Source of the DNA: Hexactinellida sp. DTS-2022 | Lineage: Eukaryota; Porifera; Hexactinellida | Assembly: GCA_028753945.1 (NCBI GenBank) | Contig: JAPNXP010000002.1 | Location: forward strand, 13,206,001-13,270,000 | DNA: 64,000 nucleotides | Direction of reading: 5' to 3' | In this document: one piece after another, positions 1 to 64,000 of the stretch | How the letters are laid out: each line of letters opens with the position of its first letter | Position numbering within the stretch: the stretch's first letter is position 1 | The notes under the pieces: model-generated | The model's input: only the letters and a program-made list of their open reading frames with translations | Databases searched by the model: none | What the model was told of the DNA's origin: nothing | Program-made: the position numbers and the translations under genes

Positions 1-820
1 GGAATGTTTCTATTTTGCGCACCAAAATGCAAACAAAGGTGCGTGCTACATTCCTAAATGATACCCTGATTATTTTAGATTTCTATTTGATTGGGAATAT
101 AATTTACTCTCGTTAGTTTGAAGGTTCATAGGAATGCCGGTTGATGCATACACTCTTGGTACCCTTCAAAGCCTTTTAATACTCAGTGACACCTGAAGTA
201 CTAATTTCGGATAATGTGAATAAATTTCGACGGTTCGTACTAACGAGACTTGACTGTATATCAATTTTGATTAGTATGTGGTCTCCAACTTATTGGCGAG
301 TTTTAAAAACAACACTAAACCTGGCTCGCCGGATAGAAAAGGGAATTATATGTGTCAAGAAAAACTCTCCTTATCAGGGCTAAATTTATGTTATATAAGA
401 AACATGCGCCGACATATAAATTAATAACTCTTCTGTGATTATATGCATTTTGTCCCGTTATACAAATTGTACCAATTATTTATTCACTTTTGTTCCACGT
501 TACCGCCCTCGCTTATCCTTCAAACATAATATATAGTTTTAGGTCCAAGTTGTATAATACGCTGATTACATATCAGATAGACGGGCTTACTGTATACATA
601 ATAAAGTTATTGTGAACATATTTATGTTTTAATAATGTAGACTTTCAGAATTTAACCACCTTAATTTTTAGTTATCCTATAATACGTACCTGCGTATGAT
701 ATTAGTAAATATTGAGATTAATTATTCGAATCGACCAATCTAATGCATTCTTCACCCAATTACTAACCGTAGATTAGTAGATTTAGTTACTAATGTATTT
801 TCATAGTATCTTATTGTTAG

Positions 821-854
821 GTTATTTAAATTCCATAAATGGAATTTAAATAAC
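821..854. repeat. Perfect hairpin palindrome
   Basis: GTTATTTAAATTCCAT is followed by AA and then by its exact reverse complement, giving a 16-bp stem with a 2-nt loop. It may be a worn MITE core or a cruciform-prone site; no function is shown. Confidence 0.7.
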
Positions 855-1138
855 TAACCTCATAAAATCAAATCTATATTTATAACGTATGATTGTGCCA
901 TACATAAATATTATACATAAATAAATAGATAGCAACAAAGGTATTCCCATAAATATTTAATTAACCTAATTCTTTATTCACCAAAAAATGAGACCTTCAG
1001 ACTCCATATACTCTGTAAATATTTTCTGTTTATTATTGATATAGTATAATTATTCTTATGCTAAGCTTATAAGCATATGTATCCAATTTTTTTCTTCTAC
1101 ATTTTCAAATTCTGCAATGAAATCTATCTTACTTGTTT

Positions 1139-1160
1139 TATGATGTGTTAACACATCATA
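1139..1160. repeat. 22-bp perfect palindrome
   Basis: TATGATGTGTT is followed directly by its reverse complement AACACATCATA. Nothing around it suggests a gene; it could be a binding site or chance in AT-rich DNA. Confidence 0.6.
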
Positions 1161-1668
1161 GATTGACACACAAAGGCAAAGATTGTTTTTAGATTTTAAT
1201 ATTTTAATTACGAAAAGAGACTATAATTGTGCCAATATAATTTAATCGATTATAACCCGTCGTAATTTCTATTTATTTGGTGCTAAACTAGTTTAAGTTT
1301 TAAAATCCACCAAAATGCATTTATTGTCTCGCGATAATTAAATTATCCTACAAACTTGTCTGATGCTGCTAAAATTCTTACAAACAATGACTAAATTATA
1401 CGAATATTCCATTAAACATATAACTAAGTATGTCGTGAGCTACATGGAGGTATATATTACTCTTTATTATTAATGTAGAAAACATTTATATGTCATACAA
1501 ATCAGACCTCGTTTGGATTACATTGTAACTCTAATTAGTGATTTGCAAGCAAATTGAGAGTTATCAAAGTATGTAGCTATATAATATCACTGCTCGCGTG
1601 GGCATAAGATCACTCGAAGTAAGAAAAATAGGATGCTTTGATTGTATTGGCCCTCCCTATTCTCTGGG

Positions 1669-1698
1669 TCTATTAATTAAATGAATTTAATTAATAGA
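1669..1698. repeat. AT-rich hairpin palindrome
   Basis: TCTATTAATTAAAT, a GA spacer, then its exact reverse complement: a 14-bp stem with a 2-nt loop. No gene context. Confidence 0.6.
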
Positions 1699-1941
1699 AT
1701 GCTTGCATAGGATAAAATTTAGAATATTATTTCATAATTAGCTTAAAACGTAAAGTGGTATTAAATCATGATTATAAGATTATTATAATTACAGCAATTT
1801 CATACATTTTGTCCCGTTAGTTACAGTGACAGTTTTTGTTACACTCACATCTCCCAAATTAGACCCATGATACAATCCCGCTGTATAATTCCATAATCTA
1901 GCATGCATTTAGAAGTAACTACCATATTTACTCCCCTAACC

Positions 1942-2285
1942 CAAGGGTCGGCAATTATGTTTCACTATTACCCCATGTGGCTGTATCAGAGTTGGAATCG
2001 GGTCCACTTTTCAGAACCCGACCCGACCCGAACCCGACAATATTCAACCCGAACCCGAAGTGTATATAAGTGTAGATATTAACTGAAATTCCTCTAAAAT
2101 ATATGTTCTGTTGACATTTCAACTAATATTAGTCAAACAAGTATGGGTTAATAATATTTATCCCATAAATGTCCTTATGAGGCCATTTCATTAATGTTCC
2201 ATATATTGTTTCTATTGTAAATATAATCTTTCAAAAAATAGAATTAAATCATTGAATTAAAAAAAACCCTAATTGCCGACCACTG
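1942..2285. mobile_element. hAT-type non-autonomous DNA transposon
   Basis: The ends are CAAGGGTCGGCAATTA on the left and, read from the other strand, CAGTGGTCGGCAATTA on the right. The element is flanked on both sides by the 8-bp direct repeat CCCTAACC (1934-1941 and 2286-2293), the target-duplication length of hAT transposons. About 344 bp, no coding capacity; the interior carries tandem ACCCGA-type repeats at 2016-2057. Confidence 0.85.
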
Positions 2286-3283
2286 CCCTAACCCCTAAGG
2301 AAGGTTAAAAGAATTATCGCCTACCCCGAATAAACGCCCTCCGTGAGGGGCTAAAAATTAATAATCGCCTAGGCTACTATTCGGGTAGATACGGTATGTA
2401 AAATTAACCCGCATTTTTGTAATCTAATGTGACTTTAATAAATATCTCGATTGTAACAATATTTACAAGCTTTTCGTTGCGCGATACGAGCCTTTACATA
2501 TTGCACCAAGACTTATTGTCTTCGCTTATACTTAAAATATATTATTATATAAGTGTTTAGGCGTAAGGAATAATATTTTAATGAATGGATTTATGATTAT
2601 CCCTTTTTAGTAATATCATTTGACGATTATTTTACCAATACAGCTTGCATAACTCTTTTTTGTGAAAAATTTAATTAAATCCATTCTGTAATAGAGCAAA
2701 TATGGTAACTCAGCTATTTTGGTGTTTGTACAAGGCAATAATTATTTGTAGTTTCACTAGGTCATTTCAAAATCAGTTGCACAATGTATTGGTTGTGTTG
2801 TAACATATTTTAGCAATAAATGCTGCTAGTTGTTAGTTGCTCATATGAACTTTATATTTCACCGTTGACGTTATATATGTCTTAAATAAATTAGAAATTG
2901 AAATTATTTCTTTAAATACCCTTTTTGTAGGCAATTTCCTGCTTGAATACTAATTATTATTTAATATCTTATCAATTGTCATGGTTCAAATTATTTCCAA
3001 TTTCTCATAATTTATTCAACAAATTTACAATTATATTTCAAAAATATTTACTTAGAATAAAATAATTATTACTACAGTGCAACCGCTTTCATTAGCAAAT
3101 TAAAATTAGGAAACCTTTATTTATTAGAAAATATACGGTAGTTTACATGTGAATTCCTACTTGTTTTGGTTAATGAGAATTACTCAAAGCCTTGAGGGTG
3201 TACTTAATGAAATGATTTACTAATCATTCCTGATGCTTTGGTTATTACATACACTGACGCTGGAATTTCAGTAGAGAGTACTC

Positions 3284-3291
3284 TATATAAA
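3284..3291 (+). promoter_or_regulatory. Probable TATA box of the alpha-tubulin gene
   Basis: TATATAAA lies 103 bp before the tubulin start codon, a plausible place for a promoter with a 60-80 nt leader. It is the clearest TATA motif near any start in the window. Position and motif only; the transcription start is not known. Confidence 0.45.
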
Positions 3292-3393
3292 GGAACATAA
3301 TTATTGTTGTTTCTATCTTCATTGAGAAATACGAACAAAATACAAGTTTCATTTATCTTATACAATTTTCTATAACTTTTCAATCAAATCAAA

Positions 3394-4982
3394 ATGGTAA
3401 GTAACATTACAAATTATATTATATTTTAATTATTATTTGCAGTGTTTTAATGTCCATTTCCTTAGTCTTCAAGAGAAATAATTCATTTACACGTCGGACA
3501 AGCTGGCAGTCAAATTGGAGAAAGTCTATGGAATTCCTACTGCGATGAATATCGCGTGGGTCGCAACGGCGAGTATAACGGAGCAACTGCAAACATTTCA
3601 CATATTTTCAAACCAACAGGAGAGAACTACTACACACCCAGAGCTCTCTTCTTCGATTTAGACCCAGACACTAAACGTAAGTTAATATTACCTCGGTATT
3701 AATAACACGAATGTGCATCAATTAATTAAGACTGAATGTTGGAAAGTATTGCCAATTCTCCGTGGAGTACCCCAGTGCGAAATACGCAATATAACCAATA
3801 TAATATAGATAATTTGAGTATTTAAATATTTTTAAATTTAATTTACTATATTTTCTATTAATAGAAACCTTCAGAAATTCTTCCCTGAAACGATTCTTCT
3901 CAGATGATCAGTTTATAACCGGCACAGAAGATGCGGCGAGTAATTTCGCGAGAGGGTTTTATAATCTCGGTCGCGAGCTTAGAGACGACATGATCGAGGG
4001 TGTCCGACGTGAGGCCGAGGGCTGCGACAGTCTCCAGGGCTTCTACATATTCCGGTCACTAGGGGGGGGTACAGGGTCTGGATTGGGGTCACTGCTTATC
4101 CAGGAATTACAAAAGGAATTCGGTGGGAAAGATAAGATAGATTTCAGTATTGCGCCATCTCCAGTGCTAAGCTCCTCTGTAACGGAGCCTTACAACGTGG
4201 TGCATTCCATGTACATGAATCCGGAGGACCACGACTTGTCAGTGCTGATGGATAACAAGGCACTGTATTCAGTTAGCGCTGGTAAGCTCGAGGTTGAGGT
4301 CCCACGTTACCAGGACCTCAACAAGCTGGTCAGCAAAGTTGTGCAGAGCGTCACGTCTACAATGGGGTTGGGCGCGGGAGCAAATCGCATGACACTCTCT
4401 GAATTCAAAACCAACCTTATTCCATTTTATAAGATCCATCACGCTATTCCTAGCTTCGCCCCACTGTCCACAAAATCTCGGTCTCACTACCATCGAATGA
4501 GCGTCACAGAAATAACTAGGTCTGCTTTTGAAAGGGAAAACACTTTTCTATCCGTTGGCGATTTGAAGGAGTCGAAATTTCTCTCTTCATGTCTGCTATA
4601 TCGTGGTGACGTGTCAAGACGTGAAGCGAATCAAGCAAAAAATACAATTCTCGATGAGTATCAGTTTGTGGATTGGGCGCCGAATGGAATAAAACTCAAC
4701 ATACAGAACCGTGGACACACCAAATCTACTCCCTCGAAGTCAGTTACAATGCTAGGCATCAACACTGCACTGAAGGACACACTCAACACCATGAACAAAC
4801 GCTTCGATATGATGTTTCAAAAACGCGCTTTCTTACACTGGTATCTGATGGAAGGCATGGAAGAGCTCGAATTTTATGATGCAAGGGACGAACTACTCAC
4901 CTTAGAACAGGACTACAAGGAATTACACGAAGAAGATAACTCAACACGCCAAAGGTCACACGGAGAATACAGTTTATATTAA
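3394..4982 (+). CDS. Divergent alpha-tubulin, three exons
   Basis: Exons 3394-3396, 3466-3676 and 3865-4982 give 443 aa. Exon 1 is only the ATG, followed by GTAAGT; an intron directly after the start codon is known from animal alpha-tubulin genes. The protein has the GTP-binding tubulin signature GGGTGSG, an HVGQAG start, and CLLYRGDV and QFVDWAPNG, which mark it as alpha type. The glutamate of the alpha T7 region (SEFKTN) that supports GTP hydrolysis in the partner beta subunit is present. It is unusual: the loop that carries acetylated Lys40 is shortened and lacks that lysine, and the C-terminus ends in HGEYSLY without the usual glutamate-rich tail. It is probably a specialised isotype in microtubules of a particular cell type or cilium. 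The family is certain; the specific role is inferred. Confidence 0.93.
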
Positions 4983-5120
4983 TACTAACTTCTATTTACG
5001 TATATTTGTATAACTATTTTCCACACTTCACTTTGTATACTTTCAGCTCGTAAAGTTGTAAAATATTAAAAAGTGGAACTACATTCAGTTCGATATTATT
5101 GGGATACAAATTAGAAAGCA

Positions 5121-5312
5121 TTACTTATAATCATCCAGCATCTTTGCGATGCCGGGTTTATTATTTGGCCGAAATATAAGTAAGCCCAAATTAGAAACAA
5201 TCCATAAAATAAATAAAACCATTATTATAAGCGTACAAAATACAGGAGCGTTAAAAGTCCTAATAAGCCTCGTGAAACCTTGAGTGTAAGTAATTTGTAC
5301 AAAAAACTGCAT
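5121..5312 (-). CDS. Possible small single-pass membrane protein
   Basis: A 63-aa ATG-initiated open frame, convergent with tubulin (139 bp between the stop codons). Residues about 24-47 form a strongly hydrophobic helix (VFCTLIIMVLFILWIVSN), followed by a short polar tail rich in Pro, Asn and Lys (FRPNNKPGIAKMLDDYK). No family was recognised. The clean membrane-helix pattern in AT-rich DNA could be real coding or chance; it could also be the last exon of a larger gene upstream on this strand. Confidence 0.3.
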   Translation of the reverse strand: MQFFVQITYTQGFTRLIRTFNAPVFCTLIIMVLFILWIVSNLGLLIFRPNNKPGIAKMLDDYK

Positions 5313-6535
5313 AGCTCTGAATAAATTTGATATGTTTATACTTTACAAGTTCCTTAAACTAGTAAACTATTCGTTAAAATGTGCAAATAATACTTTGAAT
5401 ATATGCCGTTAAAATTATAAGGATTAAAGCCTTTCACCGCGCAAATTGGAACACTCCCCAATTACCCTAGATATTTTACAAACAAATATTTTTAGTATAC
5501 ACACTCTATTTAGCCATGGATAAGGTCCTTACCAATGTGCAAATATTATTTTTTTGTGGCAAATTATATGTTATGACGTTATAGGTTTGTTTTAACTTAT
5601 TTTATAAGATTTGCTAGTTAAGAGTGTGTTTATCTGGATCAAAATTCGTGAAATTATTCAACCCTATCTATGTCACATTTTACCATTTGTAATGCAAAAG
5701 GATAGTCTCTCATGTTTCAAATCCTTCCTAATGCATTGAATTCGCCATAGATAAGTAGCAATTCAGAATTTCCGTAGTATCCTTACATACATATTATATA
5801 ACATTACATGCACTATGTTCTTTGGATTTATTTAATTCATTAAATTCACTAATTTGTTAGGTACGTATATAGAGAGTACCCAAATTAAACTTCAAATCGG
5901 TTTTGTGCCCTTTTCTTTGTTTTGTTTATTGGAGCTTAATGTAGCTTTCGGGTATTTTAATTTTTTAAATATACTTTATATTACTTAATTAGTGCGTGCA
6001 ATAAGTGTCCTTGGAGTGTGGAGCTTTTAATACACTTTTATGGTCTATTCGGCAAAAAAATATCTTAGGGGAAAGCACCTGCTTTGCCTAGGCAAAAGTA
6101 TCTAGAGCCCTTCGATAAAGGGACTATTTATAGTAGTTTATTCACTTTTTATAACAAGTCGCATTTAACACGATATTTGCTTGCTAATATTAATACGAAT
6201 TCCGGATTAGACGAACACATTTTGACGGTCCTCATGTATGTACTAACGAGGTTCTACTGTAAAATGAAATTTATATATACGTATCGTATATAATATTTCT
6301 TCTATTGTTCTGATAGATTTGCATGATTACATTAGAAACCCTGTCTAATGAGGTTTCAATAGGATTTTCTATTATTTGATTCTTATTATGGTGAGAACCC
6401 ATTTGCATATATGTATATATATCACCGCATTAACTTTTGCCTTATCAATTACTTAAATAATTAGATAAGCCTAATACACTACACCAGACTGCATTGAACG
6501 CTCGAGTTAAATTGTCTATTAATTAATTGATTAGA
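5313..6535. other. Spacer with worn pogo-like remnant
   Basis: No gene seen. Around 6080-6285 the phrases AATACGAATTCCGGATTAGACGAA, CATTTTGACGGTCC and ACGAGGTTCTACTGTA match the right half of the pogo/Tigger-like MITE family found intact elsewhere in the window. The short open frame at 6084-6293 is inside this remnant. Confidence 0.5.
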
Positions 6536-8044
6536 ATGATGGACAGCCCTGATTTGCTATCTCCAGGGCCAGATAGTGAGGAAAGTGTTTCGCCGTTTAA
6601 TCGCGGCAAGAAACACGCTGCTGTGTCAATGAACGAATGTGACACCCTGTTACCTCGCGAATTGAAGGGTGCAAGTGCGAAAGCGCACACTGGGAAAATG
6701 ATTCTGCCATTCGGTATCTTTAATTTGATTACAACTGTGATGGGGGCCGGGCTGCTCTCACTGCCTTATGCGTTTAGTATTGGCGGGATAATCTCGGCTT
6801 CCATTGCGCTTATATTAATTTTATGCATATCTCTATTTTCTGGCCATTTGTTGATCGACTCCCTAACCTTACTACCAAGAAGAGGTAGGAAGATATTCAA
6901 CTTTGAAGATCTCTCCATAGCCTCTTACGGTGTCGTTGCTAAGGTTCTATCTCTGCTAACAATAATAGTTCTGCTGTACCCCTCGCACATAGCGTACATG
7001 ATACTCACTCGCGATCAGCTCGAGCTCATAACTGAATTCGCATTCAATCGCACTAACTCCACAAGTAGCACAGCTCATTATTGGGTCACACAGAAGTATA
7101 GCTTAATGGCTCTAGCTTATTTTCCTATGCTCCCAATATGTTATCTGCCGAAAATACGGTTTTTGGGGTATACTAGTTTCTTCGGATTTTCATGTCTTTT
7201 GATAGTATCGTGTTCTTTCATTGTTTTCTCCATCATTCATTTGACCACTAATATGAATAGCACTGTTTTTAACGTTACGTGCAACAATTTCACTCAACCA
7301 GGCTTGACTTGTGTGCCTTTATTCCCAAATTCGCCTTTTAACTTTCTAGAGTCCCTAACTATTATCGCGCTTGTTTTCGTGTGTCATTTCAACGTTCTAC
7401 CAATCTGCCATGAATTGTATAACTCCACAATTATACGAAGGAAAGTAACTGTAACGACTCCTCTATTGATCGTGTTCTGTGTATACATTTGTGTTGGCAT
7501 TTTAACAACGCTACAGTTCGGTGACGCAATACAATCTGATGTTATGAAGAACTATCCTCCTAACAGCATTTTGCTGTTGGTAGAGAGATGCTTGCTATTT
7601 CTAGCTCTCCTACCACACTATCCTATTCTGTTATTCCCGTTTCGAGCTTCCGTTATATATCTAATCGGCCTATTTTGTGACGTATTAGTGCATTATGAAT
7701 TAACTCTTGACAATAATTTAAGTTTGAGAGTAACTGAGTCTCGACCCACTTGGTTCATTGTCACATCTTGTTCTTTCATATTGGCATTCATTCCTTCCTG
7801 TTTTGTGAGTAATGTTGATGTTGTTTGGGGATTTGTTGGTTCATTTGGCTCTGTGTTAGTTGTTTTTATTTGGCCTGCACTTTTCTATCTCAAAATTAGA
7901 CACGATTATTGGCTATCTGAAACTGGAAAAAAGTATAACTTTGGTTTGAAAGGAATCCTGAGTATTTTCATGATTATTCTCGGACTAATCATTATGTTCC
8001 TCTGTACTATTAACCATATTTTGGTGCTAGCTAAGCTGGTGTAG
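6536..8044 (+). CDS. SLC38-type sodium-coupled amino-acid transporter
   Basis: A single-exon 502-aa protein of the amino-acid/auxin permease family. The first ATG is at 6536, with a second directly after it. A polar N-terminal tail of about 55 residues precedes the family's first helix, which carries the helix-breaking substrate/sodium-site segment FNLITTVMGAGLLSLPYAF. About eleven hydrophobic segments follow. The long loop around residues 165-265 contains several N-x-S/T sites (for example NRTNST, NMNST, NFTQ), as expected for the large extracellular loop of SLC38 members. It likely carries small neutral amino acids across the plasma or lysosomal membrane; SLC36 or another branch of the family cannot be excluded. 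The absence of introns is unlike most vertebrate SLC38 genes. A 21-bp tandem repeat follows in the 3' region. Confidence 0.85.
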   Translation: MMDSPDLLSPGPDSEESVSPFNRGKKHAAVSMNECDTLLPRELKGASAKAHTGKMILPFGIFNLITTVMGAGLLSLPYAFSIGGIISASIALILILCISLFSGHLLIDSLTLLPRRGRKIFNFEDLSIASYGVVAKVLSLLTIIVLLYPSHIAYMILTRDQLELITEFAFNRTNSTSSTAHYWVTQKYSLMALAYFPMLPICYLPKIRFLGYTSFFGFSCLLIVSCSFIVFSIIHLTTNMNSTVFNVTCNNFTQPGLTCVPLFPNSPFNFLESLTIIALVFVCHFNVLPICHELYNSTIIRRKVTVTTPLLIVFCVYICVGILTTLQFGDAIQSDVMKNYPPNSILLLVERCLLFLALLPHYPILLFPFRASVIYLIGLFCDVLVHYELTLDNNLSLRVTESRPTWFIVTSCSFILAFIPSCFVSNVDVVWGFVGSFGSVLVVFIWPALFYLKIRHDYWLSETGKKYNFGLKGILSIFMIILGLIIMFLCTINHILVLAKLV

Positions 8045-8089
8045 AATATATATTTTAATCCCACCTTTCTCTCTGCTCACATTTGACTT

Positions 8090-8173
8090 CATTTTTATCT
8101 TACATGCTTTAGTTTTTATCTTACATGCTTTAGTTTTTATCTTACATGCTTTAGTTTTTATCTTACATGCTTT
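8090..8173 (+). repeat. 21-bp tandem repeat, four copies, in the 3' region of the transporter
   Basis: Four near-exact units of AGTTTTTATCTTACATGCTTT start 46 bp after the transporter stop codon. They probably lie in its 3' UTR. Exactness of the units suggests recent expansion. Confidence 0.85.
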
Positions 8174-8565
8174 GTTTATATCCTTTCTTGCTTTTGTTTA
8201 GTTTGATTATACATTTATCTATTATTGTACATATATCTAAGTAAATATTTGAATAATATTTTTGCTTTATATTCATTACGTTTGGAAGTAAGGATTATAT
8301 AATTAAAACGCAACTAATTGGACTGGACTGGAAATAATAGAAGCGTATTATGATCAAATTTATAAACTTTCAACTCTTTATTAATTGGCATGTTTGTTCA
8401 ATGCAAGTTATCCCCTTATCTCAGTTAGGTTTGTGGAGCAATTGCTCTATTAGCAGTTATTTTCGCTCCCCAAGTGATCCTTAATATTAATTCTGTTCAT
8501 CTAACAGTAAGCAAATTTCATGCAAAATATGACTTACTATTACTTTATATACTTGTACGTACTTA

Positions 8566-9240
8566 CATAGGCGCCGAAACTCTCCAGCGCCAGGGGGGGT
8601 GTAACTTTACATTTAAATGTGAAAGGTCAAAAAAACGATTCCTATGGCGCATTGTCGCAAAGTTTACAAGTATAAGATTAAAGTTGGGGGGCGCGGAGCG
8701 AGTGTTGCAAGCAATCCTTGGGGGGTTCTGGGGGCAAGCCTCCCAGAAAAAAATGGACTGCGAGATACCCAGATATCAATTTGTTTTGAATGAATTATAC
8801 GTATATTTTATTGTACTAAATTATATTGAATATTGTATTTTTATCCAGAGGGAACGGTAACACCCGGGCACCCGCACCAATAATGTTGCCCCCCTTCAAT
8901 TTACGGGGGGGGGGAACGCACCCCCCTAGCGCATCCCCCTGTTTCGCCACTGCTATGGTGGCTGAAAATCATTATGTTGACGGGCATAATTGTATACATA
9001 TATTAATAATCCAATGTTATTTAGAAGGACTCCTTATGGAATTATAATTTTTCAATGGGTTTACGTGTATGTTTTCTACTTTAACAATAAAGAATATGTC
9101 TAATATACCCTGCCTGACCAACCAGGAGGGGTATACCCTTCCTGACTCTTTCCTCAGCCAGGGGGGAGAGGTAAAACCCTCCCTGACAAAAACCAGGGAG
9201 GGTGTAACCCCCCCTGACCCCCCCACTTTCGGCGCCTATG
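8566..9240. mobile_element. hAT-type non-autonomous element with perfect TIRs and TSD
   Basis: The inverted ends CATAGGCGCCGAAA (8566-8579) and TTTCGGCGCCTATG (9227-9240) match exactly, and the 8-bp target duplication CGTACTTA flanks both sides (8558-8565, 9241-9248). At 675 bp it has no transposase. Its interior is rich in G/C runs; near 9105-9215 several short inverted units of the type CCAGGGAGGG/CCTCCCTGA occur, as subterminal repeats. The open frames across it are incidental. It ends 47 bp before the OSTC start codon, so it lies in that gene's promoter or leader. Confidence 0.92.
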
Positions 9241-9287
9241 CGTACTTATCTCACAACCACTCTCTTCCCATTACAATTAGAACTGCG

Positions 9288-9734
9288 ATGCTCGGCTACT
9301 ACAAAGCATTACTCAGCATCGTAGACCCTCCGGGCCTTAAGATACGCAAGCCCGGCTGGCTTAGAATGCCAAGCGCAATGTTTATGTACGGACTTGTTCT
9401 ATTTTCATATTTCCTGTTGACAGGTGGGATTATATATGACGTCATAGTAGAGCCTCCTAGCATTGGATCTGCGAACGACGACAAAGGAAACCCTCTGCCG
9501 GTCGTGTTCCTGCCCTATAGAGTAAACGGACAGTACATCATGGAGGGACTAGCTTCTAGCTTCCTATTCACTCTTGGGGGATTGGGGCTGGTTCTGTTGG
9601 ATCGCAGTTTGTACATGAACGTGAAAGGTTTTCCGATGGCACTCCAGATATGTGCTGGGTTTGGATCTGTGCTGTTCTCGTTTGTGGCAGTCTATTTCTT
9701 TCTGACTATGAAACTGCCAGGCTATCTCCGCTAG
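9288..9734 (+). CDS. OSTC: Oligosaccharyltransferase complex subunit OSTC
   Basis: A single-exon 148-aa protein; human OSTC (DC2) is 149 aa as recalled. Nearly the whole family core is present: WLRMPSAM, TGGIIYDVIVEPPS, YRVNGQYIMEGLASSF and the C-terminal MKLPGYL. Three or four hydrophobic helices are visible. OSTC is an accessory subunit of the STT3A oligosaccharyltransferase of the ER membrane, which N-glycosylates proteins during translocation. The start at 9288 was chosen because the family begins about 25 residues before PSAM; the open frame extends upstream only into the hAT element. Confidence 0.95.
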   Translation: MLGYYKALLSIVDPPGLKIRKPGWLRMPSAMFMYGLVLFSYFLLTGGIIYDVIVEPPSIGSANDDKGNPLPVVFLPYRVNGQYIMEGLASSFLFTLGGLGLVLLDRSLYMNVKGFPMALQICAGFGSVLFSFVAVYFFLTMKLPGYLR

Positions 9735-10126
9735 AATCTAATTATTCTTAGCAGATAATGTTAGGTGTGAGGTGTTGCTTACTCTTATTGTCTAATTTGT
9801 CTTGTCACCGTTTATTTCATTTGTTTATTATTATTCTGGGGAAAACACAAATTCTTAATATCAAGATTGCTTATTTCAAGTGATATAGTGGGTCATAAGT
9901 ATTAATTAATTAATTCAGTTCTCTAATTGCAGGATATTTTTTTAAATATAAGGCAAACTCTACGTACAAATAAATGACTACATATACAGTGGATACTGGT
10001 AAATATGTTCTTATAACCAATACTTTTCTATTCGGTTGCTTACACCTTGAATCAACCATTGATTTATATTGATACTGCCATTATTCATTTGAGCTATTTG
10101 GCACGTTAGCTAACAATCGACTGACA
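9735..10126. other. Short spacer between OSTC and RAB23
   Basis: 392 bp of AT-rich sequence with no repeat or motif recognised; it must hold the OSTC 3' end and the RAB23 promoter. Confidence 0.5.
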
Positions 10127-13100
10127 ATGCTAGAAGAAGACTTCGAGTTGGCTCTAAAGGTGATAATAGTCGGCAACGGGAATGTGGGGAAGAGCAGTAT
10201 GATTCAGAGGTTCTGCAAGGGTGTGTACACCAGCGAGTATAAGAAGACCATAGGTGTAGATTTCCTTGAGAAACAGCTTAGGTTAGTTCAATTCATTTAT
10301 ACGGCAAACTCCTTTTCTAATTAATTTTGATGCATGATTAATTTTGTTATTATAAAAAAATCCATTTGCGAAGTCGGGATTTTTATTTAAAAGAAGGTGT
10401 TTGCCAAAATAGTAAGCCATTAAAAACCTGTAAATAGTCGTGGATGATAATTTACCTCGTGTGGTACATTAATTATTAATACTTTATTTAAGTTAGATCA
10501 GTGGTTCTCAACCTATTCAATATTACGGATTCTGGTAGTACTAATTACAATAATACTAGTATCGTGATAGGTTACGCGGCGGACTCAGGTTGAGAACCAC
10601 CGAGTTAGATAATTATGATAATATATACATGGTCCATAGATTCATAAGGATTGTAATGATTGTAATAATTAAATCTACCAGCGATCTAAATTACCAAAAT
10701 AATTGTATATCCATGGTCTACCTTTATATAAAGCCTATAATAAAGGCCGTTCAAACGTTTTGCAATGCTTCCAAGGGAGGTGATTAACCAATGTGTGACA
10801 GAACATCCTTTTTGTATTACAATATGATAAAACCATGACATAGGGAGAGGTGTGTCTAATTTTGGGAAGTTTGCATTACTAACGTTTAATCTGCTACGTG
10901 AGCTCAATTACTATACAACAGCACTTATATAACTTGAGATCCATTAGAACTAATCAAGAGGAAATTCGTTTGATGGTGTGGGACACCGCAGGACAGGAAG
11001 AGTTCGATGCAATTACAAAAGCCTACTACAGAGGTACTAATGATAACAGCTGCTAATTATTATACTGTAGACTCTCGTTAATAGCAACACCAAGTGACCG
11101 TCGAAATTGGTTCTTATTATTCAGAAATTCGTATTAATCGGAGTCACTTGCATGATTTGTATAGGCTAGGGGAATTAAACCTTGTATTCCTTAACCGATA
11201 TTTCGCCTTATCCGTGTTCCTATTAACGAGAGTCTACTACAGGTAAACCTCCCAAAGCGGCACCCATCGGGAGAATGATTTTGTGCCGCTTCTCGGAGGT
11301 TGCCGCTTTGGGAGGTTTACCTGTATTATGATATTTAATAAATTTCATTTTAGGCGCTCAACTCTGCATTCTTGTGTTCTCTACTGTTGATAGACACTCT
11401 TTCGATGCGATAGATTCATGGGTGCAAAAGGTACAGTGCTTATCCTTAAAATATTGATCCAAATTCGTCATATTTAATTGAGCAATTTATTGGCTTATTA
11501 TCCTTATACACCACAGCTAATTATATGAACTAGCTTCATTATAAATAGTACGTATAGCGTAGTGCATTAAGCGCCCCTCAATTTATGGAGCTCCCTTTAT
11601 TTGCTCTCCTTATGTATCTACCAGAATATCATTGCATATTGTATTTAGAATATAAGTCTATAATCAGGTCTGCTATTGTTCATTATGTATAGCACGTGAA
11701 TAAAGTTAAGTTGTGCCTAAATATTTTGATTTTAATGGTTTCAAGCGAAAATTTAATAATTAATCAGTAAAAACAAGCAAAATATTAATTTTATTGAAAA
11801 TTATCATAGTTTATTTAGCAATATAAGAGCACACTCCATTAATATTGCCCTGGCATGTTGCTACAGTGTTTGTATGCAGGTGTATGCAGAGGTGGGGGAA
11901 GTGACAACTGTATTAGTGCAGAACAAAATGGATTTAATCGATGAATCAGTCATTACCACGTGAGTTAATATTAGTATGTAGTGTTCCTATTCCTATATAA
12001 CAATGTTGCTATTTTTCAAACTCCCGTTATATCGAAATTTTCAAATTCTGCTATTTCGAAATAATTTATAATCTTAGCTTTCAAGTACAGTAGACCCTCG
12101 TTATTACGAACACGCACGGATAGGGCTTACAAGGTTTAATTCCCCTAGCCTATACAAATACATGCAAATGACTCCGGTTAAGGCAAATTTCTGGATAATA
12201 CGAATAAATTTCGACGGTCCCCTGGTGTTCGTAATAACTAGAGTTTACGTCGTTAAGTTTATTAACTAGCATATTTCAACAATTGTGCCTTGCTATTAGT
12301 TAGACCATGATATATTATAATCGAATTGCATTCCATTGTAATTAGTAGTTTCTGTGGCAGTCTGCTCACTGGTATAATGAGCTTGTTAGTGGTATATACC
12401 GCTAACTAATGTGAATGCCTAAATTATTTTGTATTTAATTTGTTATTTATACGTTTATTAATACTATTTTTGGTAAATACCAAATTCGTAATTCACTTAT
12501 CATAACATTTATGTTAATCTTTATCTAAAATAAATGCGTTTCTATTCTACCATCACTTTAATACAATCCAGACAAACATTAGAGTTTAAATTAATTAGTT
12601 AATTAATAATATAGATTTTCTTTATAAACCGTAATACTTTACCAAATTATTTACTAAATTAGTTGTAAATACACAAAATAATATATATTTGGATAACACC
12701 GAAAAAATAGGAAATAGAGAATGGGAAAGATAAAAATATACGCCAGAGTTAAACCTTCAAAAACTGAGAATTCCTCGCTTAAGTCTACAAATGATAAAAT
12801 TATAATCGATAAGAAGATTCTAACTCGAGACAGAAGAACCTCGCACAACTCGCAAGTCCAATACTTATTCGACTTCGACTCTGTGTTCGATCAAATGGCC
12901 ACACAAACAGACATGTTTCAATCATTAGCCGTTGATGCATTAGACCGATTTTTAGAAGGATTTAACGCTACAATATTCGCATATGGACAAACCGGATCAG
13001 GTAAGACGTACACGGTTGAAGGTTCGGCGCGTAGATTCGAAGACCGTGGATTAATCCCACGCAGCATTTCCTATATTTACGATAAACTTAAAGACATAGA

Positions 13101-16100
13101 AAACCAGGATATTTCTATCCACATTTCGCATTTTGAGATTTACAACGAAGTTGGCTACGATTTGTTGAGCCCTGTGTCTCGATTGGATTCCTTTATGTAC
13201 GCTGTGCTACCGAAAATATCTATTAGAGAGAGAGGAGATGGACAATTCGTTCCGCATAATCTGACCTCCCATTTAGCTGCTGACGAACAAATAGCACAGC
13301 ATTTATTGCTACAGGGCTCTTTGAGTAGGAAAGTCGCATCCACAACAATGAACATGCAATCATCTAGGTCCCACGCTGTATTCACACTAATGCTAACTTC
13401 TAAAGTTATAGATTCAGACACGATAACAATATCAAAACTTAATTTCGTAGATTTAGCTGGTTCAGAACGTGTAGCTAAAACAGGTGCGAAGGGTAAAGTG
13501 TTGAGTGAAGCTAAATTCATTAACAAATCTCTCCACCACTTAGAGCATGTAATTATACAACTGCAAAAAGCCGCGAGAAATGAGGGCTCTCCGAGAATAA
13601 CACGATCTTCTACTGCGCCTGAACTGAACCAACCACATTCCTATTCGCCAGTTAAGTCTCCAAGCAAGAAGAAATACATTTCCTATAGAAACTCGCTTCT
13701 AACTATGTTCCTACGAGACAGCTTAGGTGGGAACTGCCATACGTTTATGATAGCAACGCTATCATTCGAAGTAGAACAGATGGATGAGTCAATTTCTACC
13801 TGTCGATTCGCACAGCGTGTATCTTGTATTAAAAATTTAGCGACGCGGAATGAAATACTCGATGACAAGGCTCTAATTAGGAAGCTTAAACTACACATTA
13901 GGGAACTTGATATTGATATTAATGAGCTTAACAAATTGTTGGAGGAAAAGAATATCGCATTGAGGCAACCAACTATTCTAGTTTCCCAACCGCTCTCTGA
14001 TGATGAAAAGGAAATTCTGTATCGATTGATTCGGCAGTTCTTAAAGGGAGAAATATTAGACCCCCTTGAGGGCGGTTTAAACACACGTGAGAAAATACTC
14101 GAGAGTCTATTCTTCTTAAAAGAAATTATAATACAAGCCTCCAAGAAAAGAGGTAGGAACATTAGTGTAAGCAAACCGCCTCTTCCGAACAAGAGCGAAA
14201 CCGCGAAAAGTTCAAAAGAGCATGAAAATATTAAAGAGATGAAAATTATTGAAATCGACCCTCCTCATATTGCAAATGAAACTGACACATTAAAACGGAC
14301 ACAAGTTCAATTCAACAACCCAGCCAAGCAAATACACCAAACTAATCCAAAAGAAAATTCCCCTTCAACTGAAGTTGGAAAGGAATTGTCTCTCAGTTCG
14401 GTCCTGGCAAGGAGAGCAGCTTCATTCACAGATAGAATCATTTCACCTGGAGATTACACCATTGCCACACCGCCAGTCATATTCCCAACTCAGAAAGTAA
14501 ATTCTCTCCCAGTTTCCCCTGCTTCACAGCCCTCACCAAACGCTTCATATTTCAATCAGAGTATCAACAAAGAAAAGCCAATACAAAAGCCCCCAATTAC
14601 CCCAGATCCTCTATCAAAGCCTAACCACTACATATCTCCGTTCGAGCAGAAGAGACGGACTCACATCGCGAATAAAATCGATACTCTTTCAAAGAGCGAA
14701 CAGAGCTTGCAGAATGAGAAAGATTATTTGCTGCAAAATCAAATTGGAATCGAGATACAGAAGAATGAAGACAAACTGGCGTTCATTTCGAGTACAATTC
14801 AGAGTCAAAAGAAAAGGATTGTTCAGCTCTACCAGAAATCAGCTAATCCAGGCGAAATTGAAAATGAAATTATCGCACAACGGCGGTTAGAAACGAAAGC
14901 GAAGGAACTCGTTTGCAAAATATCTGAGTTGAGAGTATCTACTCAACCAGATAGGACACCTGGAATGTGTGAGTTTAAAGCTATTCCTGAAATATCTTCA
15001 AAAAATACCGGTTTAGTCCTAAATAACCTAGCTAACCAAGAACGTCATCAAAACAAACTTAAAGAAGGTTTAGAACAAATTAAATTAATTCAATTTGAAC
15101 AGCAGTTAGAACTAAAAGAAGCGGCAACCCGAAGAAAACTACTGGCACTTAAGCAGCAACTTAATAGCGCTGCAAATGATGCACAGAGTAAGTCACTACC
15201 GAATTCATCTCACTCAATTGATAGGAAAAGTAACAACAATAATGGCTGGGTTGATTCCAATAAACACACTCCATCTTTTGACATAAAATACTTGCGTAAT
15301 GATTCTTACAATGACGTAATTTCGTCTCCGAATCAAGTGCAATTTAATTCAGACACTAAAACTTCAGAAATGCAATTTATACCGCAGCCCCCGTCAAAAC
15401 AAAAAGATACAAAATCTCTTTCAAAACCAGTTATTTTGAGCTCAGAACCTAGTACGCTTACAAAAAATAATAAAACAATTACTAATAATTCGAATTACAA
15501 ACGGGCAGATTCTGTAGTAAACTCTCAAACAAGTGCAGAGTTTAAGGAAAGAGCTTATATGAGCGCGATTCAATCCAATCGGTCTCGTGTTGAGAAGATA
15601 CGTCGAGTCATGTCAGCCGCTGTTGTGATACAGCGTTATTGGAGACTCAATAGGAAACAAGTCAAATAGAGTTGTGTTCATAAATTGGTACATTAATATT
15701 GTCACTTTTCTGTATGTACTTGTTCATAGTAACCTTTCAATTAAATACAATTTTATATACATAATGCTATGAATTAATAATTTTATCTTTAACTAATACC
15801 AGTAATTCGAAATCAACATCCAATTACCTATTATATCCTTTGGAAGCTAACCACTAGGTCAGTTTGAGTTTTTATAAATTTGTTTATCATTTTTGTACAA
15901 GAATAAATATTCAGATTAGAAATTGCGAAATTTGTGTTTACTTGTTTACCTATTACTATAAGATTAGGAAGTTTGTCTCTCTCTCAAATACAAAATTTAT
16001 TCCCTTATCACTTTTATACAATCCGGAAAAACAACAAACAACCATCGAGTTATAATAATATACGTAGATTACTTACTTTCTGTATCTACTAATAGTATGT

Positions 16101-19100
16101 TCAGAAATTAACAGAAAATACAGTATTATTTGACAGAAACACCATTCACCTTAACAGTTATCAACATGGCCTACTAATATTATAATATTATAATGTCACA
16201 TCACAAGAAATTCTACGCATCTGCTCCTGTCATTTTACCAAGAAAGAATTTGCTGCAATTAGCTTGCACTTACGGAGATCTGCCTTTCATTGAATCTCTA
16301 TTGGAATCTGGTGAATACAGCGTTGACGAGCCTGATCAAGAATCGAATAATACGGCATTACATTCCAGTGTATATCATCGGTTGCTAGGCGTTTCAGCAC
16401 TGTTGACGGCTTACGGTGCTAAATGGGATTGTGAAGATTTCGATGGATATTCTGTGTGGGATTACTTGAACGACAATCGAAAAATATGTGCAGTAAATTG
16501 CGAAAAGTATCTCCTTTATAGTTGGGGAAATAACTTTACATTTAATCTAGGCTTTGAAACTGGTGATAGGAAGCATGCACCATCTCCAGTGAGAGGCTTA
16601 GATAGATTGATTGTTAAGAAAATAGTAGTTAGTAAGTACCATAGTGTTATTTTAGACCGAGACGGGAAGGTTTATTCTTGTGGCGTAGGAGATGGAGGTA
16701 GGCTAGGACATGGGGATAATGAGACGCATCTATCGTTTCGCGTAATCCAATCACTCTGTGAAAATATAATCGAAATTTCTGCTGGGAATTTTCATACGTT
16801 TTTTCTCACTGATCAAGGTTATGTGTATTCCTGTGGATTGAATGAATTCGGACAGTTAGGATTGGGTAGCACAGCTGACAGTGTTCCTACACAGTCTCTG
16901 CTCCCAACTAAACTCAATCACAAAGACATTCGTAATATTTTTTTTTCTCACATTGCCTGTGGAAACTTCCATTCTGCAATTTCCACCAACCAAAAGTTAT
17001 ATTCATTTGGATGTAATTTCGGTCAGTTAGGCTACCAGTTAGGCACACAAGGTAGAATCCAATACATACCTAAGGTTGTAACTTCGCTTAATATACGGAA
17101 AGAAATGAATATCGTTTGCTTGAGTGCGTGTGATGCGGTCACTGCAGGAATCCTATCGAATAATACTATATTTGTTTGTGAGAACTTCCATTGTAGATTA
17201 TACAATGTCAATAAAGTAAACATCGATTTAGTTTATTCGAAAACATTTTATTTTACAGAAATAAGTTCTTACGGGTTAGTATCTGAATCAGAATGTTTAT
17301 CGAATTTGAATCAAGCCTTTAAGCCGTGTTTACAAGGCATTCAGTTCGACATTATATTGTTAGACAATTTCGATTCTATTTGGAGATTTTCCGCAGGAAA
17401 TTTATCTGTACACTTGTGTCGCTTTAATAACGGTTATAATATTAAAGTGTCACATTTCGCACTGGGAAAGAGTTTATTTTTGGTTTCACTATTTGGTGAA
17501 GTATTTCAATGCAAATTGCCGGCAATACAAATTACAGATTATCATTCCAACAAGCCAGATTCTCTAAATCTGCTTGAAACAGCCATGCTCCAAGACGCTA
17601 TAAATCCTATTCTACCTCTAACTCGCTTACACTACCTACATAATATCATTAGAATATTCACAGACACACAATGTGAGAACTTCTTCGCATGTCTCAAGGA
17701 CCCTGTAGTAGACTTAGTATTACTTCCTCGCATCTCAGTAAGTGCATATCAATCAGACCTTAAAACTCGCTTTAACTCTATACAATCTAATCCACCTAAT
17801 GACTGTATTACTATCGAATCAGAAGATGGGAAAATTGTTTCTGTCGATTCTTTTATTTTCTATTCCTTTCTTTCCAGAATACACGGCTTAACTTGTACTC
17901 TCCTTTCTGAACTACCTTTCTCACTGACTTGTAACAAATACAAATGCCCCATTAATTACCAAATCCTTTATAGCATTTTTGAGACAGCTTATTTTCAGAG
18001 GAATGAATTGCCTCTAGAATTTCCTATTTTCTACACATTCCTTAATTCAAACTCGCAAAAGATACCAACATGTTTGAAAACTCTCTGTCTCAAGTCCAGG
18101 GCATTAAATTTCAACGCTTTCCCTGAATTGCATGATACCATCATAAATTGTCTGGACGATGAATCTTTTAAATGCCATAAGTGTATTCTCGTTGCTAGGA
18201 GCGAATATTTTTCCAGTATGCTTTCTTTCGGTTGGCAAGAATCTTCTTCACGAATCTCAACACTTAACTTGAAATTTACTCTATTAATTATTCAAATCAT
18301 AATTAGATATATCTACACTGATCTTTTCCCAGATTCCATCCATGAACAATCTCTCTATCAGTTGTTAATCGCCTCAGACCATTTTCTGTTGCCACGTCTC
18401 AAAGACTGGACTGAATATAAGATAACTCTCTCACTAACTGTTGATAACGTTGTCCCAGTTTTAGAACTAAGTCGAATGTACAGTGCCCAGCAGTTAACTG
18501 TTAGTTGCATTGAGTTTATTTGTATTAATTTCGGTTGGCTTATTTCAAACCGCGAATTGGAGTCATTGGACCTTGTTATGCTGGCGTTAGTTTCAGACTG
18601 CTCGCGTACCCGTGCGAGGAGGATGGGATTAGAAGATAGGATTGTTTACAAATACAATCATTATGCAGACTTGGTGGAAGAATTCTTGGAAAATATAACG
18701 TCTAATGAAATATCTGATAATAGAAAGTCACAAATTAAAAGTAGAACAAAGAGACATCGGAAACCATCTCACTCTAGGACTAGAACTGTTTCTGAAGGGT
18801 CCCCTGTTAGTATCGAGTGTGAAGATTCCCTCTCCCTCTCATCAAGTCCTAATACGACAGTTAGCGAACCGTGGAAACCAAATTGGTTATTAACAATGCG
18901 AAATGACAATTCTTCAAAAGAAGATATTACGAATATTTCCCAAGATTTCAATGCTATACTGTTAGAAGAACGAACGAACCTTTTACAAACGAAACGACCA
19001 ATAAAACCTTATACATCCAAACCCACATCCCACAATGTTAATATCCCTCAATACATTAGTTGGGGAATAAGTAATAACTTTCCAAATAAAAAGAAACGTT

Positions 19101-22100
19101 CTAAAACTAAACGTAACAGCTCTGAAAGCGAAGTGAAGAAAAGAGAAAGAACTTGGTCTGCGATTAATCACCCAATTAACATTTCATTTGAAGATATATA
19201 CAAACAACAGCTGACCTCTTCATCACCTGAACTCACACTAGCTTTCAATACAGTTTCCAATGCAGATAATTCGAGTTCTATTTGTGTAGAATCTAATAAT
19301 GATGTCAGTTGTATCCCACAACCTAGGGTAGATAACTTCGAATCTATCGTAATAGAAGAACAAGCTTTAATTGAATTGACACAGTATTACCAAACCATGT
19401 ACCCTTTTGAACAGATTAATATTGAGCGCGAATTGGGTAATACAATGTAATATACATTTCTATTATACTAGTCTTCTAAATACACATTCTATTTATGGGA
19501 TTTAGTGATGTTTCTACCTTATTGCATGTAATAATATATTGTGTCTGTTGTAGCGAGTGGTTTCGTACGTCAAGTTTTAATACTTTTATAATTAGCTGAG
19601 TTGTGATTGCATCGGTTTATAGGCTTATTTTATATGCTAACATTATTTATAATTATCTCTATTAAAGCACATAAAAACCTTCCAAATACAAATTTGGAAA
19701 AAAATCAATTCTAAGCAGTAAATTCAAACTCGCATGTCTCTCGCGCCTATAGAACGTAAGTTCGCCTCTTCTATTAACGAGAAGCATCATAACAAATCAA
19801 GGTTCCAGAAAGTTATCCTTAATGACATTGATAAAGGGAAGGGATGTAGGAATTGTGGTGACGCATGTCCAGGTTTACAGTTGCATGTTTGGAGGAAAGT
19901 TTGCCAATTTTGTTCGTGTCCTTGGGAAGTACACGATATTGAGTTCGTTAAAAAACCGAGGCCAAGGTTGAAGCCGAAAAAATATTCTTCTAAAAAAGCA
20001 ATTTCGTTTTCAGATACAGATGAGATTATACCGCCCCAATCACCAGTGGAAGCTGAAATTTGTAAAATAACAATTGTGGTTGAAGAATTCCCAGTTGAGA
20101 CTGTTGAGGTGGAACAATTTGACTTACAAATATCGCCTCCGATCTCAATTGAACAAGAAGACAAAGAAGTTTCACCAGAGGATACCCCAAGCCCTGTCAG
20201 CCCAATTGAAAATCCATTATCAAGTACTTCAACTAGTTCTGAAGATGAAAACCCGGAATCTTCCTCATTGTCAGAAATGTACCTTTGGTATCCACCTGAA
20301 ATGAGTGCCAAAGATATCGAAGCATTCATGGCTAGAATTCCACCTGAATTACGACCCATCAAAGGCACTGAATCAGCTCAAAACTGCAAAGCCGTTATTC
20401 TAAACCAACTCCCTCCCCAGGATACAGATTCCGACCGATGCCATCCACTCTCGGATAAAGAGCTCTACTTAATGCAACAATTTGTCGACCAGAGAGAGAA
20501 CAAGTACAGGGGCCAAGGAATAGTTAAAATGAACACCAAGGGCTGTTGTACATCTTGCACAGAACAATTTAAACCGGATGAACTTGGCATTTTCGCTCCA
20601 CTTGTCGGGTCCAATTACAAATACCATATTAACTGCTTTCGATGCTCGAAGTGTTTGGGGTTTTTGCAAGAACTCCATTACTATAAGAAAGGAAAGGAGA
20701 TTTTCTGTGGTAGGCATCACGCAGAACTTTTCGGAAAAAGATGTGCTGGTTGTGATGAAATTATTTTCGGTGATAAGATTACTCAGGCCGAAGACGAAAA
20801 CTGGCATCCTGAGCATTTCTGTTGTTGGTATTGCGAGAAACAACTAGGCGGTGATGATTATATTAAATCCAAAAATATAACAATGTGTAGCAAGTGTTTC
20901 GCTGATAAAGTAAACGCGAATTGTTTTTCGTGTAAAAAGGAAATTGGGCATGAAGGTAAGGTGATAAAATACCGCGAAAAATCATGGCATTTGAAATGTT
21001 TCAAATGTTCCAACTGTGACAGATATCTGAAAGCTGAGAAATTCATTGTAAAGGGTATTAAGATTTTATGTCTAGACTGCTTTGACGAATCCCAAAGCGA
21101 AGTTAAACCGGAAATAGGTACAAACTGTGATGTATGTCTTAAGCCAGTTGACATGCATGACCCTCACATGTCGTCAGAAGGAATAATTTGGCACGAATCG
21201 TGTTTTTCTTGCATTTTTTGCGGCCAAGAATTGATCGGTAAACCTTTTTTAAGACACATGGCTGGGTTATTATGCGAAGTCTGTTACGGCGAGAGAGTAG
21301 CGCATACTTGCGGCCAGTGCAATGAGAAAATCGTAAAAGGAGGGGTGAAGCATGATGATTCATTTTTCCATCAAGATTGCTTTAATTGTGCATATTGTGA
21401 AATACAGCTGGCTAACATTAAATTTACTACTAAAGATGGGAAAAACTTTTGTTTCAATTGCAATAAGAAATTGTTCGCAACACCAACTTGTCATCAATGC
21501 AGCAAGGACATATTAGGAAAGTGTTTTGAGTTCAAAAATTACAATTTCCATCCGGAATGTTTCGCTTGTACAGGTTGTAATAAAGGCATTGCTGGAAAGG
21601 AATTCTACCAAACACGGGGCGCATTGTATTGCAAAAAATGTGCAAAAAGGAAATCAAAAGTATAGTATTTTATGCCTTAATTTTGTAACAATATTTATTT
21701 ACATTATTTCGTAATTTTGAGTAGAATTAGTTGAATTTCTAATCACATTTATTTGCATTCATTACAGTACTCACTTTTATTTTAATCAATTTATTTTCAA
21801 TTTGTTTATTCAACATTATTGTTATTGGAATTAAATAGCCATTATATAATTGGAATTATTAATCAATTTTGTTATTCTAATAGAGAAGAAGTTGAAGAAA
21901 TCTCGAACAAATTAAGAGTAAAGTTATTTCGTTCAAGTGTCAAAGATAACTTCAACATTTCCGAAGGTATTATTTTATGGAATTTATTATGTGCCTCCAA
22001 AGGAATGTAATATTCACTTCCATTGAATAATTGTATTTGCTAGGAAAAGTGGGAGGGGAGTTCGTATTATAAGTTATAACCAATAATAGCTTTTTTAATT

Positions 22101-22523
22101 AATTTCATGATTCACATTTGGTAACTTTTAATGAAATACTGTAATTTAGTATTTGAATATCTCGTTACACGTTTTCTGGATGATTTACACAGAAAAAAGG
22201 AACAGCAAGAAGTAGCTGCCCCCATTGTCAATCAAATTAGTAAGCAAACCTCAAATACTCACTTTATTGTTTTATCAATTAATTTTAATGTACTCATATG
22301 AGTCATATCCATAGTACATTTCTTAGTACAATTTGTTTATTATTTCACTTAACTAAATCCAAAGTTCCAAACCCTTTATAAGTTATCATTGTATTTCCGT
22401 TTAGGTATCATACCTGACATATTAAAATCAACTTCACTTGACAAATCGAACAAAAACGAAAGACCTTTTCGTTTGAAGCCAAGCAAACAACGCGCCAAGA
22501 AAAAGAAGAGCTGTTTATTTTAA
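10127..22523 (+). CDS. RAB23: RAB23 small GTPase, seven exons, hosting three nested genes
   Basis: Exons: 10127-10281, 10939-11033, 11354-11430, 11880-11959, 21884-21966, 22150-22239 and 22405-22523. They join in phase to give 232 aa (human RAB23 is 237 aa as recalled). Visible motifs: P-loop GNGNVGKSS, switch I YKKTIGVDFLE, switch II WDTAGQEEFDAITKAYYRG, the base-binding QNKMDL, and TSVK-like RSSVKDNFNISEVFEYL. The C-terminus is very basic (KQRAKKKKSCLF), for membrane attachment. RAB23 acts in ciliary trafficking and dampens Hedgehog signalling in vertebrates. Intron 4 (11960-21883, 9.9 kb) contains KIF6, IBTK and a PET-LIM gene on the same strand. Exons 1-4 and 5-7 match consecutive parts of the RAB23 protein with compatible phase (AC|A), which argues for one gene. 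Introns 1 and 2 hold hAT and pogo MITEs. Odd: the tail ends in Cys-Leu-Phe, one residue short of a CaaX box. Confidence 0.88.
10499..10602. mobile_element. hAT MITE with SPIN/Charlie-like ends
   Basis: Ends CAGTGGTTCTCAACCT and AGGTTGAGAACCACCG form inverted repeats with one mismatch; the 8-bp duplication AGTTAGAT flanks both sides (10491-10498, 10603-10610). The end sequence is the well-known SPIN/Charlie type of hAT elements. It lies in RAB23 intron 1. Confidence 0.9.
10746..10885. repeat. Partial copy of the GGCCGTTCAAACG repeat family
   Basis: Starts GGCCGTTCAAACGTTTTGCAATGCTTCC and ends TTTGCATTACTAACGTTTAAT, similar to the ends of the better copy at 37047-37317. It lies in RAB23 intron 1. 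Confidence 0.5.
11065..11239. mobile_element. Pogo/Tigger-like MITE in RAB23 intron 2
   Basis: Begins CTGTAGACTCTCGTTAAT after a TA and ends TATTAACGAGAGTCTAC, the inverted ends of a family (consensus CAGTAGACTCTCGTTAATAC) seen six or more times in the window. TA target duplication and end sequence point to the pogo/Tigger branch of Tc1-mariner. A second small MITE is inserted at its right edge. Confidence 0.8.
11240..11323. mobile_element. 84-bp pogo-like MITE inserted at the edge of another MITE
   Basis: CAGGTAAACCTCCCAAAGCG on the left and its reverse complement on the right pair over about 23 bp; TA dinucleotides flank both ends. The middle (CACCCATCGGGAGAATGATTT) is only about 40 bp. 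Sharp, unmutated ends suggest a recent insertion. Confidence 0.85.
12088..12250. mobile_element. Pogo/Tigger-like MITE, in RAB23 intron 4
   Basis: Begins CAGTAGACCCTCGTTATTACGA after TA; the right end is worn (GTAATAACTAGAGTTTACG). The internal TTCCCCTAGCCTATACAA and GACTCCGGTTAAGG match the other family members in inverted orientation. It lies between RAB23 exon 4 and the KIF6 start. Confidence 0.75.
12721..15669 (+). CDS. KIF6: Kinesin-like protein KIF6, intronless, nested in RAB23
   Basis: A single-exon 982-aa protein. The motor domain fills residues 1 to about 375: P-loop GQTGSGKT (89-96), switch I NMQSSRSHAVF, switch II DLAGSERVAKTG. KIF6-specific segments include DRGLIPRSISYIYD, YNEVGYDLL, LPKISI, SLHHLEHVIIQL and YRNSLLTMFLRDSLGGNC. 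A neck and short coiled coil follow (DDKALIRKLKLHIRELDIDINEL), then a Pro/Ser-rich region, further coiled coils (about 640-830) and a C-terminal IQ-like motif (AAVVIQRYWRLNRK). KIF6 is an N-kinesin of motile cilia in vertebrates. A Ser/Lys-rich insertion of about 30 residues (287-320) sits in loop 12, a microtubule contact. It starts 761 bp into RAB23 intron 4 and ends 524 bp before IBTK. Vertebrate KIF6 has many introns; this copy has none. Confidence 0.92.
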   Translation: MGKIKIYARVKPSKTENSSLKSTNDKIIIDKKILTRDRRTSHNSQVQYLFDFDSVFDQMATQTDMFQSLAVDALDRFLEGFNATIFAYGQTGSGKTYTVEGSARRFEDRGLIPRSISYIYDKLKDIENQDISIHISHFEIYNEVGYDLLSPVSRLDSFMYAVLPKISIRERGDGQFVPHNLTSHLAADEQIAQHLLLQGSLSRKVASTTMNMQSSRSHAVFTLMLTSKVIDSDTITISKLNFVDLAGSERVAKTGAKGKVLSEAKFINKSLHHLEHVIIQLQKAARNEGSPRITRSSTAPELNQPHSYSPVKSPSKKKYISYRNSLLTMFLRDSLGGNCHTFMIATLSFEVEQMDESISTCRFAQRVSCIKNLATRNEILDDKALIRKLKLHIRELDIDINELNKLLEEKNIALRQPTILVSQPLSDDEKEILYRLIRQFLKGEILDPLEGGLNTREKILESLFFLKEIIIQASKKRGRNISVSKPPLPNKSETAKSSKEHENIKEMKIIEIDPPHIANETDTLKRTQVQFNNPAKQIHQTNPKENSPSTEVGKELSLSSVLARRAASFTDRIISPGDYTIATPPVIFPTQKVNSLPVSPASQPSPNASYFNQSINKEKPIQKPPITPDPLSKPNHYISPFEQKRRTHIANKIDTLSKSEQSLQNEKDYLLQNQIGIEIQKNEDKLAFISSTIQSQKKRIVQLYQKSANPGEIENEIIAQRRLETKAKELVCKISELRVSTQPDRTPGMCEFKAIPEISSKNTGLVLNNLANQERHQNKLKEGLEQIKLIQFEQQLELKEAATRRKLLALKQQLNSAANDAQSKSLPNSSHSIDRKSNNNNGWVDSNKHTPSFDIKYLRNDSYNDVISSPNQVQFNSDTKTSEMQFIPQPPSKQKDTKSLSKPVILSSEPSTLTKNNKTITNNSNYKRADSVVNSQTSAEFKERAYMSAIQSNRSRVEKIRRVMSAAVVIQRYWRLNRKQVK
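16193..19450 (+). CDS. IBTK: IBTK-like protein: ankyrin, RCC1 and double BTB, intronless
   Basis: A single-exon 1085-aa protein (human IBTK about 1350 aa as recalled). Order of domains: two ankyrin-type repeats (about 20-80; NLLQLACTYGDLPFIESLLE, NTALHSSVYHR), RCC1 repeats (about 105-360; LYSWGNNFTFNLGFETGDRK, YSCGVGDGGRLGHGDNETH, YSCGLNEFGQLGLGS), a diverged first BTB (about 535-630), a second BTB (about 640-760; CHKCILVARSEYFSSMLSFGW), BACK-like helices, then a Ser/Lys-rich disordered tail. This combination is specific to IBTK, which inhibits Bruton's tyrosine kinase in mammals and serves as a substrate receptor for CUL3 ubiquitin ligase. BTK regulation is a vertebrate finding; the CUL3 role is the safer inference here. 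The C-terminal region is shorter than in vertebrates. It lies in RAB23 intron 4, 284 bp before the PET-LIM gene. Confidence 0.9.
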   Translation: MSHHKKFYASAPVILPRKNLLQLACTYGDLPFIESLLESGEYSVDEPDQESNNTALHSSVYHRLLGVSALLTAYGAKWDCEDFDGYSVWDYLNDNRKICAVNCEKYLLYSWGNNFTFNLGFETGDRKHAPSPVRGLDRLIVKKIVVSKYHSVILDRDGKVYSCGVGDGGRLGHGDNETHLSFRVIQSLCENIIEISAGNFHTFFLTDQGYVYSCGLNEFGQLGLGSTADSVPTQSLLPTKLNHKDIRNIFFSHIACGNFHSAISTNQKLYSFGCNFGQLGYQLGTQGRIQYIPKVVTSLNIRKEMNIVCLSACDAVTAGILSNNTIFVCENFHCRLYNVNKVNIDLVYSKTFYFTEISSYGLVSESECLSNLNQAFKPCLQGIQFDIILLDNFDSIWRFSAGNLSVHLCRFNNGYNIKVSHFALGKSLFLVSLFGEVFQCKLPAIQITDYHSNKPDSLNLLETAMLQDAINPILPLTRLHYLHNIIRIFTDTQCENFFACLKDPVVDLVLLPRISVSAYQSDLKTRFNSIQSNPPNDCITIESEDGKIVSVDSFIFYSFLSRIHGLTCTLLSELPFSLTCNKYKCPINYQILYSIFETAYFQRNELPLEFPIFYTFLNSNSQKIPTCLKTLCLKSRALNFNAFPELHDTIINCLDDESFKCHKCILVARSEYFSSMLSFGWQESSSRISTLNLKFTLLIIQIIIRYIYTDLFPDSIHEQSLYQLLIASDHFLLPRLKDWTEYKITLSLTVDNVVPVLELSRMYSAQQLTVSCIEFICINFGWLISNRELESLDLVMLALVSDCSRTRARRMGLEDRIVYKYNHYADLVEEFLENITSNEISDNRKSQIKSRTKRHRKPSHSRTRTVSEGSPVSIECEDSLSLSSSPNTTVSEPWKPNWLLTMRNDNSSKEDITNISQDFNAILLEERTNLLQTKRPIKPYTSKPTSHNVNIPQYISWGISNNFPNKKKRSKTKRNSSESEVKKRERTWSAINHPINISFEDIYKQQLTSSSPELTLAFNTVSNADNSSSICVESNNDVSCIPQPRVDNFESIVIEEQALIELTQYYQTMYPFEQINIERELGNTM
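19734..21665 (+). CDS. PET plus six-LIM domain protein, Limpet type, intronless
   Basis: A single-exon 643-aa protein. A Cys/His motif near the N-terminus (CRNCGDACPGLQLHVWRKVC, then CSCPWEVHD) is the first part of testin-type PET proteins; after an acidic Ser/Pro-rich linker comes the PET core (about 180-265; LWYPPEM, NQLPPQDTDSDRCHPLSDKE). Six LIM domains follow from about residue 269 to the end, each with the eight metal ligands in place (for example CAGCDEII, HFCCWYCEKQL, CHQCSKDI). PET with six LIMs is the Drosophila Limpet layout; Prickle and Testin have three, FHL proteins lack PET. Such proteins are scaffolds at actin, muscle and nuclear sites. It lies in RAB23 intron 4 and ends 218 bp before RAB23 exon 5. 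Confidence 0.88.
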   Translation: MSLAPIERKFASSINEKHHNKSRFQKVILNDIDKGKGCRNCGDACPGLQLHVWRKVCQFCSCPWEVHDIEFVKKPRPRLKPKKYSSKKAISFSDTDEIIPPQSPVEAEICKITIVVEEFPVETVEVEQFDLQISPPISIEQEDKEVSPEDTPSPVSPIENPLSSTSTSSEDENPESSSLSEMYLWYPPEMSAKDIEAFMARIPPELRPIKGTESAQNCKAVILNQLPPQDTDSDRCHPLSDKELYLMQQFVDQRENKYRGQGIVKMNTKGCCTSCTEQFKPDELGIFAPLVGSNYKYHINCFRCSKCLGFLQELHYYKKGKEIFCGRHHAELFGKRCAGCDEIIFGDKITQAEDENWHPEHFCCWYCEKQLGGDDYIKSKNITMCSKCFADKVNANCFSCKKEIGHEGKVIKYREKSWHLKCFKCSNCDRYLKAEKFIVKGIKILCLDCFDESQSEVKPEIGTNCDVCLKPVDMHDPHMSSEGIIWHESCFSCIFCGQELIGKPFLRHMAGLLCEVCYGERVAHTCGQCNEKIVKGGVKHDDSFFHQDCFNCAYCEIQLANIKFTTKDGKNFCFNCNKKLFATPTCHQCSKDILGKCFEFKNYNFHPECFACTGCNKGIAGKEFYQTRGALYCKKCAKRKSKV

Positions 22524-22826
22524 CAACATTCCAAGCTCACCATCACATCACTGTGCATTTCGTAACCCGATCACTCATAAGTTTGTCCTTTATCTTGGTA
22601 CATGAAAGTCGCTATTTATTGTCTCTAATTTATACTGTGTGTTCCCAATGTTAGGAAAGCGTGTAATTTTACACCGTTGTACTAAGCTATTTCACTTTTC
22701 TACACTAAACTAGAATATTCATATTATGCACATCTAATTCTTATTAAAGATATACGAAAATGAAAAAAAGCATTATACAAATACGATGGGACAATCAGAT
22801 TCTTTTTCACATTATTCCCCCTAATC

Positions 22827-22969
22827 CAGCGGTTCTCAACCTTTAATGGTCCGTGGGCCCCCTACCGAGACCTTCAGTACCTGTGGCCCCCTACCCTTCA
22901 ATAAAAAGCCTTGTGGCGAAAGCCTCGTGGCCCCCCAGGGTGGCCGAGGGCCCCGGTTGAGAAACGCTG
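22827..22969. mobile_element. SPIN-like hAT MITE with perfect 8-bp TSD
   Basis: Begins CAGCGGTTCTCAACC and ends GGTTGAGAAACGCTG; the 8-bp duplication CCCTAATC flanks it exactly (22819-22826, 22970-22977). The interior has the G/C-rich GTGGCCCCC-type phrases of SPIN-related MITEs. Only 143 bp. The ends closely resemble SPIN elements, which are known for spread between distant animals. Confidence 0.92.
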
Positions 22970-23146
22970 CCCTAATCCGTATTTTTATACGTGTCGCTAT
23001 ACGTTGAAAGGCTGTGTTACGGTATAAGTTATTAACTATGTTTAGAGTCTTTAGACCAACAAAAGGACATTGTAGTAGCTTTTATTTGGACTGTTCACGA
23101 TTATCAGTGTAATGTATATAGCAAAATTAACCGAATCTTGCCTATA

Positions 23147-23323
23147 CAGTAGACTTCATACAAACACCAGGGGACCGTAGAATATTGTTCGTATTATGTA
23201 TCCAGAAATTTGTATTTACCAGAGTAACTTGTATGCATTTCTATAGACTAGGGAAATTAAATATTGTACTCCTTAACCGATATTTCTCCTTATCCGTGTT
23301 ACTATTAACGAGAGAGTCTACTG
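23147..23323. mobile_element. Pogo/Tigger-like MITE
   Basis: TA, CAGTAGACTTCATACAAACACC at the left, ACTATTAACGAGAGAGTCTACTG and TA at the right. The interior matches the 11065 and 32092 copies (CTTAACCGATATTTCTCCTTATCCGTG). Confidence 0.85.
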
Positions 23324-25435
23324 TATAATAATAACTTTTTATACGAAAATAATACGTCTTTCTTTATTAAATAAATCTAGTTTTAGATCTGCATTGAATA
23401 TTATTAGAAATCTTATAACCATTTTATCCAGGATTGTAATGAAATTATTAGCATTTTGAAGACACTATTTCTATGTAAATTGATTGTATTCTAAACTAAT
23501 TTATTCTTTGAAACCTCATTCAGTTTATAATGTTTGCTTCAGAAGATGCATTGACTTGTGTATGTATTTTTCGTGAATTCATGACTGGGAAAATTCTAGA
23601 ATGCTATTAAACTCTGATTTATCATTACTAAGTATACCAACAAATTAGGAGTTAATATATGCAGCTGAATCCATTAGGAATTTTAATTGCGATTAGGAAT
23701 ACATATCTTATATTGTCAGCTGTAATTGAGTTACTCGATAGTTTTGTGTCTTTCAAGCCTAACATATTCAAAATCACACTAACATTAAGTTAATTTGAGA
23801 TTTGTTAATATTAAAGCATTATATCAATTTTCTTTATGTTGCCATATAAACTAGTCTAATTATCGAGATCAGATTATATCGTACTTAAGATTTCTCATAA
23901 AGTGCAAAATATGGTTATTCCATATGCAAGCGCGAAAATTGGAAGGAATACAAAATCATTAATTTGAGCGTAGAAAATTCATATAATTTCCATGATTAAA
24001 AGCGCAAACCATGCTTGTAAATGAATCTCTACATATAAATAACTGACTATACTTCTAATCCTGTGATGTCTCTTTTCAAAGCTGCAACATCAATTTATAA
24101 AATGCATTCGTTGAGACAAGAAAAGTTCACCTGGAATCGCATAAATTGACGGATACTTTTCTAGTGAAGGATACTAAATCGAGAGATACTCCCATCAACT
24201 TAATACTAATTGAGCAATTTAGGTGTGTGTGAACGAACTCAAATAAATCTAGGCGCGCAGAAATTTTGCCTGGGCTAGTATTAATTTGTCTCAATTAACG
24301 GAGTAGGATTTAATTCAAATTTTAAACTTCCATTGAAATGCGTAATAGTTTCACAATGTAACTATTTTTTTAATTTATTTGAAGACAATTTGTCATTCAC
24401 AATTAACCCAATTGAGAACATTTATTAGTAATTTGGCCCATATCTAAACCTCTTATAACTTGTTTATCTCTTGTACTTTGACGGAATCTTATTTATGTGT
24501 CTATATAATAAAGAAATGAATATTTATATCCCGAGTTAATTAGCAACAATCTTTCCTTTATAGAATTAATAGAAATGAGCGCGCTTTGGGCATTAGTACT
24601 CAGACTCGGCTATTTGGCTTCGCTATTACAGGCTTCATTTTGATATTCAAACCCGTAATAATTCAATAGATATGTAAATCACTAAGACTAGTCAGTTTTT
24701 GCATATATTGTCGGAGATTAGTATTATGTTATGTTATGTCCTGTAGTGATTGAATCTTCCATTATATTATAAAGCTTCACAAACGCGTAATTTTATGTAA
24801 CCAGTCAAGGTTTCGTGTTCTGCACTGAATTTGATGCTATATCTATACAATCAGTTACTAATTAGCTTTTCTATATAATAGGAATTATCTCTTAATTCAC
24901 ACCCAAAAACAGTAAACAAATGTTTGTTTTATCCAGATGGCAATATCTGTAACTAGTATTAACTTTGTCCAAATTTAAACGGTACTTCTTATTGTAATTA
25001 AGTAGTACAGCTATAGCTCATAAATATGAACGCTTTTAAATCTCTTTAAAAAAGTTCTTACGATTAAATGAACGCCCGTTATAACGAAGTCCATGGGATC
25101 CTTCGTTTCTTCGATATAAGTGAAATACACCCAATATTTCCTGAAAATCTAAGTATTAGAGACACTGGCCCAATAAACGAAATATCAATTTATTCAATGT
25201 ATAATTATATTCCAGCATAAGGTTGCAACTTGCATAAAAAAAAGAATTCTAGTGGACACATGGTTATTAACAATATAATAATAAAATTTAAATTTCCCTT
25301 GTGATATTAAATGTATAATTTGTGTGATTGGTCTTAGAACGACACACTGTCCTTCTCATTACTGAATATGGGATCTTTGTATAAAAATTTGCATACACTT
25401 ATTGCGTGATCGATTTTTTGTGTGTTCTGGATTTT

Positions 25436-28400
25436 TCAATTTGTTTCTTGAAGAACATCATATCGGCCTGTGTAAAAGTATAGAGGCTGATTTTGAGGTG
25501 CGCATAATGTAAAGGATTCATTACTCAGCTTAAACCGCCAACTATCTTCTAAGTTAAGTCTTGTAATCTCTTTTCTGAGATTCAATCGATTCATAGTTAC
25601 AAGACAAATCGTTGCACCATGAACAAACCTAAATTTCTTCAAAAATTTTGAATCTTCCAGCATTTCTGAGCTATACATTAAGAGTCCACCATACTTTGTA
25701 TATTTGTGATGTTCTTGGTTGTAATGTGTCCTTTCATGCACAAACGATACAAATGTATTATCAGAAAAATTCATAAATTTGTTTACTTGTAACACCGGAT
25801 GTTCCTTTGTATTAGCGAGAGGAAATATTTTGTTTGCAGACATCTGTAAATATGCCTCCATTATGTACGATCCTGATAATGCTATTCCCGAGGGCTGATC
25901 ACAATCTGGTGTTCCAATGAACTTCTCTGGATTCGAAAATAAATTTAATTTTGTATTTTTGAAGGTTGTATTATGGAAAGATTCACCACCCGATTTGATA
26001 AACTTTTTGATGTAAGAAAAGTTGTTTATTCTGCAGAATGGGATGCTGAATGCCTATGGAATATTAAATTGAATTCAACATTATTCTAATAACTATTCAT
26101 TAATTACTAGTTTATAGTGTACAGGTCATTCATTGAACTTCCAACATTATATTGTTATACGAAATTGTTATTTCCTTCAAAAATAATTAGAAAAATACAT
26201 AATTAATGACATTCCTTCAAACCTGCAATATTACACAAATCGCTAGAATAATATGTCATAAACTTGTTATTGCTCAATAGGATTATGTCACTTATTATCT
26301 GGCCAACCCTCTAAGTTTATCTAACTATATTTTCTGTGCCGAAAAGCTTATACTAACTGCTAGGTGCAAACCTAAAATATTATTGTTACACCCCATTAGA
26401 CAATTGAAATTAATCTAAGAATGATCTGTAGGCTACGGCATAAACACAATTCAATTTAACCTACGTAGTTATATTGAGCAAAAATATTTTTTCCCATTTT
26501 AGTTCCAAACTAATATAATCAGTGTTTTAATTACAGTATTTATACTAATAATAAATTAAATTTTAACGACTTATTATTTCTGTTCAATGCAATTATTTTA
26601 AGCGGATTAACTGTATACACACAGTAATCTCCCGTTTTAACGAAATTTATGGCACCATAATAATATAAGCGGGACAGTAGACTCGTTAATACGAACGCGA
26701 ATAAGGCGATTTTCGGCTTATACGTAGATTATTTCGGTTCCCTTCAAAGCCTTTTCATTACAAATTACACCAATTAATACGAATTTCGGAAAAGGGGTAC
26801 ACATTTTGACGGTCCCTTTGTGATGTATCAACGAGGTTCAACTGTATTTTGTTATATCCGATACCTTATAACGGTAGTTAACTGTATTCACTTACAAGTA
26901 GTTTGAGTGTAAGGTCAGCTGCTATGCACGTGTGGCTCAGAGGGTCGAAATGAACATCTCTTAGCATTGCAACTTGTAAGTAAAGAAAACTTGTGTTTAG
27001 AAAGCTTTTAGTGAAGTTTTCATCTGGTACACTTTTTGAAGTCCACTGTCTGACACTCATAGCTCCGTACTTGATGAACTCTGGGTCCAACTCGATAAAC
27101 TTGAGAATATCGAATAACGTGATGCAGTTGTTCTGGCTTCTATAGTACAAAAGCATTTCAATTAAGTTAAACGGAAGTATCGAACTCAAAGTTAGGAACA
27201 CTCATAGATTTAAGAAGCCGTTTAAACCTTACGTGACTCAAATTCCAGAAAATTAGACTTCTCCCTTACCTTTGTTGCACTTTTTTTGTAATACAAAATC
27301 TGTCACACATTGTTTAATTAACCTCCCCCCCCTTGGAAGCGCATATTAAATTTAGGTTGGCCGGACCACAAATAATTATTCGCCAGGCCCTGATTAAGTA
27401 TTTTACACGCGCATAGTTATTTCCAGGATGAAACTTGCTGTAGTATAGTATAGACGAGAAATTTAAGATTAAATCTAGCACTCACTTTTTCACTACAGGC
27501 ATTTTCTCATACTTAGTCAACTTCCGCATAGATTTTCAATTAGTTCCCTTTATGAGGTATTTAATTAAATGCTCTACAGATTTTAAAACAATCAAATTGC
27601 TAATCCCAACCGTTAATTGTCTCTGCCAGAGACGCGAAATTCCACTTATAATCAAAATAGAAACCTAATAGGGTTTATATTCTTTGATTAACAAAGTTCA
27701 CACTAAATCTACATTAATTCATTAATTGACCACCTGCGTTATCATGCTAGCTCAACCACCTGCATTAGTGTAAGATGGTTTCGCAAGTAATTGTTATACT
27801 TGATCAATCTTAAATCATTAAATTTCGCGATAGATCTAGGTTATAACATGTGAAAGGATATGTATTGTTGTTTGTAACTAACATGTTTGGTGGCTCAATC
27901 TGTGCTGGCGTAGATTTAAACATTAAGCAGGAATCACTGAGTACAAGAATGTAAGGCCAATATGTGTATTTGTGGTTCACTACAGCTCTTTCGTGGGTGT
28001 TGAAGTTTTCTGTTGAAAATTCTTTGATGAACTCCATTACTCCACCTAAATGAAGATCATTTGGTAAATATTAAGGGCTCACAAATATATCGCCAACACC
28101 TTTTCGTTATAAACATGGCTTCCAAAAGATGAAATTCCTGAAAATACATTAGAAAAAGAGTTGACCGATAAATAAGTAATTCCTTGAATTAAATATGTTC
28201 ATGGATCATAATTTTCTACATATTAAATCAGGTGCTAGTGATTTAAGCGCTTTCTGTTCTACACAAGGAAAATTACACTTTAGAGTTAATTTCAGTTAAC
28301 CAAGTAGATAATTTCAGCAATTTAGATACTAGATAATTATATGCTTACTGGTGCTACCAAAACTGCTAAGATGGATTTACTAATCATGTTAAGTTGTTAA

Positions 28401-31400
28401 CACATTGTAGCGACATCTCAATACCATGATTTTGGTTCTTATCGATTGTAACATGGTAATATCGCCTGACAAGTCGCTATAAACTTAGAAATGTTGACAA
28501 AAAAGGTATCTTTTACTCATGTTTTTCGTTACCTAGGCTATAATACTCTGGCATATCTGGTACAGCCATGATGATATGAGTTGGCCACTGTTTTCTGTAT
28601 TCGCTTACTTCATTTTCATTCACCACAATGATGTGTAAATGTTTTTTGTAATTCATCACATGTGCTAGGTTGAAGAGACCTGTTGTTGCTCGACCTGTTG
28701 ATGGTGTGAAAATTGGTGTTCTGCAAATGAAGTTTTCTTGATTCATTGGTTTCTCGCGTTCATGGTAATCCAAGTTCATTCGAAGGAGAGTCTTGAAATA
28801 ATTACAATAAAATAAGGGAGACAATTGGGTGGATTTAAAATTAACATTTTGAATGATTAAAAATTAAATATTCTAGGAATTACTTAAATATCGGCCAACA
28901 CCTTTAATGTAATTTTAGGCCCTAAAAAGGTCATTTTAACATAAAATTTCACCTTTTCGAAGCAGAGTTTTTATTGAAAAGGTGTTGGCCGATTTCCAGG
29001 TAAGCTCTATTATAAGTATTACCTTATTTGGTGTATAGTGGAAGCTTGTAATGTGTTGTTGTGGAATGAAGAACTTTAGTATCGGGCCTTGTCCATTATT
29101 CATTGTATAAGTTAATTCATATACAAGATATCTATCTGGGCGACCATAATATGCTACACAGTTTGAACACGTGTGGGATTTGTCGTAAGCATACGCTAGA
29201 TCAGGCAACTGTTGTATAACTGAAAAACAATCTTGTGTAATTGGAGGAGAGTTTTCAAATTTGGAAATGGGCAACTCATTGGGGTTGTGTGAAGAAATGT
29301 TATTTCCATCTTGAATTTCTTGCTTAATATATACAGTCGAAGGTTTGGTAAGGAAATTCGCTTCAGCATCTTGTCCTATTGGTGTGACGAAAACTGATGT
29401 TTGAATCGGAAGTTCTGACTTTGCGCAATCTAGATTTGTAATGTGGGAGAGTTTCTCGTGTTGGTAAAGGTTGATTGGATTCGAATCAAATTTAGATTTT
29501 AAAATATCAATCGATCTTGGTAATGAAAAGTTTGATATGTTGGTGGAAGTTGGACTTCTTGAACTCGGATTTGAATTCTCGCATTCGAATTTGTCATAGA
29601 TTTTCACAAAATTACTGGAATGTACGAGATCTTGTAGCAATTTAATGAAAAGAATATATGCACCAGTCTTTCCAACCTAGGAAGCAAACGAATCTATTAA
29701 GTTGCAATTAATCCTTCAGAGTAAATACACCATAATTTTTATTAAAACCTCAATTAAATTTATTGAAATTAGGGCAGTTTGTTGTCAATACAAATTACTA
29801 CATAAGCTCCTATTATAAAGTTATAATATTAACAAGGGTTCGTCCTAGCGGGTGACACGTGTTCTTCGCTTAATTGGGTCAAATTACCCTCGGACCAAAG
29901 TGACCCAATTGAGCGGAGTTTAATGTATTTCCAAGAACTTAATACAAATCAATCAATCAATTTTGGAGTTAAAATTATAATAGAAAAGGTTATAAATATA
30001 AATAATCTAATTACCTGTGGAGGTCCAGTCAGTAGGAACCGCGTAGCGATAGGCCCAGTATTTCCCAATTGCATTTTGGATTTTAAGGATGTGTGTATAA
30101 GGTCAATGTGCTTGCTGCAAGGATTAGCCCATTGTCTATAATATTTACTTAGTTTTTCATGGTCTTTAGTATTATTCTGCGGTTGTCTCTCTTGATTCTC
30201 TTCGAAAACCAAATCACGAGTTGATGCTAAAACAGAAGAATCGATAATATACTTTTTTGTCTATATTAAATGTAAAATAAGAATCTCCTTATTAAAGTGT
30301 ACCCATCATTGTTTTTTTAACATTTGCACTTGAATTGTTCAGATAAATTTACACTGAATAATTAATTTAGGATATGATCTTTTTCTTTTGCGAATATATA
30401 GGAGAAGCATATTTGGCCATATATTATGCAATTTTATAACAATACTACGTAATTACAAATCCACTAATTCTTACGTAGAATATCTCTTATATTCAAAGTT
30501 GCAAACTTTGAGGTCAGAACGTTTTTGTACGGTCTCGATAGTAGACATGTAAGCGAGTTGTAATAATCCGGAATTCCTATTGCATCTTCATCGTCATCAT
30601 CATCATCATCTGTTTCTGACAAAACTTCATCTCTAGAGTTCATACTTGTGCTATTGAGAGACGATGTTGGATGGATTTTGCATAGAGAACTTGGCTGAAT
30701 AGAAGTTGGCTTATATTTTATTGTATGCGGCATGTTGTTTGATATTTGAGGCTTGGAGATGCCCACACTTGTGAACTCCATAGATTGTCCAGGTGTTTTC
30801 TACCAAATTAATTTTCTATCAAAGTCGACAAACAAGTGGTTTCAATTTAATGAACCCGCAAGATAATAAAAATCAACATGTCATTAGCTTTGAAAATGTG
30901 CAGATTAGACTACACTTATTCTGCTTACTTACCCAAATGGCTGTTGTGATATCTCTGACTGGTTCAATGGAAGGGCATTCGTGAGGGTTTGAGTTAATTT
31001 CTGGGTCAGAGAAACTCGAAATAACACTGTTCCTGCCTGAAGATGGACCGTCCTGTGATTGCGTAACTTCATCGGTCTCCATCTGTTGAATAGCAACTGA
31101 GTCCGTATTAGACGTGAGATGTTCAATTGAGAATTTCTTGTTAGAATTGTGGCTTGCACTCGATAGGTTTGATATTTGTGAGAGCGGAGATTTAACTGGA
31201 CTAGTGTAGTTTAAAGGATTTGATTCAACAGTTGAATTGTCGTAATTTCTAAAGAAATGTAACTGTCAATACATCCTAAACAAAACAGATATTCGCTACT
31301 AAAACTTACTCTCGAACTTCCTCTGTACTCATTATAAAATCTTCATTCGAATTTGAATCGTCCAATATTTCATTAGAATTTTTAATGAAAATATTGCTGG

Positions 31401-34400
31401 CTTGTAGCGAAGATTTTGGAAGAGATCCTGATGACGTCACATACTGTTTGTTATATGGACGAGCTAAGTCCTTGTTAGCTTTCTGTGAGTCAATGTAATG
31501 ATTAATGTATCCGAGGTCAAGGTTCAGATTGTGTGCTGTAATCGATATCCCGCTCACTAATCTCAAGTCGTAATGTGACACAGACCTGTTGGAGCATAAT
31601 TTTATTATAATTATAACATTTAAATAATTGTATTATTCACTATAAATTAAAATTGCACTACAAATTAGTATATTTATCGTGTTAAGCAGTGACATGTTAC
31701 TGTTTGAATACCTTTAATAACAATTATTTAATTTAAAATCTATGTAAATTTGGCTAATTTAATCACACTCCCTATTCTCTGTTTATGAGCTACAATGCCA
31801 CCTGGCCACAATTAGTTAAGCAATTTTTGGTTTACTATTGTCCAAAAATACCACAACCATAAATTAATTAGAGCAAATGATTGGTGTCCGAATTAGCATT
31901 ATGGACTATTGGCCAGTTGTATATCACCCGGGTGAAATACCAGATCATGAACAAAGTTCGTGGATTTTAAAACGGTTTTTATCTTAAATTATTTGTCATA
32001 TCTGCCAATTATTTTATTATATAAATTAACATGAATTTGTTTTCAGATCATTATAACTTAACTTTTGGCAGTTTTGTGACAAAAACTTGTAATAGACTCT
32101 CGTTAATGCAAACGTCGAAATTTGTTCGTATTATACGAAATTCGTATTAATTGGAGTCACTTGCATGCATTTATATAGGCTAGGGAGTTCATTATTGTAC
32201 TCGTTAACCGATATTTCGCCTTATCCGTGTTCGTATTAACGAGAGTCTACTGGGCAAGGGAATTTACAGTCGATCAATTAATATATATTCTAAGAAGATA
32301 ACAGATAATTTATTCAGAATTCGCTAATTTTAACTAATGCATTTAGCAATTAGCATGAAATGTTAGTTATTGCATATGGAAGTCTTTGTGGAATTCGTTA
32401 ATGTAATTTTAAAGACATTTTCATCTCGATAGCTTCATTACTAGTAGACATCAACTTGAATCATTGTTTCACCCACAAGGTATCGTCTAGCTGAACATAG
32501 TGATATAGGGATTCTCATTTATTCTGATTCTCACATTAGTGGAGTTACAGAACGGTATTTGTATCAACAATCGATTATTGTTGTAATTGAATAGTATTTA
32601 ACTTTTTGATTATTTATTTAGATGTATTGTATCCAGATATTATGAAGGTCTTACTTATACATCGGCCAACATATTTTAAATATAAAACCCGGCTTCGCGA
32701 AGGTAATTTTTTGATGTTAAAAGAATTTTTTGATGTTAAAAGAATTTATTTGACACTGCCTGAAATTACATGTAAAAAAGTGTTGGCTGAACTTGGCTCA
32801 TATACAATTCACGTATTCCTATTATAAATCTAAAGATTTATAACAAAATGTCGGAAGATAAACACAAAATTCCTTAAAAAATCAATAAAAATGGTGATTC
32901 TAAACGAATCCTGATAGATATAGTTTGTCAAAGTGAATTATTATACATATTCAAATCCTTGCAAACGACAATAACAGTCGAACCTTAGCTTTCTATTTGA
33001 GGATTTTATTTTTTAATTACAATTAAAAGCTAAGATCTTGTATGTGTAATCTGTGAATATATAGAATTACAAATTACAGTCAGGTACTTCTATTTTGAAC
33101 ATAATTCAGGGACCAAAAAATAGAGTTCATAAATCATAACAGAGAGACCTCATAATATGCGAACTCAACTTAATACAAACCCTATGTAAGTTAAATTGGG
33201 GCCATAGATAGGGCTTGTTAATAAAAATAAAACAAAAATTGTTCACAATAATCAGATCTGACTGAAGAAATTTTCCCTCTAACTACAGTAGAGCCTCTGA
33301 ACAACGGACACCTTGGGACCGGAACCGTTGTCCGTTATTTAGAGGTTGTCCGCTATTTAGAGGTTGTCCGCTATTTAGAGGTTGCTTTTCTATTAGACAT
33401 ATGCAAAATAAATAAATCCGTGCCACGAGGGTTGTCCGTTATTTAGAGGTTGTCCGCTATTTGGAGTGTCCGTTATGGGAGGCTCCACTGTAGTCGTAAA
33501 ATTAGACTTGAGCTATCCCTTTTACAAATACTACTTACTTTGGTAGCGTTTCTCCTCCTCTTTCAAGGCCAGACACAATGAGGATAGAAGGTAAGTTGTT
33601 AAGCTGTAGATAGGTTTTAGGCTGCCATGTCGTTTGATATACTGCAAGAGCTGAAAAATAGCTGCTTTGGAATGTGTCACTTGTATGCTTCCCAAACTTC
33701 CAAGTCCGCATTCTTTGTACGAAGTAAGGATCTATGTTCAAATCATGAGACCCATCATCAAGGATTATCTATAAAACAGTTATAAAATTAAGTTTAAAAT
33801 ATCAATCCCATATGTGACAGACTATGCTTTCTGAACTACAAAATTGTCAAAAAGCGTGACATAGGGAGGGGGTGTCTAATTTTCAGAAATTTTGCGTTAC
33901 ATATCGTTAGAACGGCCCCAATTAATATAGTTAATACAAAATTCCGCTTATACGTAGTGTTTTGGACTTTTGGTTCACTTTTTTAATGATTTTTTTATAA
34001 CGCGAATAAATATCACGGTCCCTTTGTGTCATATATATATATTAACGAAATACAGTTCCATATAGTTGACTTATTCCCCATCGCAAGCTTAGGCTTTTTA
34101 TTCGTGATTATTCCCGTAAAATATTTATAATGATCGATTTTCGATAATTCATTAAATTATTGAGGAAACAACATTAAACTTACATTACGACTACCCAACA
34201 GTTTAATTGCTTCATACTATTCTTCTAGCAATACTGAACCAATAATGCAATCTCAGGTCAGCGCCACTTTATTCAATTAAACAATTGGAAGTTGTTGATT
34301 ATTCAATTTACATAACAACAGAGCGCGAATTTCAGGTAAAACAAAAGAATAATGGTTAAATCTTGCGTGTTCTTTTTAATGTAATTTGTATTGTCCACAC

Positions 34401-37400
34401 TATATCGAATGATCAATTTTTTGCGATAAAATTAAATTTTATATCATTATTGACAAACCTAAGATGTCTGTGCAAAAATTATCGGGAAATAGTCAAACCG
34501 AAATTCCAATTATATATGTATATACATGGGCGCCAACTTTTGAGGCCGGACACCAAAAGTTTGGGGGGTCCTAATTGGAAATTGGGGTGGTCCTAATGGG
34601 GTCCGATCCCGAAAAAAAGGGAAGTTGGCGCATGTGTACGTATATGATATCCCACAAATATACAGAGTCCAAAGGGGGAAATAGGATTTAATTCGAGCAA
34701 GTATACAAAGTAAACTATAAATTACATATAGTATAATATCGGACACCACCTGTATGATGTAATTCTCATTGGTAAGGTCATTTTTCTAACATAAAAATTC
34801 ACCATTGAGAAGCCAAGTTATATTGAAAAGGTGTTGGCCAATATAGAAGTACCCAAGCCCTATAAATATGTTATACAGATAGTTAACATAAAATGCAAGA
34901 CAAATATATTAGTCATTTATAGGAAAAACCATGTCATTACGAATTCAATTAGTTTTCTAGCATCATCATTTTTAGGAAAAAATCAACAAGACATATGGGC
35001 ACTCTTAAAAGTATTGCATCCTACAAGTTCTCCACCGAATACAAGATAGCTGTCTATACGCAATTATGTCTCACTCTTACATGACGTTATAAGGAATTGT
35101 TCATTACATAAATGTATTTTCTATGTTTTAAAGAATACCTCAAATCTGTACTGAAGCCCAACGTCTTTTCGCGCGCTCACCAATTGATCATAGACAAACT
35201 TCCCAACATTAATGCTATGTACTCGCAATACCACCATTGGTCCGTAGCCATAGGTACTATTCATTGGTTGGACGACTAAGTCGTGAAGCATTGAGAAAGT
35301 TTCGCCCGTACAAGATAGGTTTTTCGCTTTTCCAGTTAGCTTGAGTAGTGCGGTGGTGTATTCTTGTATAAGGAGACGAGCTCTTATCATGTCAAACGTG
35401 CTGCTTTCATACCTGGGTATGTAATCAAAATTAATTGTTTTAATTAGAAAATGTTTCTTATGAGAATTAATTATTTCCAATTGTCATTATTCAATGAAAT
35501 AGGAAATTTACTTGGGTAATTATCAATATTTTTCCCTGAATTACAATCACTTTTAACATTTCTTGCATGTAGAATCGCCAAATCATTGCTTTATTTGGAA
35601 ACACCTTTATGTAATAGAGAACATTGGAGTGATTATCTTTCACTATGATTCCAATTAAATTGGTTACACTAATATAATTAAAATTTTCTATTACTTTTTA
35701 TTGAGTCTAGAAATACATTGAAATTATGTGTCATATCATATTAAATGGCTATTACCATTATACTGGCTACTAATACGAGCAATGATTGCATTACAATCTA
35801 AGAATACTACATACTAATTGTATACGTAATTTCAAACGTGTAAATGTTGCAACTAGTTTTGCATAGAATATATAAAACTATTTGTATTCAGCGAATTTTT
35901 AATGAACTCTTGTCATCATGGTAAACTATTGATGTTCTAATTATCCTTTAATTGATGTTTAATAATTATTTACGATGTAGAACACCTAAGTGAGTCTTAC
36001 AGCCTGAAATACTTACCATTAAATAGAATTTATACGTAAAAGTGTTAATTTTACGTTATATCTAAATTAATTAGTCTCATGTAAACACGTGTACGGTTAT
36101 ACAGTCACCTAGTCTCGGGCTACATATTACTTTCACAATGACTAAATCTGACTTTTCATAGACAAAATAAACTACGTTTTAATATGAAATGAGTATCAAT
36201 GTTGTGGAGGATTTAATTTGCATTTATGCCCAGCTGAATTATTCATCATTTAACCCAAAAACAAATTCGTTCAAATACTTACTTTGAGTGCGAGCACATC
36301 TGTTCTACTCTATCTTCAAAGATTGTGTCTTCAAACAGTTTTACATCTGCATTATCCTCCAGGATAGTCTCAATGTCTTGATAATGCGCACCTTGTGGAT
36401 ACGTTAGTAGACATGGATTTATTTCAGCTGTAACATTCCAATTAACCTCGTTTTCTGTTGGTATGCAGGATTGCGTACTGAGTAGAGATAATGGACTCGA
36501 GGTAACCGCGATAGACAGTACATTAGGCATATGCAATAAATTCAAATAAGCTAAACACGGAGTAGACACTAGTACAGGGCTATTTTTAGCTGGAATTGCT
36601 CTGTCTAATGTAGTAAAACTGTGTGCGTTGTCTTGTACACAGACAAATAATGTATTTGTGTGAGTCTGTACAATATTCATTAGCGCTGTAAGTTGTGGAT
36701 TAACTACTTGATTCAAATCGAATTTAATTACACGAGTTTCGGCGTATGCGATTGATGGGATTCTCTCGTCACTTGCTTGTGTTCTGATGAAATCTTTAAT
36801 TAAATTCGATTCAGACAACCTCTCCACCGTTTGCCAGTATAAAGTTGATGTTGTAGGTACGAAAATGTAGAATTCTACACTTGTGAAGTTTGATATGAAT
36901 GACGTGTCAGTGATCGAATTACGGAGACCTTTTACCTATTAGGAATTTGATATGTTAATCTTGGAGCATTTATTTAAATCAGGTCAGTATTTGATGGTAT
37001 TTTGACCCAGTAATGTTTACTTAATTACATTGGAATATTGCATTAGGGGCCGTTCAAACGTTATGTAACGCTTCTAAGGGGATGGGGGGCCTCCAGGCGC
37101 GTAATTTTATAGGAAAATTATTCTAGGCGCGCGAAAATCGAGAGATGCTCCCATTAACGTAATACAAATTGAATATTTTAGGCGCGTTTGAGCGAGCTCA
37201 AACTTAATCTAGGCGAGTAGAAATTTTTACTTGGATGAATGCCTGTGTGTGACAGTCAAAAAGAAGTCACTTTTCGAGAATTTTGCATCGCGTACGCGCG
37301 TAGCCTTTGAACGGCCCAAGAAACGTAACTATTATTACAATAAGTTATCTTGGTATATTTTTCTTTTAATAAAATATACTTAAATTTGGCAAACCCCCCT

Positions 37401-40400
37401 AATTTTTCGGCTTTAAAATGGTTAGTTTGTGTACTATTTAGAATACATATCATACCTTTTTTAAAAGCATTAAGGCTGTAATTTCTTGTTGTTTGAATGG
37501 GCCCCTCGGCTGATACTCGACAATATTTGATGTTTGAGGCAACACCCGCTCTAGTGTGGCTGCTGTGCAGTAAGTAGAGAAGCTAGTTGCTTTGAATGGA
37601 GGCAAGGCTCTATCCCTAAGTAATTGGTGTCTTTTGTGTAATATTTTTCTTAATCTATCCTCATCAGCACTTTTGATGAAAGTGAGTAGATTTGTTTGGC
37701 CTTTGGACAGTTGTTCATCTTGTTCTTGTATCGTTTTAGAAATGTACATGTTTAGGACAATAATACAGAATTCTAATGGTTTGTTCGATTGAATTGAATT
37801 GTTATAGAGTACAACAATGAAATCAGGGAATTTCTTCAACTCAGATAGCGAATACAATGCATTGTTGATTCCATTTACAAGCGAGATCGCAGATTGCATT
37901 ATCATGACATTCGAGTTGGACTGGTAAGCTGCTAAGCGTGCTAGGTGACTCACTTGTGTTTTCCAAATTGAATCGTGGACCTTATAGTAGATCTAAATCA
38001 TACAAATTAACTTAATTTTTCCCAATGTTTGTAATTTTTTTAGAAAATATTGAATTCCCATATTTGGACAATATTTAAATTAATAAATATTTTTGAAAAA
38101 AATAATTAATTCACACAAAAGTTGGCCTTTTTTACAAATTTATTACGGAAAAATCATTTCGAATAGAATTTCTCACTAAATTAGGAAATGTTTCCATTAA
38201 TTCTAAGTTAAATTGCTTACCTGCATCCATTCTTGTTCTCCCATCTTGGCATACACTAACATTGTTTCGAACAATTCCTTCATTATTAATCCGCCATTAG
38301 ATACGCTTGTAAGGTAGTTAACAATAAAGAGAGCTAAAGACTCGGGTGATAAATAAACTCTCCACGGTTTATTCGCGTTTGGGATAATGTTATCACAAAT
38401 ATCTTTCAAAATAAAAGATTTTTTAATATTCTTCTCAAGGAGTTGAGTTGGAGTTTCTACCAGATTCCCAACACATACTAGAATAAGTGGATTTATATGT
38501 TTAGGTAGGTGTGTGTGTGTATTATCTTTAATTGGCGTTGAATTTGTTTGTGGGAGAGTTTGAGCTAAAGCTGGAATACTTGGCGATTGTATAATTGCAG
38601 TATGTTTACCCGGGCCTTGTATGAGCACTGGAAGTGGAATGATTGAAGCTATTGATAGGAAATTTGATAATTATAATCATGTTATTAAGTAGGTTGGTTA
38701 AATTGATTAAGTCTATATGACTCTCTAGTTATAGACAAAACAAAACATAAACAGTTAAAGAATTTAAATTATTGATATTGGATTACTTGATAATTTATCT
38801 GATACATCTGTATTATTAATATTAGTATCGATATGTGATACGGTTATTAAATAATAGCCAAATCACGTGCTATTCGCAATATGTGTATCTTTACAAAATC
38901 GCTCTTAATTTTTGCCAAAGTATTACTACTTATATAAAATAAATATTTCATGTAACTTTTATTTTATGTCCAATCATTAGAATAGATTATTCTAGAAATT
39001 AGCTCAATTAGACACATAATTGATGCTATTCATTATTCTAAGAAGACAGAAAATCTCTTTACTTATTTGCTCATCAGTAATACCAAGTTTTCCATGAGAC
39101 TTGACGTCTCGATTTTAGAATATTTTTCTCCTGAGAAATTGATAATTTATTTTAATAAACAAGTATTTCTGATAATAGTCATCTCAGCATTTACTTTCAT
39201 AAAGAAAAGCAAGGCTGTTGTCTAGACAAACTGGCTTGAGAATGGTTGACAAAACTTAGTCTAATCTCTTTTAATGTAAGACAATATGACTGACTGTATT
39301 ATAACGTTGATATACTGTAATTAAATTAGCTACAAAGGGTATCTAATCATGGCCAAATTAATTTGTTTTGACTCTTCAAATTGTTTATAAATGTTCGCAT
39401 AAATCCTGGTTATCCTAATAATTTATTTATTTTTGCGTCACAAGCTGATAATACTTCTGACCAGCTGTTTGTTGGTACATATTACATTTCCTTTCGATGT
39501 ATTTCATTCATTCTAAATTTGTAATTATTTCGGTTATATTGCATTGATGTGGCTTTTCATTACATAAAAGGATGTATCCATCCAACGCGAAAACTTGCAC
39601 TGCATACAGGAATAGAACTGACCATATTTCGATGTATTATTATTCTGCGAAGAAAATGCAGTTGTGATTTCTAACTGTGACATTGCTGTTTGTGTAACAG
39701 AAGGGATTTTGTCTGCTGGAATTACGATAGCATTGGGTGTCTGTGCTTTGTATCGATTGGTAGGATACACATTTTTCCTACGCTTGAGTCCTTTATCGTT
39801 AAAATTCTCTAACGGCCTCTTGTAATTGACTAGAAAGAAAAATAATCAAAAAACAATGTTGTATCACACAGTTATTATCTGTAATGTGGGTAGATTCATC
39901 TAACTTTATAGAAAATAAAGTTGTTAGGTACTTATCATAATGTGTTACAGCGTATATAAATTAACTTACATTCCCAATATTGTTCATCAACTATTTTGGC
40001 CAAATGACTTGCTAACATCATCTAATTGTGTCATTTATGTTAAAATAATAATGCAATTAAATCTACAGTCATTATTCAGAGTTGTTTTGGCTACACATAT
40101 TATATAATCCTACTCATTGCATATTTCCATAAATTCGATTAGATATGGTACAGCCTTTGGGATAATTAAATTTGCAAACAACTAATTCCTATACAATATA
40201 CTCCGCTTAACATATTAATTCCATTACTTAGGTAACTTGAAAACGATGTTGTTAATTCAAAAACTGAATCTAACAAATTACAGATAAATTTACTCTTTAT
40301 AGAATGATTTCTCATTTACACAATTAATATCTAACAGATCGGCTAACTGGTCAATAGTAAAACCTGTAAATTTAAAATTTATATAAATTTGTAGTTTTTA

Positions 40401-41554
40401 ATTTCCTTGTGAAAAGTAACAACATTTCATGCAAAAAGTATATTTTAATATACCACTAAATTCTAATATTTCATATTAATTATTACAATGTTTGCTCAAT
40501 ATTAAGAAATGCCAAATAGACCATCAATTAAATATTCTATTACTCATGTACTTAGCTTAATGGAGTTTATCTATTATCTCAGATCCTTATTAATTTATTT
40601 GCGGGATTCAACACGGATATATTAATCTAAGCCTTTTCTCTCTTACAATCAAACAATAATAGTCAAACTATTAGCTATTACTGTTTAATTAAAATACCTG
40701 ACCATTTATATTAGAATTAGTAGGCAATAAAATATTCGTATTTTGTCCTCAACTAACTTTCTACATTCTGGTAAAGTATGTTTTTCTCTTGTCAATCCAA
40801 ATCATAAACATATTTCACAGTATTATATTATAATTTAGTTACTCGCCAGTAATCTTATCTTGTTAGATAATAGAGACAGACATACTACCGATTAGAATCA
40901 GTAACCAGACTTATTAATTGCTGTAGACAAATAGTCTCTTAATTGTATTGATACCTATAATTCATTGTCAGAATTTAAGATTAATTAATCTTAGAATCTT
41001 GAGATTATTTTGATTTGGTTTTACTGTTTGTGTGTTTATTAGTAATTATAGCAAACAGATAATTAACACCAAATTAATTTAGTTAATGTATTAGGCAATT
41101 TTAAGGCGAAATGTATTATTAATTAAATCACATTCCTTAGCTAATGGGATAATCAAATCAATTTTAAACTATTTATTTAGTTGCATTTTAAATGAACCTC
41201 AATTTGATTCACAAAGTTTGCATGAACTATATCGATCAAATTTTGAGAAATTTTAAAGCAATAATGGCAACACTATAAAGTATTGAAAATTTCTCTCAAT
41301 TCACAATGCAAAAGCAAAATATTCTAAAAACTCGCTACAAATGCAACTTTGAATATCAGAGTGCTCGGTTAGTCTCTTACGAATTCGCAATATTCGCTAA
41401 CCACCCACATATAGCAAAATTATACAATTAATATGTACATGACGACAATAAATAACTTAGAATATACATTTTATCAACAGCTCTACATACCTTTCGAGAT
41501 GGTTGGACTTGAAACGTTTGAACTCGGTGAAATAGCAGGCGAGATGTTAGACAT
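25436..41554 (-). CDS. GREB1L: GREB1/GREB1L homologue, 16 exons
   Basis: Exons in gene order: 41554-41491, 39829-39623, 38648-38221, 37992-37456, 36935-36283, 35412-35139, 33768-33539, 31585-31310, 31248-30933, 30799-30475, 30226-30015, 29676-29023, 28791-28533, 28045-27883, 27139-26896, 26053-25436. They join in phase to about 1819 aa (human about 1949 as recalled). Matches to GREB1 include YYRQW, a P-loop-like GPPQVGKTGAY across exons 11/12, CxxC plus RYLVYE, FTPSTGR, GLFNL, a Trp-Pro segment WPTHIIMAVP, WPYILVLSDSCLMF, RQWTSK, and the end FLKKFRFVHGATICLV, LEDSWRF, PLYFYTGR. GREB1 is a chromatin-linked oestrogen-receptor cofactor with a helicase-like and a glycosyltransferase-like domain. 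Here the motif read as ISDDSC in human is LSDSC, and CDDVDF is CIAADL, so acidic residues are lost. Exon 10 has a seven-Asp run. Exon 2 uses a GTCAGT donor, the least certain junction. Whether it is GREB1 or GREB1L is not decided; invertebrates probably have one ancestor of both. Confidence 0.88.
26675..26844. mobile_element. Pogo/Tigger-like MITE, second subfamily, in GREB1 last intron
   Basis: Begins CAGTAGACTCGTTAATACGA and ends TCAACGAGGTTCAACTG followed by TA. The interior (TTCGGCTTATACGTAG, CCCTTCAAAGCCTTTT, ATTTTGACGGTCCCTTTGTG) differs from the 11065 group and matches worn copies near 150, 6100 and 33930. Confidence 0.8.
28891..28992. mobile_element. TCGGCCAACACCTTT MITE in a GREB1 intron
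   Basis: TCGGCCAACACCTTTAAT on the left and AAAAGGTGTTGGCCGA on the right are inverted repeats, with TAAAAAGGTCATTTTAACATAAA in the middle. It is the best-preserved member of a family of about 100-130 bp with further copies at 32662, 34739, 48582, 49683 and 56369. The superfamily was not assigned. Confidence 0.75.
29867..29914. repeat. Short inverted repeat in a GREB1 intron
   Basis: CGCTTAATTGGGTCA and, 17 bp later, TGACCCAATTGAGCG pair with one mismatch. Possibly the core of a tiny MITE. Confidence 0.5.
32092..32252. mobile_element. Pogo/Tigger-like MITE in GREB1 intron 7
   Basis: Left end worn (AATAGACTCTCGTTAATGCA), right end sharp (TTCGTATTAACGAGAGTCTACTG). The interior GGAGTCACTTGCATGCATTTATATAGGCTAGG matches the 11065 copy. 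Confidence 0.8.
32662..32790. mobile_element. TCGGCCAACA MITE copy with internal duplication
   Basis: Begins TCGGCCAACATATTTTAA and ends AAAAAGTGTTGGCTGA. The phrase TTTTTTGATGTTAAAAGAAT occurs twice in a row inside, an 18-bp duplication. Confidence 0.65.
33286..33490. mobile_element. Pogo-like MITE with internal tandem repeat
   Basis: TA flanks CAGTAGAGCCTCTGAACAAC on the left and TATGGGAGGCTCCACTG on the right. Inside, units of TTATTTAGAGGTTGTCCGCT are repeated about five times in two blocks, an expanded subterminal repeat. It lies in GREB1 intron 6, next to the donor side of exon 7. Confidence 0.85.
34525..34634. mobile_element. hAT-like MITE, worn
   Basis: Left end CATGGGCGCCAACTTTT, right end AAGTTGGCGCATG: inverted repeats with one gap. 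Flanks TGTATATA and TGTACGTA agree at 6 of 8 positions. Ends belong to the same CAT(A/G)GGCGCC type as the elements at 8566 and 52145. Confidence 0.65.
34739..34841. mobile_element. TCGGCCAACA MITE copy in GREB1 intron 6
   Basis: Begins TCGGACACCACC, ends AAAAGGTGTTGGCCA; the middle AAGGTCATTTTTCTAACATAAA matches the copy at 28891. Confidence 0.65.
37047..37317. mobile_element. GGGCCGTTCAAACG terminal-inverted-repeat element
   Basis: GGGCCGTTCAAACGTTATG at the left and CGCGTAGCCTTTGAACGGCCC at the right form inverted ends. The interior holds a separate unit rich in TCTAGGCGCG and GAGCTCAAACTTAATCTAGGCG that also occurs near 24160-24290. Worn copies of the ends lie near 10746, 33815-33915, 55125-55262 and 56188. 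It sits between GREB1 exons 4 and 5. Superfamily not assigned. Confidence 0.65.
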
Positions 41555-42408
41555 ATCAAATATATTCCAAAAACCTTCTTATGTCTAGACTACTCTAATA
41601 TCAGTTGCACGTATATTCTAACTTTTAGCAAATTGCTGATTTTATATAGTCTAGCGCTGGAGCGAAGCTCCGCTCATCAGACACTATATATATTGCATAG
41701 CCAGACTATAATGGCTTGCACTTGCAATTTACTAAACCATGTTATTGTCTGGTTCCGACTGTGCCTATCGTAATATTACTGTGTTGCTATTCTATATTAT
41801 CAGAGATGGCTGGTCGCTACACCAAGGCTTCTAATCGTTAAAATATTGATTAATAATACCATTACATCATTTTAATTAGAATGGGCTTCTTTTATTGGCG
41901 TGGCAATTGAATCCAATTTTACAACAAGTTGTGAATTGAGAGAATTTCATTTAGTGATCGTAGTTCAAGTAATAAGTCGAACTTTCTTTATTATAAGAGC
42001 AAAATACCGTGTTTGACATATATTGAGGAGCCAGCCAAGTTTTCTCGTTCTGTAGCCAAAATCCACAGTGCATAAGAATTGAATTGATAGACTGACTTTT
42101 AATGTCTTTTAATTAATGATAGTCGAATCGATTTGTTTTATCAGCGAGTGACGTTATATGGTTCTTTACAGATTTGGTTGTTGTGTCAAATCATCAAATT
42201 ATGTTACAGTATTGGCCAACTTTATTTCTGAGATAATCTGAATAATAATTACCTGCTATTACTTAGCAACAAATCCAGACCATAATCCAAACGGATATAC
42301 ATATCCTGAGGATGAATTAATAAATCGATCTGATATGAGATGGGACCACGACTTAGTATGAAGACTAATCGTCCAATAAGCCCCCACCTCATAGGGATGA
42401 TATGTCAG

Positions 42409-42458
42409 TGGTTTCGTCCCATTGCAGGGACTCATCAGGAGGGTAACCCTCGACCACT
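42409..42458 (-). ncRNA. Hammerhead ribozyme motif A
   Basis: On the minus strand all core parts occur in order: GTGGT, cleavage-site C, a stem I hairpin GAGGG-TTA-CCCTC, the invariant CTGATGA, a stem II hairpin GTCCC-TGCAAT-GGGAC, GAA and ACCAC. GTGGT pairs with ACCAC as stem III, so the open end is at stem III (type III permutation). Stem II's fifth pair is C-G here and T-A in copies B and C, a compensatory change. The motif lies in a moderately repetitive GC-richer segment. Self-cleavage is predicted from the motif and not shown. Confidence 0.82.
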
Positions 42459-42970
42459 CTTATTGCGCCAACCTAGTGTAGGTTACCAGTCGTACTGCCG
42501 GCATGTGAATACTAAGACCCGTAGTCATAGACCTAGTGCACCTAGTGCCTTTCCCAAGGACACTACTCCCAAAGGTCATAGTGATGCTCATTCACAACAG
42601 ATCCCGTCCTCAAACCTTATACACAGTCAGATCTGCTTATTGTGAACAATTTTTAATCTGCTTAATTAATATGAAAAACTCTATGGTCCCAAATTAACAA
42701 CCTACTTAAAGTATGTATTAAGTTGAGTTCGCTTATTATGAAGTCTCTCTATTATGAACACAATTTTTGGCCCCTTGGATGTTCATAATAAACGAACTTG
42801 ACTGTATTTTAGAATTTGGAATAGATTTCAGATTAGTTCCTAATCTAATCCAATAACATAAAATATGAATTTTAAACCCGTAAAACCATAATAACTAAAT
42901 AACCTAAATCCTTGGACGATAAATCTTGTTCGATACCTCAAAATTTCTTCATATTTATGTTACCATCATA

Positions 42971-43030
42971 TAAGTTAAGCAATACGTCATATTCTTATAA
43001 TAAGTTAAGCATGACGTCATATTCTTATAA
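42971..43030. repeat. Two 30-bp tandem units
   Basis: TAAGTTAAGCAATACGTCAT plus ATTCTTATAA, repeated with two differences (AAT to ATG). The unit contains a TACGTCA/TGACGTCA sequence like a CRE element, probably by chance. Confidence 0.75.
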
Positions 43031-43841
43031 TAATTGCTCCTTGGTTGTCAGATTTCGCGATAGGATTCTATTCTCCAATTGTAAATGCCCATATATGGAT
43101 TCTTCTTGAAATTTATAATTATATGTCATATAATTTTAATAATTTGTATTAATTAATTAAGAAAAAGTTACTAATTATTAGCGCATAGAGCCACTGGTCA
43201 TTAATGGGGGGGCAGGGGGGGGCAGAGTATCCCAGGCCCCCCCAGTTTATTAAACTCGATGTTTCATAGATTGATTGTTTTTTACAATGAATGCGACTAT
43301 TCATTCTACAGATTCATTCGCAAGGTGTTACAAAAACAAATTGTTAATTTATTGTTAATTGTGTAATGAATATTAATAATGAGATAATATTAATAATGAG
43401 GTATAGAGATAAACTTTTTTTGGTCCCCCCAGATTTTGAAAGGATACCAAAAATATCGACGTCTATGCCACTGGTTATATAGTTCATTTTTTAAGTGACC
43501 TCTCATTTCTCATTTTTCACTTCCCCAAGAAATGATAATCAGTTCTCATCGCAAGTCATTGGTTCACATTCTTTTAGAACTTATAACTAAATTCTCGTAA
43601 CCTAAATTGGCTAATAAGAGATTTTGTGAGGTGTGTTCAGTTTTCTAGTCACATGCTTGATGGTAATTGCAGTGAGATCACGACTGTAACTATAGATTAC
43701 ATTAACAATAAACTATTTGCATATAATAAATACTGATTTGGAATTCGAATTATTTGGAATATATAGCTATAAATAACATATTAGCCAACTTGATGATTAT
43801 GATATATTATTGCATGATGTAGGTATTTTGTTCTATCTACA

Positions 43842-45224
43842 TCAAGTGTTATTATTGAGGAAATTATTCAGAATATCATATGCCCTTCTTGGTTGAGAGG
43901 ATGGTACTTGGTGCCCCGCCTCGCGGACAGTTTTGAATGTCATCTTGTCGTACTGTAGTGTGAACCCACCCACTTGGAGTGTTGATGCATGCCAAGGACT
44001 CCAATCAGTTGTTAGCTTTATGCTTCCATCTCTTTCCAAGTCTTTTATCCATAGTAAAGTGCCCAGCCATGGAACAGCTGCATCAACATCACCTGAGTAG
44101 ACTAGGAATTTTAAATAATAGTGGTAAGGCAGTAGTTGCTCCCATACCTTTTTCATTGGAGTCATTATGTCCTGTATTGAATACTTTACTAGTTTCGAAC
44201 GTAGGGTCCATTCTTTTAAGTCTGCGTGTATTGCTTTTTGCACATCAGGTCTGTTTAGATATGCATACAAGTCTTTAGGGCCACAAGGATTGTCTTCTAA
44301 CTTATATCTCTTCATTGGACTCTCTCTTATAAATGGTAGCCAGTAGTTCAGGTGTGTTTCTTTAAAATGATTTTCGCGCATGCACATATCATCATATATG
44401 TCATATGGATTAATTATTTCTAGAATTTTGTCGACTTTCTTCAACGTTTCTAAACAGAATTTATTCATAGGAAATTTATCCGGGTATTTCATGAATGGCC
44501 CACTTTGGTTAAAATCACAGTTGTTATTGATTGCAGAAAACTCTTCAATTGTCATTAGTCCATGAGTGTACCAGAATAAAGTTGTTCCGTTATTGTCAAA
44601 CTTTGGATAAGTCCAAGGATTTCCAACTAAGAACCCCTTGAAATTAATAATGAGATTTACTCTGGTAATGGCTAGTGCCAGATTTGGTACGTAATGGCCC
44701 CCATAGGATTCTCCAGCTAGGTAGAACGGCCTACTCATGTATTTCGGGTATTTGGCTAGGAATCCTGTGAGAAACTGTATAAGGTCAGTCGCAGTACGTT
44801 CGTCACCGACAGTATAATCGCTCTCAACTTTCGAACTAGAAAACCCAACTCCTGCAGGGGACTCTACATACAGCATATTAGCCAATAGATTCCATGAATA
44901 AGGGTTATTGTATAAAGTATTTCCATCGGGACTCGGTGTAAATGGACCGTTTTCGAGAAGCAGAGCATATAAGGATGACCAACCAGGTCCTCCGGTCTGC
45001 CACAGCATTAATGGCTTCGAATCTGCATCCTCTTGTGCCTCAACAAACCAGTAGAACAATTTCCTTTCATTATTAGCATCAACAGTTATATAGCCGGCGT
45101 ATTGGTCAAATGCATCACCAGATGGTTGCCCTGGTAGGTTTGTAATTTTATCAGCATTATCTTGTGCAAATGTACTTGCAAAAAGGAGGAAACAAAAAAT
45201 CAACACTCGACTATTGCTTTGCAT
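43842..45224 (-). CDS. Serine carboxypeptidase, S10 family, copy 1 (atypical)
   Basis: A single-exon 460-aa secreted protein with a signal peptide (VLIFCFLLFASTFAQ). It belongs to the cathepsin A / carboxypeptidase Y family, which removes C-terminal residues at acid pH. The catalytic triad is in place: Ser in AGESYGGHY, Asp in YSGDVDAAVPW, His in EAGHQVPSSQP. Substrate-binding ENGPF and AGVGFSS are present. The oxyanion segment reads GGPGWSS, where copy 2 and nearly all relatives have GGPGCSS (Trp at about residue 82), and the partner cysteine region WNMCS of copy 2 is WTLRS, so both members of a conserved disulfide are gone together. Large blocks are identical in nucleotides to copy 2 and separated by diverged blocks. 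It is 866 bp downstream of copy 2 in the same direction. Confidence 0.93.
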   Translation of the reverse strand: MQSNSRVLIFCFLLFASTFAQDNADKITNLPGQPSGDAFDQYAGYITVDANNERKLFYWFVEAQEDADSKPLMLWQTGGPGWSSLYALLLENGPFTPSPDGNTLYNNPYSWNLLANMLYVESPAGVGFSSSKVESDYTVGDERTATDLIQFLTGFLAKYPKYMSRPFYLAGESYGGHYVPNLALAITRVNLIINFKGFLVGNPWTYPKFDNNGTTLFWYTHGLMTIEEFSAINNNCDFNQSGPFMKYPDKFPMNKFCLETLKKVDKILEIINPYDIYDDMCMRENHFKETHLNYWLPFIRESPMKRYKLEDNPCGPKDLYAYLNRPDVQKAIHADLKEWTLRSKLVKYSIQDIMTPMKKVWEQLLPYHYYLKFLVYSGDVDAAVPWLGTLLWIKDLERDGSIKLTTDWSPWHASTLQVGGFTLQYDKMTFKTVREAGHQVPSSQPRRAYDILNNFLNNNT

Positions 45225-46090
45225 CTGAAAATCTTTTTATTTTGACGAACTTTGTTTGAATGAATCCTCTATCTAGTTCTGCAAAAAATATTTCATTTAC
45301 AGTACGAATATCCTACCAGAAATATTCCTATATAAAATTGATTACAAATGTACAGTGGCGTTTGCTTATTACTAACAAAGTTGTATTTTATTTTTGCTAA
45401 TAGACGTACTTGGTTTTAGAGGAAGAGAATTAACATTAAATGCTCGCTTGGGGACTGAAATTAATATGATAATAGAATAGTTGTTATTATACGAACACCA
45501 CCGTATTATAAGTCCAAAATATTCCGAAATGGTGTAAATTGAATTTCGTTTTTATGAATATGGGATTAAAATGTTATTTTTATATATTAATTATTCCTTT
45601 ATAATGTTTAAAAATGTGTATTCACTATAATTATTACTTGTAACATCAGGAGTCAATTTCATTTTTGTTTGCGGGATTCGTAAATAGTGTATTACTTTAC
45701 CCAATACGCAGTACTCAAGACATATGACAATACGTAGAGGCATGTTGCAAATTCTCAACAAATTTCATTGTTCAACTCTAAATACAGATGACCCAAAGAC
45801 CATCTATAATATCACAAGATTGAACTGCTAAACTTATGATACATTTAGTTATTTGCATGAATAGAACCTAAAACGCATGACCATCAACAAGCAACAATTA
45901 TCCGAAATATTTAAGTTTTAAGGTAATTAAGTAGATCAATAGGACAATAATTAAAAGATTACGTAGGTTAATAAGAAGACTTAAATTAAACTAAACGCTT
46001 TAAATAATAAATATAAACATGTAGAGTTCTGAGACAATATAGGCTAGTTATTTAGTCATCAGGTCCTAATTTAGTCGTGTTATGCTATAC
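45225..46090. other. Spacer between the two carboxypeptidase genes
   Basis: 866 bp of AT-rich DNA containing the promoter of copy 1 and the 3' end of copy 2; no repeat or RNA gene recognised. Confidence 0.5.
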
Positions 46091-47458
46091 TTACTTTGGA
46101 TTGAGGAAATTATTCAGAATATCATATGCCCTTCTTGGTTGAGAGGATGGTACTTGGTGCCCCGCCTCGCGGACAGTTTTGAATGTCATCTTGTCGTACT
46201 GTAGTGTGAACCCACCCACTTGGAGTGTTGATGCATGCCAAGGACTCCAATCAGTTGTTAGCTTTATGCTTCCATCTCTTTCCAAGTCTTTTATCCATAG
46301 TAAAGTGCCCAGCCATGGAACAGCTGCATCAACATCACCTGAGTAGACTAGGCGATTTAAATCATAAGGCAGTAGTTGCTCCCATACCTTTTTCATTGGA
46401 GTTATTAAGTCCTGTATTGAATAATTTAATGACTTTGAACACATATTCCACTGTTTTAAATCTGCGTGTATTGCCTTTTGCACGTCATCCCTGTTTAGAT
46501 AAGCCGTAATGTCTGTACTGCCACAAGGGTTATCGCCCTTAATTTCAAATAAATCTTCGCGCCGATTGTTGAATGAAAGTAAATGATGCAATTGCCTTCC
46601 TTCAATATACTTCGAGCGCATGCACATGTCATCATAAATGTCATATGGACTAATAAATTCCAATACTTTGTCAACTTTTTTCAACGTATCTATGCAAATT
46701 TTATTGCTAGGAAAAATGTCCGGGTATTGTAGGAATGGACCACTTTTGCTAAAATCACAGTTTTTACTGATTGCAGAAAACTCTTCAATTGTCATTAGTC
46801 CATGAGTGTACCAGAATAAAGTTGTTCCGTTATTGTCAAACTTTGGATAAGTCCAAGGATTTCCAACTAAGAACCCCTTGAAATTAATAATGAGATTTAC
46901 TCTGGTAATGGCTAGTGCCAGATTTGGTACGTAATGGCCCCCATAGGATTCTCCAGCTAGGTAGAACGGCCTACTCATGTATTTCGGGTATTTGGCTAGG
47001 AATCCTGTGAGAAACTGTATAAGGTCAGTCGCAGTACGTTCGTCACCGACAGTATAATCGCTCTCAACTTTCGAACTAGAAAACCCAACTCCTGCAGGGG
47101 ACTCTACATACAGCATATTAGCCAATAGATTCCATGGATGCGGATTATTGTATAGCGTCTCTCCATAGGGACTTGGAGTGAATGGACCGTTTTCGAGCAG
47201 AACCGCTAACAGTGAAGAGCAACCCGGGCCACCTGTTTGCCACAACACAAGCGGTTTTGAGTCTGCGTCTACTTGTGCCTCTACAAACCAGTAGAACAGT
47301 TTCCGCCCATTCTTAGTATCTACAGTTATATAGCCTGCGTATTGGTCGTATTTAACAGCGGGTTGTCCAGGGAGATCTGTTATTCTATCCGAGTTATTTT
47401 GTGCAGCAATTGCCACCAATAACAAACACGAAAACTGTAGTATAAATGTTTTGTACAT
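46091..47458 (-). CDS. Serine carboxypeptidase, S10 family, copy 2 (canonical)
   Basis: A single-exon 455-aa protein. The start at 47458 gives a proper signal peptide (MYKTFILQFSCLLLVAIAAQ); the frame continues upstream without an ATG. Triad Ser (AGESYGGHY), Asp (YSGDVDAAVPW) and His (EAGHQVPSSQP) are present, as are GGPGCSS and its likely partner cysteine in WNMCSKS. As a cathepsin A-like enzyme it probably works in lysosomes or digestive vacuoles. Its start faces the start of chitobiase-like gene 1 across 425 bp, so the two may share a bidirectional promoter. N-glycosylation sites (NNS, NGT, NYS) fit a secretory route. Confidence 0.94.
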   Translation of the reverse strand: MYKTFILQFSCLLLVAIAAQNNSDRITDLPGQPAVKYDQYAGYITVDTKNGRKLFYWFVEAQVDADSKPLVLWQTGGPGCSSLLAVLLENGPFTPSPYGETLYNNPHPWNLLANMLYVESPAGVGFSSSKVESDYTVGDERTATDLIQFLTGFLAKYPKYMSRPFYLAGESYGGHYVPNLALAITRVNLIINFKGFLVGNPWTYPKFDNNGTTLFWYTHGLMTIEEFSAISKNCDFSKSGPFLQYPDIFPSNKICIDTLKKVDKVLEFISPYDIYDDMCMRSKYIEGRQLHHLLSFNNRREDLFEIKGDNPCGSTDITAYLNRDDVQKAIHADLKQWNMCSKSLNYSIQDLITPMKKVWEQLLPYDLNRLVYSGDVDAAVPWLGTLLWIKDLERDGSIKLTTDWSPWHASTLQVGGFTLQYDKMTFKTVREAGHQVPSSQPRRAYDILNNFLNPK

Positions 47459-47883
47459 TCCTAATTGTATTTGTGGTTGATTTGATAAAAAATATTCGCG
47501 TTTCGTAAATCTAAATTGTGGATAATTATGGTTTATTAGTATATATTTCAAAGACAATTGAACTCTTGTAAATACACTTATTATATTATGTATGCGGGAA
47601 GTTGTAACGTTGAGAAATTGGAAACCTTACGAGCCTAATGTTGCCTAATGGAGATACACATTTCACCCAAAATATGATTGTTGGTACTATAAGCTAATTT
47701 AGGAGATTTATTTAACGTATATAATAGCACAATCTTCCAATTATTGAACCTAACTATATCAAACCCTAAACTATGTATTTAATCTACATCAAACTTTCAA
47801 TTGTCTGCCTACTTTGTAATCATGCAACTATAAATTCTACAGATTTTAAACGCTTCATTAATTAAAGTTTTTTGGATCTAACA
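47459..47883. promoter_or_regulatory. Shared promoter region of carboxypeptidase 2 and chitobiase 1
   Basis: 425 bp between two divergent start codons of secreted hydrolases. AT-rich; no clear TATA or known operator was picked out. Shared control is inferred from the layout. Confidence 0.4.
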
Positions 47884-49410
47884 ATGTTAAATTGCCTTTT
47901 CATACTGTTGCTGATTCCAATAAGTATCGCTTCTAACTCGAATGGGATAACTAACTTGAATTTCGTCAATAATCGCCGTTTGGTTCCACTCAGCTGTCCA
48001 TGCGAAGATAAATCGTTGTGCGACCCCATCCCACCCGCGAAAGGAAACACCAGATTAGCGTACTCAAGGGTTGCGGCTAATTGGAAATACTTTGATTTCT
48101 CTAAAATCACTGAACTGATAATATTTTTTGACATTTCAGAAATGGATCCTCAAGTTATCTGTACGGCCCATAAGAATAACGTACAACTCCACCTTATGGG
48201 ACTATTTAATCACGAAACCTTTCTAAACTTGACACAGAAAGAAATGTGGATAAAGGAGTCTCTGGATCTGGTTAAAGAAAACTTTCTGGATGGAATAAAC
48301 ATTGATTATGAGGAGGGCCGTAGTGGTATACAGGAGCCTTATTTAGTAAAGTTTGTGGAAGAGATATCTTCCACACTGAAAAGTATGAATCCAAACTACC
48401 AGCTGACTTATTGTCTTCCTTCGTGGCCGCTAGGAAACTACGATTTCACTACAATTCCTTACATTGTTGACTATCTAATGTTGATGGACTATGATCAGAA
48501 CTGGAACAATCCTCAACACTGCTATGCATCAGCCAACGAACAACCGCAAGTTACCCTTAACGGTAAGAAATTACTTACTTATCGGTCAACATATTTCTAA
48601 TGTAATGGGCAAAGCCATTTTTAGCATCAAAAAAATTCGATCTCACTAAGACGGGGTTATATATAAGATACTTAAAAGATGTTGGCCAATAAACGACGAA
48701 AGACATTTATTCGAGCCTCATAAAAAACGAATGGTTGCACAGTTTGGTTTTTGGCAAATGAAAATTTTTCATTACGAAAGTCGTAAGCCGTAAGGCATCA
48801 AACGTAAGGGGATGTCATATGGCCATATGCTTAATTTTGAGGCATATACGTAAAGTATATTAATCCTGTTTTTTGCTTAATATTAGTACAAAGATTCGTA
48901 TACTAAATAAATGTAAATAATTTTGCAGTCATTAATATCCTTTATAACCTTTCTATCTTAGGTCTCGTTGCATTCCTCGAACTCGGTATTCCACCTTCAA
49001 AGATAGTCATAGGTTTGCCATGGTACGGCTATCTCTACCCATGCGTTAATGTTACAGTTGGAAGATGTTATTTTGACAACTGCACTAGATATGAAGGGAG
49101 ACAGGTTGATCTTACAGGCATTTACAATCAGTATATTATTAATGATACGTATTCAATTGAACACGGATGGGACAACGCAACTATTTCTCCCTACATCACA
49201 ATAACAAGCAATGACAATGCCTTGGGATCAACCGAGCAACAATACTGGTACGACAATGGTTATAGCTTAACTCAAAAAGCTAGCATATATAAATACTACG
49301 ATATTAGAGGAATCGCAGCGTTCCATGTCGACTGTGTAAATTACACTATACCCGGAATGCAAGAAATGGTCAAAGACCTCTGGGCTTCTTTTAGTGTATT
49401 CGAAGATTAG
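47884..49410 (+). CDS. Di-N-acetylchitobiase-like GH18 protein, copy 1
   Basis: Two exons, 47884-48562 and 48962-49410, joined as G|GT, give 375 aa. A signal peptide (FILLLIPISIAS) is followed by CPCEDKSLC, which matches the N-terminal cysteine motif of human chitobiase (CTBS). The GH18 catalytic motif is DGINIDYEE (human DGINIDIEQ), with the acid glutamate and assisting aspartate intact. PWYGYLYPCVNV, YWYDN and the C-terminal RGIAAFHVDCVNY also match CTBS. The enzyme cleaves the reducing-end GlcNAc from the chitobiose core in lysosomal glycoprotein breakdown; chitin digestion is an alternative role. Most of the reading is nearly identical to copy 2. The 399-bp intron holds a TCGGCCAACA MITE. 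The ATG at 47884 was preferred because the frame upstream has no ATG. Confidence 0.93.
48582..48689. mobile_element. TCGGCCAACA MITE copy in chitobiase 1 intron
   Basis: Begins TCGGTCAACATATTTCTAA, ends TTAAAAGATGTTGGCCAA; starts 20 bp after the donor site. Confidence 0.65.
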
Positions 49411-49910
49411 TTTACAAGTAGCATGTCTCCTTACCTTATCATAATTGTTAGTTAACATTAGATAACCACACCCCTAATTTCGACCTAAAACTAGGATTAT
49501 TATTGTCATACATTTGATAATTTTTTCTTCTTTACTTTAGAATGTGTTGTAGTATTTGTGACTTTTTGTTTCGTTGCACTGATTAATGTGATTTGATAAT
49601 AAACTATGTTATCATCAGCGTTAAGCGCATCCTCGCTTGTAAATTAAACAATTCCATTAAAAAAAAAAACTTACTTAACATTCAGCCAATACATTTCAAT
49701 ATAAAAATATGGCTGTTAAAAAGCGTAATAATTACATTAGGAAATATGTTGGCCAAAATGCGTGCGTATGTAAACTCCATTTCCGAATTATTTGCCGGAT
49801 ATGGATTTTCAACCTCTCAGTTTTGGACTCACAATATTTAGGATGACTTAGCCGGTGTTGAAATCATTCGTAAATAGTAATTTAAGAAATATTGATTGTC
49901 CGTATGTATA

Positions 49911-51540
49911 CCAATTGGCGGGAGCGCTGCATTTGTTAGAATTTGTGATGTTGTCAATTGTTAGAATTTTCCATGTTGTCAATTGCCCGAATATTATGTG
50001 ACTCATGTTGTCATTTGTCAGAATTTGTCATGTTGACAATTCTGTGATGTTGCTATAGTACCAGCTTCTAAGTTTTCTTTTGCTGGTTAAATGGAATCAC
50101 TGACTGTGGAATTAGTAACAAATCAAATGGTATCTTATGACCAATCGAGTGCATTATGTACATCCATATTAATAAATAGCACATACCTACGTACATTATA
50201 CTCCGACAATATTTCATAATTTACATATCTAATATGGAGTACCGCTTACAACAGAATCGCGGGACAATTTATGAGACTTCTGATATATGGACATAATTTC
50301 GTCCAAAAGAATGGTCGCTTATAATTATTTGAGATGTGTTTTGTTCCGTAACGGTTGTAAATCTACTGGTAAACTGAACCATCATTCGAATTTCAAAAGT
50401 GTCATTTCCTGGCATTATCATGGACACAGTGAATATAATAATGACATATACTTGGTAAAAGCGAAATGTAGGGAAGCTGCGAAAACATCGCGATGTAATT
50501 TACGGAGTTTTCAAAGATGTATCGAGAATAGATCCAGCAGGCAGTAAAATTTCATTTCACAGTTGCGAGTCTACAATGTATCGATGTAGAAGGAAATTTC
50601 AACCCAAAATTCCCCAAACGCTTTCCGAATTTGAGATGCAATTGACAGGAACAATATTCGGAATGAATTTCAAAGCTTCTGTTTATAGAGGCGAAAACAT
50701 GTGCTTGGAAAAGGGCAGTAAATTTGGAAAACCACTTATGACCATATATGGCAACACTGCATGCCCATTTATGGTCAGCTTCTATATGCAAGAGACAGAT
50801 TTTCTAAAGAGATTCTACACTTCTAGTGCACCGATTGTTAAATTTAGGACTTTTGAGAGTGGGTCCCTAATGTTAAACTAAGGTTAGTGGATTAACCACT
50901 GAATAGACTGATATACGTATATGATATGTTTACTAATACGTAGTACCAAAGGTGCTAGGTGAACGCTGTTAAGTGTGGTATGTAGGATTTTTTCGCTACC
51001 AAATAAATCATTTAATAGTAATCTAACCGTGTGAAAGATATCAAATTGTGGAATAAGCATTTATTTACTGTAGACAGTAAAATAGTATCTGCATTGTCAC
51101 CGAAATATATTATTCATGCGTAGGCCAGTCATTAGAAAAGGCAGAAAAGTCCAGAAAAGGGCGGTTTTCCCACCTGTCCCGGTCTTTTCTAGAAAAGGGC
51201 GGATTTTTCCGAACAATTAAATTTTCTTACCTATCTTTTTTATACTTACAATGATCTACAATTTAAAACCATATTCCTTATACAACACTTCTACATAAAC
51301 AGCGCCAATTATATGTTAAAGATGGCAACATCATAAATTCTAACAGAGAACAACTTGATAAATTCCAACAAATGACAACTTTATAAATTCTAACAAATGA
51401 CAACTCAACAAATTCTAACAAATGACAACTTCATAAATTCTAACAAATGACAACTTCATAAATTCTAACAAATAGCTACTCAACAAATTCTGACAAGTGA
51501 CAACATCGAAATTCTAACAGTTGCAGGCGCCTCCAATTGG
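49911..51540. mobile_element. Mutator-like (MULE-type) element with FLYWCH gene remnant
   Basis: The ends CCAATTGGCGGGAGCGCTGCA and, on the other strand, CCAATTGGAGGCGCCTGCA are inverted repeats. Inside each end lie arrays of the unit TTGTTAGAATTTGTGATGTTGTCAATT in opposite orientation, at least four units on the left and seven on the right, typical of long MULE subterminal repeats. Between them is a decayed coding remnant (50287-50880). Length about 1.6 kb. A 9-bp target duplication could not be defined, so the outer edges may be 10-20 bp off. The superfamily is inferred from the structure and the protein remnant. Confidence 0.7.
50287..50880 (+). pseudogene. FLYWCH-type zinc-finger fragment of the MULE-like element
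   Basis: Two adjacent frames read as one ancestral protein N-terminus. The first (50287-50547) carries a FLYWCH/WRKY-like pattern: YLRCVLFRNGCKSTGKL, then HYHGHSEYN with paired histidines. The second (50576-50880), in another frame, carries RRKFQPKIPQTLSEFEM, the phrase that follows FLYWCH in many MULE transposases and related host genes. The DDE catalytic part is absent. One frameshift separates the frames and the 3' part is deleted, so this is a dead transposon gene and not a host zinc-finger protein. Confidence 0.6.
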
Positions 51541-51779
51541 CAACCGTCAATAATTATTTTAATCATAAAATATATGGACATTCGAGGATCAACACGAATC
51601 CAAAATATAAAATTGACCATCAAAAATGAACTATGAGCCCCGTGGAGCCCCTAAACAATATTTGACCGCCAGCCAATGTCATACTACAATTAATTGATGA
51701 ATAACTACACGCATGATGTGGTGAGCATGAGACACCGTAAATGTATCTCACACCCACCGGGATACGACATGTGGTGGAA

Positions 51780-51829
51780 GTGGTTTCGTCCTATCACAAG
51801 GACTCATCAGGAGGGTAACCCTCGACCAC
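51780..51829 (-). ncRNA. Hammerhead ribozyme motif B
   Basis: Minus strand: GTGGT, C, hairpin GAGGG-TTA-CCCTC, CTGATGA, hairpin GTCCT-TGTGAT-AGGAC, GAA, ACCAC. Every invariant core position is kept and the 50 nt match copy C exactly. The downstream sequence on the plus strand (GTTACCAGT, then ACTAAG) resembles copy A, so the motif is part of a larger dispersed repeat. Confidence 0.85.
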
Positions 51830-52144
51830 ACTACAACTGGTCTACTCCAGTTCTAGTTACCAGTGAGCCATGCCGTTCTCCTACCACAGGTACTAAGCAC
51901 AACCCACCTACACTAGGATCCCTCTAGTGCACTCCTGTCAGCCCGTCATCACAATAGGCGTAGAAGTAGCCCGGGCCGCCCGGGCCCGCCCGGGAAGGTT
52001 CTGGAAGCACACGGGCGGCACGGGGGATTTTGGATCGAATTATCATTGAAATATACTATAATCTTTCCCGATATGTCTTCTCCAAATACTTATATAGTGC
52101 ACTTGATTTAATTATTCATTCAATTGCGTATCCATATTTGTTAG

Positions 52145-52225
52145 CATTGGCGCCGATTTCTTTTGATTTCCTCTAAAATTTGGGCGGGTCCGGACCCGCC
52201 CAAATCGGCACTATCGGCGCCTATG
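52145..52225. mobile_element. 81-bp hAT MITE
   Basis: CATTGGCGCCGAT on the left and ATCGGCGCCTATG on the right are inverted ends with one mismatch; flanks TTTGTTAG and TTTGTTAT agree at 7 of 8 positions. A central palindrome GGGCGGGTCCGGACCCGCCC is also present. Same end type as the 8566-9240 element. Confidence 0.85.
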
Positions 52226-52999
52226 TTTGTTATTATTGTTACTTGCTATATACCTATACGTTGAGGCTTGACGCTTGTTATGTCCAAGCTATTCTCCGAG
52301 AATGTCTAAAAGGCATATTGACGATGGCTCAAAACAACCAAGTTTCGCTAACTCGCTCGGGCAGATTATAATAATTTTGGGGAAACGTTTACGCCTATGA
52401 CTACACGTAATACTTTGGCATAAAAAGTGTAACTATTGATTCAAACATTTTTTGTCCCGTGGTGTAGAACACGAATTATTTTTGTCCGCAAGAAAAAAGG
52501 TAGAAACATGTATTAGATATAATAGAGATTATGATTTAATGTTAGTCGTATGAAACCAAATACTCTAGGCATATACGTACTTACCTTGGCCCAAGAATTA
52601 GTAAATTCAGTAAATTATTGAAATAAATTATATACTAAGTAGATAGGTACAACATGAATTGCTATTAAAAATATTTAAGGTTTTCTAATGATACATTTTG
52701 AACTAATGAAACAGCGAAATTTCAAAGCAAGAGTCTTTTGCGATAGTTTTGACTATTGAGCCAAGTGCATAATCAATATTATACATACATATCTATTTAC
52801 AAATAAGATATCCGAATTCCCATGTTCGAAGAGAAAACAAAACTATATTTCTCTGATCAATCAGCTAATATATGCTTTACATACATTAACCTAGTTTGGG
52901 CCAAAGCCAACATTATGGGCCTAAGTCGCCCCAGTTTACGGTACGTATATTAAAATTAAATTAAAATACTATAAATCTTGAGGTTCTCATATTAGTACG

Positions 53000-55900
53000 A
53001 TGCTTGACTTCATCATAATACTGTTACTAATTCCAATAAGTGTCGCTTCTAACTCGAATGGGATTACTAACTTGAATTTCGTCAATAATCGCCGTTTGGT
53101 TCCACTCAGCTGTCCATGCGAAGATAAATCGTTGTGCGACCCCATCCCACCCGCGAAAGGAAACACCAGATTAGCGTACTCAAGGGTTGCGGCTAATTGG
53201 AAATACTTTGATTTCTCTAAAATCACTGAACTGATAATATTTTTTGACATTTCAGAAATGGATCCTCAAGTTATCTGTACGGCCCATAAGAATAACGTAC
53301 AACTCCACCTTATGGGACTATTTAATCACGAAACCTTTCTAAACTCTACACAGAAAGAAATGTGGATAAAAGAGTCTCTCGATCTGGTTAAAGAAAACTT
53401 TCTGGATGGAATTAACATTGATTATGAGGAGGGCCGTAGTTCTGAATGGGAGCCTTATTTAGTAAAGTTTGTTGTAGAAATATCTTCCACACTGAAAAGT
53501 ATGAATCCAAACTACCAGCTGACTTATTGTCTTCCGGTATCGCCGCTAGCAAACTACGATCTCGCTACGATTCCCAAAGTTGTAGATTATCTAATGTTAA
53601 TGGACTATGATCAGAGTTGGAACAATCCTCAACACTGCTATGCATCAGCTAACCAACAACCGCAAGTATCCATTAACGGTAAATGTAGATTACTATATTA
53701 TATCTTATATATTAAATCACAATAATTTTTTGTTGTGAGGAATTGATTGAGGAACTGGTAAGAGCTACAGACTTGAAATTTGGCAGGGGGTGGGGAATAG
53801 TGTACAGTAGAACCTCGTTAATACGAACACCAACGGACGGTAAAAAATTGTTTGCTTTATCCGGAGTTCGTATTAACCGGAGTAATACTCATTTAATGTC
53901 TATTGTAGGTACCTCATTTAGTGGAACTGTTTTTTCTTCTTATCCGGAAATTCGTATTAACGAGGTTCTACTGTATCTAGGAACAAGTTCTAACATTTAA
54001 GAAAAACATTCACATCTTCCCTCCCTAAAGGTGCCGAAAAACTTTTGCCTATTAAATTCGAGGGTTTTCCAGTATGGATTAGCTGCCACCATCAAATAGT
54101 ATAAAATGATTTTAGTGTCTCTATCAATTGTTAAGTGTGCATTATAGAATGGCTAACTGAGACTGTGATTTAATTGGTCGAGAGAAAGTTCATTCATCCA
54201 ATCAGTTATTGTGTTCCCTCCCTGTCTACAGTCACAGTGTCTAGCCATAAATTTCTAACATTCTGTTACAAGTACAACTGTAGAGAAAATCTACTGGTGA
54301 GTCTGCACTTGTATACTCTACTCTACAGGAGTGCCTACTGGGTATGTAGGTAGCGGCAGTACGGTGTAGTGTAGGAAGGCACTGTGGCACTGAAGTACGG
54401 TGGTGCCTAGACATGGTGGTAGTATTATATTGTAAGATAGCAGGCAGCCTCAGGTCCCTACGACCGCGAGCCGCCCCACTACCTTACAGGGCATAACATA
54501 TTGTATGAGTGGTTTCGTCCTATCACAAGGACTCATCAGGAGGGTAACCCTCGACCACCATGTCTAGGCACCACCGTACTTCAGTGCCACAGTGCCTTCC
54601 TACACTACACTGTACTGCCGCTACCTACATACCCCAGTAGGCACTCCTGTAGAGTATACAAGTACAGACTCACCAGTAGACTCTCTCTACAGTGTGTACT
54701 TGTAACATCTCCAATGTGTCTATTTGATATCCAATTAATATCAATTGATACAATAACTTCCCACCTGGCTCCAAATAGTTGTACAGTTCCTTAATGTTCG
54801 TTAATTTACAATATTTGGTGTCGGTATTATACACACGCCAAGCTTATCTATAAAATTGTCTGTTTAAGTTAGCATCAATATTCTGGCGCCTAACTGGGTT
54901 AGTATTTTCTAAATAATATGCTTTGTCCTATAACAACCTAAAGTTGGGGTCCTCGGATATAAATATCTACTTAGGGGCCACACCTGAAAGAAGTTGGGAT
55001 TCCCTGCTCTGCTATATATATGCAGTACAGTAGAGTCTGCTAAAACGGTCATTTGTAAATAGGCTAGCGGGCTGAGAAAATATTTCCTATATGATTTCCC
55101 ATAATATAACCAACCTGTGTATGAAGCCTTCGAACGTTACGTAACGCTTCCAAGGGGGAGAAGGATTACGAATATGACAGACCGTACTTTTTTTTACAAA
55201 ATGGCCAAAACGTGACTTAAGGAAAGAGGATATAAAATTTTCGTAATTTTTCGTTACATACCACAGTATGTAAATACAACTGCATAATATTTGAAAAAGG
55301 TATTTGCTTTAAATACAAGCGAGGGCGCAGGCCCGAGTGCAAGTTGTAAGAACGCGCGTAGCGCGGACGAGCAGCTTGTTATATATTAAATTACAATAGT
55401 TTTTTTGTTTTGTTTGTTTGTTCAAAATTGATTGAGGAACTTGGTAAGAGCTACAGACTTGAAATTTAGCAGAGATGTAAAATACTGTATCTAGAAACAA
55501 GTTCTAATAGCTAAGAAAAATATTCACATTTTGCCTCCCAAAAGGTACAAACTTTAACCAAATAAATTCAAGGGTGGATCAGCAGCTAGCATTCAATTAG
55601 AATAAAAATATTTTAGTGTCTATCAAGTGTGCATTATAGAATGTCTAACTGAGACGTAATTTAATTGGTCGATAGTAAATTCATTAAGCCAATCAATTAT
55701 TCGTGTTCCCTCTGTCTAGCTATACATTTATAACATTCCATCGTGTCTATTTGATATCCAATTATTATTAATCAATATATATATTAACTGTTTCTCACCT
55801 GGGTCCAAGGAGGTGTACAGTTCCTTAATGTTCGTTAATTTCCAATATTTGCATTCTACATATGTTATATGTACACACGGACAAACTTATCTATAAAATT

Positions 55901-56992
55901 GTCTGTTTAAATTAGAATCCATATTCCGGCGCGTACTGGGTTAGAATTTTATAAATAATTTGTCTGTCCTTATAACGACATAAAGCTAGAGTCCTCGGAT
56001 ATAAATATACTGATTGGGAGGCCACACCTGAAAGAGGTTGGGATACCTTGCTCTGCTACATATATCCTGTTAGTAGAATCTGCTAAATATAACTCTACAC
56101 AACGGTCATTTGTATATAGGCTAGCGGGCTGTTAAAATAATTCCTATATGATTTACCGTAATATAATGAAATCAACCTATGTACGAGGCCTTCGAACGTT
56201 ACGTAACGCTTCAAAAGGGGAGAAAGAATACGAATGTGACAAATAATATTATATACGTATTAGATATATCCCGGAACCGACATGTTTTGTTTAAGCATCA
56301 AAATTAGCATACAAAAGTAAATAAAACAAGGAACAATGTACGAGTATTCCTTTATTATTGACCAATACCTTTTCTAATTTAATTTATGACCTAGAAAAGT
56401 CATTGTCTATCATCAAAGAGTCACTTTTACGAAGCTGGTTTTTTATATTGTAAAGGTTTTGGCCGATAGACAAGTAATCCCTTTAAACAAATGATACGTA
56501 TCATCAATTATTAATATCCTTTATAAACTTCCTTTTTTAGGAATTGTTGCATACCTCGAACTCGGTATTCCACCTTCAAAGATAGTCATAGGTTTGCCAT
56601 GGTACGGCTATCTCTACCCATCATGCGTTAATATTACAGTTGGAAGATGTTATTTTGACAACTGCACTATACATGAAGGGAGACAGGTTGATCTTACAGG
56701 CATTTACAATCAGTATATTACTAATGGAACGTATGCAATTGAACACGGATGGGACTACGCAACTATTTCTCCCTACATCACAATAACAAGCAATGATAAT
56801 GCCTTGGGATCAACCGAGCAACAATACTGGTACGACAATGGTTATAGCTTAACTCGAAAAGCTAGCATATATAAATACTACGATATTAGAGGAATCGCAG
56901 CATTCCATGTCGACTGTGTAAATTACACTATACCCGGAATGCAAGAAATGGTCAAAAACCTCTGGGCTTCTTTTAGTGTATTCGAAGATTAG
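53000..56992 (+). CDS. Di-N-acetylchitobiase-like GH18 protein, copy 2
   Basis: Two exons, 53000-53678 and 56541-56992, joined as G|GA, give 376 aa. A signal peptide (FIIILLLIPISVAS), CPCEDKSLC, the catalytic DGINIDYEE and the end RGIAAFHVDCVNY are all present, so it looks functional. Exon 1 from about 53045 to 53345 is almost identical in bases to copy 1, and exon 2 is over 95 percent alike by eye, with one extra serine (YPSCVNI). The 2.9-kb intron is about seven times longer than in copy 1, owing to a local duplication, a pogo MITE, a fold-back element with a hammerhead motif, and other repeats. The role is as for copy 1: a lysosomal or digestive exo-chitobiase. Confidence 0.92.
53805..53973. 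mobile_element. Pogo/Tigger-like MITE with natural empty site
   Basis: TA flanks CAGTAGAACCTCGTTAATAC on the left and GTATTAACGAGGTTCTACTG on the right, a perfect match over 20 bp. The duplicate segment at about 55488 has the uninterrupted target (AATACTGTATCTAG), confirming the TA target and insertion after the duplication. Confidence 0.92.
54264..54707. mobile_element. Fold-back element with hammerhead motif in its loop
   Basis: Arms 54264-54420 and 54554-54707 are inverted copies of about 155 bp (TGTTACAAGTACA at the left edge, TGTACTTGTAACA-like at the right; both end at the CCTAGACATGGTGGT boundary). The 133-bp spacer carries hammerhead motif C, and the right arm begins inside the ribozyme's stem III sequence. 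Copy B of the local duplication lacks the whole unit. No coding capacity; the transposon class is unknown. Confidence 0.8.
54509..54558 (-). ncRNA. Hammerhead ribozyme motif C
   Basis: Identical over 50 nt to motif B, in the loop of the fold-back element: GTGGT-C, stem I hairpin, CTGATGA, stem II hairpin, GAA, ACCAC on the minus strand. Predicted cleavage is after the C that follows GTGGT. Confidence 0.85.
55428..56225. repeat. Copy B of the intronic segmental duplication
   Basis: Begins AAAATTGATTGAGGAACTTGG and ends GTTACGTAACGCTTCAAAAGGGG; lacks the two insertions of copy A and so preserves their empty target sites. Between the copies is a short GC-rich patch (55318-55380: GCGAGGGCGCAGG, GCGCGTAGCGCGGACGAG). 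Confidence 0.8.
56369..56467. mobile_element. TCGGCCAACA MITE copy in chitobiase 2 intron
   Basis: TGACCAATACCTTTTCTAA on the left and TAAAGGTTTTGGCCGATA on the right; ends 74 bp before exon 2. Confidence 0.6.
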
Positions 56993-57772
56993 TTTACTAG
57001 TAGCCGTGTATCATAGAAAGACTTTTAATTAGTTTTAGTCACATTAGCTTGTAACATCCCTAATTTAGAATTTTGAATTACTTTTTTAAATTTGGCTTTT
57101 GCTAATTTTAAGAGGTAATAAAAAGTTTAATTAATCACTGCTTGATTGTATTATATATGAATTTTCTTACTCTATTTGCATATGGGATCCCAGGATTATC
57201 CAGGGATTTGAGCATTTATATTGGGTTAGAGTTATTTAAATAACTAAATATTGTTATTCTTCAAGATAACTCGAGAAGTTAATATAAATTATTGTACTAG
57301 TATTTATAATCATGTGAAAATCCATAAATCCACAAAAATATGCCAAGGATGCCACCAGATATCATGATAAAATGGTTTATATGAGAAGCTAACAAAGTTC
57401 GAGGGGCGGGAGATTAAAATGTAGATTTTCATAAATGCTATAAATATGGATAGGTAGTCTTTTATTCAAATTCATCTCAAATTCAAAAATTTTTATATAT
57501 TAACATGCCTATTAGTAAATATAGTTTTATTAGTTTAGTTTTCCATAATCTTTACTGATGTAACTGACATTATTTTCTCGTGTCTGGTTACCAGAGTGTA
57601 CAATAGGTATAATGATATCATTACAGTCGAATATATATGTAGAAATTCATTTTGTAGTAACATAATTATATTAGAAACTCGTGGAACAACTTAATAGAGC
57701 AATTAACTTAGATACCTTTCAAAATTGAAGAAGTATTATAAATTCTGAAATTTACTAGTCTGGTATGCTATA
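56993..57772. other. Spacer between chitobiase 2 and 3
   Basis: 780 bp of AT-rich sequence; nothing recognised beyond the expected 3' end and promoter. Confidence 0.5.
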
Positions 57773-59561
57773 ATGCATTACTACATCTACATTTATATAC
57801 TCTTGTTATTTCCGATAAGTATCGTTTCTATATTGAATGGATTGACAAATTTCGTTAATAATCATCGTTTGGTTCCACTCAGTTGTCCATGCGAGGATCC
57901 CTCGTTATGCCAACCCATTCCGCCTGCTAAAGGAAGAACTAGATTGGCGTACTCAACGAAAGCATCCAATTGGAAATACTATGATTTCACTAAAATCACT
58001 GAAATTGCATTGTTCTTCGACATTTCAGAAATGGATCCTCAAATGATCTGTACGGCCCATAAGAATAACGTACAACTCCATCTTGCAGGTTTCTTTACAA
58101 ATCAAACTTTCTTAAACTCTACCAAAAAGGACAAATGGATAGAAGACTCACTAAAGCTGTTGAAAGACAACTTTTTAGATGGAATTAACATTGATTATGA
58201 AGAGGCGCGTAGTGCTAAATGGGAGCCTTATTTAGTTGCATTAGTTGAAGAAATATCATTCAAAATGAAGACTCTTAGTCCAAATTATCAGCTGACGTAT
58301 TGTCTCCCATTACGCCCCGAATTAAACCATGATTTGGTATCGATACCTAAAGCTGTGGACTATTTCATGTTAATGGATTATGGGGAGACTTGGAGAATTG
58401 ATCCTGCTCATTGTTACGCAACAGCTAGTCAACAGCCAGTACAGACGCTTGAAGGTATTAATAATTATAATACCTACTCGTAATACTTTAATTAACAGGG
58501 GCGCGGCGTCGATTAATTTAAGTATTGAGAGTTGATCCCGATTAATTATTATACGTCTAATTGGCCCTGAAATAATGGGGAGTGGCGAGATTATACTTTC
58601 GCCCCCAATTAAAATATTTATGTGGGAGATATAATTTTTGTGAAAATATCTATTTACTAATTCGTAGTACTCAACACTTCTCATTTTACAAGTTTTATAC
58701 ACGTAATATTTTTGATAACTGGACATATCAGGATTGGTTGGGCCCATTTGTAGTTGGTTGCATATTAAGTTTTAATTAATTAATTTAACCCTAAGCTGGA
58801 AGGCGAAAGTGAAAGTGAAAGTGAATTGAATTTCAATTGAAAATGAAAGTGAGTTTTTTCTATTTATACTTTTACCCCACAGCCAGCTTCGGGTTTTAAT
58901 TAATTGATAGAAGGGAATATGGACTAGCAGTCATGGTTGGTAGGTTTTCAGCACTGGCAAGGTCATTTTAACATCACAAATTCACCTTTTTGATACCTGA
59001 TTTTTTAATTAAAAAAGTCTTTGCCGATTTTTATGTAAATATGTAAGCCCTTATTTTAGTAATTTAATTAAAAAATATTTAAGTGCAAATTTCCTATTGT
59101 ATTTCGCAGGTCTAACAGGATTCCTCCAACTTGGTATTCAACCATCAAAGATTGTAATAGGCATGCCATGGTTTGGATTTCTCTACCCATGCGTTAATGT
59201 TTCAAACGATGAAAAGTGTTATCTACACCTCTGTACTGAAATGGTAGCAAAAACCACTTACTTACCTCAAATTTACAAAGAGTATGAGCTTAGTAACGAC
59301 TATATAGTTGGAGAGAGTTGGGATTACGCAACACTCACTCCCTTTATGACTATAATACCGAACTATTACAACCCAAAGACATTGATTCAGCAATACTGGT
59401 ACGACAACGGGTATAGCCTAGCACAAAAAGCTGACTTATACAAACACTACGAGATCAGAGGAGTTGCAGCTTTCCATGTTGATTGTTTGGATTATACAAT
59501 CCCTGCATTGAAATATATGAATTATGGCTTCTGGGATTTCTTTACTGTATTCGCAAATTAG
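57773..59561 (+). CDS. Di-N-acetylchitobiase-like GH18 protein, copy 3 (diverged)
   Basis: Two exons, 57773-58454 and 59110-59561, joined as G|GT, give 377 aa. A signal peptide (IYILLLFPISIVS), CPCEDPSLC, the catalytic DGINIDYEE, PWFGFLYPCVNV, YWYDN and RGVAAFHVDCLDY are present. It differs from copies 1 and 2 along its whole length, with the active-site half best kept, so it is the older branch of the family or has escaped gene conversion. Several N-x-S/T sites. The intron position and phase equal those of copies 1 and 2, so the three arose by tandem duplication of an intron-containing gene. The 655-bp intron holds a small TIR element (58773-58905). Confidence 0.92.
58773..58905. mobile_element. 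TIR element in chitobiase 3 intron
   Basis: TTAATTAATTTAACCCTAAGCTGG and, at the other end, CCAGCTTCGGGTTTTAATTAA are inverted with few mismatches; GTGAAAGTGAAAGTGAA repeats lie inside. Target duplication not resolved. Confidence 0.6.
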
Positions 59562-59743
59562 AGAAAAATCGTTGGAAAGGATGTATATTGAGTTCCTGTT
59601 TTAATGTTTTATTTAATCGGACTAATAGTACAAGTTAATTCTTAAGGAAATAGTTCATTTGTAATCTCCAAATAAATGTTTTTATATAATTTTACAAATA
59701 ATATTGAATTAAATACTCCTTTTTGACAAAACAGTGGATTATA

Positions 59744-60994
59744 CTAGAATATTTGTATCAGATTTTTATCTCTATTACAAACAGTTATAAATTTGCCGTC
59801 ATTTCCTATCGCAATGCCTTGTGGGCAAATGAATTTCCCTTCTTTATCTCCGTAGCCACCAATAACATTGATTCGTTCTCCATTCATTGTAAATACACAG
59901 ATAGAATTGCTACCCGCGTCACTAATAGCCACGTTTCCTTGATGGTCCAATGCGAAAAATTGAGGTTCTTTCACACCAGTAGAGTTATGGACTGTTTGAG
60001 ATAAATGTTGCCCGTCCTTCCCGAAGCAATGTAAACAATCTAAACTTGAGTCCAATACTATTATTTCCCCATTCGCATTAATTTTTACATCTCTTGGTCT
60101 TTTTAAGTATACGTTTCCAAAAGCCCGTTTGAAAACTAGATTTCTGTTAAAAACCTGAATTCGATTGTTCCCAGAATCGCACACATACACATCTCCGTTA
60201 TTGGGATCAGTAGATACGCCTAGTGGCAAAAGGAATTCGGCTTCATTTGACCCAGATTTTCCTATTTTGCGTAGAAAAGTTCCATCTAACCGAAACAAAC
60301 TAATACAACTTGATTTGGTCTGCGTTACATACATGAGATCATCGTCTATACAAATACCATAGGGTCCTAACATATTAGCTCTATGACCGATTTGCATTAA
60401 GAACTTTCCTTCTTGAGAATAAACCTTTATACAATTCCCTGTGTTATCCGCGATATAAATATTGTTTGATTTCGGGTCAATCGCAAGCCCTGTTGGGGCT
60501 TCAAGGTTTCCTTCATGAATTCCTTTCGAACCAAAACATATTTTGGGAATTTCAAATCGAGGATGTTCAGTGAAAATATTAGATTGACTTCTAACAAATA
60601 CAATCTTACAATACTCATTGATTGCTTGTTTTAAAGAATTTTCAGCCCATTTTAATTGAATATTCGTAACCTTGTGGTCGTATCGTTGTTTAACTTCACC
60701 TATTTGTTCATCTATTTCTCCCATTTGGTGTGTTTTGAAATTTTTGAAGTTATTATTTTGCAAAAAATCCTCTGTGTGGACTTTATAAGCATGGAGAAGT
60801 GCGAATTGTTGTTGGAAAGTTTGAATTTTATCGCTTATTCCCCTAACAAGTCTATCAAGTTTGGTTAGGAGCATATGTTTAGTTTCTCTCAGTATATTTT
60901 CCATTGATGAAAACTGTTCTTCAATTTGAGCCCTAATATTCTGGTAGTGACCATGTTCAATCGGCCAGCTCGTTAGTGAAGATTCCAAATCCAT
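59744..60994 (-). CDS. NHL-repeat protein with coiled coil (TRIM-NHL-like without RING)
   Basis: 416 aa from the first ATG (60994). Residues 1 to about 150 form a helical coiled coil like that of TRIM proteins; about 160-416 are six NHL repeats, each with the pattern GxAIDPxxNNIYIADxxNxCIKVYSxEGKF (for example APTGLAIDPKSNNIYIADN, PLGVSTDPNNGDVYVCDSGN, PQGIAIGNDGKFI). They would fold as a beta-propeller that binds RNA or protein. No RING or B-box was seen. The frame continues 39 nt upstream to a good 3' splice site (AAATTTCAG), so an upstream exon with B-box or RING may exist beyond 61.0 kb, but none was found in the 1.3 kb before the next gene. In animals such proteins act in translational repression or ubiquitin ligation. 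Confidence 0.82.
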   Translation of the reverse strand: MDLESSLTSWPIEHGHYQNIRAQIEEQFSSMENILRETKHMLLTKLDRLVRGISDKIQTFQQQFALLHAYKVHTEDFLQNNNFKNFKTHQMGEIDEQIGEVKQRYDHKVTNIQLKWAENSLKQAINEYCKIVFVRSQSNIFTEHPRFEIPKICFGSKGIHEGNLEAPTGLAIDPKSNNIYIADNTGNCIKVYSQEGKFLMQIGHRANMLGPYGICIDDDLMYVTQTKSSCISLFRLDGTFLRKIGKSGSNEAEFLLPLGVSTDPNNGDVYVCDSGNNRIQVFNRNLVFKRAFGNVYLKRPRDVKINANGEIIVLDSSLDCLHCFGKDGQHLSQTVHNSTGVKEPQFFALDHQGNVAISDAGSNSICVFTMNGERINVIGGYGDKEGKFICPQGIAIGNDGKFITVCNRDKNLIQIF

Positions 60995-62312
60995 AAATTT
61001 CTGTTTCGTTAATTTAATTGTTGATGTTTTCAATCCTGAAATTTTATTTATAGATTTTTACTCCTCCAATTTCTTATAATTGTTGTTTAGTTAATCCATA
61101 GTTAATTGCGGAATCATTATACCCTATGGATTTTATTGATGAGCAATCTCATTAATATTCCGTTTTTATTAGAAATTTAATGTAGTAGTAGCCACTAATC
61201 TTTTGAATAAACTAACTTCCACCAAATCTCTAAATAGTTCGCCATATTGTCGCTTAAAGTTATTAAATACAAAGATATTTCAAAAATGAAGAACAAACTG
61301 TAATATCATTTTTTGTGGATGCTGATATCACTGCTTTAACAATTATTGACTGTTATTGATTGGTTTGTAAGTGAATAATGTGTTTCATACAAGTGCAATG
61401 AAAAACTTGGAAGTTGGAACATTTTACAAAGTTGATGATGATGTCAATTCTATTATTCAAAATAGTAACGTAAATACTTCACGTATTCCTAATTCTATTT
61501 GTAATAATTAATCTAATTAATTTAAACATTTGAAGTCTACACAATTCAAACATTAATTAAATTATATTACACTAAGTTAAATGTAATTTGAATATTGAAA
61601 TTCTAGTTAAATTAAACATTCGGGAAGTGAAATCAGAAGAAGCGCACTCCCATCCCGTCTGTGAGGGGCTTTTTAATATAGATTTTCAAATTAATACTCA
61701 AATTTGACCTATATTTTGCTATGATTAATTATTAACTCTATAAATTTTTCCATACTAACAAAATAGGATAATAAGAAACTTTTACAGCATCAAGTCTCGT
61801 CCAGCATGACTACTTTAAAGAGCTATCTGTATCGAAACACGCTTCTTGTGACCGAGAATCTCTTTTGGATAATTTGATGTACAAGGAAGAAGTCGGAGAA
61901 AATGACTATGAGGTAGAACAACTGATGAATTTGTCCCAACAATAATGAATTAAGACTAATCCATTAGGTCTACAATATGTTAGTTTCAAAAATACGTAAA
62001 ACGAAATTTAAGGTAGTCTCATGGAGGCCAGATCTTCTTACCAAATCTTCGATGATAAAAATAGTCGTCAGAGAATCAAGAAATTTTCTTTTATAACACC
62101 GAAATAGTGATTAATTAAAGTACTAAAGTTAAATAGATCTCTCCGGTGTTTTTCATACAATTCCTCCTCTTTAGTCTCAGTTAGGAGTTCAATACTGTAA
62201 TCAACACATTCCTGAACTATGAATATCAACTAGCCCTCACAGAATTTCTAACAAAACTTGCTTTTTGGATAAATCACATGACTGTGGTGCAGAAAAATAT
62301 TCTAGAACATTC
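60995..62312. other. Spacer upstream of the NHL gene
   Basis: AT-rich. It contains the possible two-exon mini-gene described separately (61398-61945). No repeat with clear ends was seen. Confidence 0.45.
61398..61945 (+). CDS. Possible two-exon mini-gene, 70 aa
   Basis: Exon 1 (61398-61469) reads 24 codons from ATG and ends AAC|GTAAAT. Exon 2 (61805-61945) follows CGTCCAG and reads 46 codons to TAA in the same phase. The joined product is acidic (VDDDVNSII, EEVGENDYEVEQL) and predicted helical at its end. No family was recognised. The support is only frame, splice sites and composition, so chance remains possible. Confidence 0.3.
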
Positions 62313-64000
62313 CTAACCACTATTATGGTGTTTCAGGAAAGCTTTTTTACCAGATTTGCTGAAAAACATTCCATCGCAATTAGGAACAGAGTCACACTTG
62401 ATTTGCATAGAGCATTCACATTCTAAACGAAAATCAATTGGTCTTCGCTTACTTACTAATTTAATTTCTCTAAGCAGGCATTGCTCTTCGTTGAAAGCTG
62501 TTAGATATGTGGACTCAGGAAAAAGCGAAACTTCCTTAAGGTCCCAAATAGTCTTCTTCCCATGAGGGCATGTAAATCGGTCCAAATTCAATCTGACGTT
62601 GTAATGCCAGATCTGGGTAGAGGATTGGGAATTCTGAAAAATGCGAGGCTAATTCAGAGATACTCAAAAGCTCCTCGTGCTCTCTCAGCAGCAACTTATG
62701 CAATTTCCCTAGAAGCGAACTAATATTGTTCTCAATTGCAGAGAAATTGTCAAAGTCTGAATCATCAACTGCCTCTTTCAGATCGACTCGCAGATGTCTA
62801 AGGTCAGTTCTCATTTTCTTAATTTCTTTCCTCGTCACCTGTAGCTTAGTCAGGGAGGGCGGATTCACTCACAAAATTGTAGCAATTCGAGCAGCTCTGG
62901 AACGAGGGTGCTCTCGATTGAATGAACTTCCGATAGTATCTCTTCAACTCGTACGCAACTGCCTCTGTGAGACTAGAGCTGGATGTGCTTTTTCTTTCGA
63001 ACCGAACATCCTGCATCATTTTCAGAGCTGCAATTTCGCTCTCAGAAGTCTGAATAATCTTGTGAATAAACTCGCCAATACTCTCCCCCCTCTCCTCCCC
63101 AATTTCTTCTTTCGGGCCAAGACTCAACAATCTTTGATAAAATCTGAAAGAGCTTTGTAGCTTAGAACATAATTCATCAAGCCCTATTTCCTCTTCCTGG
63201 CCGATTTTCAACTCTTTCATATCGAAAGACTGAACAGATTCAATTTTTTCCAGACACACAGTCAGATTGATATGCTTAGCTTCTAATTTTGGATCTTGGG
63301 TGTAACTGGGGATTTCAACCAGGCGCTCCTTTATCGCGTTCAAATACCAAACCAAATCTCAGTATGGCTCTGCACTCGTTCCTTAGAGTTATAAGCCGGG
63401 AGAGAGACGGGTTCTCTTCGCCCTCAGAACACACCGGATCTGAGCTATCAGATCTGTCAGCTGTTCCCGATAAGAGCGGACCTCCACCACTTCTGACATC
63501 TGGCTGAGGGAAAACCTACTCCTGTTGGACAGGAATTATTTCGCGATATCGCTGAGGGGACTAGCCTCCTGGCCGGAGTAGAGCTGTTTCTTGGCGCTAA
63601 TAAAGCTTGTAAGTTTGTCTGTTAGTGTGTCGAATAACTGCTGACACCCGACAGGACTCTCGAAAATCTCGATTTTGCCTCTCTGCTCATAATTCCGGCT
63701 TTCGAGTGAGATGACACGTCCACTTGTGGCCTTCATTCTCTCGCCATGTCCTCCAGCTCCTGTCTGTACCGAGCAGCGGGTCGGGTCCGTGCAGCGGGTC
63801 GTAGCTTTGGTGACGTAACTGCTCTGTGTTGACAGAACTGGGGAGAATAGGGGATTGGTATGTCTGGAAAGCCGAGTTCGTTTGTTGTTGTTGTTGTTGG
63901 GTCTGAAGTAGAGGTGTTTGTATAGTAGAAGTTGTGGGAAATGTAAAGTATTTCGGGTAAGAGGAAGAAGAAAGCTGGATTAAGGGACTGGGTTTCTGTG
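62313..64000 (-). CDS. Unidentified gene, partial, running off the window
   Basis: Several minus-strand frames read as one protein that enters from beyond 64000. Near the edge is a Pro/Ser/Gln-rich stretch with seven glutamines (63877-63899). Inner frames at 63536-63736 and 62846-63355 are helical and charged (for example KLQSSFRFYQRLLSL, EFIHKIIQTSESEIAAL), followed by 62536-62868 (KEIKKMRTDLRHLRVDLKE) and a Cys-rich end (62313-62591; TCPHGKK, LECECSMQIKCDSVPNCDG). Frames 62846-63355 and 62536-62868 join in phase across a GTGAGT...CTACAG intron of only 34 nt (62839-62872). The other junctions were not solved. It may be a multi-exon gene with very short introns or a decayed copy. The GC content is higher than elsewhere. 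No family was recognised. Confidence 0.45.

Follow-up and report, generated by a model that had tools for sequence, protein, structure and literature searches.

Three hammerhead motifs in the window (the 64,000-nt stretch of the genome of the glass sponge Hexactinellida sp. DTS-2022 analysed as a whole) very probably belong to LTR retrozymes, that is, small, non-autonomous and non-coding LTR retrotransposons whose long terminal repeats (LTRs) carry a type III hammerhead. This family of tiny retrotransposons is large and apparently was active recently.

Hammerhead motifs in the window and the genome

All three motifs lie on the minus strand, at 42409–42458 (copy A), 51780–51829 (copy B) and 54509–54558 (copy C), where a preliminary description of the sequence had placed them. 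Each matches the full 54-position Rfam model Hammerhead_3 (RF00008) above its gathering score of 48.5 (E 2.9e-11 to 2.2e-10): copy A with 61.4 bits (42459–42406), copy B with 58.3 bits (51831–51778) and copy C with 58.7 bits (54560–54507). Every copy preserves the complete core, the GTC cleavage triplet and three intact stems, with cleavage predicted just 3′ of the C at 42452 in copy A, and 3′ of the C at 51824 and 54553 in copies B and C, respectively; judged from their sequence, the window hammerheads would self-cleave. The scores above cut-off for all three copies bear out an open end at stem III, and thus type III. The proposed departure from most animal hammerheads holds too, those of published metazoan retrozymes being type I. 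The preliminary description further reported a compensatory change in the last pair of stem II. This pair is indeed C-G in copy A and T-A in copies B and C, but because the latter two have the same T-A form, the window provides a single contrast only.

Across the 112.4-Mb genome, the core pattern CTGATGAGNCCN{5,12}GGNCGAAAC returned 250 matches and none when read backwards, and a narrower hammerhead pattern with up to three mismatches returned 393 versus 0 for its reversed control. These controls rule out a chance motif. Contamination is unlikely, because each of the 18 contigs was hit (among the matches listed) and copies reside within host DNA between duplicated target sites. The 250 and 393 places were fetched in part, and 98 hammerhead copies were parsed. 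The genome scan with RF00008 suggested earlier placed 64 of the 68 scored genome matches above the cut-off. Loci L095, L096 and L097, like the direct part of L024, each have two matches above it. Family G (L077), whose first hammerhead has a stem III mismatch, fell below it. RF00163 gave no matches in the sponge genome, with the controls for that search likewise silent.

That base pairing rather than sequence was kept, as had been claimed from the window, is corroborated by the parsed copies. These comprise 52 distinct hammerhead sequences, in which 771 of 780 stem cells are paired, as against 705 ± 4 with partners shuffled, with only stem pairs 4 and 5 constituting free evidence because the parse demanded at least three pairs per stem; these two are paired in 49 to 52 of the 52 sequences. 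Positions at which both partners of the pair differ between copies include 2, 3 and 5 of stem II and 4 and 5 of stem III. The 52 sequences include a solitary hammerhead-like fold (L035, at C1:10042837) with no relative in the set and no Rfam match at the gathering cut-off.

LTR-like units, primer sites and a candidate autonomous partner

The suspicion that the hosts are dispersed and retrozyme-like is upheld by LTR-like units, often flanked by target duplications, to which some families add a tRNA primer site as well as an autonomous partner sharing their ends. The hammerheads sit in discrete units of 222–325 bp, which we read as LTRs. TG...CA ends were found in 70 of 71 units, partly by construction, as the ends had been refined by seeking TGT and ACA, TCA or ATA close to the aligned ends. 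Exact target duplications of 4 or 5 bp flank 34 of the 56 units with both ends testable (32 of 54 when counting units with distinct flanks), compared to 36 of 3080 (1.2%) in a cross-pair null. Thirty-one of these duplications measure 4 bp (families A–G) and three 5 bp (family H). Exact duplications are absent from 22 of the 56 testable units, including window copies B and C and, within family C, five of six testable units. Three single units of family B have identical flanks, reflecting a duplicated segment.

Two-LTR direct units carried a target duplication in seven of seven testable cases, or six of six once the unit at C1:10383286, in fact one LTR interrupted by an insert, is set aside. A five-LTR array (C1:7627723–7629906) is flanked as a whole by one duplication, CTAT. 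Two-LTR inverted units comprised 13 tail-to-tail and no head-to-head arrangements, in a sample partly picked for visible pairs; one of the 13 combines LTRs of families G and B (C1:10109104). Most loci were fetched via a hammerhead match, while L047, L067, L074–L078 and L095–L097 were among those picked for coordinate-visible pairs, so the shares of direct and inverted units do not equal genome frequencies. Middle regions, as derived from LTR coordinates, are short (73–161 bp in families G, D and H) and non-coding. Tandem hammerhead copies spaced 238–486 bp apart occur in the genome, and the RNA length between the two cuts is 238–486 nt in the seven units measured.

Hammerhead A is carried by a 269-bp solo LTR of family A (TGTTGTG...CATATCA; minus strand, 42331–42599), delimited by its LTR ends and flanks and bordered by the target-site duplication GATC at 42600–42603 (5′ side, on the minus strand) and 42327–42330 (3′ side). 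Hammerhead B lies in a 237-bp LTR of family B (TGTGATGACGG...CTCACCACA; minus strand, 51717–51953) without target duplication, and 17 of its 25 listed dispersed relatives reach 97% identity or more. With many near-identical copies, the elements are therefore probably young. Hammerhead C belongs to a 277-bp LTR of family C (TGTTACAAG...CTATCTTACA; minus strand, 54431–54707), and a second, partial LTR of this family lies on the plus strand at 54264–54417 (positions 1–154 of 277, 93% identical, inner end approximate). Together they form a tail-to-tail pair (54264–54707) with no exact target duplication, an inverted arrangement that had been missed in the first reading. A paralogous stretch without the insertion (minus strand, 55528–55900) aligns across the joined flanks of element C at 73% identity with gaps. 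One protein encoded in the window shares 60% identity along its entire length with a protein of Oopsacas minuta, in keeping with a glass sponge host.

A tRNA primer site adjoins the 5′ LTR in families G and H. The 15-mer of the tRNA-Gly 3′ end occurs at eight sites in 112 Mb, namely one tRNA gene and seven LTR-end primer sites; a hammerhead core lies near six of the latter. The tRNA-Ser 15-mer has seven sites, which correspond to one tRNA gene, four hammerhead elements and two gag-bearing elements. An intact hammerhead core is missing in one of the 11 elements picked by primer site, and no recognised tRNA primer site was found in families A–E, including the window copies. Purine tracts before the 3′ LTR, read by eye, are AAGGGAAGGTGA (family D), AAGGGGGGTGA (E), AGGGAAGAGTGA (G) and GGTGAGAGGAG (H). 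Primer site, purine tract and second LTR come together in L095–L097, L077 and L080. The 14-mer TTGGTGCATTGGCC occurs at 12 places, eight of which are primer sites already known. The other four comprise L091, a decayed element whose primer site is accompanied by an altered hammerhead, and L092, L093 and L094, which have neither LTR end nor hammerhead.

As for a candidate autonomous partner, a gag-like frame follows a family H-type primer site and a similar LTR end, and a reverse transcriptase (RT) domain (PF00078, 1.9e-30) lies 0.8 kb beyond this frame. The gag-like frame has no Pfam match, and its L101 copy contains two stops. An element at C2 has 161-bp LTRs that are 99.4% alike, a 5-bp duplication (GATTT), the TGTAGTATC start as in family H and the first 13 bases of the 18-base primer site. 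Only in family H do retrozymes have their LTR ends and primer site in common with gag-/RT-bearing elements, and we take the partner of this family to be of the Ty3/gypsy type, going by domains rather than a tree; for the 4-bp families, no autonomous partner was found.

Proposed mechanism and alternative readings

The sequences suggest that the hammerhead elements may give rise to circular RNA. Upon transcription of an element, both hammerheads would cut, and a host ligase would close the 238–486 nt RNA between the cuts into a circle. The reverse transcriptase of an autonomous element would copy this circle into one-LTR, two-LTR or multimeric cDNA, and the integrase of the same autonomous element would insert the product. 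Solo LTRs, the multimeric array and tail-to-tail LTR pairs count as other integration products. In families A–E, a hairpin directly after the LTR, its 3′ arm complementary to the LTR's own 3′ end, could act as primer, and copying from the hairpin arm back into the LTR would generate the tail-to-tail pairs. We tentatively propose, while considering it rather doubtful, that these families dropped the tRNA primer: the post-LTR hairpin would prime the circular RNA, run-on would lead to multimers and fold-back to tail-to-tail pairs, and the integrase would insert them all, resulting in foldback-like insertions. The five-LTR array within one 4-bp duplication, the 13 tail-to-tail versus zero head-to-head pairs and an LTR-end change in C13 that is matched in the hairpin arm fit such hairpin priming.

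The TGT...ACA ends had first been read as those of a DNA transposon, a reading abandoned once primer sites appeared. Under it, a DNA transposon family (MITE or foldback, e.g. Ginger-like) would have captured the hammerhead. Ginger-like DNA transposons have TGT...ACA ends and 4-bp duplications, as seen here, and the inverted pairs resemble foldback elements. However, LTR-middle-LTR copies carry a tRNA primer site and a purine tract, relatives with the same ends are reverse-transcribing, and one array is multimeric. Rather than terminal inverted repeats devoid of retro-signals, we found primer sites in families G and H, which refute a DNA transposon for these two, and purine tracts in D, E, G and H. 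Families A–C, taken by themselves, are more amenable to this explanation, as they are without the tRNA primer site that would count against it; overall, we regard it as unlikely.

Still less probable are animal non-LTR retrozymes, i.e. hammerhead tandem repeats mobilised by Penelope-like or LINE-type elements. The animal host, the tandem copies at 238–486 bp spacing and monomer sizes overlapping the published 150–450 bp (PMC7229834) would suit them, but the hammerheads here are type III instead of type I, and the LTRs, primer site, purine tract and 4–5 bp duplications are features reported absent there in the sections of PMC7761336 covered. The tRNA primer sites contradict this origin for families G and H. 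The empty RF00163 search carries no weight here, its controls having been silent too. Least credible of all, and in our judgement very improbable, is an origin from a viroid-like or satellite RNA integrated into the genome, as opposed to a host retroelement family. Such an RNA would fit the type III hammerheads and the compact folds predicted for seven of seven units (circular MFE z −2.9 to −7.1), yet the copies have LTR ends in common rather than being permuted circles, contain host tRNA primer sites and share ends with gag- and RT-bearing elements; moreover, a 26-base hammerhead pattern had 0 exact matches in viral_contigs and 0 in genome_contigs.

LTR retrozymes and related elements

Self-priming LTR retrotransposons of the Tf1/sushi kind use a hairpin, not a tRNA, as primer. 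Sponge families A–E resemble them in possessing a hairpin as possible primer and differ in their candidate primer arm, which is located within the middle region and is complementary to the 3′ end of the LTR itself.

Published work assigns LTR retrozymes and type III hammerheads to plants, and non-LTR retrozymes and type I hammerheads to animals (PMC4918200, PMC7229834, PMC7761336). In the open-licence literature, covered mostly by titles and abstract starts, we found no LTR retrozyme in an animal and nothing relevant on hammerheads in sponges (Porifera, hexactinellid, Amphimedon); in the text covered of PMC4918200 and PMC7761336, the sole mention of 'sponge' is a microRNA-sponge reference. With its plant-type architecture, and with tRNA primers and a gag-/RT-bearing partner of its own, the glass sponge breaks this plant/animal division. 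Such elements are either old and overlooked, or moved between lineages, or arose more than once, and they offer an animal system for testing how genome-encoded ribozyme circles originate and are primed.

Terminal-repeat retrotransposons in miniature (TRIMs) of bivalves are tiny non-coding LTR elements with solo and tandem forms, known from few animal cases (PMC6934838). The sponge elements are likewise tiny, non-coding and LTR-bearing, with solo and tandem forms, but their LTRs carry hammerheads, a word found nowhere in the main text of PMC6934838. Metazoan non-LTR retrozymes have type I hammerheads and, in the parts of the reports covered, are described as being without LTRs, primer site or purine tract (PMC7229834, PMC7761336). 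With these the sponge elements share an animal genome and hammerhead-bounded units of a few hundred bases, and they deviate by type III hammerheads, LTRs, a primer site (families G and H) and a purine tract (D, E, G and H).

Plant LTR retrozymes have type III hammerheads in their LTRs, a non-coding middle, a tRNA-Met primer site, a purine tract, 4-bp duplications, many solo LTRs, a size of about 700, and ends and primer site common to Ty3/gypsy elements (Cervera et al. 2016, PMC4918200). The sponge elements match them in the type III hammerhead in both LTRs (L095–L097 and the direct part of L024), the non-coding middle, primer site, purine tract, 4-bp duplications and many solo LTRs, as well as—in family H only—in LTR ends and primer site common to Ty3/gypsy elements. 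In contrast to the plant elements, they inhabit an animal host, use tRNA-Gly or tRNA-Ser in place of tRNA-Met, are smaller (LTRs of 222–325 bp and 238–486 nt between cuts in seven units, versus about 700), and display tail-to-tail LTR pairs, hairpins following the LTR and, in family H, duplications of 5 bp.

Type III hammerheads in the window and the genome

The preliminary description reported three minus-strand hammerhead motifs, at window positions 42409-42458 (copy A), 51780-51829 (copy B) and 54509-54558 (copy C); the sequence confirmed all three, and the stem II difference among them (C-G versus T-A) is real. Their assignment to type III likewise held, with RF00008 covering each copy at full model length (58.3-61.4 bits; cut-off 48.5). 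A genome scan with the same model, proposed in that description, placed 64 of 68 scored matches over the cut-off, which is a lower bound, the best 68 of 12319 candidates having been scored and the window's own copies being absent from the list. Across the whole genome (112.4 Mb, 18 contigs), an exact-core pattern returned 250 matches and its reversed control 0, while a narrower pattern tolerating up to 3 mismatches returned 393 versus 0 in the control.

With a parse that demanded three pairs per stem, applied to loci mostly picked by a pattern fixing part of stem II, 771 of 780 stem cells were paired in 98 hammerhead copies (52 distinct), as compared to 705 ± 4 (maximum 716) in 500 shuffles of the stem partners. 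Stems II and III contained pairs altered on both sides, and stem I contained a few; the base 5' of the cut was C in 87 copies, A in 9 and T in 2. Given both selection effects, loci picked by their primer site provide the cleaner evidence of hammerhead conservation. Predicted circular folds of seven hammerhead-to-hammerhead units (238-486 nt) were stabler than their shuffles (z -2.9 to -7.1; 60 dinucleotide shuffles each).

A hammerhead-like fold at locus L035 (C1:10042837, minus strand) has the stem III GCTGT/ACAGC, a different stem I and flanks unrelated to the other copies, and Rfam is silent on it at the gathering cut-off. Ten exact TGCAAT-form hammerheads, nine of them minus-strand, cluster within 1 Mb (C1 12.911-13.907 Mb), perhaps a duplicated region.

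Host LTRs, target duplications and primer sites

That a dispersed repeat hosts the motifs was borne out by the abrupt common ends of loci aligned on the hammerhead. Nine single-copy reference units (222-325 bp, G+C 0.49-0.59), representing families A-E, G, G2, H and H2, were cut and compared by BLAST to 97 fetched loci and the window, yielding 121 LTR-like matches, 71 of which reach both ends within 12 bases. All but one of the latter (70/71) have a TGT start and an ACA, TCA or ATA end no more than 5 bases from where the alignment ends, and unit ends are short inverted repeats of each other, as with TGTGATGA and TCACCACA of family B. Copy A resides in a solo LTR (42331-42599), copy B in an LTR (51717-51953) and copy C in a tail-to-tail LTR pair (54264-54707), whose joined flanks align with gaps, at 73%, over an uninterrupted paralogous stretch at ~55528-55900. 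Among the 25 family B relatives of copy B listed, 17 are at least 97% identical. Three family B LTRs (C14:1128225, C14:4210857 and C15:2963814) have the same flanking bases, so that insertion was probably followed by duplication of a larger segment.

As to neighbouring genes, pieces of a glycosyl hydrolase 18 (GH18) gene are repeated across window positions 47866-59561; the two examined matched PF00704 at 2.7e-7 (above cut-off) and 1e-6 (just below cut-off), and the empty site of element C falls among the paralogous spacers. Serine carboxypeptidase frames occupy 43842-47626, two neighbours that are very similar by eye, one of which (46091-47623) matches Peptidase_S10 at 9.6e-119. A minisatellite with a 25-bp unit (51322-51519) adjoins LTR B. 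The best named relative of the RCC1/BTB protein (16190-19447) is from the hexactinellid Oopsacas minuta (60% identity over 100% of the query), with three further records nearer (76-90% identity).

When neighbouring LTRs were grouped, 87 units resulted, 60 of them single and 27 made up of at least two LTRs; 56 entered a duplication test on the outer flanks and 31, each without an end, were left out. An exact 4- or 5-bp target duplication was found in 34 of the 56 (32 of 54 with identical flank pairs counted once), against a chance level of 1.2% (36/3080) for flanks paired across different units. It measured 4 bp in families A-G (31 units) and 5 bp in family H (3 units). By arrangement, duplications were seen in 21 of 39 testable single-LTR units, 7 of 7 testable two-LTR direct units (one, C1:10383286, really a single LTR split by insertion), 3 of 7 testable tail-to-tail pairs and 3 of 3 testable three- and five-LTR units (one, C1:11906887, including an insertion-split LTR). 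GATC flanks copy A on both sides; the outer flanks of copies B and C hold no exact duplication.

The 3' end of tRNA-Gly(GCC), TTCCCGGCCAATGCA, occurs eight times in the genome, once in a tRNA gene (L079) and at seven primer sites reading TGGTGCATTGGCCGGGAA immediately 3' of an LTR end; a same-strand hammerhead core lies within 400 nt of six, and the seventh has a degraded core only. For tRNA-Ser(GCT), the 3'-terminal 15-mer ATCCCACCTTCGTCG has seven occurrences: in a tRNA gene (L100), in the core-bearing retrozymes L095, L096, L097 and L102, and in the gag-bearing loci L098 and L101. By length alone, any 15-mer would be expected ~0.2 times. Both searches were independent of the hammerhead, and an intact core was present at 10 of 11 retrozyme primer sites (seven tRNA-Gly, four tRNA-Ser). 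Families A-C, to which the window copies belong, showed no recognised tRNA primer site. A different repeat, by eye alike at L092 (C5:2908442) and L093 (C11:6147266), contains TTGGTGCATTGGCC and has neither LTR end nor hammerhead.

Complete elements and a gag- and RT-bearing partner

In family H, L095, L096 and L097 each run from LTR through primer site and purine tract GGTGAGAGGAG to a second LTR, with about 150 bp between LTRs and 5-bp duplications (ACATG, ACATG and GTTAC, respectively). In family G, L077 carries the tract AGGGAAGAGTGA, the duplication CTAT and a tRNA-Gly primer site containing a single mismatch over 18 positions; its LTRs are 73 bp apart, and its first hammerhead has a stem III mismatch. 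L032/L033 (family E) carries the duplication CTAC and tract AAGGGGGGTGA, its first LTR lacking the 3' part. In L080 (family H), which fell outside the duplication test, the first LTR lacks its 5' part; this element adjoins frames that encode RNase H and integrase domains. At C1:4510992, two family B LTRs abut directly within one duplication.

The primer site of L098 and L101 follows an LTR end resembling that of family H, the sequence CGTTATTACA T TGGCGACGAAGGTGGGAT being common to L095 and L101. A gag-like frame begins with an ATG a few bases past the primer site; no Pfam family matches that of L098, and the L101 copy contains two stops. In L098, an RT domain (PF00078, 1.9e-30) with the motif YLDD follows on the same strand about 0.8 kb past the gag-like frame, and the apparent LTR start of this locus is TGTAGTATC, as in family H. 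Of 19 stretches matching the gag-like frame genome-wide, one is part of a 1201-residue open frame on C2, in an element with two 161-bp LTRs (99.4% identical, TGTAGTATC...TATAACA), the 5-bp duplication GATTT, the tract GTGGAAAGGAA and a primer site comprising the first 13 of 18 bases. Rfam gave no hammerhead match in L098, L104 or L105. By motif and domain order, we would call this partner group Ty3/gypsy-type, because of YLDD, a motif typical of such elements, and of RNase H preceding integrase beside L080, which is another element. No partner of the 4-bp families (A-G) was found.

Multimeric and inverted forms, and relation to known retrozymes

The array and inverted LTR forms are not easily explained by ordinary LTR transposition. 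The array at C1:7627723-7629906 comprises five family D LTRs, all nearly identical, in the order LTR-middle-LTR, hairpin, inverted LTR-middle-LTR-middle-LTR; in one joint a short stretch of the LTR end is repeated, and a single CTAT duplication encloses the entire array. Its three-LTR half is consistent with copying around a circular template, and multimeric cDNAs from such templates were proposed for plant retrozymes in 2016 (PMC4918200).

Two-LTR inverted units were tail-to-tail in 13 cases and head-to-head in none, in a sample partly picked for visible pairs; head-to-head neighbours occur within two three-LTR groups. Several tail-to-tail joints contain a perfect or near-perfect hairpin (for example, TAATAACTACCG...CGGAGTTATTA in family D, TTATAACCC...GGGTTATAA in family B, ATATAATAACC...GGTTATTATAT in family C), and others are joined within the LTRs. 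A hairpin also stands 3' of the LTR in copies on C13 and C15 and in the direct portion of the C1 array. In the C1 and C15 copies, its arm extends as TGTTATG, complementary to the CATAACA with which the LTR ends; the C13 copy has CATGACA at the LTR end and TGTCATG in the arm. Beyond the arm, these direct copies pass to the middle region and inverted joints continue as the complement of the LTR. Hypothetical priming from the hairpin arm would leave this structure; DNA-level recombination could also have made joints of this kind.

LTR retrozymes, small non-coding LTR retrotransposons with a type III hammerhead in the LTR, are given as plant elements in the accessible portions of PMC4918200, PMC7229834 and PMC7761336, which state animal retrozymes to be without LTRs, primer site and purine tract. 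The portions of PMC6155905 and PMC3088659 available add no animal LTR retrozyme, nor did our literature search, likewise of partial texts, find one. We therefore file the glass sponge elements as LTR retrozymes new in being animal, with self-cleavage and circles predicted from sequence. The window families A-C display the hammerhead and LTR features and, in part, target duplications; taken over the families together, each testable defining feature of an LTR retrozyme is present in an animal.
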